From: Ruminococcus sp.
Lineage (GTDB): Bacteria > Bacillota > Clostridia > Oscillospirales > Ruminococcaceae
DNA: 64,000 nucleotides
Direction: 5' to 3'
Assembly: GCA_021199375.1 (NCBI GenBank)
Contig: JAJQIB010000024.1
Span: forward strand, 5,654 to 69,653
Shown in pieces: positions 1 to 64,000 of the stretch. The notes beneath the pieces were generated by a model. That model did not search any database and was not told where the DNA came from. It was given only the letters and a program-made list of their open reading frames with translations. The position numbers and the translations under genes are program-made. How positions within the stretch are numbered: the stretch's first letter is position 1; each line of letters begins with the position of its first letter.

Positions 1-534
1 CAACAAAGGTCAAGATAACCAAGTACGACATCACAAACGGTGAAGAGCTTGAAGGTGCAAGCCTACAGGTTATTGACAGCAACGGAAACGTTGTTGACGA
101 GTGGGTAAGTACGACTGAGGCTCACTATATTGAAGCAGTCCTCACAGCAGGCGAAAGCTACACCTTGCACGAGGAAGTAGCTCCTGACGGATTTGTAATT
201 GCAAACGACATTACATTTACTGTATCTGATGACGGTAGCGTAGATGTTGTTGAAATGTATGATGACACAACAAAGGTCAAGATAACCAAGTACGACATCA
301 CAAACGGTGAAGAGCTTGAAGGAGCACAGCTACAGATAATTGACAGCAACGGAAACGTTGTTGACGAGTGGGTAAGTACAACTGAACCTCATTACATTGA
401 AGCAGTCCTTACAGCAGGTGAAAGCTACACCTTGCACGAGGAAGTAGCTCCTGACTGCTATGTTGTTGCAAACGACATCACATTTACTGTAACCGATGAG
501 GGTGAAGTAGATGTTGTCGAAATGTACGACGATG
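1..534 (+). repeat. Two tandem 267-bp Cna-B units (type A)
   Basis: The sequence starting CAACAAAGGTCAAGATAACC at base 1 recurs at 268, giving a 267-bp (89-codon) period with very few differences. More units may lie left of the window. Confidence 0.9.
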
Positions 535-1550
535 TAACAAGAGGAACGATTGAGATCCACAAGACAACAGAGGGTATGCTCAATGTTGAGGGTATTGACT
601 TTGTTGTAAGCGGAACAAGCGACACAGGACTTGACATTAATCTTACGGCTACAACTGATGCAGACGGTATTGCAACGTTTGAAGCAGTTCCGACAGGTAC
701 TTACACAGTAACAGAGAGCGAAAGCACAACTCCTTACGCTTATCTGACAGCAGATAGCGTTGAGGTAACTGTTTACTATGCTGAAACCACTACACAAGAG
801 GTTTACAACAATGAAAAGACAGGTACTCTTGAGGTTCACAAGACTACAGAGGGTATGCTTAACGTTGAAGGAATCGACTTTGTACTTAGTGGAACATCTG
901 ACAGTGGCAGAGCGATTGAAATCACTGCTACAACAGATGCAAACGGTGTTGCAACATTTGAAAACGTGCCGATTGGTACTTACACAGTAACAGAGAGCGA
1001 AAGCACAACTCCTTACGCTTATCTGACAGCAGATAGCGTTGAGGTAACTGTTTACTATGCTGAAACCACTACACAAGAGGTTTACAACAATGAAAAGACT
1101 GGTACTCTTGAGGTTCACAAGACTACAGAGGACATGACAAACATTGAAGGAATTACCTTTATTCTTAGTGGAACAAGCGACAGTGGAAGAGATATCTACA
1201 TTACGGCTACAACCGATGAAAACGGTATCGCTACATTCGAGAGCGTACCGATTGGTACTTACACAATTACAGAGGACGGAGATACAGTGCCTTATGGTTA
1301 CTTGACTGCGGACGATGTAAGTGTTGAGGTTTACTATGCTGAAACAACGGTTCAGGAAGTGTATAATGAGAAAGTTCCGGAGGAAACACCTCCTACTACA
1401 ACTACACCTCCTACTACAACCGAAACACCTCCTACAACAACTGATACGCCTAACCCTCCTACAGGTGAGAGCGCAATTCCTTACATTGTAGTAGGTCTTG
1501 GCTTGATAGGTGCAGCTTTCGTATCTTTCAGAAAGAAGAAGGACGAGTAA
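1..1550 (+). CDS. Cna-B/SpaA repeat cell-wall surface protein, 5' truncated by window edge
   Basis: The frame is open to the left edge (reading from base 3), so the TTG at 165 in the ORF track is internal. The visible part has two 89-residue Cna-B-like units (KITKYDITNGEELEGA, ending in VEMYDD), then three 93-residue units of a second Cna-B type (GTLEVHKTTEGMLNVEG, ending in QEVYNNEK), a Pro/Thr stalk, and a sorting signal: NPPTGE, a hydrophobic segment and the tail FRKKKDE. Proteins of this type are exported and fixed to peptidoglycan by sortase; Cna-B domains form stiff stalks of adhesins or pilins. The motif is NPPTG rather than canonical LPXTG, which may need a non-housekeeping sortase; none is seen here. 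It could be a pilin backbone or an adhesin; ligand unknown. Confidence 0.88.
   Translation, partial: TKVKITKYDITNGEELEGASLQVIDSNGNVVDEWVSTTEAHYIEAVLTAGESYTLHEEVAPDGFVIANDITFTVSDDGSVDVVEMYDDTTKVKITKYDITNGEELEGAQLQIIDSNGNVVDEWVSTTEPHYIEAVLTAGESYTLHEEVAPDCYVVANDITFTVTDEGEVDVVEMYDDVTRGTIEIHKTTEGMLNVEGIDFVVSGTSDTGLDINLTATTDADGIATFEAVPTGTYTVTESESTTPYAYLTADSVEVTVYYAETTTQEVYNNEKTGTLEVHKTTEGMLNVEGIDFVLSGTSDSGRAIEITATTDANGVATFENVPIGTYTVTESESTTPYAYLTADSVEVTVYYAETTTQEVYNNEKTGTLEVHKTTEDMTNIEGITFILSGTSDSGRDIYITATTDENGIATFESVPIGTYTITEDGDTVPYGYLTADDVSVEVYYAETTVQEVYNEKVPEETPPTTTTPPTTTETPPTTTDTPNPPTGESAIPYIVVGLGLIGAAFVSFRKKKDE
543..1379 (+). repeat. Three tandem 279-bp Cna-B units (type B)
   Basis: Units begin at 543, 822 and 1101, each 279 bp (93 codons). 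Long blocks of units 1 and 2 are identical at DNA level (for example ACAGTAACAGAGAGCGAAAG), while unit 3 is more diverged, which suggests recent expansion of the first two. Confidence 0.9.
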
Positions 1551-1559
1551 ACAAACCCT

Positions 1560-1590
1560 GAGTGTTTCACTTTTTGAGAGTGAAACACTC
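1560..1590 (+). terminator. Hairpin after the surface protein gene
   Basis: GAGTGTTTCAC and GTGAAACACTC form a perfect 11-bp stem with a 9-nt loop 10 bp after the stop codon. There is no strong T tract, so it may be a terminator or an mRNA-stabilising hairpin. Confidence 0.65.
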
Positions 1591-1680
1591 TCATGAGTAC
1601 CGAAGGATTGATTCTTTCGGTGCTGATGAGAGGAAGGTTGACAAGGGAGATGAAATGTGATATGATGGAGAGGTGGAATA

Positions 1681-2016
1681 ATGTTTAAAATGATAGAACA
1701 ATTGTTTTTAGTAACTTTTCTTTTTATAAATGTGCTAGGAACGGTTATCTTGTTGTTTCGCAAAAAAACAAGTGATATAAACGAAGATTTAAATTATGTT
1801 TCTATGTTTTTTGCTTTGTTCTTCTGTTTCTTTTGTCCTTTTCTATCTGAATATCAAATAATTTCATTCGTTTCTATTGTTATCTACGCTATTCACAATT
1901 TCCTGTATGCGTGGAGGGAACAAAAGAATAAGAAAGATCGAACAAACACAATTCTGCTTTATTCAGGTGCGATAATATCATCTTCAGCTATGTTGCTATT
2001 TTGGAGATTGGGATAG
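1681..2016 (+). CDS. Small integral membrane protein, unknown
   Basis: This 111-residue protein is almost entirely hydrophobic, with about three to four predicted membrane segments separated by short charged stretches (FRKKTSDINED, WREQKNKKDRTN). A GGAGAGG Shine-Dalgarno lies just upstream of the ATG. It directly abuts the next gene (stop at 2014-2016, next ATG at 2017), so the two are probably co-transcribed and may act together. I do not recognise the family. The AT-rich codon use differs from the preceding surface-protein gene, which fits accessory DNA. Confidence 0.6.
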   Translation: MFKMIEQLFLVTFLFINVLGTVILLFRKKTSDINEDLNYVSMFFALFFCFFCPFLSEYQIISFVSIVIYAIHNFLYAWREQKNKKDRTNTILLYSGAIISSSAMLLFWRLG

Positions 2017-2754
2017 ATGTGTTTTTTTAATGAATTTTTTGAAAATCAGCTAATGTTTCATAGATTTTGTTATAAATATAAATATAAAATTAAGAAAATC
2101 GCCCGTACTTTGTTTTACATTACATTTGCACTCTGTATTTTTCTTTTTTTGATAAAAAGTGAAATACTTTATTATCTAGCTAACGCTGGCATTGTAATGT
2201 TCCTTATTGCGTATTTCGTTTCTAAAGTAAATGAGTTTGTAACCTCACTACGGTCTTTTTTATTTAACGGCTTATTTTCTTTGACTATATTATTCTATTT
2301 TAACAGTATGCTATTAGCGTGGCTTGCTGACAAATTAAATCTTCCCCTCAATTCTAATATACCTAGCATTGTGAATTGCTTACTTGTATTTTTCCTTTGG
2401 TCTTTTTTGAGTTGGATTGCAAACAACAAGGTTTCAACGTTAGCAAATCTGATATTGTCAACCATCTTAGGTTTAACGGTTTATATTAAAGAATTTGCAG
2501 TTGATTCTTTATCTGAATATACTTTAAAGTATGTTTCCGAGCAATTTGAATACAATGAGTATAGTATTATAAAAGAACTTATTTCTCAATGTTCAGATTA
2601 TTTTGACACTATATTCAATAGGTTCTTAAATCCGATTTTTATTATGGAAATACTAATAACATTGCTTTGTGCGGTTAAAGGCTATTGGATTGACAAATAT
2701 AACGATGGTAAGGACATAACGGTTGAATTAATAGAAAATAACGAAACGCTTTGA
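2017..2754 (+). CDS. Multi-pass membrane protein, unknown
   Basis: The 245-residue protein has roughly six hydrophobic segments (for example IFLFLIKSEILYYLANAGIVMFL and FMEILITLLCAVKG) and a charged C-terminus. The start codon follows the previous stop without a gap, suggesting translational coupling with the upstream membrane gene. No motif that assigns a function is visible. An intrinsic terminator overlaps its 3' end, closing the two-gene unit. It could be an immunity or abortive-infection type membrane protein, but nothing in the sequence proves that. Confidence 0.6.
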   Translation: MCFFNEFFENQLMFHRFCYKYKYKIKKIARTLFYITFALCIFLFLIKSEILYYLANAGIVMFLIAYFVSKVNEFVTSLRSFLFNGLFSLTILFYFNSMLLAWLADKLNLPLNSNIPSIVNCLLVFFLWSFLSWIANNKVSTLANLILSTILGLTVYIKEFAVDSLSEYTLKYVSEQFEYNEYSIIKELISQCSDYFDTIFNRFLNPIFIMEILITLLCAVKGYWIDKYNDGKDITVELIENNETL

Positions 2755-2776
2755 AGAAAATTCAAGGCGTTTTTTC
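2745..2776 (+). terminator. Intrinsic terminator (copy 1 of a repeated terminator)
   Basis: AACGCTTTGAA and TTCAAGGCGTT form a stem followed by TTTTTT. Nearly the same terminator followed by the same CTTTGAAAGGA Shine-Dalgarno block recurs at 3953. Confidence 0.85.
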
Positions 2777-2796
2777 TTTGAAAGGAAGTAATTTTT

Positions 2797-2943
2797 ATGA
2801 TGGTTTTGCTTATAATTGCGGTCGCTATTGGTGCAATTGATGTTGTGACGTTTGCTCTCTTAGCTAGAGCAAGCAAGGAAAAGAATACGTGCATAACCGT
2901 TTGCGATTCAAACGGTTCGGTGGTAGGAGTTATTGAAAAATGA
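2797..2943 (+). CDS. 48-residue single-pass membrane peptide
   Basis: This ORF is missing from the ORF track. An AAAGGA Shine-Dalgarno precedes the ATG by a normal distance. The product begins with a hydrophobic helix (MMVLLIIAVAIGAIDVVTFALLA) followed by a short polar tail (SKEKNTCITVCDSNGSVVGVIEK). It sits alone between a terminator and the promoter of the next gene. Its function is unknown. Confidence 0.5.
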   Translation: MMVLLIIAVAIGAIDVVTFALLARASKEKNTCITVCDSNGSVVGVIEK

Positions 2944-2961
2944 AATTTGTATATTAAATAC

Positions 2962-2990
2962 TTGAAAATGCAGATGCGTCGTGGTATAAT
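2962..2990 (+). promoter_or_regulatory. Sigma-A promoter for the RelB-like gene
   Basis: TTGAAA, 17 bp, TATAAT, about 20 bp ahead of the start codon at 3010. Confidence 0.75.
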
Positions 2991-3009
2991 TATTTAAGAG
3001 GTGATTTGC

Positions 3010-3252
3010 ATGACAGAAATAACTATTTGCATTGATAAGGATCTAAAAGAAAAAGCCGAGGATGTATTAAAATCTATGGGAATGGATTTGCCAACTGCGA
3101 TAACAATGTTTTTAACAAAGGTTGCAGCTGAAAAAAGAATCCCCTTTGAGTTTAGCTATACCGATTCGCTTACCGGCATCCTACATGATGATTTGGATGA
3201 AAATGCAATTAGAGAAGAACGACTAAAACGTTATTGTGATGATGAAAAATAA
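3010..3252 (+). CDS. RelB/DinJ-family antitoxin, orphan
   Basis: The 80-residue protein MTEITICIDKDLKEKAEDVLKSMGMDLPTAITMFL is a typical RelB/DinJ ribbon-helix-helix N-terminus, which dimerises to bind operator DNA; the C-terminal half would bind a YafQ/RelE toxin. I chose ATG 3010 because AGAGGTGA is the Shine-Dalgarno; the GTG at 3001 in the track lies inside it. The gene has its own promoter and terminator and no toxin gene follows, so it is an orphan antitoxin or anti-addiction gene, or its toxin gene has been lost. Confidence 0.8.
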   Translation: MTEITICIDKDLKEKAEDVLKSMGMDLPTAITMFLTKVAAEKRIPFEFSYTDSLTGILHDDLDENAIREERLKRYCDDEK

Positions 3253-3254
3253 GG

Positions 3255-3285
3255 AATTCTCCCTCGGCTTATGAGGGAGAATTTT
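3255..3285 (+). terminator. Intrinsic terminator
   Basis: AATTCTCCCTC and GAGGGAGAATT form a perfect 11-bp stem with a 7-nt loop, followed by TTTGTT. Confidence 0.85.
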
Positions 3286-3305
3286 GTTGGAAAGGAAAAA
3301 GAAAA

Positions 3306-3494
3306 ATGGCTAACAAATGCTACACTCACATTTGCGAGAAGTGCATACACCGTAAGCTTACGGTCAAAGGACTGTTAGGTAATAAGTACGTTTGTGCTCT
3401 TGGAAAGAAACCAAAAGGCGGTAAGAATTGCTTTTACTTCAAGTGTGAGGGCAAGGACAGTCCGAGATGTGAGAATTGCTCTAAGAAAGGATGA
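3306..3494 (+). CDS. Small cysteine-rich zinc-ribbon-like protein
   Basis: The 62-residue product has eight cysteines, including CEKC near the N-terminus and CENC at the C-terminus, a pattern expected for one or two zinc ribbons. A GGAAAGGAAAAAG ribosome-binding region precedes the ATG. The next gene starts 8 bp after its stop, so they probably share a transcript. The role is unknown; nucleic-acid or protein binding is a guess from the fold. Confidence 0.6.
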   Translation: MANKCYTHICEKCIHRKLTVKGLLGNKYVCALGKKPKGGKNCFYFKCEGKDSPRCENCSKKG

Positions 3495-3502
3495 AATAAT
3501 CA

Positions 3503-3931
3503 ATGGAAAAGGTAAATATTTTACACATTCATAGTCATTATCTTGAAGGTGAGAGTTTAGTAGAGTTTAATGACTTTCAGTTGGATCTTGACAATGCTTT
3601 TAGAATCAGCTTTGACCCTTTTTACTGTTTGAGTTACATAGATTATGAAGATGCTGACAATTCGCTTAGAACAGTATTGAATTGCATTGATGAAAGTGAT
3701 TGTGTGATACTCTATGTGAGCAGTGCTGTGCTCCGCATGAGACAGCGAGAATCCTACAAATTACGATTTGCAATTGAAGAGATTATAAAGGAAAATAAGC
3801 CGCTGTACGTTGTAAAGCAGGATGATGTTGATGTGAACGAAATTTGTTCTCTTCTGAAAGACTGTAAATGTTATGATTTTGAATCAGCTTACGAGATAGC
3901 AAACGACTTTGTAAAACAGACAAATGTTTAG
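3503..3931 (+). CDS. Unknown protein, possible TIR-like fold
   Basis: This 142-residue soluble protein is not recognised with confidence. The segment DCVILYVSSAVLRMRQRESYKLRFAIEEIIKENKPLYVV has the strand-helix-strand rhythm of TIR or nucleoside-hydrolase-like folds (a hydrophobic strand, Ser-containing turn, a helix with a Glu pair, then a strand), but no diagnostic catalytic motif can be shown by eye. It follows the zinc-ribbon gene by 8 bp and precedes a terminator, so the two form an operon. The TIR suggestion is weak inference. Confidence 0.5.
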   Translation: MEKVNILHIHSHYLEGESLVEFNDFQLDLDNAFRISFDPFYCLSYIDYEDADNSLRTVLNCIDESDCVILYVSSAVLRMRQRESYKLRFAIEEIIKENKPLYVVKQDDVDVNEICSLLKDCKCYDFESAYEIANDFVKQTNV

Positions 3932-3952
3932 TTACAAACAAATATATTAGTC

Positions 3953-3984
3953 AAACGCTTTGAATAGTTTCAAGGCGTTTTTTC
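3953..3984 (+). terminator. Intrinsic terminator (copy 2 of a repeated terminator)
   Basis: AACGCTTTGAA and TTTCAAGGCGTT form a stem followed by TTTTTT; it is nearly identical to the terminator at 2745. Confidence 0.85.
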
Positions 3985-4000
3985 TTTGAAAGGACGGTCT

Positions 4001-4795
4001 ATGAAAAGAAGAACGAAGAAGCGCATTATAAGCTGTGTGCTGCTTGTGGCGTTAGCAGCAAGTGCAGTCGTTAAGAGTGGCAAGCTTGACGGTTTTCTGT
4101 CTAGCATTGACATAGACATTCCTCAGTTTGAGATTGAGTCCACAAGCAAGTCGGATAAAACGACAAACAGTAAATCGAATATAGAGTCGGTGATTAGTAT
4201 AGACGAAATCCCCGACTACAGCGGAGAGGCTTATGTTGTGGTAAACAACAATGAGCCTCTTTTCTTATCCGACGGAGCGGAATACGACACTTCAACCGCT
4301 TGGGAAACCTACTCTGACCTTGACGAATTGGGAAGATGTACGGAAGCTTTTGCTAACGTGTGTCAAGAGCTTATGCCGACTGAATCGAGAGATGACATAT
4401 CCTCGGTTACACCGACAGGATGGCATAACGCACAGTACGATTTCATTGACAATGGCGGTTGGGTGTATAACCGTTGTCACCTGATAGGCTTTCAGCTTAC
4501 AGGTGAGAATGATAACGAGTGTAACCTCATTACAGGCACACGGCAAATGAACATTGACGGTATGCTTGACTGGGAAAACCTTGTTGCAGACTACATCGAG
4601 GAAAATGAAGAAAATCACGTGCTTTATCGGGTGACACCGATATTTGACGGTGACAATCTGCTCGCTGATGGCGTACTCATGGAAGGTTACAGCGTTGAAG
4701 ACAAAGGACAAGGCGTTGAGTTTTGTGTGTTCGCTTATAACGCACAGGACGGTGTGGAGATTGATTATACGACTGGAGAGACGGAGGCAGAATGA
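4001..4795 (+). CDS. Secreted DNA/RNA non-specific endonuclease (beta-beta-alpha metal type)
   Basis: The protein (264 residues from ATG 4001) has an N-terminal signal anchor (basic start, then ISCVLLVALAASAVV), a Ser/Thr-rich linker, and a nuclease domain with NRCHLIGFQLTGENDNECNLITGTRQMN. This is the NRxH...N...NLI.GT motif of the EndA/DNA-RNA endonuclease family, in which His is the general base and Asn binds the metal. I chose ATG 4001 because AAAGGA lies 6 nt upstream; the TTG at 3986 is in the terminator tail. Such nucleases are frequent ICE cargo and may degrade extracellular DNA. Its 3' end is partly duplicated at 5300. Confidence 0.85.
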   Translation: MKRRTKKRIISCVLLVALAASAVVKSGKLDGFLSSIDIDIPQFEIESTSKSDKTTNSKSNIESVISIDEIPDYSGEAYVVVNNNEPLFLSDGAEYDTSTAWETYSDLDELGRCTEAFANVCQELMPTESRDDISSVTPTGWHNAQYDFIDNGGWVYNRCHLIGFQLTGENDNECNLITGTRQMNIDGMLDWENLVADYIEENEENHVLYRVTPIFDGDNLLADGVLMEGYSVEDKGQGVEFCVFAYNAQDGVEIDYTTGETEAE

Positions 4796-4798
4796 AAA
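4760..4798 (+). repeat. 39-bp direct repeat, left copy (endonuclease 3' end)
   Basis: ATTGATTATACGACTGG followed by GAGACGGAGGCAGAATGAAAA matches 5300-5338 with one mismatch; the offset is 540 bp. Confidence 0.9.
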
Positions 4799-4810
4799 GA
4801 GGTGTTTGAA

Positions 4811-5209
4811 ATGAATCTGCTAGAAAAAACGGCAGAAATATTACGTGAAAACGGCAAAAGCTTGAAAGATATTGAATGGATAGGTTGTTGTGAATTTACT
4901 GTATCAATTCAAGGTTTTCTCAATAAAGTTTCTGAACTAGAAAACTGTCGAAATGTGCTTGAAACATTTCCAGAGGATATAGTTGTTGTCGGAAATGATT
5001 TTTGGCTTGAACGTGATCCGTCTTTTTGGGGCGAATTTGAGGGCAGAACCGATCAATGCTGGATTTTTAGAAGCAAACCAATTAAGCCAAATATCCAAAA
5101 AGAGCTGCGAACTCTATCATTCGATGACTTGGCATCAAGTAAAAAAAGAAAATGTGGAGATATTCAAAGTGGATATTTTGAGATTAGGCTGGAGCATTTG
5201 ACAAAATAA
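4811..5209 (+). CDS. Unknown 132-residue protein between duplicated endonuclease ends
   Basis: The start ATG 4811 is preceded by AAGAGGTG at a good distance; TTG 4802 is rejected. The sequence (MNLLEKTAEILRENGKSLKDIEWIGCCEFTVSI) is soluble and rich in Trp, Cys and Phe, with no family I can name. It lies 15 bp after the endonuclease and is followed by a 39-bp copy of the endonuclease 3' end, suggesting that the gene arrived as a small insertion. A function as endonuclease immunity or accessory factor is possible but unsupported. Confidence 0.5.
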   Translation: MNLLEKTAEILRENGKSLKDIEWIGCCEFTVSIQGFLNKVSELENCRNVLETFPEDIVVVGNDFWLERDPSFWGEFEGRTDQCWIFRSKPIKPNIQKELRTLSFDDLASSKKRKCGDIQSGYFEIRLEHLTK

Positions 5210-5284
5210 AGTAATAATAACATTATATCAAACAAAATGATAATTGTCAACATTTAGAAACACAATATTTAAGGAAGGTGAACA

Positions 5285-5335
5285 ATGACAAATGTGTGGA
5301 TTGATTATACGACTGGGGAGACGGAGGCAGAATGA
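5285..5335 (+). pseudogene. Remnant of endonuclease 3' end behind a new start codon
   Basis: An AAGGAAGGTG Shine-Dalgarno and ATG open a 16-codon frame, MTNVWIDYTTGETEAE, whose last 11 residues are the endonuclease C-terminus. It is best read as the scar of a duplication or insertion, not a functional gene. Confidence 0.5.
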
Positions 5336-5338
5336 AAA
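5300..5338 (+). repeat. 39-bp direct repeat, right copy
   Basis: Second copy of the endonuclease 3' end. It encodes IDYTTGETEAE and a stop codon, exactly as the gene terminus does. Confidence 0.9.
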
Positions 5339-5363
5339 ATCCCCCTGCTTGTGGCAGAGGGAT
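5336..5363 (-). terminator. Terminator of the higBA operon
   Basis: On the minus strand ATCCCTCTGC and GCAGGGGGAT form a 10-bp stem with one mismatch, followed by TTTTTC, 10 bp after the higA stop. Confidence 0.75.
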
Positions 5364-5372
5364 TGATAAGGT

Positions 5373-5681
5373 TTACTGTTCATCCTTTGAAACAATTGAT
5401 ATTGTATATCCCAAAGGGCTTAAAACTTTGAAAAGCGTATCGATTTGAGGGGTTGAACGCATACTCTCAATTCTTGCAATTGCTGGTTGTTTAACGCCAC
5501 TTAATTCAGCAAGATCTCGTTGAGACAAACCTTTCTTCTCTCTTGCTTCAATAAGTTTGCCAATGAGAACAGTTTCAAATTCAATTTGCTCTCTTTCGGC
5601 ATCACTCACCTTTGTACTATCGTTGATATAGTCATTAAAAGTGGTGTATTCTTCACCATTAATTTTGATACTCATACTCAT
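5373..5681 (-). CDS. XRE-family antitoxin (HigA-like)
   Basis: The 102-residue protein contains a helix-turn-helix (KGLSQRDLAELSGVKQPAIARIES) around residues 52-76. It is the second gene of a toxin-first operon and overlaps the toxin stop codon by 4 bp (ATGA), so the pair is translationally coupled, as in higBA. The antitoxin is expected to neutralise the upstream RelE-like toxin and to repress the promoter at 6071-6099, where a perfect inverted repeat lies between the -35 and -10 elements. Confidence 0.88.
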   Translation of the reverse strand: MSMSIKINGEEYTTFNDYINDSTKVSDAEREQIEFETVLIGKLIEAREKKGLSQRDLAELSGVKQPAIARIESMRSTPQIDTLFKVLSPLGYTISIVSKDEQ

Positions 5682-6040
5682 TCCTCTCTTTCTAAAAAAT
5701 CTTTGAGTTTAAGTCTCGCTTGTTCTAATTCTTTTGGTGGTGTCTTTTGTGACTTCTTGATAAAGTGATGAAGTAACACAAACTTATTATCCTTCCAATA
5801 GAAGAAAAATATACGGTTTCTCAAAGGGCGTAGCTCCCATATGTTACCTTCAATGTGCTTAACCATTGGTTGTCCCACCCTTGTTCCGTACTCAGAAAGT
5901 GCAGATAAATACGTAAGTATTTTTGTTCGATTTATTCGGTCGGTTTTACTCGTTTTAGCTTTCTCTGCTAATTCATCAAGGTAATCTTCAATATCCGACT
6001 TACCATTTCGATTATGATAGAAAATTATTTCGTACATCAT
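5678..6040 (-). CDS. RelE-superfamily toxin (HigB/Gp49-like)
   Basis: The 120-residue protein MMYEIIFYHNRNGKSDIEDYLDELAEKA has the HigB-like signature, including WELRPLRNRIFFFYWKDNKFVLLHHFIKKSQKTP, the basic core that cleaves ribosome-bound mRNA in this family. The start is set by GGTGGAGG upstream. It is the promoter-proximal gene of a two-gene operon with the XRE antitoxin. The two start Met codons are adjacent, so either 6040 or 6037 may be used. Confidence 0.88.
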   Translation of the reverse strand: MMYEIIFYHNRNGKSDIEDYLDELAEKAKTSKTDRINRTKILTYLSALSEYGTRVGQPMVKHIEGNIWELRPLRNRIFFFYWKDNKFVLLHHFIKKSQKTPPKELEQARLKLKDFLEREE

Positions 6041-6070
6041 TTGCCTCCACCGCTTTTCTTTTCTATATAT

Positions 6071-6099
6071 ATGATAACATATTTGTTATCAAAAGTCAA
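6071..6099 (-). promoter_or_regulatory. higBA promoter with embedded operator
   Basis: Reading the minus strand: TTGACT, 17 bp, TATCAT. The palindrome GATAACA-TATT-TGTTATC (6073-6090) is perfect and covers the spacer and part of the -10 element, the expected place for an autorepressor operator. Confidence 0.75.
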
Positions 6100-6153
6100 G
6101 GCTTTTATGAGGATTTTTTGCAAATGTTTTATTAACGAGTAGGAGAACACGCA

Positions 6154-6540
6154 ATGACAAAAGAAATGCAAATCATATATAATCTCTTAAAAGAGAAATA
6201 CAACGTGACTTACAAAGAGATAAACGAAGCAGACGTGGTTATATGTTGGGAAAAAAACTTAAAAGAAGGCTGTGTACACGCCTTTGCACAAGATAATGAA
6301 TCTGTTCACTTTTTTCAAGACGATAAAGAATATATGAATTATGGCATACTCACCGAAAATTATGGACTGGTTTTGGGTATGGGAATTGACATTTCCATCT
6401 TCTCGCAAGCAGAAGCAAACGAGCTTATACAAGAAATGGAGTCAAATTGTGGGTCTGACTTTCATTGCAATATCAAAAATATTGTAAATGATTTTTTAAA
6501 CTCTCCCAATATTAAAATCTTTGGAAAGGAACAAAATTAA
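6154..6540 (+). CDS. Unknown 128-residue soluble protein
   Basis: A GTAGGAGAA Shine-Dalgarno precedes the ATG. The protein is acidic with mixed alpha/beta character (MTKEMQIIYNLLKEKYNVTYKEI, then ICWEKNLKEGCVHAFAQDNE) and has no motif I recognise. It lies between the divergent higBA module and the ssb gene of the conjugative element and may be the first gene of the element's early region. Confidence 0.5.
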   Translation: MTKEMQIIYNLLKEKYNVTYKEINEADVVICWEKNLKEGCVHAFAQDNESVHFFQDDKEYMNYGILTENYGLVLGMGIDISIFSQAEANELIQEMESNCGSDFHCNIKNIVNDFLNSPNIKIFGKEQN

Positions 6541-6577
6541 AAACAGCATATCACGAAAAGAAAAATATGTCAACAAC

Positions 6578-6605
6578 TTGACAGCTAGTATGCTGTCAGA
6601 TGAAT
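6578..6605 (+). promoter_or_regulatory. Candidate promoter/operator ahead of ssb
   Basis: TTGACA is followed at 17 bp by TGAATA, a weak -10. A perfect inverted repeat TGACAGC-TAGTAT-GCTGTCA (6579-6598) overlaps the -35 and spacer, as expected for a repressed early promoter of the element. Confidence 0.4.
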
Positions 6606-6631
6606 AAAAATATACGAAAGGAAGAATAGCT

Positions 6632-7141
6632 ATGCTAAACAAAGTAATTCTAATGGGAAGAATCTCAAATGAATTGGAGGTGAAGTATACTCCGACAGGG
6701 CGAGAAGTTTTAAGCTTTAATCTTGCGGTTGAGAGGTCATATGCCGCAAAGAATGAGGAGCGACAAACTGATTTTTTGAGGTGTGTCGCTTGGGGACAAA
6801 CTGCAAGCTTTGTTGACAAGTATTTTGGCAAGGGCAAGATGATAGCTGTTGTGGGAAATTTACGCAGCCGTAGCTACACTGACAAAAACGGTGTAAATCA
6901 ATATATAACTGAGGTTTACGTGGATGAGGTATCATTCACCGGTGAAAAAACGCAGCAGCTTCAAAAGTCAAAGGCGCAGCCACAACAAGCAGTGCCCACT
7001 ACATCAAGCACTAAACAACCAAAATCAGTTGGCAGAAATTCATATGACAAGGATTATGAACAAGATACGCTTCCATTGATTGATATGGCTGAAAACGCAG
7101 AAAATTACGAAGTATTTAATGACGACGGAGTGCCGTTTTAA
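6632..7141 (+). CDS. ssb: Single-stranded DNA-binding protein
   Basis: The 169-residue protein has the OB-fold start MLNKVILMGRISNELEVKYTPTGREVLSFNLAVER, a Gln/Ser-rich linker, and an acidic tip DDGVPF that in this family recruits repair and replication partners. It coats single-stranded DNA during transfer and re-establishment of the element. GAAAGGAAG is the Shine-Dalgarno. It opens the ICE operon; the AbrB regulator follows 20 bp later. It is a second SSB besides the short OB-fold protein at 19444. Confidence 0.93.
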   Translation: MLNKVILMGRISNELEVKYTPTGREVLSFNLAVERSYAAKNEERQTDFLRCVAWGQTASFVDKYFGKGKMIAVVGNLRSRSYTDKNGVNQYITEVYVDEVSFTGEKTQQLQKSKAQPQQAVPTTSSTKQPKSVGRNSYDKDYEQDTLPLIDMAENAENYEVFNDDGVPF

Positions 7142-7161
7142 AATTTGAAAGGATGGTTAAA

Positions 7162-7515
7162 ATGAAAAGCACAGGATTAATAAGACAGATAGACCCACTT
7201 GGAAGAGTTGTACTTCCGACTGCATGGAGAAGAGCTTTAGGATATGAACCGGGGATGTACGTTGAGCTTTTTGCACAGGGTGAGGACATCATAATCAAAA
7301 AACGTAGAGATGCTTGCTTCTTTTGTAATTCGGAGGAAGACGTGCAGATGGTGCTTGGTAAACCAATATGCGGTGAGTGTTTAAACCAAATCAGAAATCA
7401 AAAAGAGAGCAGCAAAGATGAAATGATAGATAAGCTGGGAATCACTCAAACTAAAGATGAATTGAATGAAGAACCGGACGAGGTTATTGTATACTCTGAG
7501 GAGGATCTGAAATGA
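7162..7515 (+). CDS. AbrB/SpoVT-type regulator with zinc-ribbon tail
   Basis: From ATG 7162 (GAAAGGA upstream; ATG 7153 overlaps that site) the protein has a swapped-hairpin AbrB domain, STGLIRQIDPLGRVVLPTAWRRALGYEPGMYVELFAQGEDIIIKK, then a four-Cys zinc ribbon (CFFC and CGEC) and an acidic tail. AbrB-like proteins bind DNA as dimers and act as transition-state repressors. Its stop overlaps the next ATG by 4 bp, coupling it to the ArdC-like protein. It probably regulates the element's own genes. Confidence 0.85.
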   Translation: MKSTGLIRQIDPLGRVVLPTAWRRALGYEPGMYVELFAQGEDIIIKKRRDACFFCNSEEDVQMVLGKPICGECLNQIRNQKESSKDEMIDKLGITQTKDELNEEPDEVIVYSEEDLK

Positions 7516-9779
7516 AGCAAAACAAAATGCGCGAGGAAATGGCTGCTGAGTTTGTAAGCTGTCTGAAAGAGAACAAAATACCTTGGCAATGTGAATGGAA
7601 TGTAATAAAAAACATCAACGGGGTTACTAAATCCGAATACAAGGGAATTAATATGATTTGGCTTAACTATGCTGCTGAAAAAAATGGCTGGAAAGATCCT
7701 CGATGGGTTACTTTTAATCAGGCAAGGGAAAAGGGCTGGTCTGTGAAAAAAGGCTCACGTGGAACACATATTGAATTTTGGAGCGTATACGACATTGAGC
7801 AAAAGAAAACCATTTCGTTTAATGACAGAGACAAGATATTAAAAAACAATCCTAACGTACCTAAAGAACGCTTTAGTCTAATTTCTCGAAATTACACAGT
7901 CTTTAACGGAGATCAGATTGATGGTATTCCTCCGCTCGAAAGCCTTGAGAATTTTAAGCTGAAATCGAGTGATTTTATTTCTTTGAGAGATAATCTTTTG
8001 AAAAATATGAAGGTCGGCTTTTCTGAAGGCGGAAACGAGTCTTTTTACACGCCAAATCTTGATTCAATACAAATGCCTAAAATTGAAAGCTTTAAGGATG
8101 AATACGGCTACATAGCGACATTCCTTCATGAAGCAGGACACGCAACCGGACATCCTACCCGATTGAATCGTGATTTAAGCGGAACGTTTGGCAGCGAAAG
8201 CTATGCTAAGGAGGAACTAAGAGCAGAAATTTCATCAGCCTTTACAGCCGCTCAAACAGGTATAGCCCCGGCAAATCTTGACAATCATAAAGCCTACATA
8301 CAAAGCTGGGCAGATGTTATTGAAAACGATCCAAACGAGCTTTTCAGAGCAATTAAGGATGCTGAAAAAATATCGGATTATCTTCTTGAAAAGGGCGAAT
8401 TTGAAGCTCTGAAAAAGGAGCTTGCAGAAAATATTCAAGAGGCTGACACGAATGTTGCGGGTTTGCATAATTTGGAAAACAGCGAAAGCTATAAAGCCAC
8501 AATAACCGTAAGTGAAGACGAGCTGTTAAAGATAGCAAGCAAGATTGAGCAGAACAAGAAAGAGGAGAAGGCTTTTAAAGAGCAGCTTCACCGATTGATT
8601 GAGGGCGACAAAAAGCTTGCAAGTAGACCGTTGATAATTGGACAAACACCTAATTCCCTTGTGATATGCGGAGCTGATGAAAGCTACGATTTACAAATTC
8701 TCAAAAGTGTTGTAGACAAAGCTTTAAGACCAGAAATAAGAGATGAAAATGGGAAACTCATAGGAAAAACAGGTCACGGTTTGACAGAGAAACAGCTTAT
8801 AAATGCAATTGAAAATATAAAAAATCCCGTAATGATTTTACGGGGTTCTAAGGATGATTCACTTGTAGCTGTGACAGAAATTAAGGACAACAATAACAGA
8901 TATGTTTTTGTTACTATAGACTTAAACAAAAAAACTAGATATGGGGAAGTGAACAATATAACTTCGTCATATGGAAGAAATGATATAGGAGCATATTTTG
9001 AAAGAGAATTTTCTAAAGGTAATTTGTTGTCTGTAAATATAGAAAAAGCCGACAAAGTGCTTCATGCCATAGGGAAATGGTATCCCGAGGGGAACACACT
9101 TATCAGCTTCGATAATAGTATAGCATATTCCACAGCAAATGTCAAGGGTTTTTTGCAAAAAAATTTTCAGAAAAGCAAAAAATTAAAAGGTGACATGAAA
9201 ATACCTTCTCAGAATCAAGTAAAATCAATGACAGCAGACGATAAGCTATTTGATGAAATCATGTCAAAATATGATGCTTACTATTCGTTTTTTGTTGAGC
9301 ATAAAGATTTCGAGTCATCAAAAAGCTATCACGATGCACAGGACGCTTGCAGTGCTTTTATTAAAGACAGAGAGCTTTCTGATTCAATTATGAAAAAATA
9401 TTTTGAGCGTACCGGAGATTTTCTATCATCTGACAGAGAATATGCATCCTTTGCATTTGCACTAGCTGATGCTGGCGTGATCGATAATTTTAGCAATTTT
9501 AGCATTTCTTCTAGCACTCCTTCCGTGGCTTTGCCTGAATTTCACAAAAATGAATCAGGCTATTATCAAGCTAAGGCTGTATATAACGGCAAGAGTGAAT
9601 GGAAAAATGTTCTTAATGACAAAGACAAATGGTATGTCAGACTTGATGACGGTAAAAGGTATTTTTTTAATGAAAGACAAGCGGAAAAGTTTAAGGAGTT
9701 TTCTATTAGCTCCTTAAAAAAAGAATCTAAAGCAAAGGCAGTGGCTGTTCCAGTTGTGGGTAAAAAGCTGAAAATATGA
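7512..9779 (+). CDS. Polyvalent protein: ArdC-N, zincin peptidase, MuF-C-like domain
   Basis: This 755-residue protein starts with an ArdC-type N-domain (residues 1-150: IPWQCEW, GWKDPRWVTFNQAREKGWSVKKGSRG), known to bind single-stranded DNA and to act in antirestriction. A zincin metallopeptidase follows with HEAGH at about 206. Residues about 395-515 (IIGQTPNSLVICG, HGLTEKQL, NPVMILRGSKDDSLVAVTEI, SYGRND) fit the MuF C-terminal domain found in polymorphic effectors. The last 70 residues (LPEFHKNESGYYQAKAVYNGKSEW, LDDGKRYFFNE) are shared with the next gene. This fits the polyvalent proteins of phages and conjugative elements, which are thought to travel with the DNA and protect it. Confidence 0.82.
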   Translation: MKQNKMREEMAAEFVSCLKENKIPWQCEWNVIKNINGVTKSEYKGINMIWLNYAAEKNGWKDPRWVTFNQAREKGWSVKKGSRGTHIEFWSVYDIEQKKTISFNDRDKILKNNPNVPKERFSLISRNYTVFNGDQIDGIPPLESLENFKLKSSDFISLRDNLLKNMKVGFSEGGNESFYTPNLDSIQMPKIESFKDEYGYIATFLHEAGHATGHPTRLNRDLSGTFGSESYAKEELRAEISSAFTAAQTGIAPANLDNHKAYIQSWADVIENDPNELFRAIKDAEKISDYLLEKGEFEALKKELAENIQEADTNVAGLHNLENSESYKATITVSEDELLKIASKIEQNKKEEKAFKEQLHRLIEGDKKLASRPLIIGQTPNSLVICGADESYDLQILKSVVDKALRPEIRDENGKLIGKTGHGLTEKQLINAIENIKNPVMILRGSKDDSLVAVTEIKDNNNRYVFVTIDLNKKTRYGEVNNITSSYGRNDIGAYFEREFSKGNLLSVNIEKADKVLHAIGKWYPEGNTLISFDNSIAYSTANVKGFLQKNFQKSKKLKGDMKIPSQNQVKSMTADDKLFDEIMSKYDAYYSFFVEHKDFESSKSYHDAQDACSAFIKDRELSDSIMKKYFERTGDFLSSDREYASFAFALADAGVIDNFSNFSISSSTPSVALPEFHKNESGYYQAKAVYNGKSEWKNVLNDKDKWYVRLDDGKRYFFNERQAEKFKEFSISSLKKESKAKAVAVPVVGKKLKI

Positions 9780-9788
9780 GGAATAGTT

Positions 9789-11432
9789 ATGAGCAAATAT
9801 GTTATAGACGGTGATGAACCGCTTGATTTTGAAAGCTATGATGAAGCAATTACAAGAGCTGAGCAAACAAGTGTTGATGCTGTGAGAAAAAGCGACGACT
9901 TTGTTATGTATTCGCCTAACGATGATAAAGAGCTAATAACTTATGAAAAATATACGTACGAAGATTGGAAAACGGCTGTAAAAGGTCATCACAGTGCAAG
10001 GGACAGCCCTTCAGTGTACTTTGATATTGACGGTACTTTGGGCTATTGGTACAAGGATGGTCGGGGCTTGCCGCTTGAGGAAATACTCAATCCGAAAAAT
10101 CACTACTTTCGAGATATAGAGCCTCATCCGATGATGATTGAGCTTGCAAAAGCTTTACATAACAGTGGGACAGATGTTTGTATCATAAGTGCCGCCGACA
10201 GAGATACCTTTAGGGACAAATGGGAGTGGATAAACAAACATTTACCGTTTATTCCAAAGGAAAACATATGCTTTGCTCCGCTCGGTGTAGATAAATCAAA
10301 ATTTGTCAAAGGTAATGCCGCACATTCAATTTTGATTGACGATTACAACGTAAATCTTGATAAGTGGTGCGGCAAAGCAATCAAGGCTATTAATTTTGTC
10401 AATTCTCATCAGCTTAAATACCAAGAAATTGACTTTACAAAATCCGAACAGCTGCTTAGAGATAATCCGACATGGACTACAAAGGATTTTAAAAAAGAAA
10501 TCATAGCTGCAAGGGATTTTGTGCTTGAAGAGATTAAGGTGCAGCAAAATGCTATTAGGTTTGCTAAAGAGGTTGATGATGCTTTAGCAGGAAAAATGAA
10601 TCAATTTAATAATTTGAAAGTTTGTGAAACACCGCAAATCTTATTGAACGTAGGGTGTAGACAATTGCCGATGCTTTACACTCAACATCACTTAAAAGAT
10701 GCTTTGCATATGAAATCTGCATCAAATTCTCATTGGCACGGATTGACAACTGAACAGATGAAAAAGATACCTGAATTGTTGCAAGATCCCACCATGATTT
10801 TTGATACCTTATCAACCAAAAACTCAAATAGCATTGGAATAATATTGAATGCTATGGACAACGACAATGCACCTTTGTTGGTGTCAATTATGCCTAATGG
10901 TAATGGAATATACGAATTAGAAGCAGTTGAAAGTAATTTTATTACCAGCATATATGGGAAAGATAGTTCTTTTAGTCGCTTCGTTGAAAGAATTATTGAA
11001 AGTGACAAAATGCTTTTTTTTAATAAAGAAAAAAGCCAAGAATTATTTTCGTCTCTGCAGCTCCAATTGCCGCAGGCGTTAAACAATCTTGACTCTAATA
11101 TTATTATACACCAAAGTCGCAATATTGTCAAGGGTTTTCCACAAAAAATTTCAGAAATTTCAGTAGGCTTACCCGAATTTCGCAAGGAGAACGGCAAGTG
11201 GCAAGCTAAGGCTGTGTATAACGGCAAAAAGGAATGGACAAGCATTATAAATAGTGATGATAAGCTGTGTATCAGACTTGATGACGGCAAAAGGTATTTT
11301 TTTAATGAAAAACAAGCTAAAAAGTTTAAGGAGTTTTTTCTTTCTGAAAGCAAGAAAGCTAATAAGGACGTGGACGCTCAAAGGCTTTTAGGAGAAAGCT
11401 TTAGCTTTTTTAAAGGGCTTGGAAAAAAGTAA
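9789..11432 (+). CDS. Polyvalent protein: HAD-type 5'-nucleotidase fused to MuF-C-like domain
   Basis: Residues about 70-215 form a HAD phosphatase close to 5'(3')-deoxyribonucleotidases: YFDIDGTLGYW (motif I with the Asp nucleophile), ISAADRDTF (motif II), ILIDDYNVNLDKW (motif IV). A MuF-C-like domain follows (ETPQILLNVGC, HGLTTEQMKKIPELLQDPTMIFDTL, SIYGKDSSF). The C-terminal 75 residues match the end of the preceding protein almost word for word (QAKAVYNGKKEW, IRLDDGKRYFFNEKQAKKFKEF). GAGGAA precedes the ATG. The enzyme may dephosphorylate nucleotides in the recipient; that role is inference. Confidence 0.78.
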   Translation: MSKYVIDGDEPLDFESYDEAITRAEQTSVDAVRKSDDFVMYSPNDDKELITYEKYTYEDWKTAVKGHHSARDSPSVYFDIDGTLGYWYKDGRGLPLEEILNPKNHYFRDIEPHPMMIELAKALHNSGTDVCIISAADRDTFRDKWEWINKHLPFIPKENICFAPLGVDKSKFVKGNAAHSILIDDYNVNLDKWCGKAIKAINFVNSHQLKYQEIDFTKSEQLLRDNPTWTTKDFKKEIIAARDFVLEEIKVQQNAIRFAKEVDDALAGKMNQFNNLKVCETPQILLNVGCRQLPMLYTQHHLKDALHMKSASNSHWHGLTTEQMKKIPELLQDPTMIFDTLSTKNSNSIGIILNAMDNDNAPLLVSIMPNGNGIYELEAVESNFITSIYGKDSSFSRFVERIIESDKMLFFNKEKSQELFSSLQLQLPQALNNLDSNIIIHQSRNIVKGFPQKISEISVGLPEFRKENGKWQAKAVYNGKKEWTSIINSDDKLCIRLDDGKRYFFNEKQAKKFKEFFLSESKKANKDVDAQRLLGESFSFFKGLGKK

Positions 11433-11445
11433 TAGGAGGAAAAAT

Positions 11446-12525
11446 ATGTTTGAAAAGAATTATTCATCGGGCAAAAGCTTTACAATGTACTCAAACGAGG
11501 AAATCGCTAGGGCGAGAGATGTTGACATGACTGAATTTATTCCTCGATACAGTGATGAAGAATGTTTTGTGAGAACAGGCGGCACATATAAGGGAAAGGT
11601 GCATGACAGCCTTTGGATTGAATCAGACAACAGGAGCTGGCACTGGAGCTCAAAGGATCTTTACGGTATCGGAGCAATTGATTGGCTTGTTAAGGTAAAC
11701 GGCTACAGCTTTAAGGAAGCTTGCAGCTTGCTAATCGACAAAAGTCCGTCATATTACTCGAGAGACGCACCTAAACAGACTCAAACTCAGTTGCCTCATC
11801 CTGATCAGCCTGAAAGAGTGTTCGTCCCACCCAAAAAAACAAGCGGACAATGTAGAGAATTGTTTGCGTATTTGGGTAAGACAAGAGGTTTGCCAAACGA
11901 TATTATCGACTATTGTTTGAGAGATAAACTCATATATCAAGACGAAAAAAGACGAGTTGTCTTTTGTGGATATGACAAAAATGGTGACATGAAATTTGCC
12001 GAGGCAAAGATCACGAATACATACAAGAAGTATTATCCACAAAACATTTCAGGTTCTAAAAAAGAATATAGCTTTTTTATACCTGCTAACAGGACAGCAT
12101 ATGGTTATGATCCAACGCAAATATATGTGTTTGAAGCACCGATTGATTTGCTAAGTCATGCTGCTCTTATGCAGGAAGCAATGAAAAGACAGTGTGCATT
12201 AACAGGAGATATGAATCTTTTCAGAGCCGATTGCTGGCTTGCACACAATAGGCTTTCTCTTTCCGGACTTAGCGAGGCTGCACTGTTTAGACGACTTGAG
12301 GAAAATCCGAATATAAGCAAGATTGCATTGTGCCTTGATAATGACGAAAAAGGTCAGGAAGGTGCAAAAAGAATACAAAATCATTTGAAGGAAAAATATG
12401 GAGATAAATACCATGTGAAGGTCGTTATTCCGCCCAAAGGCAAGGACTGGAACGATACGCTTAAGGCGACAAATAACACAAATGTGGTAAAAGCATCCGT
12501 AAAGCCTACAATGAAAAAATTTTAA
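11446..12525 (+). CDS. DUF3991/TOPRIM primase-like protein
   Basis: Start ATG 11446 has AGGAGG 7 nt upstream; the track's 11419 start lies in the previous gene. The 359-residue protein has an N-terminal region (IDWLVKVNGYSFKEACSLLI) resembling the zinc-binding/DUF3991 part of mobile-element primases, then a TOPRIM segment: VFEAPIDLLSHAAL and IALCLDNDEKGQEGA, with the conserved Glu and DxD-type acidic residues. Proteins of this family occur in ICEs and plasmids and probably prime complementary-strand synthesis after transfer. Confidence 0.83.
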   Translation: MFEKNYSSGKSFTMYSNEEIARARDVDMTEFIPRYSDEECFVRTGGTYKGKVHDSLWIESDNRSWHWSSKDLYGIGAIDWLVKVNGYSFKEACSLLIDKSPSYYSRDAPKQTQTQLPHPDQPERVFVPPKKTSGQCRELFAYLGKTRGLPNDIIDYCLRDKLIYQDEKRRVVFCGYDKNGDMKFAEAKITNTYKKYYPQNISGSKKEYSFFIPANRTAYGYDPTQIYVFEAPIDLLSHAALMQEAMKRQCALTGDMNLFRADCWLAHNRLSLSGLSEAALFRRLEENPNISKIALCLDNDEKGQEGAKRIQNHLKEKYGDKYHVKVVIPPKGKDWNDTLKATNNTNVVKASVKPTMKKF

Positions 12526-12539
12526 TCGGAGGGATTTTT

Positions 12540-12917
12540 TTGAAAAAAGTAAAAAAGAAGGCTCGCAGAGCATATTTAGCAGTGAGAAATCACGTTGATA
12601 AGCTTGCAGCAAAAGCTCTAGGAGCAATAACTGTTAGTATGGGAACAAGTATTGCAGCAAGTGCAAGCAGCTCTAATAGCAATACCACTACCGCATGGGA
12701 TTCAATTGTAACTTGGATCAATAATAATGCGTCAAACTTAAAAACCGTAGCATATGCTCTTATTGGTCTGTGCCTTGTAGCAGCGGCAATATGCATGGCT
12801 ATAGGCGGAACACAGGGCATGGGCAAGGTGAAAAACTGGCTTATTGGATTATGCGTAGCAGTACTAATACTCGTATTTGGCGCATCGCTTCTTAGCAGCC
12901 TTTACACAACCTCGTAA
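12540..12917 (+). CDS. VirB2/TrbC-like pilin or small T4SS membrane protein
   Basis: The start is a TTG at 12540 placed 6 nt after CGGAGGG; no ATG fits. The 125-residue protein has a basic N-terminus, an Ala/Ser-rich signal-like region (VSMGTSIAASASSS), and two hydrophobic helices (TVAYALIGLCLVAAAICMAIGG and WLIGLCVAVLILVFGASLL) with a short GMGKVKN loop. This layout and the place just ahead of the VirB6-like gene are typical of the VirB2-like subunit of Gram-positive conjugation systems. Confidence 0.75.
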   Translation: MKKVKKKARRAYLAVRNHVDKLAAKALGAITVSMGTSIAASASSSNSNTTTAWDSIVTWINNNASNLKTVAYALIGLCLVAAAICMAIGGTQGMGKVKNWLIGLCVAVLILVFGASLLSSLYTTS

Positions 12918-12923
12918 AAAAAT

Positions 12924-12968
12924 GAACGCACAAATCATGTGCGTTCGCAAGAGCAAATCCTCATTTGC
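12924..12968 (+). other. Two mRNA hairpins between pilin and VirB6-like genes
   Basis: GAACGCAC-AAATCAT-GTGCGTTC (12924-12946) and GCAAAT-CCTC-ATTTGC (12953-12968) lie in the 90-bp gap, without a T tract. They may be a partial terminator or processing/stability site that raises pilin over downstream products. Confidence 0.6.
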
Positions 12969-13007
12969 CTTTGCAAGCGTACATGATTAAAAAGGAAAGG
13001 AATTTTT

Positions 13008-15341
13008 ATGAAAATATCTAAGGTAAAAGCTTTTGGTTTTTGGATTTTTTGCTTTTTGACAGCTCTTAGTCTGATGTTCGGCAGCATTGCCGCTTGTGCT
13101 GCTGATGCTTCAGGATATGATGGCTGTCCTAAAAATGTACTTGAAATGATTTCCAAAGCGACATGGTGGAAAAACATATTTAGAACAATGGGCTTCAGCA
13201 TACTAAAATTCATTGCAACCGTAGTAGACTATTTTCAAGAGGCAGTAGATGCCGTTTTGGATTTGAATTTGTATAGCTATGTTTCAAGCTCATATAAATT
13301 TAGTGGCACACAAACTCTTGTAATAGCAATTGCCGGTCTTGCACTAATTATCGGTGCTTGTGCAATGGTCTTGTTTCACGAAAAAATCAAAGCATCAGAT
13401 TTTTTGATCAATGTACTTGTATCTATGATGCTGCTAGTCGCATTTCCTACCTTTATGTCAGCTTGTAAGCAGCTGCAAAGTAAGGGAGTTGATGCAGTAC
13501 AAGAAGTATCTGAAACCGACAATAGCAGTGTTATCGTAAATGAGGATGGTACTGTTTCATATGCTTCTCTTGGAAGCAATATCTTAGGAAATGTAATTTA
13601 TCCAGTCAGAGAGAGTGTAAACGATAAAGAAAAAACCTCGTACAATGATTATTACGGAAATGGTTCAGGTGTGGAAGATATAAGCATAAACAAAATTCTG
13701 ACTCACGATGGCACTTGGCGATCTTATTACATAGAAGACATTTCAACGAATTTGCCAACTCAGAAAAAGTTTGATGAGCTTACAACTGAGAATATGATGG
13801 AGCTTTTAGGACTTGGCGATATATACGATTTTTACGAGCGTATGCTAGAGCAAGCTGCATCCGATTTTGACAACAATAAATTTATCATTTACGGACACTC
13901 AGTTGGAAATGGGTATACATACAATGTGTATTCTACATTAAGCACAGGTGAAACGCAGAGCAAATTTAACGTATTTACTGATGATGATTTGTATGTTTAC
14001 GAGAAAGACGAAAATGGAAATGAGGTTAAAACCGAAAGAATATGGACGGTAAATTACGGTTTTGGAGTAGGAACAACCGTTGCACTTGCCAATTGCTATT
14101 ATGGAAACACGCTTGCTTATCCTGTTGGTACTAGTGTCGGCAGCTTTGAAACATATATAAAGGATCAGATAGCTAATTGTGACGCAGTACGTGAAGCAGG
14201 AGTGCAATCCTCCTATGTGGGTTCAAACTCAAGAACAATAGAGGAAGCTTTAGACCTCATCAAGGACACGGTGATTTATGATCTGAACGTTGAAGAAAAT
14301 ACAGAAATTGCAAAAGAGATTGAGGGTGAAACAGAATATATAGCAGCAGCCCTTTTGACACAAAGTGGATATGATAACCTATCAGATTCTGAAAAATTGT
14401 GGCAAAATATAAGCGTAGGGTACGGAGAGGAAGATCTCTATTGGTGGCACATGGACTTTTTAGAAGGACTCACATTGCTTTTAGCAGTTTGCATTTGTCT
14501 TTTGGCAGCTGGATTTAAGATAGTTACCACACTTTTTGAAATCATGTTCAATCAGGTAATAACACCATTTATCATAGCAACAGACCTTAATGGTGCAGGA
14601 AGAAGCAAAAAGGCAATACAAAATATGCTGTTGTCAACAGTCGTTTTGATGATTATCGTAATGCTGCTTGATCTGTATATATCAGTAGTTTTGGGAGTGA
14701 TGGACAGCAAATACGGTGACAACATTGCGGTTATGCTGCTTGTAATAGTTGGAGGAGCTAAATTTGTAATTGATGGTCCGGATTTGCTGACAAAGATTTT
14801 CGGAATAGATGCCGGAGCAAAGTCAGGTATGGGTATGATTATGGGAGCAACGCAAAGTGCATCCATGGTTTCAATGAATGCTGGTCAGGCTGTCGGTGCT
14901 GCTGGAAAAGCTGCTTCAGGTGCTGTAAGTACAGTCGCAGGTGCAGGAAAAAGAGTTGGCGGCTCTATAGCCGGTACTGCAAAAGGTGTTGTTGGAGGAG
15001 TTGCAGGCGGAATAAAAGGTGGCGACACATTGCCTGGAAAGGTCAAAGGTGCAATCGAAGGAGGAGCAGTTGGCGGAGTCACAGGAGCAGTAGGCGGAGC
15101 ATTTGGACATACTGATGCCGGCAAAAACATAGGAGGAGCAGTCGGGGAAAAGGGAGTAGTTGGAGCTTCAAAGGATGCACTTAATAATAAATTTGGCAGA
15201 TCGGATTCACTTCAAGGAAATGATTCTTCAGCAGGTGCAGCTGCTTCCGAGGGCAATTCAAAGTCAGAGGGCTCTTCGTCCTCCGGTGAAGGCAAGGGCT
15301 TTGATGGAGCATCATCTTCCGGAGGAGCTTCATCAGAATAA
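13008..15341 (+). CDS. VirB6/TrbL-like polytopic T4SS protein
   Basis: The 777-residue protein starts with a signal peptide (FWIFCFLTALSLMFGSIAACA), has helices near 55-75 and 100-150, a long extracytoplasmic loop (about 165-480), then four to five membrane helices (WHMDFLEGLTLLLAVCICLLAAGFKI, VVLMIIVMLLDLYISVVLG, IAVMLLVIVGGAKFVI) and a Gly/Ala-rich flexible tail from about residue 610. This architecture matches the VirB6/TrbL channel component of Firmicute ICEs. It stands between the pilin and VirB3-like genes. The long external loop is likely to contact the recipient or wall; that is inference. Confidence 0.8.
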   Translation: MKISKVKAFGFWIFCFLTALSLMFGSIAACAADASGYDGCPKNVLEMISKATWWKNIFRTMGFSILKFIATVVDYFQEAVDAVLDLNLYSYVSSSYKFSGTQTLVIAIAGLALIIGACAMVLFHEKIKASDFLINVLVSMMLLVAFPTFMSACKQLQSKGVDAVQEVSETDNSSVIVNEDGTVSYASLGSNILGNVIYPVRESVNDKEKTSYNDYYGNGSGVEDISINKILTHDGTWRSYYIEDISTNLPTQKKFDELTTENMMELLGLGDIYDFYERMLEQAASDFDNNKFIIYGHSVGNGYTYNVYSTLSTGETQSKFNVFTDDDLYVYEKDENGNEVKTERIWTVNYGFGVGTTVALANCYYGNTLAYPVGTSVGSFETYIKDQIANCDAVREAGVQSSYVGSNSRTIEEALDLIKDTVIYDLNVEENTEIAKEIEGETEYIAAALLTQSGYDNLSDSEKLWQNISVGYGEEDLYWWHMDFLEGLTLLLAVCICLLAAGFKIVTTLFEIMFNQVITPFIIATDLNGAGRSKKAIQNMLLSTVVLMIIVMLLDLYISVVLGVMDSKYGDNIAVMLLVIVGGAKFVIDGPDLLTKIFGIDAGAKSGMGMIMGATQSASMVSMNAGQAVGAAGKAASGAVSTVAGAGKRVGGSIAGTAKGVVGGVAGGIKGGDTLPGKVKGAIEGGAVGGVTGAVGGAFGHTDAGKNIGGAVGEKGVVGASKDALNNKFGRSDSLQGNDSSAGAAASEGNSKSEGSSSSGEGKGFDGASSSGGASSE

Positions 15342-15361
15342 TAAAGAAGGGAAAAATAATC

Positions 15362-15679
15362 ATGGGACTTGTACCAAAGAAAACAAAGGCTGAATTTCGC
15401 ATTTGGCGAAGCATAACGCTTACAAGAGTAGTAGGCGGTATACTTACTCTTGCTATATCATCTCAAATATCAGATATGCTTGTATATTCAAAGCTTAATA
15501 TGGTATTTATCATTTTTTGCTGTATAATATACATAATCCTATCAGGTTCATCGCCCTCAGATCCCACAAAGAAGTTTGCGGCGGCATACCTTGATTGGAT
15601 TAGATTTTTGTTTAGCCGCAAGAAAATCTATAGAGAGGACAAAAAAGATGCTAAAGAAAACAAGAAAATCAAGCACTGA
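15362..15679 (+). CDS. VirB3/PrgI-like T4SS membrane protein
   Basis: The 105-residue protein has a basic cytoplasmic start, two membrane helices (VVGGILTLAISSQISDMLVY and LNMVFIIFCCIIYIILSG) and a charged tail. Its position directly before and overlapping the VirB4 gene (32 bp overlap) is the usual arrangement of PrgI/VirB3-like subunits with their ATPase. AGAAGGG precedes the ATG. Confidence 0.8.
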   Translation: MGLVPKKTKAEFRIWRSITLTRVVGGILTLAISSQISDMLVYSKLNMVFIIFCCIIYIILSGSSPSDPTKKFAAAYLDWIRFLFSRKKIYREDKKDAKENKKIKH

Positions 15680-18245
15680 ATCAAAAATGTCGTTTGACAG
15701 AATATCAAACGGATTGATTTACATGAAGCAAAAAAGCAAGTCCATTCTTGCGGGTGTACTTGCAATTACAGGCTGTGACATTGATAACATGGATGAGTAT
15801 GAGCGTGATAACGCCTATTCAGAATTTGCTCATGCAACAATGTCACTGCGCTGTAATCACAAATACATATTCACATCAAAAACACCATATCTGAACGTGC
15901 AAAAATCGTATTTGAGATATAAAGCTCAAAAGAGCAATAGCAGCTACTGCAAAGCTTTGCTAAACGAACAGATTAATATATTTGAAAGCTTTGAGCAAAG
16001 CCATTATGACCGCACCGCTTATCTTTTGATTTATGGTAAAAATGAAAAAGAAATAAGGGATGCTGCAAACAGATATATGAACCGCATGAATTATGTAAAT
16101 GCGCAGTGGTGTGGTGATGAAGAGATAGCGGTCATGATAAACAAGCTGCTATGTCTGGGAGCAGATACGGGAGAGATGATGACAAAAACGTCATTAAACG
16201 ACAAGCTGCTTCCCGAAAATGTTACAATACACTCTAATTTTTATTGCGCCAAGGACAAGCTTGCACAAACAGTAGTCGTTTACAGTTATCCTGCTCAGCT
16301 TAGAGATTTAGAGATAATGTCGCTTGTTTCCGGCTTTGACGATACAGCTATGCTTGACATAGGAGAATGCGACAAGCAACAGGTTTTAAATGAAATTCAA
16401 ATCTCTTTGCGTGAGCTTGAATCAAGAATAAGCATTGTTCAGGATGCGGCAGAAAAGCAGGATACGCAAACGGAATTTGAAAAGCTTTCTGTAATATATG
16501 ACAGCTTGAAAAACGGAGCAGAACAGCTTTACTATGTTACCCTTCGTTTTTTGCTTTACGATGATAATTTGAAGAGATTGCAGGAGCGTTCGTTAGATGT
16601 TGTAAAGGAGCTTGAGCAACGAGGTCTTTTAGCATATGTACCTACAAACACCATGCTAAAGGAGTTTTCTTCTCTTGTTTTTGAGTCAAATACAATAGAA
16701 AATCCATTCCCCGTTTATGACACTCTTAGCCGCCAATATCCCTTTTACTATCAGTCACATATAGACGACACGGGATTGTTTTTCGGGTATACCGAAACCG
16801 GAGGACTCACAATACTTGATACATTTACACGTAATCAGGATCGTAATTCCTATGATTTACTTGCAGTAGGAGTAAAGGGTGGCGGAAAATCTGTAACGCT
16901 AAAAAGCATGGTTGAACAGCAGCTGATGATTGGAAACAAGGTAATGGTGCTTGATATTGAGTCAGAGTATTCAGAAATGGCAAGGGTATTTGACGGACAG
17001 GTCATAAAGATGAATCAAAATTCAAGGATAAACCCATTGCAAATTACTAAATCGGTAGAAGCATCAGTTGAGGACGATATATCTAAGTCAGATGAATTTA
17101 GTGCAAACTATGCCTCAGAAATGTCAAGAATACGCACATTTATGTCAATGTATATACAGGACATAGATATGTTTACTCTTGAAGCATTCATGGAGATTGT
17201 AAGCGAGTGTCTTAACGAACGAGAGATATATCCAACAACAGATATATCAAAGATACCAAATGACCGCTTTCCTACCTTTTCAGACGTACTAAAAAAGCTC
17301 AAAAATAAGCTCAAAAACACAGAAAGGCTAACAGAAAAACTAACATCAGCCTACAGCGTTTTAGAGGTTTATCTTAAACCATTGACAGGTGACGGAGCGT
17401 ACGCTAGTATGTTTGATGGTGCGACAAATGTTGATGTAAAGGAAAATTCTCTTGTAGTTTTTGATGTAAAAAACCTAAGCGAGATGTCAGAAAACGTGTA
17501 TAACGCACAGCTTTTCAATATTCTCACTATGATGTGGGCGCAAATATGTAAAAATACTCTTGCAAATCAGAAGCTAACTAATCCATGGGATAAGCACTCT
17601 GTTGTCTGTTTAATTGATGAGGCTCACAGGTTTATCTCGGTAAAATATCCTCAAGTGACGGAATTTATCGAAAAGCTGGTGCGTCGAACAAGAAAATATA
17701 TAGCGGCTTTGTGGTTTGCAACGCAGTCAATTTTGGACTTCTTTCCTAGCGGTGATACACAAGCAGCTGAGAAAATCAAAGTTATCTTTTCGCTTGTACA
17801 ATACAAGGTAATACTCAAACAGTCGCCAGATTCTTTAGTGGCACTGCACAAAATTCTGCCGCAGTTTACTGAAAGCGAGCTTGCTCAGTCCGTTTCATTT
17901 TACCCAGGACAAATGCTTTTGTCGCTCGGATCTGGCAGACTCAAGCTTCATTGCAGCCGTATTGTTACTGATCGACAGATGCTCTACATGGGTAACGCTC
18001 AAGACAGAAGTGAGATTATCCACAACTGCTTTTCGCATTATTACAACGAGTACAGTAATGCTGAGTATGGCGCAATGCTTAAGACTAATGAGGATATATC
18101 GTATTTTAAGAACTGCTTTTTGGAGGAAACATACACATACCTACAGCTTGAGAAAGGCAGCAGCGAGGTGCTTGATGAGATTGTTGTTATGCTTGTAGAT
18201 AGCCTAACAAACGAGCTTTTAAATGGGAGGGTAAGACAGAAATGA
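15648..18245 (+). CDS. virB4: VirB4-family T4SS ATPase
   Basis: I place the start at ATG 15648 (GAGAGGA 8 nt upstream), not 15576, giving 865 residues. Walker A AVGVKGGGKSVTLKSM is near 405-420 and Walker B VVCLIDEAHRF near 650; the text between carries the RecA-like core (VMVLDIESEYSEMARVFDGQVIKMN, ...WFATQSILDFF). VirB4 powers assembly and substrate passage of the conjugation channel at the inner face of the membrane. The stop codon overlaps the next start by 4 bp. Confidence 0.93.
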   Translation: MLKKTRKSSTESKMSFDRISNGLIYMKQKSKSILAGVLAITGCDIDNMDEYERDNAYSEFAHATMSLRCNHKYIFTSKTPYLNVQKSYLRYKAQKSNSSYCKALLNEQINIFESFEQSHYDRTAYLLIYGKNEKEIRDAANRYMNRMNYVNAQWCGDEEIAVMINKLLCLGADTGEMMTKTSLNDKLLPENVTIHSNFYCAKDKLAQTVVVYSYPAQLRDLEIMSLVSGFDDTAMLDIGECDKQQVLNEIQISLRELESRISIVQDAAEKQDTQTEFEKLSVIYDSLKNGAEQLYYVTLRFLLYDDNLKRLQERSLDVVKELEQRGLLAYVPTNTMLKEFSSLVFESNTIENPFPVYDTLSRQYPFYYQSHIDDTGLFFGYTETGGLTILDTFTRNQDRNSYDLLAVGVKGGGKSVTLKSMVEQQLMIGNKVMVLDIESEYSEMARVFDGQVIKMNQNSRINPLQITKSVEASVEDDISKSDEFSANYASEMSRIRTFMSMYIQDIDMFTLEAFMEIVSECLNEREIYPTTDISKIPNDRFPTFSDVLKKLKNKLKNTERLTEKLTSAYSVLEVYLKPLTGDGAYASMFDGATNVDVKENSLVVFDVKNLSEMSENVYNAQLFNILTMMWAQICKNTLANQKLTNPWDKHSVVCLIDEAHRFISVKYPQVTEFIEKLVRRTRKYIAALWFATQSILDFFPSGDTQAAEKIKVIFSLVQYKVILKQSPDSLVALHKILPQFTESELAQSVSFYPGQMLLSLGSGRLKLHCSRIVTDRQMLYMGNAQDRSEIIHNCFSHYYNEYSNAEYGAMLKTNEDISYFKNCFLEETYTYLQLEKGSSEVLDEIVVMLVDSLTNELLNGRVRQK

Positions 18246-19429
18246 AGATATTATCTCCTAAAAAAAGCAGTAGAATATATGCAGCCTTTACGCTATTAAG
18301 CATAAGTATTATGGCTTTTTTTCTATGCTCAAACATGATTTTTTCTTCCGAAAGCGTATCAAGCAGCGTCAATTACGACACGCAGCTTACTCAAAACTGC
18401 TACACTATTAAGATTACCGATGCTTCTTTTCACGATGGAATAATTGAGTTTACACTAAAATGTAAGCTTACACAAACAGCGAGCACACAGTCTTATCCGG
18501 AGGTTTCAAGTGTTACCTTTGATTCATCATTAGTAGAATATGAATTTGAAACAGGTGAAAAATACGATGATTATTCGCAAATAGTTACTGTTTTATCGCC
18601 TCCGAACGAATTTGAACTAATGAAAATAACTGTAACAAGTAAGCTTGCTGATACCGTATATGAAGACAGCTACAACGATTTTGGAGAGCTTGTTGAAGGA
18701 TATACACAGGAAGGTGAAAGCTTCTCCGAAGTAGTCACGGTCGATAAAAAGGATATGTCCGACAAACATATAGAGGCTGTTCCCGGCTATAGCGACAGCG
18801 TAGAGGAGAACGGTAATGACACTTTTGATGACCCGAATTTATCAAACGAAGAGGCATCAATCGTTGCTTCAGAAAGCGAAACCACATCGTCTAAAGCCAC
18901 AGAAAAACCAGCGGAAACATCTGAAAGCAGCACACAAAGCTCCGCCATGTCTTCTGCTGAAACAACAGTAGAAACAACTTTGGTAACGCAGCAAACACAG
19001 TCAGATGAGATTCAAACAACTCAACCACAGACTGTTACACAGACAACCACTAGTCAAATCCAAACTACAACAGATGTGCCGCAAACAACAGCTGCATCAG
19101 CAACAAAAGCGAGTACAACTACAGCAAAAAGTAAGACTACTACAACGAAAAAAACGACAACAGCAACTACAAAAAGCACTTCGTCAGTACCAACTAAAAT
19201 AAGCATTTCAAACGGTGACGTAACGATTGGTATAGGTCAAAGTATCACGCTTTCTGCATTTATTGAGCCGTCAAATGCTGAAACAAGCATAACATGGAGC
19301 GTCAACAGAAATGACCTTGCAAGCGTAAATTCAAAGGGAGAAGTTAGCGCTTTAGCTGCCGGAAAAGTAATTGTAACGGCTACAACTTCAAACGGACTTA
19401 GTGCAAGTACAATGATTACAATTGAATAA
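18242..19429 (+). CDS. Membrane-anchored Thr/Ser-rich protein with C-terminal BIG2 domain
   Basis: The 395-residue protein has an N-terminal signal anchor (AFTLLSISIMAFFLCSNMIF), an extracellular beta-rich domain (about 45-180), a long low-complexity Thr/Ser/Gln linker (about 210-320, runs such as TTTTKKTTTATTK), and a C-terminal Ig-like BIG2 domain (KISISNGDVTIGIGQSITLSAFIEPSNAETSITWSVNRNDLASVNSKGEVSALAAGKVIVTATT). It is coupled to virB4 by an ATGA overlap, so it is probably a surface part of the transfer apparatus that contacts recipient cells or the wall. No sortase motif is seen. Confidence 0.8.
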   Translation: MKILSPKKSSRIYAAFTLLSISIMAFFLCSNMIFSSESVSSSVNYDTQLTQNCYTIKITDASFHDGIIEFTLKCKLTQTASTQSYPEVSSVTFDSSLVEYEFETGEKYDDYSQIVTVLSPPNEFELMKITVTSKLADTVYEDSYNDFGELVEGYTQEGESFSEVVTVDKKDMSDKHIEAVPGYSDSVEENGNDTFDDPNLSNEEASIVASESETTSSKATEKPAETSESSTQSSAMSSAETTVETTLVTQQTQSDEIQTTQPQTVTQTTTSQIQTTTDVPQTTAASATKASTTTAKSKTTTTKKTTTATTKSTSSVPTKISISNGDVTIGIGQSITLSAFIEPSNAETSITWSVNRNDLASVNSKGEVSALAAGKVIVTATTSNGLSASTMITIE

Positions 19430-19443
19430 TTGGAGGTAAAAAA

Positions 19444-19743
19444 ATGAAATTTGCAAATCAAAACAACAAGGTGAGAATTAACGGATATGTAGCAAGTGAG
19501 ATCACAAAAAACTGCTACAACACTGAATTTACGATAGGTGTGGCACGAAAAACAAGCGGTGGAGAACGAGGATATAGCGACTATTTCAGTGTCTACATTA
19601 ATGATCCTGCTACCATGAATTTTGTAGTTACACACTTAAAAAAAGGATCTTCAATCATAATCAAAGGTGAGCTGCGTAATTTCAAGGATGGCTCGATTAA
19701 GATCTGTTCGAGTGACATAACGCTGCCAAGCACTAAAAAATGA
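19444..19743 (+). CDS. Short OB-fold single-stranded DNA-binding protein
   Basis: The 99-residue protein (KVRINGYVASEITKNCYNTEFTIGVARKTSGGERGYSDYFSVYIN, then KKGSSIIIKGELRNFKDGSIKICSSDITL) follows the beta-barrel pattern of SSB but lacks the linker and acidic tip of the protein at 6632. TTGGAGG precedes the ATG. It may bind DNA in transfer rather than recruit host replication partners. Confidence 0.7.
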   Translation: MKFANQNNKVRINGYVASEITKNCYNTEFTIGVARKTSGGERGYSDYFSVYINDPATMNFVVTHLKKGSSIIIKGELRNFKDGSIKICSSDITLPSTKK

Positions 19744-19757
19744 GAAGGAAAGATATT

Positions 19758-20321
19758 ATGAATGATGCTCAAATCATGTTTGAATATCCGGTTGAGGATA
19801 TGCAAATAATCATCGAGGAAGAGATAACCGAGATACAAAATCGACTCAAAAAAGTGAAGATAACTGCTTTTTCTATTCTTTCGTTTTCTCTGATTTTGTT
19901 TCTGATTTACTCGATTTTTTCGGTTAAAATAATCACAATCATAGCCGTGATTTCGCTTTTGTTTTCATCATTTTTGTTTTCCTTATGTATAAAAAATGAG
20001 CGACATTTTCTTCATATAAGGGCAAATGAAAACGAAATGACGCTAAAATATTTTACATCAAAGGGACTAAAAGAAATGCAAATATGGTACGAGGATATAT
20101 CGAAAATAACCTTTTCAAAAGATTATACCTCTGTGAGAATTGAGGGGAAATCAAAAAACACGCGCTTTAAGCATGAGATCCTTCTTAATAATGCTACTCC
20201 GGAGCAGGGATTTTTCCTTTATACGTTACCAAGACTGACCGATAAAGCTAGGATAAACAGCAAGAAAATTGAGCGAATTTTTGGTACGCAAGAGGAATTT
20301 TACGAGAGAATGGGGGCTTAA
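19758..20321 (+). CDS. Two-helix membrane protein with cytosolic beta-rich domain
   Basis: The start ATG 19758 follows GAGAAGGAA; the 19740 start overlaps the previous stop and lacks a site. The 187-residue protein has two adjacent membrane helices (FSILSFSLILFLIYSIFSVKIITIIAVISLLFSSFLFSLCI) and a C-terminal domain of alternating strands (FLHIRANENEMTLKYFTSKGLKEMQIWYEDISKITFSKDYTSVRIEG) reminiscent of bacterial PH/YcxB-like domains. It lies among transfer genes; its role is unknown and the PH resemblance is tentative. Confidence 0.6.
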   Translation: MNDAQIMFEYPVEDMQIIIEEEITEIQNRLKKVKITAFSILSFSLILFLIYSIFSVKIITIIAVISLLFSSFLFSLCIKNERHFLHIRANENEMTLKYFTSKGLKEMQIWYEDISKITFSKDYTSVRIEGKSKNTRFKHEILLNNATPEQGFFLYTLPRLTDKARINSKKIERIFGTQEEFYERMGA

Positions 20322-20323
20322 AA

Positions 20324-20638
20324 ATGGAGGTAAAAATCCGAGGAATTGACGAGAAAATCATCAAAGAAATTGATAAAATTGCAGACCGTGACAAGCTTTC
20401 ACGCAACGCTTTAATCGTCAAAATTTTGTCCGATTATGTAGCTTGCAAGGATGAATTTTTGTCAAATTCGCTGCCGAAAATAACGAAAAGCTTGGTCGAA
20501 AATGAGTTAAAAAGGCTTACATTAACCGCCGATTGTGTGACCGAAAATGTGTATATTGCGACACTAAAAATGATGAAATCTGCTGAAAAAATTGAGATTT
20601 TTTTCACTTCCGACAGCGATTTTTCGCAAAAAAAATGA
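20324..20638 (+). CDS. Ribbon-helix-helix relaxosome/regulatory protein
   Basis: The N-terminus MEVKIRGIDEKIIKEIDKIADRDKLSRNALIVKILSDYV has the strand-helix-helix form of ribbon-helix-helix DNA-binding proteins. At 104 residues, directly upstream of the iteron/hairpin region and the relaxase gene, it is a good candidate to bind the 42-bp iterons at 20742 as a relaxosome accessory factor or autoregulator. A GGAGG-like site is weak because the genes are only 2 bp apart, suggesting coupling. Confidence 0.72.
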   Translation: MEVKIRGIDEKIIKEIDKIADRDKLSRNALIVKILSDYVACKDEFLSNSLPKITKSLVENELKRLTLTADCVTENVYIATLKMMKSAEKIEIFFTSDSDFSQKK

Positions 20639-20741
20639 TAAAAAAATCGACTGACGATGACGATTTTTGAGTGTCATTTACAAAAAGTATTTATTTCAAA
20701 TACAAAAATAACATCACAGGTTCATAAAGCCGAAACACCTA

Positions 20742-20884
20742 TATTTACGACATAAATAAGCTTACAGATTTTAGGAAAAAGTTTATTTACGGCATAAATA
20801 AGAATCCATAATTTAGGAGAAAATATATTTACGACATAAATATGTTTACATATTTTAGGAGATTTCATATTTACCACATAAATA
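20742..20884. repeat. Four 42-bp iterons, TATTTACGRCATAAATA
   Basis: The core TATTTACGACATAAATA (copies 1 and 3; one-base variants in 2 and 4) starts at 20742, 20784, 20826 and 20868, an exact 42-bp period. Each core is an inverted repeat TATTTA-5-TAAATA. Copies 1-3 are followed by a shared ATTTTAGGAG-like block. Forty-two bp equals four helical turns, so all sites face the same side of the DNA, as expected for cooperative binding at an origin of transfer or replication. Confidence 0.9.
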
Positions 20885-20888
20885 TGAA

Positions 20889-20964
20889 AAAGTGGGATGA
20901 CCCCACTTTGTGGGTTAAAAAAACACGGTTCTACCGTGTTTTCCGAGCGGCGTGACCCCACGCC
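20889..20964. other. Three-hairpin region, candidate oriT
   Basis: Directly after the iterons come AAAGTGGG-ATGAC-CCCACTTT (20889-20909), AAAACACGG-TTCTA-CCGTGTTTT (20920-20942) and GGCGTG-ACCC-CACGCC (20949-20964), all perfect stems. The block sits between two relaxosome-type genes and just before the relaxase, the usual place of oriT in MOBP elements. The nick site cannot be fixed by eye; the second hairpin could also act as a terminator for the upstream operon. Confidence 0.6.
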
Positions 20965-21015
20965 TTTATGCTCATGTAGAGCCTTCTTAACAAAAAAATT
21001 GAAAGGAGAATTTTG

Positions 21016-21432
21016 ATGGGTGATAAAAAAATACGGACATACAGCTTTGATGAAAGTGTCCTCGAAAAATTTGATACGCTGTTTGAGTACAGCGATGCAA
21101 GAACAAAGAGCGACTTGCTAAGCGAACTGATCTGTGAAGCATACGACAAGAGCATTGACGATGAAGCAATTAGATTGATGAGGATTGAAGAAAAGCTAGA
21201 TCGAATTTTGAAAATCTCAAATGAGAATAATCTATACGACTATGAAATTCGTGACGCTCTAAATTCTTTGATTACCTATTACGAACCGACAACTAGTTTT
21301 GTTTCGGCAGATGAGCAATTTAGCAACTCAGCCCTCCATGATTACATCCTACGGTCAAAGGAAAATTACCTTGCTAAGCTACACGCAAGGTCGATTGAGA
21401 GCAAGGGAATAAAAAAGGGTGAGGACAAATGA
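21016..21432 (+). CDS. Relaxosome accessory protein (MobC-like)
   Basis: ATG 21016 has AAAGGAG at proper spacing; TTG 21013 is rejected. The 138-residue protein begins MGDKKIRTYSFDESVLEKFDTLFEYSDARTKSDLLSELICEAYDKS, compatible with a ribbon-helix-helix DNA-binding start, followed by helical segments. It overlaps the relaxase start by 4 bp. MobC-type proteins help the relaxase melt and nick oriT, which here would be just upstream. Confidence 0.7.
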   Translation: MGDKKIRTYSFDESVLEKFDTLFEYSDARTKSDLLSELICEAYDKSIDDEAIRLMRIEEKLDRILKISNENNLYDYEIRDALNSLITYYEPTTSFVSADEQFSNSALHDYILRSKENYLAKLHARSIESKGIKKGEDK

Positions 21433-23936
21433 ACAAGCCTGTAATCAATGCAGCAGTGATTTTAAAAACAAAATTTTTAAATCCGGATGATTCAAGCTGG
21501 AACATTGGCGGCAGTGATTTTTGCGACTATCTTGACAAATGCGATTTTGCATTTGATAACGAAAAGGATTCGTTAGATGAAAATGATTTTAACGATTTTC
21601 GGGAACACGAGCAAATAAGCAAGAGTGAGGGCTGTCCTAAGTACCTTGGAGTTATATCCTTTAACAACGATGTGCTGATTGACAACGGACTTATGATTAA
21701 TGGAGAGGTTGACGCTAAGGCTTTGATGGATGTTGGTAGAAAAAGCATTAACGCTTTAGTTGCTAATTCCGACAAGCTTGTAAACTCAAACTGTTACTGG
21801 ATGGCAGGGATTCATACGGACACCGATAATGTTCACTTACAGTTTCAGTTACTCGAATATCATAGGCTGGAGGACAGAAAGAAAATCTATCGTGACGAAG
21901 ATGCACTTGAACAAAAAGCCTTGGATGCTTGCAAGTCAGCGGCGGCTCACTCAGTAATACGATCCGAATTGTCAAAAGAGCTTACAGACTACGAGAGGAA
22001 TGTACTGCTTAAAAAGCTTAGTGCAAGCCTCGAAACAAGCGATAAAAAAATCGAGGATTTAATTAAATCCTTGCCGCAAAACAGAGCATGGCAGTACAAC
22101 AGACTAAACAAGGATATGCAAAATATGATTAACAGCTGTGTAAGATCTATTATTAACGATAACGCAGAGCTTAAAGCTGATTATCAAGCTTACATAGAAA
22201 AAATTGAAGACCTGCAAAATAGCTACAAGGACATCTATGGCAAAAAATCAAGATACCATAATTACAAGGAAAGCCGCTTGTATGGTCGTGACGGTTTTTA
22301 CAGCCGTGCTGGAAACGCTTTGCTTAATGCTTGCAAGGCAGAAGTAAGCAATCGTGCAAATCTGTCTGAAAAGAAACCGGAGGTAGACAATTCTCATAAC
22401 GATGATTATATACCGAATGTCAGCGATGATTACAGCTATGATGACGAAGCGTATCTTTCTGAAAATGAAATCGAAGCTGATATCTGCTGTTCAGATGAGA
22501 TAGACTGTTCCAATGATGGCGACTATGTACTAGATGCCAATGGTGATTACGATAATGATGATGAAGAGTATCTGTCTGAAACAAAAACTGTACCTATTAT
22601 GCAATGGAGCGGACAATATCGTGAAGCCTGTAAGCTGCTGTTCGGCGAAAATGAAGACTACAAAAAAAGCGAGGCACTTCTGCTTAGAGAAAGTGAAAGA
22701 GGAAATGTGCTTGCGGATTACACTTTAGGTCAGATGTATTCAGCGGACAAATACGGAGTAAGGGACGATGACAAATCCTTTGCTCACTATGCTAAGGCTT
22801 TATCGGGATTTTTAGCACTTGAACCGCTTAATGATAAAATGAAGCCGTACATACAATACCGTATAGGTAAGATGTATTGTTATGGATTAGGTACACAAAA
22901 AGACGAAAAAGAAGCATTTGACTGGTTTCAAAAATCAGCAAAAGCAGGTAATAAATTTGCTCAATTTAGTTTAGCTAATATGTATTATTACGGAAGCGGA
23001 GTTGACAAGAACCTTTCGGAAGCTTTTAATTGGTATTCTAAGGCGGCTAAGCAGGATCAGCCATATGCAGATTTTGCACTCGGCAAAATGTATCAAAACG
23101 GAGAATTTGTAGAGCAAAGCGATGCTAAGGCTTATGAGTGCTACGCAAAAGCCTTATCGGGGTTTTTACAGCTAGAAGGTCAAGCAACTCAGCCGGACGG
23201 AGATTTGCTGTACAAAATCGGATGCATGTACAACAAGGGACTAGGCACAGAGCTTGACACAGAAAAAGCAATCTCATACTTTACACGCTCCTCAGAGCTT
23301 GGCAACGCAAACGCTCAGTACATGATGGGAAAGCATTTTTTATCCTCCGACAGCAAAAAAGCTTATGGGTATTTTCGAGCAGCGTCTGACAAGCTGCCAT
23401 TAGCAGCATACTATGCCGGAAAGCTTCTAATAGAAAATGGTGCGTCATCTGATATGCCGGAAGGGCTTCGTCTATTAAGGCAAGCTGCGGACAATGATGT
23501 AGATCCCGCTTGCTATTACTTAGGCAAATATCTTTTCTCACAGGAATCAAGACAAATGAAATCGGAAGGTTTTACTTATCTGCTCAAATCCGCTGATGAG
23601 TTTAACAACGCTTACGCTCAGTACATGATAGGAAAAATCTATCTGTCTGAAAATAAAATAGATAAGGCAAGAGAATATCTTAACAGATCCTATGAAAATG
23701 GAAATGAGTATGCTAAAAATCTGCTCAATAAGCATCTCTCGAAATCCACGATTTCTGTACATAGCCAATCGGCTGTATCTGCTGTAAAGAGTTTTGCCAT
23801 GTCTCATACTAAGCTGATTGGACGCAGTGCAGCAGCCATAAACAGAGAGCTTGCACGAGAGAAGGCAAAAACCATGCAGCTTATGCGTGAATTTGAACGT
23901 GATGAGCAGATTAGACAAAGCGGTAAGAGCGTGTGA
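21429..23936 (+). CDS. MobP2/MobL-type relaxase with Sel1-repeat C-terminus
   Basis: The 835-residue protein has an N-terminal relaxase domain of the MobP2/MobL kind (AVILKTKFLNPDDSSW, YLGVISFNNDVL, WMAGIHTDTDNVHLQFQLLE near 120-142). The metal-binding motif normally reads HxDxxNxHxH; here the last His is replaced by Gln (HLQFQ). Residues about 425-780 hold some nine Sel1-like repeats (YRIGKMYCYGLGTQKDEKEAFDWFQKSAKAGNKFAQFSL and similar), a superhelical protein-binding scaffold. It would nick oriT, stay bound to the DNA 5' end and be pumped through the T4SS. Coupled to the preceding gene by ATGA. Confidence 0.85.
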   Translation: MNKPVINAAVILKTKFLNPDDSSWNIGGSDFCDYLDKCDFAFDNEKDSLDENDFNDFREHEQISKSEGCPKYLGVISFNNDVLIDNGLMINGEVDAKALMDVGRKSINALVANSDKLVNSNCYWMAGIHTDTDNVHLQFQLLEYHRLEDRKKIYRDEDALEQKALDACKSAAAHSVIRSELSKELTDYERNVLLKKLSASLETSDKKIEDLIKSLPQNRAWQYNRLNKDMQNMINSCVRSIINDNAELKADYQAYIEKIEDLQNSYKDIYGKKSRYHNYKESRLYGRDGFYSRAGNALLNACKAEVSNRANLSEKKPEVDNSHNDDYIPNVSDDYSYDDEAYLSENEIEADICCSDEIDCSNDGDYVLDANGDYDNDDEEYLSETKTVPIMQWSGQYREACKLLFGENEDYKKSEALLLRESERGNVLADYTLGQMYSADKYGVRDDDKSFAHYAKALSGFLALEPLNDKMKPYIQYRIGKMYCYGLGTQKDEKEAFDWFQKSAKAGNKFAQFSLANMYYYGSGVDKNLSEAFNWYSKAAKQDQPYADFALGKMYQNGEFVEQSDAKAYECYAKALSGFLQLEGQATQPDGDLLYKIGCMYNKGLGTELDTEKAISYFTRSSELGNANAQYMMGKHFLSSDSKKAYGYFRAASDKLPLAAYYAGKLLIENGASSDMPEGLRLLRQAADNDVDPACYYLGKYLFSQESRQMKSEGFTYLLKSADEFNNAYAQYMIGKIYLSENKIDKAREYLNRSYENGNEYAKNLLNKHLSKSTISVHSQSAVSAVKSFAMSHTKLIGRSAAAINRELAREKAKTMQLMREFERDEQIRQSGKSV

Positions 23937-23943
23937 AAAACGC

Positions 23944-23973
23944 TTGACAAACACTAAAAAGGCGTGGTATAAT
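23944..23973 (+). promoter_or_regulatory. Promoter for the rhuM-like gene
   Basis: TTGACA, 18 bp, TATAAT, followed by AAGGAG and ATG 24003. Confidence 0.8.
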
Positions 23974-24002
23974 AAAGAGGAAAAAGATAAGGAGATTGTA
24001 TC

Positions 24003-25046
24003 ATGAGTACAAAAGATGAAATAACCATTCGCTCAAGTGCAGCGGAATATCTGACTTATGTTGCTTCTGTCGGCGAACAGCAGGATAGCATTGAGATGCG
24101 ATATGAGGACGAAAATATCTGGCTGACACAAAAAATGATGGCGACTCTCTACGATGTGAGCTTGCCAACGATTAACGAACATATCAAAAAAATATATGCG
24201 GATAATGAGCTATCAGAATCATCAACTATTCGGAATTTTCGAATAGTTCAAACTGAAGGAAGTAGAGAGGTATCACGCAATGTGAAGCACTATAATCTTC
24301 AAATGATTATTGCAGTAGGCTTCAAGGTAAACAATGAGCGAGCGGTTCAGTTTCGTAAATGGGCAAACGCTATCGTTAAAGATTACACGGTTCAAGGCTG
24401 GGCAATGGATGACGAACGTCTGAAAAACAGTGGCACGATTTTGACAAAAGACTATTTTGAAAAGCAACTTGAAAAAATCCGTGAAATTCGTATGTCTGAA
24501 CGTCGATTTTATCAAAAAATAACGGACATATATGCAACTGCGTTAGATTATGACCCTTCTGCAAAAGCGACAAAACGATTTTTTGCCGCTGTACAGAATA
24601 AATTGCACTATGCTGTTCATGGACAAACAGCAGCAGAGGTAATATATGATAGAGCTGACAGCAGCAAGGAACATATGGGACTTACCACGTGGGACGGTGC
24701 GCCAAAAAGCAAAATACATTCATACGATGTTGTTGTTGCAAAAAATTATCTGTCGGAATTTGAACTCGGACAGATGCAAAGAATCGTATCGGCGTATTTG
24801 GACATGGCAGAGGATATGGCAAACAGACATATTCCAATGACCATGGAGGACTGGGAAAAACGCTTGAACGGATTTTTGAAGATGTGGGATAGAGAGGTTT
24901 TACAAGATGCCGGAAAGGTTTCAGCAGAGCTTGCTAAACAACACGCATTAAGTGAGTTTGAAAAATACAGAATCGTTCAAGACAGATTATTTAAGTCGGA
25001 TTTTGATGAGTATCTCTTGGAATCAGAAGAAAATCCACAAAAATAA
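24003..25046 (+). CDS. RhuM-family (virulence protein RhuM-like) protein
   Basis: The 347-residue protein fits the RhuM family: IEMRYEDENIWLTQKMMATLYDVSLPTINEHIKKIYADNEL, RKWANAIVKDYTVQGWAMDDERLK, and YDRADSSKEHMGLTTWDGAPKSKIHSYDVVVAKNYLSEFE. The family is found on pathogenicity and mobile islands; the N-terminal part contains a helix-turn-helix-like segment and the molecular function is not firmly known. It has its own promoter and terminator between the relaxase and the coupling-protein gene, which are normally neighbours, so it is a self-contained cargo insertion. Confidence 0.85.
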   Translation: MSTKDEITIRSSAAEYLTYVASVGEQQDSIEMRYEDENIWLTQKMMATLYDVSLPTINEHIKKIYADNELSESSTIRNFRIVQTEGSREVSRNVKHYNLQMIIAVGFKVNNERAVQFRKWANAIVKDYTVQGWAMDDERLKNSGTILTKDYFEKQLEKIREIRMSERRFYQKITDIYATALDYDPSAKATKRFFAAVQNKLHYAVHGQTAAEVIYDRADSSKEHMGLTTWDGAPKSKIHSYDVVVAKNYLSEFELGQMQRIVSAYLDMAEDMANRHIPMTMEDWEKRLNGFLKMWDREVLQDAGKVSAELAKQHALSEFEKYRIVQDRLFKSDFDEYLLESEENPQK

Positions 25047-25068
25047 AATTCATGAATCAATTTTCACC

Positions 25069-25097
25069 AGAAGGGCTTATTCACAGCCCTTCTTTTT
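25069..25097 (+). terminator. Intrinsic terminator of the rhuM-like gene
   Basis: AGAAGGGCT-TATTCAC-AGCCCTTCT is a perfect 9-bp stem followed by TTTTTG. Confidence 0.88.
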
Positions 25098-25111
25098 GTT
25101 TGGAGGTTAAA

Positions 25112-27562
25112 ATGAAAAAACTAGGAAAAATATTATCATTGGTATCTGCAAAGGTGCTGTTTGTATTTGGATGGATATATGATTTTTCGATGAGAATACT
25201 CAATGCTGTTAATAAGACACCAATTGAGGACGATGAGAGACGCAATGTGCGAGTCAATCAATTTGCCATTGCCTCTCTAATTTTTTACGCACTTTGCAAC
25301 TCTGCTATTAATTTTTTGATTAAGACTCTTTACCGTGCATCGGGAGGAGATGGATTTATAGCTTGCCATTTTATGATTTGGGACATAATAATCCCAAGAA
25401 GCTTCGCCGTCTTTATCCTTGAAATTATTCTTTCTTTGATAGTAGGTCTTGCAGTCGCTATCAAGCTGCACACATTCTATCGCATGAAAACGGATGCCAA
25501 GGATGTAAAAGGTGACAGCAAATTCATGACTTCGGATGAGCTTGAAAAGAATTTTTTTGCCGTTGAAAAAGAAGACATTGACGATTATGAACAAAGACAT
25601 CTGACGCAAATTGAATCGTTGACAGCAGCAGGACTTATTGTGGGTGAAACAAAGGATAAGTATTACATTGAGCCTGACACCTATAATTCGCTTATTGTCG
25701 GAGCAACACGATCCGGTAAGGGCGAATGCTTTGTATTGCCGTCGCTCAGGCTTATGGCGATGGCTAATCAAAAAAGCAAGCCGCACATTATTGTCAACGA
25801 CATGAAGGGCGAACTGCTTGAGAAGACCTATCATCACTTTGTGCGAAACGGGTATAACATGATGGTGCTGGATCTAATTGACGTAAGTCATTCTATGCAT
25901 TGGAATCCTTTGCAGGAGATCATCAATGAATATCTTAAAGCACGCCATGCAGGAAGTGATGACCTGTCACAGGTATCATCCCTTGTAAGCTCATTTGCGC
26001 ACTGCTTAACCGACGACAGCAAATCGGAAGCTGTTTGGACAAATTCAGCTCACTCACTTTTGTGCGCTCTTGTTTACTACTTTTTAGATCGTGGCTATGA
26101 AAAGGGAGATATGAGTGAGGTTAATATGCCTAATATTTATAGCTTTTACTCTGAATTTGGTACATATGACACCTATGTTGAGGATAACGGTGTTACTAAA
26201 TCGGTTAATGCTCTTGATGAGGTCTTTACACGTTTGCCGGCTGGAACGCTTGCAAAGCTTGCATACACTACATCTAATTTTTCAAAGGAAGAAACACGCT
26301 CATCTATAAGGACTGTTCTATCTTCTGACCTGAATATATTTGCAACAGACACAGGAGTGCAAAAGCTTACCGCCGCAAATGATATTAATTATGCTGATTT
26401 TTGCCGCTCTGATAAGCCATCAATTTTGTTTATGGTTATTCCATATGAGGAAAAATCACGTCATGTAATTGCATCTATGTTTATAGATCAATGCTTTTTG
26501 TATCTAGCACAGCAAGCTCGGTTACAGCCTAACGGATGCTTTGAGCGTAAGGTCGAATTTATGATCGATGAGTTTGGACAGCTGCCGATTATTCCTGAAA
26601 TGGGAACAAAGCTAAACGTTTCAGCTGGTGCGAATATTTTATTTAATCTTTTTTTGCAGGATTTAAATCAGCTAAAGAGATACAAGGACGAGGCGGATTC
26701 AGTTCGAGCAGGATGTAATTTACAGGTATACATTAACTCGCTTAATCCAAAGACGAACAAAGAGTTTTCGAGCGAAATTGGCAATGAAACAGTTAATTAT
26801 CTCACATTTAGTGGCAACATACATGGTTTCCTCGACAGCCAAAGAGAAACGGTAGACCGAAAGGCTCTGCTTGATGAAAACCAGTTATCCAGACTTGAAA
26901 TCGGTGAAGCAATAATACTAAAGCAAAGATGTAGTCCAGTGAGAACAAAAATAACGCCATATCATTTGTTGCCCTACATTCCTAGCCGTATACCTCGCCT
27001 CGAAATACCGATCGAGACTACAGATATTAGACTAAGCGATGTGATATATCCTCTTGATGACGTTTGGGACAGCTTAGGCGAGATTGGTATGCGTTATCGT
27101 ATGGATGCCTTGCAAACTCGTGCTAACGGGCTTTTTGACAAGCTGTATCGCATTGAAAAACAAATAGCATCTATTACAGGGCAAATACCTGATGATCTAA
27201 TCAAACAGCGTGATGATTGCAAGACAGAAGCTAAAAAGGCACAAAAGGAAGCAGATGATTACAAAGCCGAAATAAACAGAATAAACGAATTTAGAAGCTC
27301 TAATATGATAATGTCCGGTATTGGCAACGATGAAAGTGGTTATTATGATTATGATTCATATTCTGAAGGTGCTGATTTATCATTTGATGCGATCTACAAG
27401 CTTAACGAGCTTGATGGCTATAGATTTGACGAGGAGCTTTCTAAAGGCGTGGACTATGCAAAAGCATACGTCAAGAAAATGCAAGCATCACCGTCCTTAC
27501 GCAGCGAATTTTCTAAAGCTGATTGGATAGAGATTGAGGAGGCTTTGACAAGGGTAGAATAG
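25112..27562 (+). CDS. Type IV coupling protein (VirD4/TraG family)
   Basis: ATG 25112 has TTGGAGG upstream; the track start at 25052 would run through the terminator. Two N-terminal membrane helices (about 50-75 and 100-125) precede the ATPase core with Walker A GATRSGKGEC near 196 and Walker B FMIDEFGQLP near 482. A coiled-coil (KTEAKKAQKEADDYKAEINRINEF) and an acidic region close the 816-residue protein. It delivers the relaxase-DNA complex to the channel. Because a terminator lies just upstream, its transcription source is unclear: read-through or an unseen promoter. Confidence 0.93.
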   Translation: MKKLGKILSLVSAKVLFVFGWIYDFSMRILNAVNKTPIEDDERRNVRVNQFAIASLIFYALCNSAINFLIKTLYRASGGDGFIACHFMIWDIIIPRSFAVFILEIILSLIVGLAVAIKLHTFYRMKTDAKDVKGDSKFMTSDELEKNFFAVEKEDIDDYEQRHLTQIESLTAAGLIVGETKDKYYIEPDTYNSLIVGATRSGKGECFVLPSLRLMAMANQKSKPHIIVNDMKGELLEKTYHHFVRNGYNMMVLDLIDVSHSMHWNPLQEIINEYLKARHAGSDDLSQVSSLVSSFAHCLTDDSKSEAVWTNSAHSLLCALVYYFLDRGYEKGDMSEVNMPNIYSFYSEFGTYDTYVEDNGVTKSVNALDEVFTRLPAGTLAKLAYTTSNFSKEETRSSIRTVLSSDLNIFATDTGVQKLTAANDINYADFCRSDKPSILFMVIPYEEKSRHVIASMFIDQCFLYLAQQARLQPNGCFERKVEFMIDEFGQLPIIPEMGTKLNVSAGANILFNLFLQDLNQLKRYKDEADSVRAGCNLQVYINSLNPKTNKEFSSEIGNETVNYLTFSGNIHGFLDSQRETVDRKALLDENQLSRLEIGEAIILKQRCSPVRTKITPYHLLPYIPSRIPRLEIPIETTDIRLSDVIYPLDDVWDSLGEIGMRYRMDALQTRANGLFDKLYRIEKQIASITGQIPDDLIKQRDDCKTEAKKAQKEADDYKAEINRINEFRSSNMIMSGIGNDESGYYDYDSYSEGADLSFDAIYKLNELDGYRFDEELSKGVDYAKAYVKKMQASPSLRSEFSKADWIEIEEALTRVE

Positions 27563-27643
27563 AAACACACAGCTACAAGTACAGGAACGATAGAAAGACT
27601 GATGATTTCACACAATGTTTACAATCTTCCTTGTGAAAACTCT

Positions 27644-27671
27644 TGACAAACGATAAAAAATGTGATACACT
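27644..27671 (+). promoter_or_regulatory. Promoter of the RelBE-DUF4160-DUF2442 cassette
   Basis: TTGACA is followed after 16 bp by TACACT; the next gene starts at 27697. Confidence 0.6.
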
Positions 27672-27696
27672 GTATTACAGAAAGGGGCTGTTAATC

Positions 27697-27915
27697 ATGG
27701 CTATATCATTAAGACTAAGCGAAGACGATAGCATGCTATTTAAAGATTATGCACAAATGCATAATATGACTGTTTCGGAGCTTATCCGACAATCTGTTCT
27801 TGAACGGATCGAAAATGAATATGATCTGGCATCATATGAAAAAGCCATTGCCGAATTCAAAGAAAATCCTGTAACCTATTCCCTTGATGAGGTTAAAAAG
27901 GAGTTGGGATTGTGA
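27697..27915 (+). CDS. RelB-like antitoxin (DUF6290 type)
   Basis: From ATG 27697 (AAAGGGG upstream) the 72-residue protein MAISLRLSEDDSMLFKDYAQMHNMTVSELIRQSVLERIENEYDLASYEKAIAEF has a ribbon-helix-helix start and a helical toxin-binding tail, the layout of the DUF6290/RelB group. The 27643 start in the track lies inside the promoter. It overlaps the toxin start by 4 bp. Confidence 0.88.
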   Translation: MAISLRLSEDDSMLFKDYAQMHNMTVSELIRQSVLERIENEYDLASYEKAIAEFKENPVTYSLDEVKKELGL

Positions 27916-28193
27916 AATATACGGTGGTATTCACTGAATCTGCAAAAAAGGAACTAAAAAAGCTCGATAGGCACGTAGCTTCACTCATCATTGGTTGGAT
28001 AGAAAAGAATCTGCAAGGTTGCGAGGATCCTCGTTCCAAAGGAAAAGCACTTACCGCAAATCATAGTGGTGAATGGCGTTACAGAATAGGCGATTATAGA
28101 CTTATCTGTCTTATAGATGACGACAAGCTTGTTATCCTTGCATTAAGTGTAGGACATAGACGAGACATTTATGGAGGGAAAAGAAATGCCTGA
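27912..28193 (+). CDS. RelE-family toxin
   Basis: The 93-residue protein MKYTVVFTESAKKELKKLDRHVASLIIGWIEKNL...GEWRYRIGDYRLICLIDDDKLVILALSVGHRRDIY is a clear RelE/ParE-superfamily toxin, with the conserved WRYRIGDYRL and HRRDIY segments. It starts with GTG overlapping the antitoxin stop (GTGA). RelE toxins cleave mRNA in the ribosomal A site; ParE-like relatives inhibit gyrase, and the two cannot be told apart here. Confidence 0.92.
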   Translation: MKYTVVFTESAKKELKKLDRHVASLIIGWIEKNLQGCEDPRSKGKALTANHSGEWRYRIGDYRLICLIDDDKLVILALSVGHRRDIYGGKRNA

Positions 28194-28437
28194 GATTACA
28201 AGGTTTTATGGAATCATTATCAAAATTTTTCTGACACGAGAACACAATCCACCGCATTTTCATGCAGTATATGGCGAGTATAACGGTAGTTTTGATATTC
28301 AAACTTTAGAAATGATTGAGGGAGATTTACCAAACAAAGCTCAATCCCTTGTTAGGGAATGGGCAGAAACCTATAAAGATGATATTTTGAAAATGTGGAA
28401 CACCAAAACTATTAAGAAACTTCCTCCGCTTGAATAA
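28186..28437 (+). CDS. DUF4160 protein
   Basis: The start ATG 28186 has GGAGGG 7 nt upstream and overlaps the relE stop by 8 bp. The 83-residue protein MPEITRFYGIIIKIFLTREHNPPHFHAVYGEYNGSFDIQTLEMIEGDLP carries the DUF4160 hallmark HNPPHFHAxYGE, whose clustered histidines suggest a metal site. DUF4160 genes are typically followed by DUF2442, as here, and the pair is suspected to be a toxin-antitoxin-like unit; its function is not established. Confidence 0.88.
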   Translation: MPEITRFYGIIIKIFLTREHNPPHFHAVYGEYNGSFDIQTLEMIEGDLPNKAQSLVREWAETYKDDILKMWNTKTIKKLPPLE

Positions 28438-28473
28438 AGCAAGGGAATATGACTAAAAAGGAGGTCTGACTAA

Positions 28474-28731
28474 ATGGCTCTATCTATCAGAGTAAAAGAG
28501 GTCACAGCTCTTGATGATCTCACATTATCCGTTCTTTTTGTGAATGGCGTAAAAAAGCTGTATGATGTAAAACAGCTTATCCCAAAATTTCCACAAATGT
28601 TTACACCTCTTAAAGACAACCCTGCACTCTTTAATAATGTCATGGTAGACTGTGGAGGCTGTGGCATATCATGGGATGAGGATATAGACATATCCGAATG
28701 CGAATTATGGGAAAACGGAACGCTAGAATAG
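28474..28731 (+). CDS. DUF2442 protein
   Basis: The 85-residue protein (IRVKEVTALDDLTLSVLFVNGVKKLYDVKQLI, CGGCGISWDEDIDISECELWENG) matches the DUF2442 family, which binds or accompanies DUF4160. AAGGAGG lies upstream. It is the last gene of a four-gene cassette closed by a terminator at 28764. Confidence 0.88.
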   Translation: MALSIRVKEVTALDDLTLSVLFVNGVKKLYDVKQLIPKFPQMFTPLKDNPALFNNVMVDCGGCGISWDEDIDISECELWENGTLE

Positions 28732-28763
28732 CTGAAAAGGCTTGATATTCTAATAATATTTTC

Positions 28764-28794
28764 ATCCGCATACCGCAAGATATGCGGATTTTTT
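28764..28794 (+). terminator. Intrinsic terminator of the four-gene cassette
   Basis: ATCCGCATA-CCGCAAGA-TATGCGGAT is a perfect 9-bp stem followed by TTTTTT. Confidence 0.88.
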
Positions 28795-28818
28795 ATGCCT
28801 AAAAAAGGAGTTATACAA

Positions 28819-29562
28819 ATGCTGATACCGAATTTTTTCTTAGAGAGATATAAAAATCCAGTGGATTTGATGATCGCTTGCAAGCTGCAAAGCATGATAG
28901 GCAGCTTTACAAAGCGTAATTCAAAGGGCTACGAGCTTTCGATAAAGGAGCAAACGCTTGCTAAAATTTGCGGATGCTCTATAGCAACAGTGCGCCGCAG
29001 TGTGAGTCGTTTACATGAAGAAGGATTAATAATCTCAATGCATCGCAGACATCGCTCAGATGGCTTGCTGGGGGCATACATTTACACGATTAAGGACTTC
29101 AACTGCACAAATGGATTCTTTGCATTAAATAAAAGGGCTTTTGCGGATCTAACTGCAAAAGCCTTTTATCTTTACGCATGGTTTTGCCGCCTAAAAGGAG
29201 GCAAGTATAACAGCTTCTATCAAAGCCTAAACGATCTTTCTCGTCTTACCGGATGGAGTAAAAGCAAAATATGCAGCATGGTAAATGAGCTTATTAGCAA
29301 AGGACTAATTCTGAAGCAAAGAAAACGCACTAAAAGCGGTGACTACACAGACAATACATATTTTGTAGTTGTATATATTCCTAACAAGAAAATATACAAA
29401 AAGAGTCACCGCCTAGCGAAAACGGTGACTCAAATGAATAGGTCAGAGACTCATCCAAAAGTCTCTGCTTATAACAACATATATAATAATAACACAAAAC
29501 GAGGCGAATGTCTTTGCGATAATGTTAATTATATGTGTATTTTTTCAAAACATCTTGAATAG
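28819..29562 (+). CDS. Double winged-helix DNA-binding protein (element regulator or replication initiator-like)
   Basis: AAAGGAG decides for ATG 28819. Two winged-helix units are visible: SIKEQTLAKICGCSIATVRRSVSRLHEEGLIISMHRRHRSDG (about 40-85) and SLNDLSRLTGWSKSKICSMVNELISKGLILKQRKRTKSGDYTDNTYFVVVY (about 135-190). Such tandem domains occur in replication initiators and in ICE regulators. The C-terminal 55 codons contain two perfect palindromes and encode a low-complexity tail (YNNIYNNNTK), which may reflect a DNA signal embedded in the gene. Confidence 0.75.
   Translation: MLIPNFFLERYKNPVDLMIACKLQSMIGSFTKRNSKGYELSIKEQTLAKICGCSIATVRRSVSRLHEEGLIISMHRRHRSDGLLGAYIYTIKDFNCTNGFFALNKRAFADLTAKAFYLYAWFCRLKGGKYNSFYQSLNDLSRLTGWSKSKICSMVNELISKGLILKQRKRTKSGDYTDNTYFVVVYIPNKKIYKKSHRLAKTVTQMNRSETHPKVSAYNNIYNNNTKRGECLCDNVNYMCIFSKHLE
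29403..29466. repeat. Two adjacent palindromes inside the double winged-helix gene
   Basis: GAGTCACCG-11-CGGTGACTC (29403-29431) and AGAGACT-8-AGTCTCT (29445-29466) are perfect inverted repeats 13 bp apart. They may be binding sites for the protein encoded by the same gene or hairpin parts of an origin. Confidence 0.7.
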
Positions 29563-29828
29563 ATTTTTTCAAAAGGGGTAGTGTTCAATTTGTCACCTCT
29601 ATTTGTAACCCACTCTTAGTATTATCTTTCTGAAAAAGAAATATATATCTTGCTATTATATATTAGATTAGATATTATTAGTTAGTTAGACTTTTTGTTC
29701 TCACAAAACGAAATCGCCTTTTTCTTTCAGACAGCTATTCATTGTTGAAAAATGTTATGATTTGAAATATAATGTTTTATTGAGCATTGCTTGACATTGT
29801 TCAAAATAATATTTTGGAGTGTGAAAAA
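29563..29828. other. AT-rich intergenic region before the integrase
   Basis: No credible ORF. It holds an AT-rich run (ATATATATCTTGCTATTATATATTAG) and a promoter at 29745. Integrase arm-binding or excisionase sites may lie here but none can be proven. Confidence 0.5.
29745..29772 (+). promoter_or_regulatory. Promoter of the integrase gene
   Basis: TTGAAA, 16 bp, TATAAT, about 57 bp before the integrase start. Confidence 0.65.
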
Positions 29829-30995
29829 ATGTATTTTCAACAAAACATTACTCTCAAATCTTACATTGAAGACGTATGGCTGCCGAGAAAGAAAAATGAA
29901 GTCAAAATATCTACATATGCAAGATACGAGGGCTTGACAAGGCGCATAATAGAATACCTTGGCAATGAAGAAATCGCAAAAATGAAACCAGCAGACATCT
30001 ATTACTTCTATGATGAACTGCGAGAATGTTGCTCAGAACACTGTGTTTATATTCCTACAGAGCTATGTGTGAATCTGTTGAAGAAAAACTACACCAGACC
30101 ACAAACAGTTAAACTCGCCAACATTGGTTTAGGAACAGTTGATGCCTTACGTGCGGGTAAAGCAGTAAAGATAACGACTGCTGAAAGAATTTCTAAATTG
30201 CTTAAATTGCCGAAAAACGAGCTATTTACGATGAGGTCGTCTCCCCTTTCAACTCGAACCATTCATCATTATCACGCTTTGCTCTTTCAAATATGCAAAG
30301 AAGCATCTTATGATGAGGTGATTGCAAACAATTTTATGAATCGTGTCAGACCGCCTAAAGTGGTTCAGTCACAAGCTGATTATCTCGATGTAGATCAGAC
30401 AAAGCAATTGTTCAAAGCACTCGAAGAACATGGCGAATACCCATACGTGACCCTCTTGAAATTAATAACATTTACAGGTATGCGGCGTGGAGAAGCTTGC
30501 GGATTGGAATGGCAAGATATTGACTTTACAGAAAAGACGTTATCAATTAGTCGCACCTGTAACTATGTGCCATCTGTAGGCATTTACACCGATACGCCTA
30601 AAACTCCTCAAAGTAAGCGTTCAATCGCCTTTGACGAAACGGTAAAACAACTTTTGATGAAGCATTATAATCGACAATTAGAGCAAAAAAAGCGTTTTGA
30701 TTGGCACGAAACTGACAGACTGTTCACAAAGCCTAATGGTGATGATATAAATCCATCGTCGGTCACAAAATATTTTCACAAGTTTGTAGAAAAATATAAT
30801 TTGCCCGAATGTCACGTCCACTCGTTAAGACACACAAATGCTTCGCTGCTAATTGCCGCCAATACTCCAATAACCACGGTAGCAGGAAGACTTGGACATT
30901 CCGATCCATCGACGACGCTGCGGATTTATTCGCATCAATTAAGTGCAGAAAACAAAAAGGCTGGAAATGCAATTGAACAACTTCTCTGCGTTTAA
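29829..30995 (+). CDS. int: Tyrosine recombinase (ICE integrase) with inserted HTH-like segment
   Basis: ATG 29829 is 9 nt after GGAG; the TTG at 29787 has no site. The 388-residue protein has an arm/core-binding domain (SYIEDVWLPRKKNEVKISTYARYEGLTRRIIEYLG) and a catalytic domain with the Arg of FTGMRRGEACG (about 219), HSLRHTNAS (about 331), GHSDPSTTLRIYSHQ with the nucleophilic Tyr near 367. Between about 95 and 140 there is an unusual insertion (TVKLANIGLGTVDALRAGKAVKITTAERISKLLKLPKNELF) that reads like an XRE-type helix-turn-helix. It catalyses integration and excision, probably at the tRNA genes 2.7 kb downstream. Confidence 0.92.
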   Translation: MYFQQNITLKSYIEDVWLPRKKNEVKISTYARYEGLTRRIIEYLGNEEIAKMKPADIYYFYDELRECCSEHCVYIPTELCVNLLKKNYTRPQTVKLANIGLGTVDALRAGKAVKITTAERISKLLKLPKNELFTMRSSPLSTRTIHHYHALLFQICKEASYDEVIANNFMNRVRPPKVVQSQADYLDVDQTKQLFKALEEHGEYPYVTLLKLITFTGMRRGEACGLEWQDIDFTEKTLSISRTCNYVPSVGIYTDTPKTPQSKRSIAFDETVKQLLMKHYNRQLEQKKRFDWHETDRLFTKPNGDDINPSSVTKYFHKFVEKYNLPECHVHSLRHTNASLLIAANTPITTVAGRLGHSDPSTTLRIYSHQLSAENKKAGNAIEQLLCV

Positions 30996-31017
30996 TAAAT
31001 TTGATAATTTAAGCAGC

Positions 31018-31057
31018 TACTTTAAATTTACTTTCTGTGTTAGCGGAACTCGAGTTC
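31018..31057 (+). repeat. 40-bp repeat with GAACTCGAGTTC palindrome, copy 1
   Basis: TACTTTAAATTTACTTTCT, then GYGTTAGCG, then the 12-bp palindrome GAACTCGAGTTC. The palindrome ends 9 bp before the -35 of toxin module 1. A truncated copy (TACTTTAAATTTACTT) lies at 31395-31410. Confidence 0.85.
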
Positions 31058-31066
31058 ACAAATGGT

Positions 31067-31095
31067 TTGACAAGTAGGACAAAATGTGATATAAT
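31067..31095 (+). promoter_or_regulatory. Toxin promoter, type I module 1
   Basis: Perfect TTGACA, 17 bp, TATAAT on the plus strand, convergent with the antisense promoter at 31341-31369. Confidence 0.85.
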
Positions 31096-31164
31096 AAGAT
31101 ATAAGGGTTCTGTGCAAACAGCGGACGAGCGGTTCAATCTTTCCCTCGCAAGGGGGTGAGCTGT

Positions 31165-31242
31165 ATGACGATAATCGAAATACTTACGCTACTTCTGGTA
31201 GTGATTGAGATAATCAAACTCAGCAACAACAGAAAAAAGTAA
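31165..31242 (+). CDS. Holin-like type I toxin peptide, module 1
   Basis: The 25-residue peptide MTIIEILTLLLVVIEIIKLSNNRKK has the short acidic/hydrophobic helix and basic tail of the putative holin-like toxin family (TxpA/Hol_Tox relatives). A very strong AAGGGGGTGAG site precedes the ATG but is part of a CCCT-CGCA-AGGG hairpin, so translation is probably restrained by mRNA folding. An antisense RNA from the facing promoter would overlap the 3' end. Such peptides insert in the membrane and depolarise the cell when not repressed. It is too short for the ORF track. Confidence 0.75.
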   Translation: MTIIEILTLLLVVIEIIKLSNNRKK

Positions 31243-31334
31243 CCGCCCTACCCCAAATAGGACGGTTGTTTTGAATAAAATACCGTTTTGAGGGAGAACC
31301 GCTTAGCCGTAAGGCTGTGCAGTACCCTTTTTCT
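31238..31334 (-). ncRNA. Predicted antisense antitoxin RNA, module 1
   Basis: It runs from the minus promoter at 31341-31369 to the bidirectional terminator, roughly 100 nt. It includes a hairpin with stem AGCC/GGCT closed by a TTAC loop (GTAA on the opposite strand). It overlaps the end of the toxin transcript, and its TGCACAG segment is also complementary to CTGTGCA in the toxin 5' leader. Confidence 0.65.
31240..31273. terminator. Bidirectional terminator, type I module 1
   Basis: AACCGCCCT and AGGACGGTT pair with one mismatch. TGTTTTG follows on plus and ACTTTTTTC on minus, so it can end both toxin mRNA and antisense RNA. Confidence 0.75.
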
Positions 31335-31340
31335 ATTTAT

Positions 31341-31369
31341 ATTATACCATGTGACATTCGTTTTGTCAA
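31341..31369 (-). promoter_or_regulatory. Antisense promoter, module 1
   Basis: On the minus strand: TTGACA, 17 bp, TATAAT, both perfect. Confidence 0.85.
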
Positions 31370-31449
31370 GCGTAAATTTCATAAATCAAGTGCTTACTTT
31401 AAATTTACTTGCGTGGTTTGTGCAGACGTCTGCACAAAAGTAGACTAGA

Positions 31450-31641
31450 TTAGCGCTGTTCTTTAGGTTCGTCAACAGAGAACGTTTTTGATGATCTTGT
31501 GAACCCTGATAACTGCTCCGGTGTTAGTTCGGGACAATCCTCGTCAAATGTAATCGGCATTCTATCTGCTCTTTTTAGTTCTTCTTTTTGCTCATCAGTT
31601 AGAGGAGCATAAATATCAATGTTTTTAGATACAGTTCCCAT
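31450..31641 (-). CDS. Small acidic protein of the BrnT operon (PITFDEDCPELTPEQ motif)
   Basis: The start at 31641 follows GGAGGAGAAG; the longer track start overlaps the upstream gene. The 63-residue protein MGTVSKNIDIYAPLTDEQKEELKRADRMPITFDEDCPELTPEQLSGF carries a motif often seen in small proteins encoded next to BrnT/RelE toxins in Clostridia. It is the third gene of the operon and may be the toxin-binding part of a split antitoxin; this is inference from position. Confidence 0.68.
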   Translation of the reverse strand: MGTVSKNIDIYAPLTDEQKEELKRADRMPITFDEDCPELTPEQLSGFTRSSKTFSVDEPKEQR

Positions 31642-31664
31642 AACAATTCTTCTCCTCCAGAATG

Positions 31665-31883
31665 TCAAGTCCATGAGATGTTCAAGTGCTTTTGATTATT
31701 TGTGCAATCAAGTAAATAGAGATTTATAAGTGTCTGATAAGGAATACCATTTTCTACTGATAACTGCTTGAAATAATCGACAACAGCGGTGTCAAGATTT
31801 ATTGTAATTTGCTTTTTCTTTAGTTTTTCAGCATATGGGTTTCTTCTTGGGTTCAGATTTTCGATGTCATATTCTTCTCTCAT
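31665..31883 (-). CDS. Ribbon-helix-helix antitoxin (BrnA-like)
   Basis: GGAGGTG selects the ATG at 31883 and gives 72 residues. The segment KKQITINLDTAVVDYFKQLSVENGIPYQTLINLYLLDCTNNQ is a ribbon-helix-helix DNA-binding domain. It starts 4 bp after the BrnT stop codon and is expected to neutralise BrnT and repress the operon promoter at 32182. Confidence 0.85.
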   Translation of the reverse strand: MREEYDIENLNPRRNPYAEKLKKKQITINLDTAVVDYFKQLSVENGIPYQTLINLYLLDCTNNQKHLNISWT

Positions 31884-31887
31884 AATT

Positions 31888-32175
31888 TCACCTCCATTCT
31901 TGATATTCTTTGGTTTCATTTTTGGTAGCTTTTCGTGCAGATATAAGTCGAATAACCTCATCTGATTGACGATAACAATGACACACTACGAGCAAATTTG
32001 CTTTATTACTAAAACCTATCAATATAAACCTATCCTCACTTTCTGAATGCTCTGGGTCATCAAATAAAATTGCGTTATCATCATAGAATGCAGTCTTGGC
32101 TTCTTCAAACGATACTTTGTGTTTTCGTTTATTTATATCGTTCTTGTTTTCATCCCATTCAAATATTATTTCCAT
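31888..32175 (-). CDS. brnT: BrnT-family toxin
   Basis: The 95-residue protein MEIIFEWDENKNDINKRKHKVSFEEAKTAFYDDNAILFDDPEHSESEDRFILIGFS...IRLISARKATKNETKEY has the BrnT signature (FEWDENKNxxNKRKHxVSFEEA and RLISARKAT). BrnT is a ribonuclease with a RelE-like fold. The ATG lies about 7 bp from the -10 element, where transcription should start, so the mRNA may be leaderless; there is no Shine-Dalgarno. The first gene of a three-gene operon. Confidence 0.92.
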   Translation of the reverse strand: MEIIFEWDENKNDINKRKHKVSFEEAKTAFYDDNAILFDDPEHSESEDRFILIGFSNKANLLVVCHCYRQSDEVIRLISARKATKNETKEYQEWR

Positions 32176-32181
32176 AATTAT

Positions 32182-32210
32182 ATTATAATTATAAAATAAT
32201 CATTTGTCAA
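32182..32210 (-). promoter_or_regulatory. Promoter of the brnT operon
   Basis: On the minus strand: TTGACA, 17 bp, TATAAT. The AT-rich inverted repeats around it (ATTATATTATAATTATAAAATAAT) may serve as operator. Confidence 0.85.
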
Positions 32211-32288
32211 GTGCTTTTGAAAATTAAGATGTAAACAATTTATAAATCTCTATTTACTTGATTGCACAAATTTCATAAATCGAGTGCT

Positions 32289-32328
32289 TACTTTAAATTT
32301 ACTTTCTACGTTAGCGGAACTCGAGTTC
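32289..32328 (+). repeat. 40-bp repeat with GAACTCGAGTTC palindrome, copy 2
   Basis: Same unit as at 31018; the palindrome is again 9 bp ahead of the -35 element of a toxin promoter. Confidence 0.85.
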
Positions 32329-32337
32329 ACAAATGGT

Positions 32338-32366
32338 TTGACAAGTAGGACAAATTGTGATATAAT
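32338..32366 (+). promoter_or_regulatory. Toxin promoter, type I module 2
   Basis: TTGACA, 17 bp, TATAAT on plus; flanks match module 1 almost exactly. Confidence 0.85.
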
Positions 32367-32437
32367 AAAATATAAGGGTACTGTGCAAACAGCGGCATCG
32401 GCGGTTCAATCTTTCCCTCGCAAGGGGGGTGAGCTGT

Positions 32438-32530
32438 ATGAGCGTGATAGAAGTAATAGCATTACTAAACTTAATCGCAAACATAGTCGGTTTAATTATC
32501 GGCAACAGCAATAATAATAAAAAGAAATAA
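32438..32530 (+). CDS. Holin-like type I toxin peptide, module 2
   Basis: The 30-residue peptide MSVIEVIALLNLIANIVGLIIGNSNNNKKK fits the holin-like toxin family. The 5' leader, including CCCTCGCAAGGGGGGTGAGCTGT over the ribosome-binding site, is essentially that of module 1, while the peptide itself differs at many positions. Regulation is therefore conserved while the toxin has diverged. Too short for the ORF track; the 76-residue track ORF at 32284 is a frame shadow. Confidence 0.75.
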   Translation: MSVIEVIALLNLIANIVGLIIGNSNNNKKK

Positions 32531-32618
32531 CCGCCCTGCTCTCCATAGGACGGTTATTCAAAAACCACAAATATGAGGGAGAACCGCTTAGCCGTAAGGC
32601 TGTGCAGTACCCTTTTCT
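32524..32618 (-). ncRNA. Predicted antisense antitoxin RNA, module 2
   Basis: It runs from the promoter at 32625-32653 to the bidirectional terminator, about 95 nt. The first 40 nt (GGGTACTGCACAGCCTTACGG...) are the same as in module 1, so the two antisense RNAs may cross-regulate. Confidence 0.65.
32526..32560. terminator. Bidirectional terminator, type I module 2
   Basis: AATAACCGCCCT pairs with AGGACGGTTATT (one mismatch); on minus it is followed by TTATTTCTTT. Confidence 0.75.
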
Positions 32619-32624
32619 ATTTAT

Positions 32625-32653
32625 ATTATACCACGTGATATTCGTTTTGTCAA
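32625..32653 (-). promoter_or_regulatory. Antisense promoter, module 2
   Basis: On the minus strand: TTGACA, 17 bp, TATAAT. Confidence 0.85.
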
Positions 32654-32704
32654 GCATAAATTTTGTAAAACAGCTTAGTCGCTAAAATCGGTAATTTAAA
32701 CAGC

Positions 32705-32744
32705 TACTTTAAATTTACTTTCTGCGTTAGCGGAACTCGAGTTC
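32705..32744 (+). repeat. 40-bp repeat with GAACTCGAGTTC palindrome, copy 3
   Basis: Third copy, here about 80 bp before the -35 of module 3. Confidence 0.85.
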
Positions 32745-32823
32745 CCGTCATTTTGCACAAAAAAGCCAGAAAAAAATCGTCAAAAAAGTAACAAAATAGC
32801 TTTACTTTTTTTGACGAGATTGC

Positions 32824-32852
32824 TTGACAAAATGAAAATTATGTGTTATAAT
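32824..32852 (+). promoter_or_regulatory. Plus promoter of convergent module 3
   Basis: TTGACA, 17 bp, TATAAT, facing the minus promoter at 32967-32995 with only about 110 bp between them. Confidence 0.8.
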
Positions 32853-32865
32853 ATAAGTGTAATGA

Positions 32866-32960
32866 AAAACAAAACAGGCTTGTGTGTGTGTACACACACA
32901 CAAGCCCATAACCGCAAAAGATATTGACAGTATCTTTCGGACTTAGTTTTGATGTTCATC
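32866..32960 (-). ncRNA. Predicted short RNA of module 3
   Basis: Reading minus from the promoter at 32967, the transcript contains AAAGATACTGTCAATATCTTT (hairpin) and then the 30-bp palindrome GGCTTGTGTGTGTGT/ACACACACACAAGCC followed by TGTTTTGTTTTT, a strong terminator. No toxin gene with a ribosome-binding site is found on either strand, so this may be a regulatory RNA or a module that has lost its toxin. Confidence 0.55.
32877..32906. repeat. Perfect 30-bp palindrome of GT/AC dinucleotides
   Basis: GGCTTGTGTGTGTGT directly joined to ACACACACACAAGCC. It acts as a terminator stem for the minus transcript. Confidence 0.9.
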
Positions 32961-32966
32961 GCTACT

Positions 32967-32995
32967 ATTATAGCATGAAATAGATTCTTTGTCAA
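32967..32995 (-). promoter_or_regulatory. Minus promoter of convergent module 3
   Basis: On the minus strand: TTGACA, 17 bp, TATAAT. Confidence 0.82.
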
Positions 32996-33044
32996 GACCC
33001 TTCGTCAAGTAAATTTTGCGGAGGGTTTTGATTTTCGTTATTGA

Positions 33045-33625
33045 AACTTGAACAATGTCTATAAAGACATCCTGTATTAAACGGCACATTATCAAGACCT
33101 ATTGCTTAATTCTTGACAAGTCCGTGTAATCAGCGGAAATGAATAAGCCTCACTAGGGACGTGAACTTGCTTAGACACGGCAAGACCCGAACGTTCCCTC
33201 CGTAATCCGAAAGTCCTTAAACCGAGAGGAGCTTCCTGTAACAAGGAGTGACAAGTACGAGGAGGATGCAAGAGTGAGAACTTACAAAGTGTAAAGTACG
33301 CCATGACCGTTTGAAAAGAGGTCAAAAAACTGAAGTTGACACCGATTAGGTGTAAATCAAATAAGATCAGTTTCCTTGACAGCTTGCCTCAGACCGAGCG
33401 TGCTATGCTGCAAAAAATCCCATCGCAATTGCGTTTGATAATAACGCAAGGGTAATAATGCAGCGAAAAGCCCAATGGCACGGACTAAACTGTAAGTACC
33501 GGACATCGCCTTTCTTAGCGAAAAAGGCACAAAAGATGATCCGTGGCGTAGAAAATTCAATTAAATTAACAATGCTCGGATGAGCTTAATTGAATATATT
33601 CAGTCGGTAGTTTGCCGACTGAAAT
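33045..33625 (+). ncRNA. Large structured noncoding RNA candidate (ROOL/GOLLD-like setting)
   Basis: About 580 nt without a credible ORF but full of nested stems on the plus strand: ATGTC/GACAT (33055-33070); TCAAGA/TCTTGA; CCGTGT (33122) with ACACGG (33175), the latter lying in the loop of CTTGC/GCAAG, hence a pseudoknot; AAACTGA/TCAGTTT enclosing TTGACACC/GGTGTaaaTCAA; GCTGCA/TGCAGC enclosing CCC/GGG and TTGCGTT/AACGCAA; CGGACATC-GCCTTT/AAAGGC-GATGaTCCG; ATTCAATTAA/TTAATTGAAT; and a final TTCAGTCGG/CCGACTGAA. Size, ornate folding, mobile DNA and tRNA neighbours resemble ROOL or GOLLD RNAs. The class is not proven, and I see no clear promoter. Confidence 0.55.
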
Positions 33626-33670
33626 AAGTCCACCTTTTTCTTTCTGAGAGAAAATGTAGGCTTATTTCAG
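33619..33670. other. Inverted repeat flanking a pyrimidine tract
   Basis: CTGAAATAAG (33619-33628) and CTTATTTCAG (33661-33670) are perfect complements around CACCTTTTTCTTTCT. It lies between the RNA candidate and tRNA-Trp and may terminate the tRNA transcript coming from the right or mark the element end. Confidence 0.6.
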
Positions 33671-33691
33671 CTGGCAATCACCAACCGTGAG

Positions 33692-33764
33692 CAGGGGCAG
33701 AAGGGATCGAACCCTCGGCACGCGGTTTTGGAGACCGCTGCTCTACCATCTGAGCTATACCCCT
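33692..33764 (-). tRNA. tRNA-Trp (CCA)
   Basis: Minus strand AGGGGTATAGCTCAGATGG... has acceptor AGGGGTA/TGCCCCT, anticodon arm GCGGT-CTCCAAA-ACCGC with anticodon CCA, T arm GAGGG-TTCGATC-CCTTC, and discriminator G. The 3' CCA is not encoded. Its 3' end faces the mobile region, so it is a candidate attachment site. Confidence 0.95.
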
Positions 33765-33838
33765 GTATAGTAAAACAGTTTTCATTCGGCGGGCATTTGA
33801 AAAAGTAATAGCTTGCCGCCCGACCGAAGAAACTAAAG

Positions 33839-33911
33839 TCGGAGTGACGGGACTTGAACCCACGGCCTCTACCACCCCAAGGTAGCGCGCTACCACCTGC
33901 GCCACACCCCG
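33839..33911 (-). tRNA. tRNA-Pro (GGG)
   Basis: Minus strand CGGGGTGTGGCGCAGGTGG... has acceptor CGGGGTG/CACTCCG, anticodon loop TTGGGGT (anticodon GGG) and T arm GTGGG-TTCAAGT-CCCGT. It is promoter-proximal in a two-tRNA transcript with tRNA-Trp. Confidence 0.93.
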
Positions 33912-33924
33912 AACAACGTATTAT

Positions 33925-33953
33925 ATTATACCACACAATCTCAGGTTTGTCAA
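33925..33953 (-). promoter_or_regulatory. Promoter of the tRNA-Pro/tRNA-Trp transcript
   Basis: On the minus strand: TTGACA, 17 bp, TATAAT, 14 bp before the tRNA-Pro 5' end. Confidence 0.88.
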
Positions 33954-34072
33954 GTACTTTGAAGATTTTTTTATGAATATATTGTAAATAAACCGTCACA
34001 ATCGCTTGCAGAGCCTTCAGCAGAATCCGACATTATTTTCTCAAGAGTTTTACAAAGTATATACATAAATTC

Positions 34073-34101
34073 TTGACAGATACAAAATCAAATGGTATAA
34101 T
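34073..34101 (+). promoter_or_regulatory. ppk promoter
   Basis: TTGACA, 17 bp, TATAAT, 45 bp before the ATG. Confidence 0.88.
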
Positions 34102-34146
34102 TAAACTGTAAGAAAACGCATCAAATTAAGCTACGGAGGCATTTTT

Positions 34147-36234
34147 ATGAGCAATGCGGGTAATGACAGTAAAAAGGATTATACATGCTATGTCAATCGT
34201 GAAATTTCATGGCTAAAGTTTAATGAGCGTGTGCTTGAGGAGGCGGAGGATTCGGATGTTCCTCTGCTTGAGCGACTCAACTTTATATCCATCTTTCAAA
34301 GCAACCTAGATGAATTCTTTATGGTAAGGGTCGGAGCTCTTCATGACGCTATGCTAGTCTCAAACAGCTCTCGTGACAACAAGAGTGGAATGACACCTAA
34401 AGAGCAGCTTGATGCCGTTATGGTCAGAGTTAAAAAGCTGTTAAAGCGTAAGGACGCAGCATATGCTGAGATAATGTCTGAGGTCGAGCAAAATGGAATT
34501 CGCTTTGCAAGCTTTTCACAGCTTAGCGATGTCGAACAGGATTTTGTGCGACTTAAATTTGAAGCGGATATCAAGCCGCTGCTTTTTCCGGCTGTATTGG
34601 GTAAAAAGCAGCCCTTTCCATTTCTCAAAAATAACGAGGTCTACGGCTTTGCTGTACTTGAAACTAAAAGTGGCAAGCGCAAAATTGCAATTGTACCTTC
34701 TCTTTCTCCTATGTTGCCGAGAATTGTGAAAATTCCTGAGATGAATGGAAGCGGAATGGTATCATGTATGTCAGTTGACGAGCTTATTCTGCACTTTTTT
34801 GAGGATATCTTCGTTGGATACAGAATTGTCGAAAAGTCGCTGGTAAAAATCGTACGCAATGCCGATATTGATGAAGCAAGAGTCTATGATGAAGACCTCG
34901 ATTACCGTGAGCATATGGAAGAGGTTATAAAGATGCGCAAAAAGCTCTGCCCTGTACGTCTGGATCTTTCTCGCAAAATCAGCGATGAGGTTTTAAATGA
35001 GCTTTGCGGCTATCTACAGCTTGACAAAAAATGTGTCTTCCTATCAAATGCTCCGCTTTCAACCGATTATGTCAAGGCAATAAGAAGTGAGCTTTCGGAT
35101 GATTCATCACTTAGCTACAAGCCTCGCACGCCACAGAAGACCATTTCACTAACAGATGCTCCCATTATTCCTCAGGTATTAAAAAAAGATGTACTGCTTC
35201 ACTATCCCTACGAGAGCATATCACCATTTTTCCGCCTTTTGCAGGAGGCATCTAATGATAAAAATGTCATATCAATTCAAATGACGCTTTATCGTCTTGC
35301 AAGTCACAGCAAGGTTATTGAAGCGCTTATCGACGCTGCTGAAAACGGCAAGGAGGTAAATGTGCTTGTAGAGCTTAAGGCTCGCTTTGATGAGGAAAAC
35401 AACATAAACTGGTCTAAAAGCCTTGAGAGAGCAGGCTGTCGTGTGGTTTATGGCATCGACGGGCTTAAGGTGCACTCGAAAATTTGCTTAATCACCCGTC
35501 GTGATGGAGATAATATCCAGTATATCACGCAAATCGGCACAGGAAACTATAATGAATCGACTGCACGCCTTTACACAGATCTATCGCTTATAACATCAAA
35601 CAAAGAAATAGGTATCGAAACAGGCGAGGTTTTCCGCAAGCTTTTAATGGGTGAAACGGTCACTCAAACGAACAACCTTCTTGTTGCTCCTAACTGCCTG
35701 CAAAATAATATTTTAGACAAAATAGATATCGAAATCGATAAGGCGAAGAGCGGCAAGCCTGCATATATCGGATTAAAGCTCAACTCTCTTACAGATATAA
35801 GAATTATAAAAAAGCTCATCGAGGCATCTCAGGCAGGTGTCAGGATTGAGATGGTCGTGCGTGGAATTTGCTGCCTGAAGCCGGGAATCAAAGGCTACAC
35901 CGACAACATTCGTGTGATAAGCATTGTTGGTAGACTGCTTGAGCATTCACGAATCTATATTTTTGGAGCCTCTCCCGATAATGAAATATACATCAGCTCG
36001 GCAGATTTCATGACACGAAACACCTTAAAGCGTGTTGAAGTCGCCGCACCCATACTCGACAAGAGCTTAAAACAGCGTATCGAAAAAATATTCATCACAC
36101 TAATGAGTGACAACACTAACGCAAGAATCATGCAGTCAGATGGCTCATATAAGCGTGAAAAAAATTCCGATGCTCCCTACTCAGCGCAAGAGGTACTATA
36201 TGACATAGCTTATCAAAACGCTTCAAACAGGTAG
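34147..36234 (+). CDS. ppk: Polyphosphate kinase 1
   Basis: The 695-residue length and order fit Ppk1: N-terminal helical domain (YVNREISWLKFNERVLEEAEDSDVPLLERLNFISIFQSNLDEFFMVRVG), head domain, then the catalytic domains with YRLASHSKVIEALIDAAENGKEVNVLVELKARFDEENNINWSKSLERAGCRVVYGIDGLKVHSKICLI, which contains the autophosphorylated His of VHSK. It reversibly transfers the ATP gamma-phosphate to polyphosphate. TACGGAGGC precedes the ATG. Monocistronic; it marks the return to core chromosome to the right of the tRNA genes. Confidence 0.95.
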   Translation: MSNAGNDSKKDYTCYVNREISWLKFNERVLEEAEDSDVPLLERLNFISIFQSNLDEFFMVRVGALHDAMLVSNSSRDNKSGMTPKEQLDAVMVRVKKLLKRKDAAYAEIMSEVEQNGIRFASFSQLSDVEQDFVRLKFEADIKPLLFPAVLGKKQPFPFLKNNEVYGFAVLETKSGKRKIAIVPSLSPMLPRIVKIPEMNGSGMVSCMSVDELILHFFEDIFVGYRIVEKSLVKIVRNADIDEARVYDEDLDYREHMEEVIKMRKKLCPVRLDLSRKISDEVLNELCGYLQLDKKCVFLSNAPLSTDYVKAIRSELSDDSSLSYKPRTPQKTISLTDAPIIPQVLKKDVLLHYPYESISPFFRLLQEASNDKNVISIQMTLYRLASHSKVIEALIDAAENGKEVNVLVELKARFDEENNINWSKSLERAGCRVVYGIDGLKVHSKICLITRRDGDNIQYITQIGTGNYNESTARLYTDLSLITSNKEIGIETGEVFRKLLMGETVTQTNNLLVAPNCLQNNILDKIDIEIDKAKSGKPAYIGLKLNSLTDIRIIKKLIEASQAGVRIEMVVRGICCLKPGIKGYTDNIRVISIVGRLLEHSRIYIFGASPDNEIYISSADFMTRNTLKRVEVAAPILDKSLKQRIEKIFITLMSDNTNARIMQSDGSYKREKNSDAPYSAQEVLYDIAYQNASNR

Positions 36235-36319
36235 AAATGCTAACACGAATAAAATATCCCTTGCGCATTAAAAGCTGCATCGTTAAAAATTGATTCTTGC
36301 CAAATTCATAAAATTTACA

Positions 36320-36348
36320 TTGACATACGTCCTGATATGTGGTATAAT
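36320..36348 (+). promoter_or_regulatory. Promoter of the leader/tRNA-Pro transcript
   Basis: TTGACA, 17 bp, TATAAT, about 175 bp before the tRNA. Confidence 0.85.
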
Positions 36349-36354
36349 AGATGC

Positions 36355-36524
36355 ATGATGTCCCCCACCTTTTAGGTGGGATCCATCTTGTCTTTCAGCG
36401 GGGTTAAAACTAATCCCCACTGAAATCCAACGGAGCCTGGCGGCTCCTTGCATCTATTGCAAGCGTCGCTCACAAGCTTATGCAAGCATATCTCGCTTCG
36501 CTCCGCTTTAAATTAAAAAGCTAT
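36355..36524 (+). other. Structured leader ahead of tRNA-Pro
   Basis: This roughly 170-nt transcribed segment has no ORF but several hairpins: CCCACC-TTTT-AGGTGGG, TCAGCGGGG...CCCCACTGA, GGAGCC-TGGC-GGCTCC and TTGCA-TCTAT-TGCAA. It may be a processed tRNA leader, a small RNA or an inserted repeat; no Rfam class is recognised. Confidence 0.5.
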
Positions 36525-36598
36525 CGGGATGTAACTCAGTTTGGTAGAGTGCTTGCTTTGGGAGCAAGACGCCGCAGGTTCGAGTCCTGTCATCCCGA
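36525..36598 (+). tRNA. tRNA-Pro (UGG)
   Basis: CGGGATGTAACTCAGTTTGG... has acceptor CGGGATG/CATCCCG, anticodon arm CTTGC-TTTGGGA-GCAAG (anticodon TGG), T arm GCAGG-TTCGAGT-CCTGT, discriminator A; CCA is not encoded. Confidence 0.96.
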
Positions 36599-36609
36599 TT
36601 ACTAATTTT

Positions 36610-36651
36610 ACCCGCAAATCGTTGATTTTACAATGGTTTGCGGGTTTTTTA
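36610..36651 (+). terminator. Terminator of tRNA-Pro
   Basis: ACCCGCAAA and TTTGCGGGT form a perfect 9-bp stem with an 18-nt loop, followed by TTTTTT. Confidence 0.85.
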
Positions 36652-36709
36652 TTTTGCTGCCGATTGCTACCGTTTAACCTAAAAGCATTCTTTTTAAGCT
36701 TTTAAGAGC

Positions 36710-36748
36710 AAAAAAACAAGCTCCTAATCTCAACGTAGATCAGGAACC
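36710..36748 (-). terminator. Terminator downstream of yebC
   Basis: On minus, GGTTCCTGATCT pairs with AGATTAGGAGC through G-U, followed by TTGTTTTTTT. Confidence 0.75.
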
Positions 36749-36811
36749 GTTTAGCATATTAACCTGTCACAGCTCTGGTGCGACATCCTTTAATCAAAGC
36801 ACTAATAATGC

Positions 36812-37555
36812 TTAGTCCTCTTCTTCCTCTTCTGGCATATTCCAGTTGTGATATACATTTTGTACATCGTCATTTTCCTCAAGTGCATCAAGAAGCAGAC
36901 CCATCATTTTAAGCTGTTTTTCGTCCATAAGAGTGGTATATGTCGAAGGAACCATTTCGCTTTCTGCCGAGATAATGGTGTAGCCTAGCTCTGTTAGCTT
37001 TTGGCTTACCGCAGTAACATCATTCGGCTGACAGCTAACCTCAATTACCTCATCCTCAATGTCGAAATCATCCGCTCCTGCCTCAAAGCAGTCCTCCATA
37101 ACCTTGTCCTCGTCTGCGCCGTTGTTTTCAAGTACAACTGTACCCTTCTTTGTAAACATAAAGGACACGCAGCCCGTAGTGCCTAGATTGCCGCCAAACT
37201 TATCGAAATAATGACGAACATCGCCCGCTGTACGGTTCTTGTTATCGGTTAAACACTCAACTATAACGGCAACTCCGCCTGCTCCATAGCCTTCGTAAAC
37301 CATTTCCTCATAATTGTTCTTGTCGCCTTCGCCAGCGGCTTTCTTTATTATTCTGTCAATGTTGTCATTAGGAATATTGTTAGCCTTAGCTTTAGCGATA
37401 AGGTTTGCAAGCTTAGCATTGTTAGCGGGATCTGGACCGCCCTGCTTTACTACTACTGAAATCTCACGTCCGATTTTTGTAAAGATCTTACCCTTTACAG
37501 CATCGTTTGCCTCTTTCTTTCTTTTGATATTTGCCCATTTTGAATGTCCGGACAT
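36812..37555 (-). CDS. yebC: YebC/PmpR-family transcription or translation factor
   Basis: ATG 37555 (AAGGAG 8 nt upstream) gives MSGHSKWANIKRKKEANDAVKGKIFTKIGREISVVVKQGGPDPANNAKLANLIAKAKANNIPNDNIDRIIKKAAG, the classic YebC start; the GTG 9 bp upstream is less likely. The 247-residue length is normal; only the tip EEDDVQNVYHNWNMPEEEEED is especially acidic. Members of this family act as DNA-binding regulators or relieve ribosome stalling. It follows mrnC by 5 bp in an operon. Confidence 0.95.
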   Translation of the reverse strand: MSGHSKWANIKRKKEANDAVKGKIFTKIGREISVVVKQGGPDPANNAKLANLIAKAKANNIPNDNIDRIIKKAAGEGDKNNYEEMVYEGYGAGGVAVIVECLTDNKNRTAGDVRHYFDKFGGNLGTTGCVSFMFTKKGTVVLENNGADEDKVMEDCFEAGADDFDIEDEVIEVSCQPNDVTAVSQKLTELGYTIISAESEMVPSTYTTLMDEKQLKMMGLLLDALEENDDVQNVYHNWNMPEEEEED

Positions 37556-37560
37556 TTCAC

Positions 37561-37968
37561 TCACTCCTTAATATTAGTTACAATTATCTCAAAAAGCTGT
37601 TCACAGCGCTCACTCTTTCCAATAAGCGTCAAATAGCCAAACACAGTTTCAAGTCCCGTAGCAGCTCGGTAATCAGAATTTTTCGCACTTTTTGGTGCAT
37701 TTATTCCGTTTGCATTTCTGCCGCGCTTAAATATATATAGCTCCTGCTCGTCAAAACCATTTTCACAGAGAAAATGTGCTGCCCTTGCCTGATATGGTGC
37801 ACAAACCTTTTTAACTGCAAGCTCGTGAAGCTTGCCTACCGCCATATTAGCCTCAAGCACGAGCGAAGCTCTAACCAGCTGTTCATAAACGCTATCGCCC
37901 AAAAAAGCAAGTGTGAGCGGCGAGTATTGCATAGCCTCCTGCGGCGTAAGAATGGTTTTCTTATCCAT
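37561..37968 (-). CDS. mrnC: Mini-ribonuclease 3
   Basis: The 135-residue protein lacks a double-stranded-RNA-binding domain and has the RNase III core (PLTLAFLGDSVYEQLVRASLV, and YRAATGLETVFGYLTLIG with the catalytic acidic residues). Mini-III trims 23S rRNA ends in Firmicutes. ATG 37968 is chosen by the GAGGTG upstream; the GTG at 37980 overlaps it. It sits between obg and yebC on one transcript. Confidence 0.92.
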   Translation of the reverse strand: MDKKTILTPQEAMQYSPLTLAFLGDSVYEQLVRASLVLEANMAVGKLHELAVKKVCAPYQARAAHFLCENGFDEQELYIFKRGRNANGINAPKSAKNSDYRAATGLETVFGYLTLIGKSERCEQLFEIIVTNIKE

Positions 37969-37982
37969 AATACACCTCACGC

Positions 37983-39667
<1,685 letters not shown>

Positions 39668-39709
39668 TTTAATGTCTTCCTTCGAAACAAATTCAAGCCT
39701 TTATTATAC

Positions 39710-39738
39710 AAAAACCCCAAGCCTTTTATGCTCGGGGT
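39710..39738 (-). terminator. Terminator after rpmA
   Basis: On minus, ACCCCGAGC-ATAAAAG-GCTTGGGGT (one G-U) followed by TTTTTG. Confidence 0.85.
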
Positions 39739-39751
39739 AAATTTGTGTGAA

Positions 39752-40033
39752 TTACGCCTGAGGATAAACTGAAACCTGCTTGCGATCTCTGCCTACTCTC
39801 TCAAACTTTACAACGCCATCCGTCTTTGCGAAAAGCGTATCATCCGAGCCTCTGCCTACGTTTTCACCCGGGTGAATGTGTGTTCCTCTCTGGCGAACCA
39901 AAATGTTGCCTGCGAGTACGAACTGACCGTCTGCTCTCTTTACTCCAAGACGCTTAGACTCTGAATCACGTCCGTTCTTTGTAGAACCCATACCTTTCTT
40001 ATGAGCGAAAAACTGCATAGAAATCTTAATCAT
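39752..40033 (-). CDS. rpmA: 50S ribosomal protein L27 with cleavable N-terminus
   Basis: The 93-residue protein has the L27 body ([60 protein letters not shown]) preceded by MIKISMQFF. In Firmicutes this extension is removed by the Prp protease between F and A before L27 can function in the 50S peptidyl-transferase region. prp is the adjacent upstream gene. GGAGGTG precedes the ATG. Confidence 0.97.
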
Positions 40034-40063
40034 GAATTACACCTCCAAAAAATGTAATTGCCG

Positions 40064-40384
40064 TCATCTTTCAATGACCTCAACTTTAATCGACTGCCCG
40101 TACTCTCCCTCAATTAGATACAGATGCGTGAGCAAGCCCAAAAGCAGCTTGTCACCATCCCCATCGGGATCGTCCCTGAGCTTTAGTAAAATGTCGTCCT
40201 CCAGTACCTCAACCTTAGCATTAAGCTTATAGATGTCGGTAATAGTGTTGCTCGTAAGCATTACTGCCGAGGATACACTTGCACAAACAATGTCAAGTCC
40301 CTCTTCGTCGTATTCAGCGTGTCCCGAAAGGTGAAATCCGAGAAGCTTATTTTGCTTAGAGCGATAGAATCTAGCTAAAAGCAT
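40064..40384 (-). CDS. prp: Ribosomal-processing cysteine protease Prp
   Basis: The 106-residue protein (GFHLSGHAEYDEEGLDIVCASVSSAVMLTSNTI) contains the conserved GHA and DIVCAxVS motifs; His and Cys form the catalytic pair of Prp. It cleaves the N-terminal extension of L27, whose gene follows. Its start overlaps the rplU stop by 1 bp, giving the standard rplU-prp-rpmA order. Confidence 0.95.
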   Translation of the reverse strand: MLLARFYRSKQNKLLGFHLSGHAEYDEEGLDIVCASVSSAVMLTSNTITDIYKLNAKVEVLEDDILLKLRDDPDGDGDKLLLGLLTHLYLIEGEYGQSIKVEVIER

Positions 40385-40695
40385 TACGCATTGATAGCTT
40401 CGATAGCAACCTTAGTGTAAGGCTGTCTGTGTCCGAGCTTTCTCTTGCTGCTCTTCTTGGGCTTGTAGGTAAATACCGTAATCTTCTTGCCCTTGCCGCT
40501 CTTGATAACCTTTGCGGTAACGCTTGCACCCTCAACATAAGGAGCGCCAGTCTTAACAGAACCATCTCCGCCTACGCAAAGAACCTTATCAAAGGTAACC
40601 TTTTCATCAGCGTTTACGCCTAGCTTCTCGATGTAAATCTCATCGCCGACATTAACCTGATACTGCTTTCCACCTGTTTCAATTACTGCGTACAT
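40384..40695 (-). CDS. rplU: 50S ribosomal protein L21
   Basis: The 103-residue protein [45 protein letters not shown]... [24 protein letters not shown] is a full L21, binding 23S rRNA. It is the first gene of rplU-prp-rpmA with a 90-nt 5' leader. Confidence 0.97.
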
Positions 40696-40785
40696 CTTTA
40701 GTACACCTGCCTTTTTTCAAAACTCGCTGCGTTCGGTGTATACCTCAAAAGGGCATAGCTTGACCGTTACCGAAAGCAAGCGGCT
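40696..40785 (-). other. rplU 5' leader, possible L21 leader element
   Basis: The transcribed leader of about 90 nt has pairing potential (GCTTGC...GCAAGC-like arms around TTTCGGTAACGG) and no ORF. Firmicutes carry an L21 autoregulatory leader at this place; the match to that class could not be verified by eye. Confidence 0.35.
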
Positions 40786-40790
40786 TTATT

Positions 40791-40819
40791 ATCATAACAC
40801 AAACGGCTCAAAAAGTCAA
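40791..40819 (-). promoter_or_regulatory. Promoter of rplU-prp-rpmA
   Basis: On the minus strand: TTGACT, 17 bp, TATGAT. Confidence 0.75.
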
Positions 40820-40871
40820 GTCCAAGCGAGATTCATTGAAAAATTTAACACTTTTTTTACATTTATCGTAC

Positions 40872-41576
40872 CTAGCAGTAGGTCTCAAGCTTGCTCTTTA
40901 TGCTTTTTATAATCTTCTTCTCAAGCCTTGATATATATGACTGCGATATTCCGATGATGTCCGCAACCTCCTTTTGTGTAAGCTCCTTTCCGTCAACAAG
41001 TCCGAACCTAAGCTCCATAATCTGGCGTTCACGTGGACTGAGCTTTGAAATCTCCTCCATAAGCGATTTTCGCTGACAGCTGCGTTCAAGCTTTTCGTCA
41101 ATCGACTCATCATCCGAGCTTATTATGTCAGATAAAAGCAGCTCGTTACCGTCACGATCTGTATTAAGAGGCTCGTCTATCGAAATCTCCGCCCGCTGCT
41201 GAGATGCCTTTCTTAAATACATAAGTATCTCGTTTTCAATACACCTAGAAGCGTAGGTCGCAAGCTTTATGTTCTTAGATGGATCGAACGAACGCACCGC
41301 CTTAATCAGTCCGATTGTGCCTATTGATATTAGATCCTCGCTGCTGCAGGTAGGAGATTCAAACTTCTTTGAAATATACACCACTAGGCGCAGATTATGT
41401 ACAATAAGAGTGTCCCATGCTGTCTTTTTATCCGTCTCTAAAAGCTCAAAGGCGCTCTGCTCCTCCTCCCTTGTGAGCGGTGCCGGCAAACTTTCCGCCG
41501 AGTTTATATAATTTACCACATCCGGCACAGTCAACTGATAAATTAACTGCTCGATAAATTTTTTAAGTCCCTTCAT
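40872..41576 (-). CDS. sigE: Sporulation sigma factor E precursor
   Basis: The 234-residue protein has an N-terminal pro-sequence (MKGLKKFIEQLIYQLTVPDVVNYINSAESLPAPLTREEE) and regions 2 and 4 of sigma-70 (NLRLVVYISKKFE, EDLISIGTIGLIKAVRSFDPSKNIKLATYASRCIENEILMYLR, ELTQKEVADIIGISQSYISRLEKKI), nearly identical to mother-cell SigE. SpoIIGA, encoded just upstream, removes the pro-sequence after asymmetric division. ATG 41576 is preferred over the GTG directly before it from the AGGTAGGTG spacing. Confidence 0.96.
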   Translation of the reverse strand: MKGLKKFIEQLIYQLTVPDVVNYINSAESLPAPLTREEEQSAFELLETDKKTAWDTLIVHNLRLVVYISKKFESPTCSSEDLISIGTIGLIKAVRSFDPSKNIKLATYASRCIENEILMYLRKASQQRAEISIDEPLNTDRDGNELLLSDIISSDDESIDEKLERSCQRKSLMEEISKLSPRERQIMELRFGLVDGKELTQKEVADIIGISQSYISRLEKKIIKSIKSKLETYC

Positions 41577-41594
41577 CACATAGCACCTACCTAT

Positions 41595-42422
41595 TCATAC
41601 CAAAATCTCAGGATTAAATATTGCATATTCCGAGCCGCCGTTTCTAGGCATCACACCTGTGCAGCAGGCAACGATTTTTTCACAATCCCTTCCGCTTATA
41701 GTTACACTGCCCTTAGAGGTGACGTACAAAAGTCCCGTGCCATTTATTGTTTCATACGGTATAGGATGAAATCCGTATAAGCCAAGCCTCTCTGGTCGAT
41801 CTAGGTCGTATCTTGAAAAAAGCTCGTCCGAACGAAAAATGACCACAGGTGCGCCTGTAAAGCTATCACAAAGACCGTTACCCGTATCAGCTATTGCGGG
41901 AACACTTAGCTCAAAGCCTCCAAGCTTAAACCTTGCACGGTATCGCTTAATAGGCTCACCGCCACGTCTTGAAATAGTTTCACTTAAAATCACAACAAGA
42001 TAAACGGTCGCACAGCATACTGCCAGCTGTAAAAGTGATATATCGAAATATACGACATAATTTTTCACGCAAAGCACAGCACTATGTGTAAGGGTGACAA
42101 GTGCAAAGCATGCTCCGCCCATAAGCAGCTCACAAAGCAAATAGAGCACACCCCTCTTAACAAAAGCTCTAAAGCTCCTCGGTCTGAAGCTAACTATAAT
42201 GACAAGAGAAATCACTAAAAGCTTGCCAAGGGTTATAGCAAGCGCTCCCAAAAAGCTTTCGCTGTGAGCCATTGCCAGAAGAGATCCCAGACCAGAGAAT
42301 ACCGCTCCCATAATCTCCTGTCTTGGCGTCAGCTTATCATGAGTAATTCTACTTATGCACCATAAATACACTAATGCTATCATCATGTTCGTAATCACAA
42401 GCACATCAAGATAAATTTTCAC
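41595..42422 (-). CDS. spoIIGA: Sigma-E processing peptidase SpoIIGA
   Basis: The 275-residue protein has five to six membrane helices (about 1-150) and a cytosolic aspartic-protease-like domain with ADTGNGLCDSFTGAPVVIF, containing the catalytic DTG. It cleaves pro-SigE at the forespore septum. It starts with GTG 42422 (GAGGTGAAGGAAC upstream) and ends 18 bp before sigE, forming the spoIIG operon. Confidence 0.95.
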   Translation of the reverse strand: MKIYLDVLVITNMMIALVYLWCISRITHDKLTPRQEIMGAVFSGLGSLLAMAHSESFLGALAITLGKLLVISLVIIVSFRPRSFRAFVKRGVLYLLCELLMGGACFALVTLTHSAVLCVKNYVVYFDISLLQLAVCCATVYLVVILSETISRRGGEPIKRYRARFKLGGFELSVPAIADTGNGLCDSFTGAPVVIFRSDELFSRYDLDRPERLGLYGFHPIPYETINGTGLLYVTSKGSVTISGRDCEKIVACCTGVMPRNGGSEYAIFNPEILV

Positions 42423-42468
42423 GTTCCTTCACCTCGATATTATCATAACACCTATCATTAGCGCATGC

Positions 42469-42475
42469 TGTCGAA
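42469..42475 (-). promoter_or_regulatory. Spo0A box upstream of spoIIGA
   Basis: TTCGACA on the minus strand, a full match to the Spo0A core box, lies about 47 bp before the GTG start; TATGATAAT further downstream may be the -10. The spoIIG promoter is a classical Spo0A-P target. Confidence 0.6.
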
Positions 42476-42744
42476 CAAGCGTCATGCGAAAAAAATTCAC
42501 ATATGACTCAAGCATGATGCCTGCATCTCATAATGCCTACATCTTAGTATGTGAGATCCTCTTTATTTTTTCAGTATGTTATCATGAGTTCATCACATTA
42601 TTGAAGTATCATATAGACATAAGGTTACAGGGCACCTGATCCAGACGGCTTAAGAGCATAAAAAGCTCGTACGCGTTTAGGGATGGGCGAAAGCCTGAAG
42701 TCCCCACCACATATTATTTTTCTCCATCATATTTACTGTAAAGC
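42476..42744. other. Gene-free stretch with unidentified structured element (about 42608-42712)
   Basis: No credible ORF. On plus, AAGGTTACAGGGCACCTGATCC, GAGC-ATAAAAA-GCTC, and GGGATGGGC-GAAA-GCCTGAAGTCCC are strongly suggestive of a folded RNA, followed by TATTATTTTT. It could be a small RNA (6S-like length) or a riboswitch remnant; no known class was matched. Confidence 0.35.
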
Positions 42745-42779
42745 AAAACGGACGCTTGTAATTTTAGCGCCCGTTTTAC
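42745..42779. terminator. Bidirectional terminator between the element and the DUF2798 gene
   Basis: AAAACGGACGCT and AGCGCCCGTTTT pair with one mismatch; ACTTTTTTATT follows on plus and GCTTTAC on minus. Confidence 0.75.
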
Positions 42780-42799
42780 TTTTTTATTCTTATGCTTTT

Positions 42800-43342
42800 T
42801 TAAGACTTTGCAGCAGCAAGCTCCTTTTGATCATGCGTAGCCTTTTTTCTTCTGAAAATAAGTCTAAAGCTTAGCCTTGTAAGCGGTGCTGCGGCAAAAA
42901 TGTTCCACAAAAGTGCCATAGGGAAATTCTTCATAAGCGTACCTGCCCAAAGTGCAGGAAGCTGTGATATCGGCGCTCCTCCTAAAATTACGCTAAACAA
43001 AATCGCAGCGACAAGACTCATAGATGGGCACATTATAAGAACGGTACATCCACCTGTAAACAGCGTCTTAACAAACCTGCTGTCCTTTTCATCGTCGGTA
43101 ATTCTGGCGGCAAGAGCATGACCTATTCGGTTTCCAAAGGCTTCTGATAGCACAAAGACGAAAATAGCCATGTACATTTCTTTTAGTGCGCCAAGAAAAA
43201 CCTTATTTTCCATGTTAGCAAAGCCTCCGCTCATTGCGGCGTATCCGTATTGCCATGCTTTGTTGTAAACCTCCATTCCGAATGCCATGAGTATTGACAT
43301 TATAATTCCGAAACAGATTCCCTCTTTTTTTGTTTGTGGCAT
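42800..43342 (-). CDS. DUF2798 family membrane protein
   Basis: GGAGG selects the ATG at 43342 and gives 180 residues. Four membrane segments are visible (GICFGIIMSILMAFGMEVY, FLGALKEMYMAIFVFVLSEAFG, TVLIMCPSMSLVAAILFSVILGG, NFPMALLWNIFAAAPLTRL), consistent with two DUF2798 repeats. The function is unknown. It lies alone between a terminator and the divergent esterase gene. Confidence 0.75.
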   Translation of the reverse strand: MPQTKKEGICFGIIMSILMAFGMEVYNKAWQYGYAAMSGGFANMENKVFLGALKEMYMAIFVFVLSEAFGNRIGHALAARITDDEKDSRFVKTLFTGGCTVLIMCPSMSLVAAILFSVILGGAPISQLPALWAGTLMKNFPMALLWNIFAAAPLTRLSFRLIFRRKKATHDQKELAAAKS

Positions 43343-43482
43343 AAATCCTCCATTTTTCAGACAGTGCAGGCATTGCCGTAGCCTCACTGCCGGTGTTGAA
43401 TATCCTCAGTGATATACTATTATAGAACACCGATTTTTCACCTGTATTAACGAATTGTTAAAATTTCGAGCAAGGTTTGAGC

Positions 43483-43511
43483 TTGTAATTGCATTTGATT
43501 AGGTGTATAAT
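43483..43511 (+). promoter_or_regulatory. Promoter of the esterase gene
   Basis: TTGTAA, 17 bp, TATAAT, 35 bp before ATG 43546. Confidence 0.7.
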
Positions 43512-43545
43512 AATAGCAACAGCAAATATTGATCGGAGGGATTAT

Positions 43546-44448
43546 ATGCCCGAAAAATCCTTTTTAGCCGGAGCGGCTGAGCCTGTTATTAGGCTTTACG
43601 ACGGCAAGCGCAAGTTTATCGACCGAGATGCGTGTACTGCCTACATTGCCGCCATGGAAAAGCACAATCAAAAGCCATACCACCTGCCCAAGGCTGCCGG
43701 AAATAAAATTGCCGAGCATCAGTTTAATGGAATGACCTACTACGAAATCTCTCCTGACAAGTCCACAAATATTCGTGTGCTTTATCTTCACGGAGGCTCT
43801 TACTTTTCACCTCCTCACCTCTTTCATTGGGATATGCTCACCCGCATCGCTGAGCAAAGTGGTGCTAATATTCTGGTGCCTATATATCCTCGTGCGCCAA
43901 TACACACCTGTAGCGCGGCTTACTCTATACTTTGTGACTTCTGTGCAGAGCTTTTTTCACCACGTAAGGACGTAACAGACGTCTTTATGGGAGATTCAGC
44001 AGGCGGCGGACTTGCTATGGGGCTTGCGCTATCTATGGCTAATGACGGTATTACGCTGCCAAAAAAGCTTGTGCTGCTGTCTCCGTGGCTCGATATATCA
44101 ATGGAAAATGCCGAGATGACCGAATATGAAGATAAAGATCCCACTCTTGGCATTTATGGACTTAAAAGAATGGGAAAAATTTGGGCAGGAAGTATTAGCG
44201 ATCACGATCCAAGAGTAAGCCCGATTTACGGTGACTTAAGCCTGCTAAATAGCGTTGAAATCTCCGCCTTTGTCGGCACGCACGAGATTTTTTATCCTGA
44301 GGTTTTAAGACTTGAACGCAAGCTCAATGAAGTTAGCATTCCCTGTCAGGTTGTTGTAGGAAATAAAATGCCTCATGTTTGGGTATGCTATCCGATGCGT
44401 GAGGGACGTGAGGCAGTCGAAAAAATCTCAGAAATTATATCAAAATAA
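43546..44448 (+). CDS. Alpha/beta-hydrolase (HSL-like esterase)
   Basis: CGGAGGGA selects ATG 43546; 300 residues. The oxyanion motif HGGSYFSPPHLFHWDM and the nucleophile elbow GDSAGGGLAMGLA place it in the hormone-sensitive-lipase/acetyl-esterase family; the Asp and His of the triad are probably in the YPEVLRLER and MPHVWVCYP regions. It would hydrolyse short-chain esters in the cytoplasm. Monocistronic, convergent with the anti-sigma gene through a shared terminator. Confidence 0.9.
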   Translation: MPEKSFLAGAAEPVIRLYDGKRKFIDRDACTAYIAAMEKHNQKPYHLPKAAGNKIAEHQFNGMTYYEISPDKSTNIRVLYLHGGSYFSPPHLFHWDMLTRIAEQSGANILVPIYPRAPIHTCSAAYSILCDFCAELFSPRKDVTDVFMGDSAGGGLAMGLALSMANDGITLPKKLVLLSPWLDISMENAEMTEYEDKDPTLGIYGLKRMGKIWAGSISDHDPRVSPIYGDLSLLNSVEISAFVGTHEIFYPEVLRLERKLNEVSIPCQVVVGNKMPHVWVCYPMREGREAVEKISEIISK

Positions 44449-44485
44449 AGCTTCGCATAATTGGTGGTTATGCGAAGCTTTATTA
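44447..44485. terminator. Bidirectional terminator
   Basis: AAAGCTTCGCATAA-TTGGTGG-TTATGCGAAGCTTT is a perfect 14-bp stem between convergent genes, with T-rich flanks on both sides. Confidence 0.9.
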
Positions 44486-44492
44486 TTTAGGA

Positions 44493-45551
44493 TTAAGCGT
44501 TTTCTGATAAGCTATATTTAGCGATAACGTTACCCGAAATGTCAGTTATTATCACTGTCGTGTAATCGTCAGGCTCGATAACACTCTCCATTTTCACTAC
44601 ATATGTGTAGCTCTCTCCATCGTAATCTACGCTTATAATATTCGTAAGAAGCTCCTCCTCGGTTACGCTGCCATCACTTTTTTCATAGCTTACACGCAGC
44701 GATTCAGATTCAGGGTGATCGATTTGAACATCCTGCTTATCAAGTGAAAAGCTCATGGTGACGGGTGTAAGCTTAAGCAGACTGCCGTCCTCCGACTCAA
44801 AAACCGCCTCCTGTAGACTCTCATTCAAGTTAAATTCAATCTCAATACCATCCATCAGCTCCTCATCGTCAAGCATTGCACTCAGACAAAGCTTGAGCTT
44901 TCTTGACGAATCCACCTCATCAAGCGGAATATCTGCTCTTAGTACAATCGGAGTGCCAATCTCAATCGTTTCGTTATAATTTTGCAAATTCGCTCCGCCA
45001 CCTATTGGTATCGGCTGTGAATCCTCATCATCAGCATAGCATACGCTTAGGTCAGGCATTCCGCCAAGCAGATCTCCACTTTCGTTCGTTATATAAGATA
45101 CTGCCTTTTCATCAAGTGGTATCAGAGTACAAAACAGCTCGCTCTGAACACCATCAGAAGTAATCATATCCGCTGTCACACGAAAATGCTCATTTTCCGA
45201 CATGATATTTGCTACTGCACCCTTTTCCTCAAGCACCTGTGCCGCACCATCGCCAAACTCGGTATCTATGCTTTCACGGTTTGTGAATATAATCCCCGCT
45301 GCAGCTGCACCGCCTCCGCCAACTATAAGCAGTGCCGCTGCTGCTACTGTCGCCACAAGACGCCTGCTATGAGCCTTAGCATACCGATTATTCGTATGAA
45401 TCCCCGCCTTCTTCATCGTAAGCTGTCTAATCCTTGACCTTGTGCTATGGCTTGCTTTAGAACCGTCCGCTATTCCTTCAAGCGTTTGATTAAGCTGTTC
45501 AGCTTCTCTTTCCGACATTTGCTCAAATGCCTCGTATAATTTTTCTTCCAT
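44493..45551 (-). CDS. Membrane-anchored anti-sigma factor (DUF4179-like)
   Basis: The 352-residue protein has a cytosolic N-domain (about 1-65, LYEAFEQMSEREAEQLNQTLEGI), one membrane helix (LVATVAAAALLIVGGGGAAAAGIIF) and a large external beta-rich domain. It starts at the A of the sigma-factor stop (TAATG), so the pair is coupled. It should hold the ECF sigma factor inactive until an envelope signal is sensed. Confidence 0.85.
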   Translation of the reverse strand: MEEKLYEAFEQMSEREAEQLNQTLEGIADGSKASHSTRSRIRQLTMKKAGIHTNNRYAKAHSRRLVATVAAAALLIVGGGGAAAAGIIFTNRESIDTEFGDGAAQVLEEKGAVANIMSENEHFRVTADMITSDGVQSELFCTLIPLDEKAVSYITNESGDLLGGMPDLSVCYADDEDSQPIPIGGGANLQNYNETIEIGTPIVLRADIPLDEVDSSRKLKLCLSAMLDDEELMDGIEIEFNLNESLQEAVFESEDGSLLKLTPVTMSFSLDKQDVQIDHPESESLRVSYEKSDGSVTEEELLTNIISVDYDGESYTYVVKMESVIEPDDYTTVIITDISGNVIAKYSLSENA

Positions 45552-46084
45552 TATAAATCCTCCTCCAGCATCGTTTTAAGCTTTTTAAGTCCTCTTGAAA
45601 TCCTCTTGTCTACGGTATTTGTTTTGAGTCCCATATCCTTTGCAATTTCTCGGCTTTTCTGTCCGAGATAATATTTCCTGACAAATATCTCCTCATCCGT
45701 TTCGCCAAGCTGTTTTATTGCGTTAAGAAGCCTCATACGCTCGAAATCTATCTGTTCTGCATCTGATACGACATTTTCAACCTCATCGTATGAAACAGTT
45801 TGTTCATGCGATATGGATTTTCTGAAAGCATTCACACATTGTCTCTTGGCAATTACCGATATAAAGGCGCTGATAGATTTAATTTCATAATTTCTTATGC
45901 GTGCGCTCTTTAAAAACAACAAAAATATGTCACTTGCCGTCTCCTCCATATCCTCCCTAGAGCAGCAATCTCCAAGCTTTGAATATATGATTTTCATAAC
46001 AAAGGCTGAATAACGATCTATGATCGCCTCAAGTCCGTTCTCCTCATCCTTCGCAAGCAGTCGCATTAAATCCTCGTCCTGCAT
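45551..46084 (-). CDS. ECF-type RNA polymerase sigma factor
   Basis: The 177-residue protein has region 2 (LEAIIDRYSAFVMKIIYSKLG, MEETASDIFLLFLKSA, ISAFISVIAKRQCVNAFRK) and region 4 (LGETDEEIFVRKYYLGQKSREIAKDMGLKTNTVDKRISRGLKKLK). It belongs with the adjacent one-pass anti-sigma factor and probably directs a small envelope-stress regulon, including its own operon; a classic ECF promoter was not fixed by eye. Confidence 0.92.
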   Translation of the reverse strand: MQDEDLMRLLAKDEENGLEAIIDRYSAFVMKIIYSKLGDCCSREDMEETASDIFLLFLKSARIRNYEIKSISAFISVIAKRQCVNAFRKSISHEQTVSYDEVENVVSDAEQIDFERMRLLNAIKQLGETDEEIFVRKYYLGQKSREIAKDMGLKTNTVDKRISRGLKKLKTMLEEDL

Positions 46085-46149
46085 ATTTCGACTCCCTTCT
46101 TACTTCTTGTGAAACGTCTCACTGTCTATATAGTCGCAAGAAAAATCAA

Positions 46150-46185
46150 AAAACTGACGCCGCATAAAATACGACGTCAGTTTTT
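46150..46185 (-). terminator. Terminator downstream of tmcAL
   Basis: AAAACTGACG and CGTCAGTTTT form a perfect 10-bp stem with a 15-nt loop that overlaps the tmcAL stop region. Confidence 0.75.
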
Positions 46186-47326
46186 AACCTCTATCAATTC
46201 TTTTTGTATATTCGTTTTCAAGCTCTCCTGTAGAAAGCTGCATAAGCCTTACCGCACGATTTTCAATTTCGACAATTCTTTTTGACCTATCACTTGACTG
46301 CTCAAGCCGCTTTAGTGACGTAAGCATAGGAATTTTCGGCTTTGCGGCACTCATAATCTCAGCTCCACGCTGATTGAATGCAAGCACCCTTAAATGAGGT
46401 AGCGGTACAATATCAGCCTTTGTAGCTCCAATAGTTAATTGAAGCGCACAACGGCGGATTCTTGCCATTGTGACATTTTTGCTCTTTATCTCTTCAAGAA
46501 GCCTACTGTATCCGTATGGCGGATTTTTTGCGACATTTAAAATTCTATCGGCAAGTGTCTCGTTCATCTCAGGAAGGCTCATTAGCGTATCGCGGTTTGC
46601 TGTTATCAAATTATAATACAAAATATTTTCGTAAGCCTTAGGATATAAGGGCAATATAGGCATTAAGCCATCGGGAACAAATTCCTCAATAGCTGACGCA
46701 TTTTCAAATGATTCTCTTAAATAAGCAGCACTTGCAAAGCAGCCGATAGGCTTGCCATTATGTGCTGCTCCGTTGCGCTTAATCGGAATAATATCAGCAT
46801 CAGGAGCGTATTTTTTCAATGCTGAAATATACATAACAGCAAGTGTACTGTTTGGTGAGGAAATTAAATCAGCAACTGCTTGACCATATCGCTCAGTAGC
46901 GGCCTTGCAGATCGCCGCAGGATAAGATAGCCCCTCAGCACAAAATGAGGTAACAAGCAAATCCTGTGAAAGCTTATCTATTGCGTCTGCAGCTTGTATT
47001 AACGCTTCTTTATCGTCATTTTCTGTGCCAAAGCAAATGGCATCAATGCCCAGCTCAGAGAGTGCGTAAACCGCACTGTCGGCAAAAACCTCAGCAGATG
47101 AGCAGGAATAGGGAGCCGGCAGCTCAACTACAAGATCTGCTCCACACTTAACGGCTGCCCTTGCACGCTCATGCTTTGAACAAATTGCCGGCTCACCACG
47201 CTGTACGGCAGCACCACTCATTATAACAGCAATATGTGAAGCTCCGTTCTCACGAGCCTTTTTTAGCAAATAAGCGTGACCATTATGAAAGGGATTAAAC
47301 TCAGCAACTATTCCGACTGTGGTCAT
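46184..47326 (-). CDS. tmcAL: tRNA(Met) cytidine acetate ligase
   Basis: The start is ATG 47326 behind GGGAGGTG; the 73 extra residues in the track are out-of-gene. The 380-residue protein begins MTTVGIVAEFNPFHNGHAYLLKKARENGASHIAVIMSGAAVQRGEPAICSKHERARAAVKCGADLVVELP, the nucleotidyltransferase HxGH-type signature of the YlbM/TmcAL family. It makes N4-acetylcytidine at the wobble position of elongator tRNA-Met using acetate and ATP. It stands divergent to ackA, another acetate-using enzyme. Confidence 0.93.
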   Translation of the reverse strand: MTTVGIVAEFNPFHNGHAYLLKKARENGASHIAVIMSGAAVQRGEPAICSKHERARAAVKCGADLVVELPAPYSCSSAEVFADSAVYALSELGIDAICFGTENDDKEALIQAADAIDKLSQDLLVTSFCAEGLSYPAAICKAATERYGQAVADLISSPNSTLAVMYISALKKYAPDADIIPIKRNGAAHNGKPIGCFASAAYLRESFENASAIEEFVPDGLMPILPLYPKAYENILYYNLITANRDTLMSLPEMNETLADRILNVAKNPPYGYSRLLEEIKSKNVTMARIRRCALQLTIGATKADIVPLPHLRVLAFNQRGAEIMSAAKPKIPMLTSLKRLEQSSDRSKRIVEIENRAVRLMQLSTGELENEYTKRIDRG

Positions 47327-47424
47327 TTTTGTGCACCTCCCGCTTAAAAACGTCAAAAAACATGTCTTTATTTTGTGCAAAACATAAAAAATTGATTTAC
47401 TTTGAATTTTTTTAACATATACAC

Positions 47425-47453
47425 TTGAAAAAAGTTGATTTAATTGATATAAT
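47425..47453 (+). promoter_or_regulatory. ackA promoter
   Basis: TTGAAA, 17 bp, TATAAT. The 5' leader of about 105 nt contains GGTTTGG...CCAAACC (47513-47549), which may affect expression. Confidence 0.75.
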
Positions 47454-47565
47454 GATATTATATGGGATTTTTTCTGCTTTGTCAAGAATAATCCGAAAAA
47501 TATTAGACTATAGGTTTGGATTTGGAGAAAACAAATTTTTCCCAAACCGAGAAAGGGTTTTTGTT

Positions 47566-48765
47566 ATGAAGATATTAGTTGTAAATGCAGGCTCGTCATC
47601 GCTTAAGTATCAGCTGCTCGACATGACCGATGAGTCGGTTATCGCAAAAGGAAACTGCGACAGAATCGGTATCGGCGGTCATATCTCGCACAAGACAGGC
47701 GATGGAAGAGCAATCGAAGCGGATTGCGATTTTCCGACACACACCGAAGCTTTTGAGAAGCTTGTTGAAGTGCTGACATCAGGTGATGGCAAGGTTATCG
47801 ACTCAATGAGCGAAATTTCTGCGGTAGGTCACAGAGCAGTTCACGGCGGTGAATACTTTAAGGAAACCTGCATTGCTACAGATGAGGTAATCAACAAAAT
47901 CGACGAGCTAAGAGAGCTTGCTCCGGTACATAACCATGCACATGTGCTTGCAATTCGTGCCTGCAAAAAGGTACTTCCCGAAGGAGTGCCCCAAGTTGCG
48001 GTTTTCGACACAGCCTTCCATTCTACCATGCCTCGCAAGGCTTATCTATATGGCTTGCCCTATGAGTGCTATGAAGAGCTGCATGTAAGAAAATATGGCT
48101 TCCACGGAACATCACACAGATTTGTTTCGGCTAAGCTTGCAAAGCTTATGGGCAAAGACATCAAAGACCTAAAGATTGTTTCATGTCACCTAGGAAATGG
48201 CTCATCTATAACCGCTGTTGACGGCGGAAAGAGCGTTGATACAACAATGGGCTTTACTCCTCTTGACGGACTGATCATGGGAACACGCTGCGGCTCTGTT
48301 GACCCATCGGCTATCGATTACGTTGAAAAGAAGAAGGGATTTACTCCTGACGAAATGACCGAATATATGAACAAGAAGTCTGGATTCTTAGGAATTTCAG
48401 GCGTATCCTCAGACAATCGTGACATTAGTGCAGCGGCAGCTGAAGGAAATGAGCGCTGCAAGATGGTAAACGAAATGTTCGCTTATGAAATCAAGAAATA
48501 CATCGGAAGCTATGCTGCAGCAATGGGTGGAATTGATGCCGTGCTGTTCACAGGAGGAATCGGCGAGAACGATGCTCCGACAAGAGCTAACGCTTGTGAG
48601 GGACTTGAATTCCTAGGAATAAAAATTGATCCCGAAAGAAACAAGGTTCGCGGCAAGGATGCTAAAATTTCGACTGACGACAGCAAGGTTGAGGTTTGGG
48701 TAGTTCCCACGAACGAAGAGCTGCTTATTGCAAGAGATACTCTTGAGATTGTTAAGAATATGTAA
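47566..48765 (+). CDS. ackA: Acetate kinase
   Basis: ATG 47566 gives 399 residues; the longer track start includes the promoter. Signatures MKILVVNAGSSSLKYQ, GHRAVHGGE, CHLGNGSSITAVDGGKSVDTTMGFTPLDGLIMGTRCGSVDPS and FTGGIGEN are those of AckA (nucleotide and acetate sites of the ASKHA fold). It converts acetyl phosphate and ADP to acetate and ATP in fermentation. pta is not adjacent. Confidence 0.97.
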   Translation: MKILVVNAGSSSLKYQLLDMTDESVIAKGNCDRIGIGGHISHKTGDGRAIEADCDFPTHTEAFEKLVEVLTSGDGKVIDSMSEISAVGHRAVHGGEYFKETCIATDEVINKIDELRELAPVHNHAHVLAIRACKKVLPEGVPQVAVFDTAFHSTMPRKAYLYGLPYECYEELHVRKYGFHGTSHRFVSAKLAKLMGKDIKDLKIVSCHLGNGSSITAVDGGKSVDTTMGFTPLDGLIMGTRCGSVDPSAIDYVEKKKGFTPDEMTEYMNKKSGFLGISGVSSDNRDISAAAAEGNERCKMVNEMFAYEIKKYIGSYAAAMGGIDAVLFTGGIGENDAPTRANACEGLEFLGIKIDPERNKVRGKDAKISTDDSKVEVWVVPTNEELLIARDTLEIVKNM

Positions 48766-48780
48766 TTTAGTCAAAAGCTA

Positions 48781-48815
48781 CTCGTGCCATCAGACAAATG
48801 ATGGTACGAGTTTTT
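48781..48815 (+). terminator. ackA terminator
   Basis: CTCGTGCCATCA and TGATGGTACGAG pair with a single G-T, followed by TTTTTGG. Confidence 0.88.
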
Positions 48816-48851
48816 GGTATAAGAAAAAATAAAAAAGTAAACGCTTAGTAC

Positions 48852-48880
48852 TTGAATTATTCTCAAAAATGTTGTATAAT
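48852..48880 (+). promoter_or_regulatory. clpE promoter
   Basis: TTGAAT, 17 bp, TATAAT. No CtsR-type AGGTCAAA repeat or CIRCE is visible nearby. Confidence 0.75.
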
Positions 48881-48955
48881 ATACACTATAGCCTAGTATG
48901 GTGAAAAAACGCAAGGAATTAAGAACAAAGAAAAAAAGGAAAGGATAGAACGACT

Positions 48956-51268
48956 ATGATTATGTGCTCAAAATGCGGCAAGCGACCTGCCGTTGTGTTC
49001 GTTTCTCAAACAGGAGGAAATAAAGACAATGACAACAGTAATCCACTCGGAAAAGGATTATGCTTAGTTTGCGCAAAGGATGCAGGAATACCACAGTTTG
49101 ATGAGTATTTAAAACGAATGGGAATTAACGAATCGAACATTGAGGAGCTTTCTAACATATCTCCTGAGCTTGTTGATGACGGAGATTCGTTTGAATTTGG
49201 AGGAAGCGGAACATTGCCTGAGGTGTTCAGTGATATAATGAACAGTGTTGAAAAGGCATTTAACAATGGCGGCTCACAGCCTCCCGCAAATGTTCCCCAA
49301 AAGAAAAAGCAGAATGAGGCTAAAAAAACACATCCCGGTAAAAACGGAGAGGATAAGCTTAAATATCTTAACACCTACTGTACTAACCTTTCAGCCAGAG
49401 CTGAAAATGGCGAGCTTGATGCCGTCATCGGAAGAGAGCGTGAGATCGACCGCGTTATTCAGATTCTATCACGCAGACAAAAGAACAATCCCTGCCTTAT
49501 CGGTGAACCAGGTGTAGGTAAAACAGCTATCGCAGAGGGAATAGCTCAGCGCATATGCAGCGGCGATGTACCGTTCGATTTACAAAACAAGCGAATTTTT
49601 CTTCTTGACATGGCGGCTCTAGTTGCAGGCACACAGTTTAGAGGGCAATTCGAAAGCCGCTGTAAGGGACTCATAAACGAGGTCAAAAAGCAAGGCAATG
49701 TTATACTATTTATAGATGAGCTGCACTCGATTGTCGGAGCGGGAGATTCTGAGGGCAACATGAACGCATCAAACATACTCAAGCCTTCGCTTTCAAGAGG
49801 TGAGATTCAGGTTATCGGTGCAACTACATTTAAAGAGTACAGAAAATACATCGAAAAAGATGCTGCTCTCGAAAGAAGATTTCAGCCTGTTACGGTAAAT
49901 GAGCCTACTATTGAGGATACGGTTCAGATGCTGTCAGGTATAAAAAAATACTACGAGGCGCACCACAAGATCAAGGTTTCTGATGCCATCACACGTGAAT
50001 GCGCAATATTGTCCGAACGTTACATCACCGACAGATTTTTACCCGATAAGGCAATAGATCTTCTCGATGAAGCCTGTGCCTATGCCTCAATAAGAAATGA
50101 ATCTATTGAAGGCTGTAAGCGTGTTAGTGCCGAGTTTGACACTGAGAGTAAAAGGCTTGATGAAATGGAAAGCAACAGTGAAAATCCCGACTATGAGCTT
50201 ATCGGCGAACAGAAAATGAAGTGCCTGGAGCTTGAAAAAAGACTGACGACACTGCGTACAGAGGCGGAAAACGCACAGGTCACCGAATCGGATTTAGCTC
50301 ACGTAATAGAGGTATGGACCGGTATTCCTGCTAACAAGATCGAGGAAAGCGAGTACGCAAAAATTCGTGCTTTACCCGAGGCTTTATCTAAGCGAGTTAT
50401 CGGTCAGCAGCAGGCAATTGATGCAGTATGTGCAGCTGTAAGAAGAAGCAGAGTGCATCTGTCAAATAGAATCAGACCCGCGTCCTTTATCTTTGTCGGA
50501 CCTACAGGTGTGGGAAAAACAGAGCTTGTAAAGGTACTTGGTGAAACGCTTTTTGATGAAACCGAGCCGCTTATTCGAGTTGATATGTCTGAATACATGG
50601 AAAGGCACTCGGTAAGCAAGCTCATAGGAGCGCCTCCCGGATATGTAGGATTTGACGATGCGGGACAGCTTACCGAAAAAATCAGACGCAAGCCATATTC
50701 GGTAGTGCTGTTTGATGAAATCGAAAAGGCTCATCCCGATGTAATGAACATCATGCTTCAGATTTTAGATGAAGGAGAAATTCACGATTCACAGGGAAGA
50801 CTTGTATCGTTTAAAAACACAGTAATAGTAATGACCTCAAATGCAGGCTCGACTGACAAGGATACCGGTGTGGGATTTAACAAAACCGATGCCGAAATCA
50901 CAAAGGAGCGTGCAATGAAGGCACTCGGCGAATTTTTAAGACCTGAGTTTTTAGGAAGAATAGACGAGGTTGTAGTGTTTAATCCGCTAACTAAGGAGGA
51001 TTACGCTAAAATAGCAGGACTGATGCTTAACGAAACGGTTGAAGCTCTTGAGGAGCGTGCTATTAAGCTCAAGTACACGCAAGAGGCACTTAAGGTGATT
51101 GCCGAAAGGTCATATGGTCACAAGCTTGGCGGACGTGACATTCGACGTGTTATCCGAGAAGAAATTGAGGATAAGCTTGCTCAAATAATCATCGATGAGG
51201 GTGAGGGAGCAATAGGAGTCGCACTCATCGATGGCAAGGATGGAGAAATTGTCATAACAACACAATAA
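48956..51268 (+). CDS. clpE: ClpE-type AAA+ unfoldase
   Basis: The 770-residue protein carries an N-terminal zinc finger (CSKCGKRPAVVF...CLVCA) instead of the ClpC N-domain, which marks ClpE. AAA-1 has GEPGVGKTAIAEG and ILFIDELHSI, AAA-2 has GPTGVGKTELVK and SVVLFDEIEKAHPDVMNIML; a UVR/coiled-coil middle region lies between. It threads misfolded proteins into ClpP. The start may be 48956 or the ATG two codons later. A terminator hairpin follows at 51275. Confidence 0.92.
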   Translation: MIMCSKCGKRPAVVFVSQTGGNKDNDNSNPLGKGLCLVCAKDAGIPQFDEYLKRMGINESNIEELSNISPELVDDGDSFEFGGSGTLPEVFSDIMNSVEKAFNNGGSQPPANVPQKKKQNEAKKTHPGKNGEDKLKYLNTYCTNLSARAENGELDAVIGREREIDRVIQILSRRQKNNPCLIGEPGVGKTAIAEGIAQRICSGDVPFDLQNKRIFLLDMAALVAGTQFRGQFESRCKGLINEVKKQGNVILFIDELHSIVGAGDSEGNMNASNILKPSLSRGEIQVIGATTFKEYRKYIEKDAALERRFQPVTVNEPTIEDTVQMLSGIKKYYEAHHKIKVSDAITRECAILSERYITDRFLPDKAIDLLDEACAYASIRNESIEGCKRVSAEFDTESKRLDEMESNSENPDYELIGEQKMKCLELEKRLTTLRTEAENAQVTESDLAHVIEVWTGIPANKIEESEYAKIRALPEALSKRVIGQQQAIDAVCAAVRRSRVHLSNRIRPASFIFVGPTGVGKTELVKVLGETLFDETEPLIRVDMSEYMERHSVSKLIGAPPGYVGFDDAGQLTEKIRRKPYSVVLFDEIEKAHPDVMNIMLQILDEGEIHDSQGRLVSFKNTVIVMTSNAGSTDKDTGVGFNKTDAEITKERAMKALGEFLRPEFLGRIDEVVVFNPLTKEDYAKIAGLMLNETVEALEERAIKLKYTQEALKVIAERSYGHKLGGRDIRRVIREEIEDKLAQIIIDEGEGAIGVALIDGKDGEIVITTQ

Positions 51269-51274
51269 TCGCAA

Positions 51275-51317
51275 CGAGGCGAGGATGCAGCTTTTACGGC
51301 TGCATCCCCTCATTTTT
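51275..51317 (+). terminator. clpE terminator
   Basis: GAGGATGCAGC-TTTTACG-GCTGCATCCCCTC, 9-bp perfect core, followed by ATTTTTATTT. Confidence 0.85.
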
Positions 51318-51521
51318 ATTTGTAGCAAATGTAAAATTTCAGTGAGAAATTAGGCAAGGCTCTGTTTGATTTTAACAAACATTTTGTGATTTAGGCATTT
51401 TTTATAAATTTACACCTTGACATTTGTATAAAATAGACATATAATTATATAGTGGATGAGAAAAACAATCATAGTTGTTAAAATCAATTCATGATTTGTT
51501 GATGAAAATATCGGCAAAACG

Positions 51522-51530
51522 TGGTATGAT
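51522..51530 (+). promoter_or_regulatory. Extended -10 promoter of glgP
   Basis: TGGTATGAT (TGnTATGAT) with no good -35 at 17 bp; 43 bp before the ATG. Confidence 0.55.
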
Positions 51531-51572
51531 AGTACTGGCGACTTAATATGATAGGAAACAGGAGGAAAAATT

Positions 51573-53996
51573 ATGGCAAAAACAGTTTCAGCCCCGAAAA
51601 AATCTAAGACAATATCAAAAGAGGATTTGAAAAAGCAGTTTGTAGATGTGCTACACAACGATTTTCAAACCACTCCCGATGAGGCGAGCGACCAGCAGGT
51701 CTTTGAGGTACTAACTAAAATTGTAGTTGGTATACTTAAAGCAAAGCGCCGTCACTTTACAGTTAAAAACAGATCTGAGGGCAAGAAAAAGGTTTACTAT
51801 CTTTCGATGGAGTTCCTTATGGGACGCAGCCTTAAGACAAGCATCTATAACCTCGAAATGGTTAATGAAACAACAAGCATGCTTAAGGACTTCGGCATTT
51901 CAATAAACAGCATCTATGAAATGGAGCCCGATGCAGGACTCGGAAACGGTGGACTCGGAAGACTTGCTGCCTGCTACCTTGATGGTTTAGCAGCAGATGG
52001 CTACCACGCTACAGGATATTCAATTCTTTATGAGTACGGCATCTTTAAGCAAAAGCTAGAGGACGGCTGGCAAACAGAGCTTCCTGACAACTGGCTGCCT
52101 GGCGGCTCAGCACTTTTAGTTCCGGTTCCTACTGCAGCAATTGAGGTAAGATTTGACGGAAATCTCAGAGAATATTGGGACAATAGCTTCCATTGCATAG
52201 AGCATGAAAACTATACATCAGTAATGGCAGTTCCGTACGATATGTTTGTTTCGGGCTACGGCAGCGAAGCAGTATCTAAGCTAAGACTTTGGAAGGCAGA
52301 GGTTCCCTCGTTCGATATGGCAATGTTTAACAAAGGCGACTATTCAAAGGCTCTTGGCAGAAACATCATGTCACAGGCTATCACTAAGGTTCTTTATCCT
52401 AACGATAACCATGCAGAGGGCAAATCACTTCGTTTGCGTCAGCAGTACTTTATGGTAGCGGCATCAGTAGGCGATATCGTAAACACGCACATGAACGTAT
52501 ACGGCACGCTTGATAACCTTGCGGACAAGGTTGCAATTCACATTAACGACACGCACCCGACCCTTGCTATTCCTGAGCTAATGAGAATAATGCTCGATGA
52601 CTGCGGATACGATTGGGATACTGCTTGGGATATTACAACAAAAACCTTCGCATATACAAACCACACCGTAATGCCTGAAGCACTTGAAAAGTGGGACTGC
52701 AATCTGCTCAAGAGCGTTACACCGAGAATTTTCTCAATTATAGTTGAGATTAATGAAAGATACTGTAAGCAGCTATGGGATCTTTATCATGATGAGGCAA
52801 AGGTTACTCATATGTCGATAATCGAAAACAACATGGTTAAAATGGCAACGCTTTGCGTTCACGCTTCTCACCATGTAAACGGAGTTGCAAAGATTCACTC
52901 TGAAATTATCAAGAAGGAAACCTTTAAGGATGAGTACGAGTACACTCCTGAAAAGTTTACAAATGTAACTAACGGAATTGCATACAGAAGATGGCTTTAT
53001 CAGTCAAATGAGGGACTAACCTCACTTCTCACCGACTGCATCGGCGACGGATTCCTAAGAGATGCCTCTGAGCTCAGTAAATTCAAGGCATTTTCAGATG
53101 ACAAGGCTGTTTTAGAAAAACTACTTGCTGTCAAGAAGCAAAACAAGGAGCGTTTTGCAAAGTACGTAAAGAACGAATGTGGTGTTGTACTAAACACAAA
53201 TTCTATCTTTGATGTACAGGTTAAGCGTCTGCACGAATACAAGCGTCAGCAGCTTAATGCGCTTAACATTATTGCTGAGTACAATTATCTAAAGGCTAAC
53301 CCCGATGCACCATTTGTGCCTAAGACCTACATCTTTGCGGCAAAGGCAGCTCCGGGTTATTACATGGCTAAGCAGATCATCAAGCTTATCTGGAACATCT
53401 CCGAGGAGCTAAAGAAGGATAAAAAGCTAAACGAGAAGCTCAATGTAGTTTTCATGGAGGACTATTGCGTATCACTTTCTGAAATCCTAATGCCCGCAGC
53501 AGACATTTCCGAGCAGATTTCACTTGCCGGAACAGAAGCATCAGGAACGGGTAATATGAAGCTTATGATAAACGGAGCGGTAACGCTAGGTACACTTGAC
53601 GGAGCAAATGTTGAGATTCATGAGCAGGTAGGAGATGAAAACATCCTGCTGTTCGGTATGAATGTAGACGAGGTTGAGGCTGCAAAGCCTAATTACAAGC
53701 CTATGGATTTCTACAACTCAAACAGTGTCCTTAAGGGTGCAGTTGACCTGCTCACAAGCGGCATCAACGGCGAGCAGTTCTTCGAGATTTCAAATTCGCT
53801 CAAGAATGTAGACCCCTACATGGCATTTGCTGACTTTGCATCATATCAGGATGCGCAGAAGCGTGCAAGCGACAGCTATAGCGACAGCATGAAGTGGGCT
53901 AAGATGAGCCTTGCAAACATTGCCGGAGCAGGAATCTTCTCTGCTGACAGATCTGTTGAGGAGTATGCTAAGAACATCTGGAATTTGACAAAGTGA
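51573..53996 (+). CDS. glgP: Glycogen/starch alpha-glucan phosphorylase
   Basis: The 807-residue protein has the phosphorylase landmarks YYLSMEFLMGRSL, LGNGGLGRLAACYLDGLA, HINDTHPTLAIPELMR, and the PLP-lysine region EASGTGNMKLMINGAVTLGTLDGANVEI. It releases glucose 1-phosphate from alpha-1,4-glucans. AGGAGG precedes the ATG. It is monocistronic; other glg genes are not in the window. Confidence 0.97.
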   Translation: MAKTVSAPKKSKTISKEDLKKQFVDVLHNDFQTTPDEASDQQVFEVLTKIVVGILKAKRRHFTVKNRSEGKKKVYYLSMEFLMGRSLKTSIYNLEMVNETTSMLKDFGISINSIYEMEPDAGLGNGGLGRLAACYLDGLAADGYHATGYSILYEYGIFKQKLEDGWQTELPDNWLPGGSALLVPVPTAAIEVRFDGNLREYWDNSFHCIEHENYTSVMAVPYDMFVSGYGSEAVSKLRLWKAEVPSFDMAMFNKGDYSKALGRNIMSQAITKVLYPNDNHAEGKSLRLRQQYFMVAASVGDIVNTHMNVYGTLDNLADKVAIHINDTHPTLAIPELMRIMLDDCGYDWDTAWDITTKTFAYTNHTVMPEALEKWDCNLLKSVTPRIFSIIVEINERYCKQLWDLYHDEAKVTHMSIIENNMVKMATLCVHASHHVNGVAKIHSEIIKKETFKDEYEYTPEKFTNVTNGIAYRRWLYQSNEGLTSLLTDCIGDGFLRDASELSKFKAFSDDKAVLEKLLAVKKQNKERFAKYVKNECGVVLNTNSIFDVQVKRLHEYKRQQLNALNIIAEYNYLKANPDAPFVPKTYIFAAKAAPGYYMAKQIIKLIWNISEELKKDKKLNEKLNVVFMEDYCVSLSEILMPAADISEQISLAGTEASGTGNMKLMINGAVTLGTLDGANVEIHEQVGDENILLFGMNVDEVEAAKPNYKPMDFYNSNSVLKGAVDLLTSGINGEQFFEISNSLKNVDPYMAFADFASYQDAQKRASDSYSDSMKWAKMSLANIAGAGIFSADRSVEEYAKNIWNLTK

Positions 53997-54014
53997 TAAT
54001 AAGCTGAAATTTAA

Positions 54015-54046
54015 GGCGGCACTCTCGATTGGGAGTGCCGTTTTTT
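54015..54046 (+). terminator. glgP terminator
   Basis: CGGCACTC and GAGTGCCG around TCGATTGG, followed by TTTTTT. Confidence 0.9.
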
Positions 54047-54110
54047 ATGCTCTTTTGATCTCGTATCCAATTTAAAGCTACTGTATTGCTATTTTTTTTG
54101 AAATTTCCTC

Positions 54111-54139
54111 TTGACAAACCTCAAAAAAAGAGATATAAT
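54111..54139 (+). promoter_or_regulatory. Promoter of the riboswitch/P-type ATPase transcript
   Basis: TTGACA, 17 bp, TATAAT. Confidence 0.88.
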
Positions 54140-54148
54140 AAATTTGGT

Positions 54149-54285
54149 AAAAGAGAGTAGTCGGCGAAGATCATATGGATTTTCGTATATGTGGCGTCAA
54201 TACACGACGAAGGCGAACGCTGTGAGCGGGGATTTTTGTCCGCTGCATATGATTGCATATACTAAGGGCAATTGGCGAGACTTTT
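54149..54285 (+). promoter_or_regulatory. yybP-ykoY (manganese) riboswitch
   Basis: The closing helix AAAGAGAGTAG...GGCGAGACTTTT, the internal GGCGTCAATACACGACGAAGGCGAACGC, and the arm ending GCAT...GGCAATTGGCGAGAC follow the yybP-ykoY class, which binds Mn2+ and turns on exporters. Downstream, ATTAAAG (54286) can pair with CTTTAAT (54369) and AATTAAGGCG with CTTAAT-flanked segments, the likely expression platform. Confidence 0.8.
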
Positions 54286-54375
54286 ATTAAAGAGAAGAAT
54301 TAAGGCGGTATGCACTTATTGAGTCGTTTGTTCGGCTTTTATAGGCGTATTTTTGCTCTTAATCATCCTTTAATA
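54286..54375 (+). other. Riboswitch expression platform
   Basis: Long-range pairing ATTAAAG/CTTTAAT and a central arm GAGTCGTTTGTTCGGC/GCCTATAAAAG-type alternatives lie between aptamer and gene. Whether control is transcriptional or translational is not clear; the ribosome-binding site GAAAGGAATTG lies 30 nt further on. Confidence 0.5.
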
Positions 54376-54413
54376 AGAGCCTCGCATTTTTATCGAAAGG
54401 AATTGAAATTAAC

Positions 54414-57011
54414 ATGGCAGAGCGTTACAGACAAACAGCTGATGAGCTTTACTACGAGCTAAAATCGTCAGCCAACGGACTTTCCGCCGAACAGGCAAAG
54501 AAAAACATTGAAAGGTACGGCAAAAATGAAATCACTCAAGCAAAAAAGAAAAGCACAGTGGCGATCTTCTTCTCACAGTTTGCGGATTTCTTAGTTATAA
54601 TACTTATTATTGCAGCACTGATTTCGGCTATCACAGGAGATATTGAGAGCTTTATTGTTATTATCGCAGTAATCACCATGAATGCAATCTTGGGTACGGT
54701 ACAGACAGTTAATGCCGAAAAAAGCCTTGATAATCTAAAGAAGCTAAACTCGCCAAGTGCTAAGGTGCTGCGTGATGGCGAAAAGATAGTAATCCCATCA
54801 GAGGAGGTCGCTGTAGGCGATATTGTTCTCATTGAAGCAGGCGACTCTATTCCTGCGGACGGCAGACTTATTGAATGTGCGTCAATTCAGACAAACGAAT
54901 CGGCGCTTACAGGAGAATCACTAAATATCGATAAGTCAACCGATATTATAAACGCCGAGGCTCCGCTTGCCGAGCGCAAAAACATGGTATACTCAGGAAG
55001 CTTTGTCACATACGGACGCGGAAGCTTTATTGTAACCGATGTTGGAATGAAAACCGAGGTTGGTAAGATCGCATCCCTCATACAAAGTGCCGAGGAACGC
55101 AGCACTCCACTGCAGGTCACGCTTGATAAGTTTGGAAAAACACTGTCCATTGCAATATTGATTATATGCGTACTGGTGTTCGGCTTATCTCTTATCCGTG
55201 CAGACGAAATCGTCTTTGATACGGTAATGGACTCGCTGATGTTTGCTATTGCCCTTGCAGTAGCCGCTATCCCTGAAGCATTGAGCTCTATTGTAACTAT
55301 AGTACTTTCCTTTGGTACTCAAAAGATGTCTAAAGAAAATGCCATAGTACGCAAGCTTCAAGCAGTTGAAGGATTAGGCTCAGTATCGGTAATCTGCTCG
55401 GATAAAACAGGCACACTTACTCAAAATAAAATGACAGTTAGACGTATTGTCTGCGACGGACACATAATAACTGAAGATCACGCCGATATGCAAAACGTAA
55501 ACGAAAAGCAGCTCATCATAGCCTCAGTGCTTTGCAATGATTCAAGCTGTAAGGATGGAGTAGATATAGGAGATCCCACCGAAACTGCGCTTATACACTT
55601 TGCACATAAGGTTGGACTATCGGACGAGGAGATAAGAAACAGCTATGAGCGTATAAGTGAAATCCCCTTCGACTCCGAGCGCAAGCTTATGTCTACACTA
55701 AATGTTATGAACGGCAAGCACGTAATGCTCACCAAGGGTGCGGCAGATGTTCTTATTAATCTTATGAAATGTTCCGAATCAACTAAAAACCAAATTCGTG
55801 AGCAGGTCGACAAGCTTTCAAAGCAGGGTCTAAGAATTCTCTGCTTCGCAGGTAAGGAATTTAATGGCGATGTTATTACTATCGATGACGAAAAGGACCT
55901 TGAATACATGGGACTTATCGCAATGATGGATCCGCCAAGAATTGAATCAGCACAAGCCGTTGCTGAATGCAAGAGCGCCGGAATCAAGCCTGTTATGATA
56001 ACCGGTGACCATATCGTCACCGCTTCAGCCATAGCTAAGGAAATTGGAATACTTGAAAGCTTTGATGAGGCAGTAGAGGGCAGCACACTAGATAATTACA
56101 CAGATGATGAGCTTATTGACTTTGTCAAAGATAAATCGGTATACGCCAGGGTTACTCCGGAACACAAAATACGTATTGTAAAAGCATGGCAATCAAGAAA
56201 CAACATCGTAGCGATGACCGGTGACGGCGTAAATGATGCTCCGGCACTCAAGCAAGCTGATGTCGGAGTTGCCATGGGCATAACAGGCACAGAGGTTTCA
56301 AAGGATGCAGCATCAATGGTGCTTGCTGATGATAACTTCGCAACAATAGTCAAAGCAGTCAAGAACGGTCGAAATATTTACGACAATATCAAAAAGTCTA
56401 TTCTTTTCCTATTATCAGGAAATCTCGCCGGAATTATTGCAGTTCTGTTTAACTCAATAGCAGGACTTCCGGCTCCGTTTGCTCCTATTCATCTGCTGTT
56501 TATAAACCTTCTCACCGACTCACTTCCCGCAATTGCATTAGGACTTGAGCCGCACAACGACAGCGTAATGAAGCGCAAGCCACGCCCTGCAAACGAATCA
56601 CTAATGACCCGTCCATTCCTTATAGGTGTAGGCTATAGCGGTCTTATAATCTCAATCGCAACGGTAGCGGCTTATTTGATAGGCTATCGCACATCAGAAT
56701 CGCTTGGAATGACAATGGCTTTTGCTACACTTTGTATGTCAAGACTATTCCACGGTTTTTCAGCAAAAGCCGACGAGCCTGTAATGTTTAAAAAGCAAAT
56801 GTTTAATAATCGCTTTGGTATCATGGCATTTTTAGTAGGAATGGTGCTTATCAACGCTGTGCTGCTAATAACTCCACTTCACAGCCTTTTTGAAATTTCA
56901 TCTGACCTAGGAGGCATACAAATAGGAATAATCTACGCACTAAGCTTCGGTTCAATGTGTGTCGTACAGCTTGTTAAGGCTGTTGCAACGCTTGTAAAAG
57001 GAAAAGGATAA
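54414..57011 (+). CDS. P2-type cation ATPase, probable Mn2+/Ca2+ exporter
   Basis: The 865-residue protein has the actuator TGES, phosphorylation loop SDKTGTLTQNKM (Asp phosphorylated), MIKGAADVL-like nucleotide-site segment (MLTKGAADVLI), hinge TGDGVNDAPALKQADVGVAMG and about ten membrane helices. M4 reads AIPEALSSIVTIVL, so the SERCA-type PEGLP is PEALS. By family it is a Ca2+-ATPase-like pump; the Mn2+ riboswitch just upstream argues that manganese efflux is a main task. Confidence 0.9.
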   Translation: MAERYRQTADELYYELKSSANGLSAEQAKKNIERYGKNEITQAKKKSTVAIFFSQFADFLVIILIIAALISAITGDIESFIVIIAVITMNAILGTVQTVNAEKSLDNLKKLNSPSAKVLRDGEKIVIPSEEVAVGDIVLIEAGDSIPADGRLIECASIQTNESALTGESLNIDKSTDIINAEAPLAERKNMVYSGSFVTYGRGSFIVTDVGMKTEVGKIASLIQSAEERSTPLQVTLDKFGKTLSIAILIICVLVFGLSLIRADEIVFDTVMDSLMFAIALAVAAIPEALSSIVTIVLSFGTQKMSKENAIVRKLQAVEGLGSVSVICSDKTGTLTQNKMTVRRIVCDGHIITEDHADMQNVNEKQLIIASVLCNDSSCKDGVDIGDPTETALIHFAHKVGLSDEEIRNSYERISEIPFDSERKLMSTLNVMNGKHVMLTKGAADVLINLMKCSESTKNQIREQVDKLSKQGLRILCFAGKEFNGDVITIDDEKDLEYMGLIAMMDPPRIESAQAVAECKSAGIKPVMITGDHIVTASAIAKEIGILESFDEAVEGSTLDNYTDDELIDFVKDKSVYARVTPEHKIRIVKAWQSRNNIVAMTGDGVNDAPALKQADVGVAMGITGTEVSKDAASMVLADDNFATIVKAVKNGRNIYDNIKKSILFLLSGNLAGIIAVLFNSIAGLPAPFAPIHLLFINLLTDSLPAIALGLEPHNDSVMKRKPRPANESLMTRPFLIGVGYSGLIISIATVAAYLIGYRTSESLGMTMAFATLCMSRLFHGFSAKADEPVMFKKQMFNNRFGIMAFLVGMVLINAVLLITPLHSLFEISSDLGGIQIGIIYALSFGSMCVVQLVKAVATLVKGKG

Positions 57012-57031
57012 AAATCAAGTACAATAACGCT

Positions 57032-57067
57032 AAAAGGAGCAGCTTCACACCAAAGCTGCTCCTTTAA
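57032..57067. terminator. Bidirectional terminator between the ATPase gene and dnaJ
   Basis: AAAGGAGCAGCTT-CACACCA-AAGCTGCTCCTTT is a perfect 13-bp stem, flanked by T-rich sequence downstream. Confidence 0.88.
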
Positions 57068-57082
57068 TTTACTCAAATAACC

Positions 57083-58240
57083 TTATTGCTTGAATCTATC
57101 CTTTATCTTATCGAAGAATCCCTGACGCTTTTTGTAATTCTTTTCATCAAGTGAATTCTCAAACTTCTGCAAAAGCTCCTTTTGCTCCTTGTTTAAGCCC
57201 TTGGGAACCTCTATGTTTATCTTGAAGTAGTGATCTCCACGCTCAGAGCTTGAGCCCTTTTGCACGCCCTTGCCCTTCATTCTAAATACTGTACCTGCCT
57301 GTGTGCCCTCAGGAACCTCATACTCAACCTCGCCATCGATTGTTGGTATGCTCACCTTTGCACCTAATGTAGCCTGCGTGTAGGTTAGCGGCAGCTCAAT
57401 CCAAATATCAAAGGTATCTCTGCGCTCAAACAACGGATCTGGCTTAACTCGCACATTGATGTATAGATCTCCAGCTGCACCGCCATTTATGCCCTGACTT
57501 CCCTCACCTCTTACACGAGTTTGAGCTCCATCATATACACCGGGCTGCATATTTACCTTCTTGGTTGTGGTCTTGCGGATTCTGCCACGTCCCGAACAGG
57601 TCGGACAGGGATTATCAATTATAGTTCCCTTGCCGTTACAACGTGAGCATCTCGAGCTCTGGGTAAAGCTTCCGAAGGGTGTATTCTGCGATACTCTAAC
57701 CTGACCGGTTCCATGACAATCGGGACAGGTTGTTCTGCTTCCGCCTCCTGCCGCTCCTGTGCCATGACAATCAGGACAGGTTTCCATTCGGGTTACCCTA
57801 ACTGAAGGCTGACATCCCTTGCAAGCATCCATAAAGCTTAAGGTTACACTTGCTTCGATATCCTCTCCACGTCTGGGCGCATTGGGATTAGCCTGACGTG
57901 ATGATGACATTCCACCGCCAAAGAATGCATTAAGAATATCGTCTACTCCGCCACCGAAGCCGCTGCTGAAGCCTCCGAAGCCTCCACCACCTGCTGAAAA
58001 ATTGGGATCTACTCCCGCAAAGCCAAACTGATCGTACTTAGCCTTTTTGTCAGCATCTGACAGCACCTCATATGCCTCATTAACTTCTTTAAATTTAGCC
58101 TCAGCCTCCTTATCATCAGGATGCAAATCGGGATGATAGAGTCTTGCCTGCTTTCTGAAAGCCTTTTTTATATCGTCTTGACTTGCGCTTTTGTCAACGC
58201 CCAAGACCTCATAATAATCTCTTTTGTTTTCGTTAGCCAT
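57083..58240 (-). CDS. dnaJ: Chaperone protein DnaJ
   Basis: The 385-residue protein has the J domain ([34 protein letters not shown] with HPD), a Gly-rich stretch, four CxxCxGxG zinc-binding repeats (CPDCHGTG twice and related CNGKG/CSGRG) and the C-terminal substrate domain. It delivers substrates to DnaK and stimulates its ATPase. AGGAGG precedes the ATG. Last gene of hrcA-grpE-dnaK-dnaJ. Confidence 0.97.
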
Positions 58241-58341
58241 AACAAACCCTCCTATTTTCGGCTCTTAAATACCCACATAGGGGACGGCAGCTATCCTCGC
58301 CACCGTCCTCTTATGGAATTTATAAAATTATTACAGCCTAA

Positions 58342-60186
58342 TTAGTCGGTGAACTCGGCATCAATTACATCGTCATCGCCGCTGCTCTGGGTGCCACCCA
58401 TATTATTCGGATCAAAGCCCTCGGCTCCGCCTGCAGCCTGCTGCTGAGCTGCCGCCTGCTGATAAACGTTAGTTGCAACTCTCTGGAAGGACTCCTCAAG
58501 TGCCTTGCTGGCAGATTTAATAGCTTCAACATCAGTGCCCTTAAGAGCCTCCTTTACTGCTGCAATCTTAGACTCAACCTCGCTCTTGTCGCTTGCAGAA
58601 ACCTTATCACCAAAGTCATTTAGCGATTTCTCACACTGGAACGCCATCTGATCTGCGTTATTTCTTGCATCAACATCGTCCTTCTTTTTCTTATCCTCGT
58701 CTGCGAACGCTTCAGCTTCCTTAACAGCCTTATCTATATCCTCCTTAGACATATTTGTAGAGGAGGTGATGGTAATATCCTGCTCCTTGCCTGTTCCCAT
58801 ATCCTTTGCGGATACATGAACAATACCGTTTGCATCAATGTCAAAGGTTACCTCAATCTGCGGGATTCCACGGGGTGCAGGTGCAATACCGTCAAGACGG
58901 AACATTCCGAGCTGCTTGTTGTCCTTAGCAAACTCACGCTCACCCTGAAGAACGTTTATATCAACTGCAGTCTGATTATCTGCATAGGTCGAGAATACCT
59001 GTGTTTTCTTGGTTGGGATGGTGGTGTTTCTCTCAATCATCTTTGTAGCAATTCCGCCAGCGGTTTCAATTGAAAGTGAAAGCGGAGTTACATCCAAAAG
59101 CAGAAGTCCGTTTTCAACGTCACCGCCTAGGATTCCACCCTGATATGCCGCACCAAGTGCTACACATTCGTCAGGGTTAATTCCCTTAAACGGTTCCTTA
59201 CCGATAAGCTTCTTAACTGCGTCCTGTACAGCGGGAATTCTTGAAGATCCACCTACCATAAGCACCTTATTAAGGTCATTAACCGATAGTCCTGAATCGG
59301 AAAGTGCCTGACGAACAGGTCCCATTGTCTTTTCTACAAGGTCAGCTGTCATCTGATTAAACTTAGCCTGTGTAAGGGTCAGCTCCAAATGCTTAGGACC
59401 ATCTGCCGATACACTGATATAAGGTAGGCTGATTGTGGTTGAAGCAGTAGATGAAAGCTCAATCTTTCTAAGCTCCGCCTCAGTCTTTAGACGCTGCATA
59501 GCCATCGGGTCCTTTGTAAGGTCGATGCCCTCCTGTGCCTTGAATTCTTCTACCATCCAATCGATGATTCTCTGGTCAAAATCGTCACCGCCGAGTCTGT
59601 TATTTCCTGCTGTTGCCAAAACCTCGGTTACACCGTCACCCATTTCGATGATGGAAACATCAAAAGTACCACCACCTAGGTCGTAAACCATTACCTTCTG
59701 ATCCTCTTCCTTGTCAATACCATAGGAAAGAGCAGCTGCTGTAGGCTCGTTGATAATACGCTTTACATTAAGTCCTGCAATCTGTCCAGCATCCTTTGTT
59801 GCCTGACGCTGAGCATCGGTGAAGTATGCAGGAACGGTAATAACTGCCTCAGTTACCTTTTCGCCAAGGTAGCTTTCTGCATCAGTCTTTAGCTTCTGCA
59901 AAATCATTGCTGAGATTTCCTGGGGAGTGTATTCCTTTCCGCCCATCTTAGCCTTATAGTCACTACCCATATGACGCTTAATAGAAATTACTGTGTCATT
60001 AAAGTTTGTTACTGCCTGACGCTTTGCAACCTGACCGATAAGTCTGTCACCATTCTTTGAAACTCCTACAACAGAAGGAGTGGTTCTTGCTCCCTCGCTG
60101 TTTGGAATTACTACAGCCTCGCCGCCTTCTACAACGGCTACACATGAGTTTGTTGTACCTAAATCAATACCAATAATTTTCGACAT
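58342..60186 (-). CDS. dnaK: Chaperone protein DnaK
   Basis: ATG 60186 with AAAGG upstream gives 614 residues; the three extra codons in the track are not used. [45 protein letters not shown] and [11 protein letters not shown] are the Hsp70 ATPase signatures; the tail ends ...[29 protein letters not shown]. It folds proteins with GrpE and DnaJ. Confidence 0.98.
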
Positions 60187-60247
60187 ATAAATCAACCTTT
60201 CATTATTTTTCTTTTAGCTTTTAATTTTACTTCTCTTACCATGAGCC

Positions 60248-60826
60248 TCAAGGATTTGCTACAACTACTGTGGGATAGCGAATCACCTTTTCACCTATCG
60301 TAACACCCTTTTCAAAGACCTGAGCGACTACATTTTCGCCTAGATTTTCATCTACAATCTGACTTACTGCATTCGCCTTTGCAGGATCAAACGGCTCGCC
60401 TGTGGGGTCTACAATCTTTACATTCATCTTATCAAGTGCTGCAGTAAACTGCTTGTAGATCATCTCGATGCCCTCTTTATACTTTGCATCCTGCGACTCG
60501 GTTTCAACCGCTCTTTCGAAGTTGTCGTACACAGTGATAACATTCAGTATTGTATCACCTACTCCTGACTCTCTTGCTTCAAGCAGCTGCTTTGAGGTTC
60601 GCTTACGGTAGTTATCATACTCCGCCATGAGCCTTAAGTACTTATCCTTTTGCTCACTCAGCTCTTTTTCAAGCTGTTCTATTCGTTTTAAATCATCCGT
60701 TTGCGTGTCCTTCGTCTGCTCCTGTGAGGCTTCTATATTTTCCTTTTCCTCATCATTTGCAGCCGTTTTCTTTTGTGTCTCTGCTTCTTTTTCTTTGTTA
60801 TTTTCCATTTCCTTTTCGAGTTCCAT
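60248..60826 (-). CDS. grpE: Nucleotide exchange factor GrpE
   Basis: The ORF begins with ATGAAGATG; AGGAGG directly touches the first ATG, so the second (60826) with 6-nt spacing is favoured, giving 192 residues. A long charged coiled coil (about 1-90, EQLEKELSEQKDKYLRLMAEYDNYRKRTSKQL) precedes the beta domain (VVAQVFEKGVTIGEKVIRYPTVVVANP). It releases ADP from DnaK. It starts 12 bp after hrcA. Confidence 0.95.
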   Translation of the reverse strand: MELEKEMENNKEKEAETQKKTAANDEEKENIEASQEQTKDTQTDDLKRIEQLEKELSEQKDKYLRLMAEYDNYRKRTSKQLLEARESGVGDTILNVITVYDNFERAVETESQDAKYKEGIEMIYKQFTAALDKMNVKIVDPTGEPFDPAKANAVSQIVDENLGENVVAQVFEKGVTIGEKVIRYPTVVVANP

Positions 60827-60838
60827 CTTCATCCTCCT

Positions 60839-61870
60839 CTATGTTACACCATCGTCCACTTCTTCTTCGTCATCATTTCTCGAAAGCAGATCGGTTACTC
60901 GCTGTGAGAAATATTCAAGATACGGAATGAATTTCGCATAATCAATTCTCATAGGTCCAATAAGTCCGATTGAGCCGACCTCCTTGCCGCCCTTTTTAAA
61001 TGGTGCGGTGATTATCGACGAATTATGAAGTACAAAGCTATCACTTTCGGGTGAAAAGCTCACATGCAAGCCTCCGAAGGTTTGATCAAAAAAGCTCTCG
61101 ATCTCACTTTTTCCGTCTAAAAATTCGATAATCTCATTTTGTTCAAATTCCTTACAGGTCAGCAGATTCTTTTCTCCCTGAAGCTTTACATCCTGTGCGG
61201 TCATTTCCTTTGCTAACGTCACAAGCTCGCTTAGAATCGGCGTGAGCGATACCATGTAGGTTCCCATTGCGGTACGTATCTTTTCAAATGTCTCATCCGA
61301 TATCTCATCAAGGGGTACTCCCTGAAGATTTTCCTCAAGATACTTGTCAAAAAATTCAAGCTGCTCGTGAGTCAAGTCAAATTCAAGCCTGCAAACCTTA
61401 TTTTTTATCTTTCCGTTCGAGGTTATCATTAGTATGACATACATCCGCTTGCCTGTTGGAATCACCTCAACCTTTGATATGAGTGAAAATCTAGGAGTTG
61501 AGTCTGCTACGACAGAAGCACATTTTGTGAGCTCTGAAAGTGCAAGAGTTGCAGAATTGACCATTTCGTCCTCACTCTTGGCATTTTCATCGAACATATC
61601 ATCGATTCTCTGCTTTTCCTCATCACTCAGCGGATTTTTCTCAACCAATGCATCGACATACAACCGATAGCCTGCGTAGGTGGGAACTCTTCCGGCTGAG
61701 GTGTGCGGCTGCTCAAGATAGCCCTGTTTTTCGAGCTCCGCCATCTCATTACGTATCGTTGCCGATGATGCATGAACATGACTCATGATAGCTTTTGATC
61801 CGACCGGCTCACCTGTTACGATGTACTCGTCTACAACCGCCTGAAGTATCTTAAGCTTTCGGCTATCCAT
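60839..61870 (-). CDS. hrcA: Heat-inducible transcription repressor HrcA
   Basis: The 343-residue protein starts with a winged helix (MDSRKLKILQAVVDEYIVTGEPVGSKAIMSHVHASSATIRNEMAELEKQGYLEQPHTSAGRVPTYAGYRLYVD) and ends with the effector domain (IGLIGPMRIDYAKFIPYLEYFSQRVTDLL). It represses its own operon by binding CIRCE, here present as a tandem site right upstream. HrcA is kept active by GroEL. Confidence 0.97.
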   Translation of the reverse strand: MDSRKLKILQAVVDEYIVTGEPVGSKAIMSHVHASSATIRNEMAELEKQGYLEQPHTSAGRVPTYAGYRLYVDALVEKNPLSDEEKQRIDDMFDENAKSEDEMVNSATLALSELTKCASVVADSTPRFSLISKVEVIPTGKRMYVILMITSNGKIKNKVCRLEFDLTHEQLEFFDKYLEENLQGVPLDEISDETFEKIRTAMGTYMVSLTPILSELVTLAKEMTAQDVKLQGEKNLLTCKEFEQNEIIEFLDGKSEIESFFDQTFGGLHVSFSPESDSFVLHNSSIITAPFKKGGKEVGSIGLIGPMRIDYAKFIPYLEYFSQRVTDLLSRNDDEEEVDDGVT

Positions 61871-61895
61871 TTTTCCGCACGCTCCTTTCTTAAAG

Positions 61896-61945
61896 TTAGC
61901 ACTTTTATTGTTTGAGTGTTAGCACTCCATCTCTTCGAGTGCTAA
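61896..61945 (-). promoter_or_regulatory. Tandem CIRCE operators
   Basis: Perfect CIRCE TTAGCACTC-CATCTCTTC-GAGTGCTAA (61919-61945) overlaps by 4 bp a second, imperfect site TTAGCACTT-TTATTGTTT-GAGTGTTAG (61896-61922). HrcA dimers could bind side by side. Confidence 0.93.
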
Positions 61946-61949
61946 TTAT

Positions 61950-61978
61950 AGTTTATACCTTTTTTGAAGGATTGTCAA
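61950..61978 (-). promoter_or_regulatory. Promoter of hrcA-grpE-dnaK-dnaJ
   Basis: On the minus strand TTGACA is followed by TATAAA after 15 bp or TAAACT after 17 bp, directly before the CIRCE sites. Confidence 0.65.
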
Positions 61979-62069
61979 GAGGGTTTTAAAAAAAATATTA
62001 TCAAACTTCGTAAATATTTTGCCCATTTTTTTGTGCAATATGTCTATAAGCGTATATGAATCGAACATT

Positions 62070-62098
62070 TTGCGAGTCTTTTTCATACTATATATTAT
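62070..62098 (+). promoter_or_regulatory. Candidate mazF promoter
   Basis: TTGCGA, 17 bp, TATTAT, about 93 bp before the mazF ATG. Confidence 0.5.
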
Positions 62099-62190
62099 AT
62101 TTCGACAAAAATCTAATGAGTCATCTGCGAATAGCACTTGAAAATATGGGGAAAATACCTTTAAAGCTCAATCTGAAAGGAGAAGCAAAA

Positions 62191-62535
62191 ATGAGTGTTC
62201 ACAGAGGAGAGATTTATTACGCAGATTTGAGTCCTGTGGTAGGTTCGGAGCAGGGCGGCATCAGACCGGTACTTATAGTTCAAAATGACGTAGGAAATCG
62301 TCATTCACCTACAGTAATCGCAGCGGCAATTACAAGTCGCCACGATAAGGCTAATCTGCCGACTCACATTTCGGTAGGCGGATCCGACTGCGGTCTTGCA
62401 AAGGACTCAATTATACTGCTTGAACAGATTCGCACACTTGACAAGCGTAGACTAAAGGAGCGAATGGGCGAGCTTGACAACGATTCAATGAACCGAGTTG
62501 ACAGCGCACTGTCTATATCCTTCGGACTACACTGA
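62191..62535 (+). CDS. mazF: MazF/EndoA-family mRNA interferase
   Basis: GAAAGGAG selects ATG 62191; 114 residues. [60 protein letters not shown] is close to EndoA/NdoA, with the catalytic Arg of GGIRPV and Thr of AITS. It cleaves mRNA at short motifs. No MazE-like gene precedes it: upstream is the divergent heat-shock operon. An antitoxin may be encoded elsewhere. Confidence 0.93.
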
Positions 62536-62603
62536 CAGAAGACGGCTTTTATCACTTTTAACCAAAAAAATGAAAGTTCAATCGCCAAAACTTGCAAAAA
62601 TGA

Positions 62604-64000
<1,397 letters not shown>

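Follow-up and report, generated by a model that had tools for sequence, protein, structure and literature searches.

Two adjacent polyvalent proteins of a Ruminococcus ICE share a small C-terminal domain

Conjugative elements are known to carry polyvalent proteins, including a class in which an ArdC-N domain is combined with an MPTase domain (Iyer et al. 2017, PMC5512222). The same work described the PBECR domains, the MuF-C of Mu among them, which have a BECR fold, a site formed by His and Ser/Thr, and a predicted RNase activity. The ArdC-N and zincin combination is also found in TraC1 of RP4 and in ArdC of R388, which is needed in the recipient and works when made there, export not being required (PMC7213743). 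Some T4SSs also move proteins; the F-type system transfers SSB and other plasmid proteins (PMC8406263). The best-documented signal domain shared between T4SS substrates is BID, which in Bartonella forms the C-terminal module of VbhT and is also present on the relaxase TraA (PMC5675462). The proteins that Gram-positive ICEs send into recipients, and the signal used, are poorly known.

The locus described here lies in a window of 64,000 nt, the whole stretch of DNA that was analyzed (Ruminococcus sp. GCA_021199375.1, contig JAJQIB010000024.1, positions 5,654 to 69,653 of the forward strand), and all positions are counted along it. Two complete, neighboring open reading frames on the plus strand, separated by 9 nt, encode the proteins we call A and B. 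The stop of an AbrB/MazE-like gene overlaps the start of A, and a primase gene beginning at 11419 overlaps the end of B, which places both in one operon-like run with an SSB gene upstream. The preliminary description had read A and B as two adjacent ICE proteins, and the pilin, VirB4, MobL, VirD4 and integrase genes nearby bear this out: the genome of a Ruminococcus-like gut bacterium, whose nearest relative belongs to the same genus, harbors an ICE here. A RhuM protein is also encoded downstream of the pair. The features are as follows.

6632..7141, plus strand: SSB (PF00436, E 6.5e-30)
7153..7515, plus strand: AbrB/MazE-like DNA-binding protein (PF04014, E 7.5e-9)
7512..9779, plus strand: protein A, 755 aa, with ArdC-N, zincin, MuF-C, helical module and tail
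7524..7904, plus strand: A, ArdC-N ssDNA-binding domain, residues 5-131 (Pfam PF08401, E 1.6e-24)
7989..8354, plus strand: A, MPTase-PolyVal zincin-like peptidase, residues 160-281 (PF18818, E 8.4e-40)
8682..9068, plus strand: A, MuF-C, profile at residues 419-514, predicted fold at about 391-519 (PF18819, E 1.5e-18; model and fold matches)
9231..9506, plus strand: A, helical module, residues 574-665, ..FLSSDREYASFAFALADAGVI (all-helical in the model)
9531..9731, plus strand: A, shared tail domain, residues 674-740 (alignment with B; predicted strands and C-terminal helix, pLDDT about 80)
9789..11432, plus strand: protein B, 547 aa, with HAD/NT5C phosphatase, MuF-C and tail
10005..10415, plus strand: B, HAD nucleotidase-like domain (PF06941, NT5C, E 3.5e-11)
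10722..11042, plus strand: B, MuF-C, residues 312-418 (PF18819, E 3e-20; conserved His and Ser present)
11169..11366, plus strand: B, shared tail domain, residues 461-526 (alignment with A; same predicted strand-helix pattern)
11419..12525, plus strand: DUF3991/Toprim primase-like protein (PF13154, PF13155)
12540..27562, plus strand: conjugation module, from pilin to T4CP, containing the next five features
12540, plus strand: VirB2-like pilin
13008, plus strand: pLS20_p028-family membrane protein
15576, plus strand: VirB4
21429-23936, plus strand: MobL relaxase
25052, plus strand: VirD4-type T4CP (coupling protein)
29787..30995, plus strand: tyrosine integrase at the right end (PF00589, E 5e-27)

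The N-terminal enzymes proposed for the two proteins in the preliminary description, ArdC/zincin in A and an HAD nucleotidase in B, were both recovered by Pfam profiles. Protein A combines ArdC-N with a zincin whose HEAGH motif is intact at residue 206, as expected of the ArdC family, and matches the anti-restriction family phrog_7245 with an E-value of 5.9e-75. It thus resembles the polyvalent proteins of conjugative elements in the ArdC-N and MPTase class, with ArdC-N followed by zincin and MuF-C and with T4SS genes adjoining, as well as the ArdC of R388 and TraC1 of RP4, with a primase gene adjacent in our case; in contrast to R388 ArdC, A has a long C-terminal extension. In protein B, the NT5C profile spans residues 104-209, and the HAD motifs DIDGT (at 79) and LIDDY (at 182) are intact. 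In a low-confidence model, this segment has 3bwv and 5uj0 as fold matches, the proteins concerned being a deoxyribonucleotidase-like protein and the 3' phosphatase of T4 Pnkp, so that profile, D-x-D-G-T and DD motifs and folds all liken B to NT5C and T4 Pnkp, whereas the HAD domain of B is fused to MuF-C and the tail. Both proteins carry at least two disparate activities on one polypeptide (ArdC-N, peptidase and MuF-C in A; HAD phosphatase and MuF-C in B) and are encoded beside T4SS genes, as polyvalent proteins are. An HAD nucleotidase domain like that of B is not named in the main text of the polyvalent-protein study (PMC5512222). Polyvalent proteins are a known kind; what is new is that two neighbors of this kind are joined by one lineage-specific common terminal domain, the tail.

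A MuF-C domain had been proposed for both proteins, and here profile and predicted fold agree with that proposal, the first for A and B and the second for A. The MuF_C profile scores 67.2 and 72.7 bits in A and B against a curated cut-off of 27.6, and these two domains, about 30% identical, are the only part of the proteins outside the tail that is similar. The C-terminal part of A was modeled from five aligned rows (mean pLDDT 62.7, with the MuF-C and tail blocks mostly at 70-85); the full-length model of B was poor (pLDDT 38) and was used for the tail and HAD segments only. A Foldseek search of viral models with the C-terminal model of A gave ten matches with E < 1e-4 (best E 1.8e-10), several of them named MuF C-terminal domain or PolyVal. 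When candidates from the PDB were aligned to the model with VIA-align, BrnT ranked highest (Z 6.1, 75 aligned residues, rmsd 3.1), and 17 of the 18 top rows (Z 4.1-6.1) were titled as BrnT-, RelE-, HigB- or YoeB-type toxins or toxin-antitoxin complexes, the other being a conserved hypothetical protein of Helicobacter. Since every Z-score against RelE-type toxins is middling, below 8, these alignments support the predicted BECR (RelE-like) fold of the MuF-C of A at the level of fold only. An alignment of 18 MuF-C sequences conserves H422, N481, S485, Y487, G488 and K512 of A; the His, Asn, Ser, Tyr and Gly are kept in both A and B, and the His and Ser occur in 17 of the 18 sequences, both of ours included. 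With a His near the first helix and a C-terminal Ser/Thr, both domains have the PBECR arrangement. The likeness to MuF_C (PF18819) and the PBECR domains thus extends from profile to RelE/BrnT-like predicted fold and conserved residues; the difference is that these copies are ICE-borne and joined to ArdC or HAD enzymes, with an activity that is predicted. They are best read as RNase-type effector domains with a predicted ability to cleave RNA, and a RelE/BECR-type fold speaks against reading MuF-C as a packaging module. The fold evidence links the MuF-C domains carried by ICEs with RelE-type RNase toxins and suggests that these anti-restriction proteins may also act on RNA.

The tail is the part in which A and B are most alike. 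Aligned residues 674-740 of A and 461-526 of B are identical at 44 of 66 positions (67%; BLASTP E 7e-26). The C-terminal stretch of about 70 residues had been called almost identical, a wording that suits a core of 12 residues, RLDDGKRYFFNE, a perfect run in the alignment, and overstates the match across the whole tail. The DNA was also said to match, and it does so with 79% identity over 150 nt (9558-9707 and 11193-11342; blastn E 4e-34). Its longest identical run is 22 nt, compared with 10-14 in codon-shuffled controls, and this, together with the low E-values, puts the similarity of DNA and protein far beyond chance. The pair has a dN of 0.26 and a dS of 0.94 (dN/dS about 0.27), which indicates an old relationship under purifying selection; a recent duplication was rejected on the dS of about 0.94.

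In the model of A, the tail is built from five short strands, with a helix of 21 residues at its C-terminal end (pLDDT about 80), and the same strand-helix pattern appears at a pLDDT of about 67-79 within the otherwise poor model of B. With a pI of 9.7, compared with 5.5-5.9 for the protein cores, and about 15% aromatic residues, it is predicted to be a compact, small (about 65 residues), basic beta-plus-helix domain. Both models match free-standing phage proteins that are only about 70 aa long (for example from phage Privateer) over a tail-sized length. The match to A0A6G8R3R3 has a probability of 1.00 and 0.91 for the A and B models with E above 0.05, and is a lead only because the fold output gives no aligned range. 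PC4-like and PH-like folds were considered and not adopted, as they appeared in weak rows only (Z 2.4-3.5). The searches gave the tail no sequence relative and no confident fold match, and it is called a putative binding domain because it is charged, rich in aromatic residues and compact.

Within the window, a profile built from both tails hit no further open reading frame, the MobL relaxase, primase and SSB all being without it, and it found only A and B in their own genome. Nothing beyond A and B was found with this profile in 13 genus, 341 class and 348 phylum genomes, or with single tail sequences in 297 family and 295 order genomes. These sets, roughly 1,200 distinct genomes in total, are samples with one genome per species, so the rarity of the tail is relative. 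Marginal hits (loci L005-L016 and L039-L048) were inspected and attributed to chance, as they fall in frames containing stops or in proteins of other kinds, some of which look RimP-, MurE- or LysM-like by eye. The plasmid collection gave nothing for the tail (E 6 or worse), the phage collection nothing significant, and the viral contigs no match for the tail, A or B. Pfam had no match to the tail at E<0.1, the best PHROG value was 0.037, and the PDB sequence search returned nothing credible, only repeat proteins with 'DGK.Y.FN'. The preliminary description had proposed looking for the tail on other proteins of related ICEs, and none was seen in these genome, plasmid, phage and viral sets. Of the two outcomes that it named as refuting, neither appeared: we found no housekeeping protein carrying the tail, and the MuF-C fold is predicted. 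As a lead only, gp247 of mycobacteriophage I3 has a 44-residue similarity to the tail at E 0.07. The helical module between MuF-C and tail in A, which has no Pfam match and is missing from B, recurs (FLSSDREYASFAFALADAGVI) in giant helicase/methylase-type polyvalent proteins (loci L030 and L035).

A sister locus (L003 in genome G143) occupies the same chromosomal site, its left and right flanks corresponding to window 1-6200 and 31067-33911. It encodes SSB, an AbrB-like protein, homologues of A and B, a winged-helix protein and a different integrase, and a search of the sister genome found no homologue of VirB4 or MobL. In the sister A, MuF-C occurs twice, with about 90% and 69% identity to the domain of A in the window, while the sister B is 76% identical in the HAD region, more diverged in MuF-C, and has SpoVG in the place of the tail. 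The duplicated MuF-C and the exchange of tail for SpoVG indicate that this region shuffles MuF-C and C-terminal cassettes. Along L003:6001-10634, the ArdC protein with two MuF-C copies is followed by a 100-N assembly gap and then by HAD-MuF-C-SpoVG; the sister A and B, whose exact ends are hidden by the gap, may be one giant polyvalent protein.

The literature on ArdC and polyvalent proteins makes it most likely that A and B, either transferred or made in the recipient, act around the time when the ICE enters a new cell. Our preferred account, held tentatively and with slightly less than even confidence, is that they are co-acting establishment effectors whose tail is a docking or nucleic-acid-binding module of old duplicated origin. 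Co-expressed during or just after conjugation, A would use ArdC-N to bind the single strand as it enters and would counter restriction, B would hydrolyze nucleotides or nucleic-acid ends with its HAD phosphatase, and the RelE/BECR-fold MuF-C of both would cut or bind RNA in the new host. The basic tail would be a binding domain in its own right, through which the two enzymes reach the same partner: a protein common to both, or else RNA or the transferred strand. It would have spread between the neighboring genes by an old partial duplication or by recombination within the cassette-shuffling region, and been kept since by purifying selection. Weighing against this account, the sister B does without a tail, and R388 ArdC need not be transferred. 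PADLOC reported no defense-system match for A or B.

For the tail itself, we rank binding or docking first, a delivery signal second and a passive by-product third. A translocation or packaging signal was the role originally suggested, and in the form of a BID-like T4SS recognition module, to which the VirD4-type coupling protein would bind and thereby send A and B into the recipient along with the DNA, we consider it doubtful; a docking or nucleic-acid-binding module fits slightly better. In arrangement the tail does recall BID, a C-terminal module that a conjugative element likewise places behind N-terminal enzymes unrelated to each other, and the pVbh toxin, whose C-terminal delivery domain is common to the relaxase, documents such a system (PMC5675462). 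Both tail carriers lie within the conjugation operon, and the sister lacking detectable VirB4 and MobL has a B without the tail. The last 50 residues have a net charge of +8 in A and +5 in B, which ranks them, like the primase (+7) and MobL (+5), with the highest values of the element, and in some T4SS substrates a positive charge at the C-terminus plays a part (PMC11288057); however, HigB, whose transfer is not expected, is an example of other proteins that end in a basic stretch (+6), and the tail is predicted to be folded and not a flexible signal. The relaxase is an obligatory T4SS substrate. A T4SS signal might therefore be expected on it, as BID is in pVbh, yet the tail is absent from MobL, from the primase and SSB, and from any other ICE effector in the genomes searched, which leaves the delivery reading unsupported.

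That the tail has no shared function and is a passive product of recombination between neighbors, tolerated at their 3' ends, is unlikely: just two copies were found in the sets searched and the sister shows how recombinogenic the region is, but the dN and dS values speak for long-term purifying selection, as does a domain that is intact and predicted fairly confidently in A as well as in B. More improbable still is an immunity or autoinhibition module that silences the RNase-like MuF-C in the donor. The tail does lie C-terminal to the toxin-fold domain in A and B, with no separate antitoxin gene evident right beside them, but in A the 90-residue helical module stands between the two, and most of the MuF-C proteins found lack the tail. 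Returning to docking and delivery, the tail could be a lineage-specific, transferable domain for one or the other that marks two different effectors for co-delivery with the ICE DNA. It would then do in a Gram-positive system what BID does, without descending from the relaxase; we regard this as an unlikely proposal. As a docking or delivery module, the common C-terminal domain of these two adjacent effectors with unrelated enzymes is a candidate that is defined, small (about 65 residues) and open to testing.

Several other features of the window were observed. The MobL relaxase (window 21429-23936) has at least four Sel1 repeats at its C-terminus, and upstream of it, at 20740-20888, are AT-rich direct repeats (TATTTACGACATAAATA) with a 42-nt period, possibly an iteron or oriT region. 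The region 3986-5338 holds a gene for an NS_2-type endonuclease, and the 46 nt at its end (4753-4798) recur with 93% identity at 5293-5338; these repeats flank an open reading frame of 135 aa (4802-5209) that is absent in the sister genome, and the region is a possible toxin-immunity cassette. Within 30997-33052, a 128-nt segment beside the integrase recurs at 32268-32395 and 32684-32811, at the chromosomal site where the sister genome has its different integrase.
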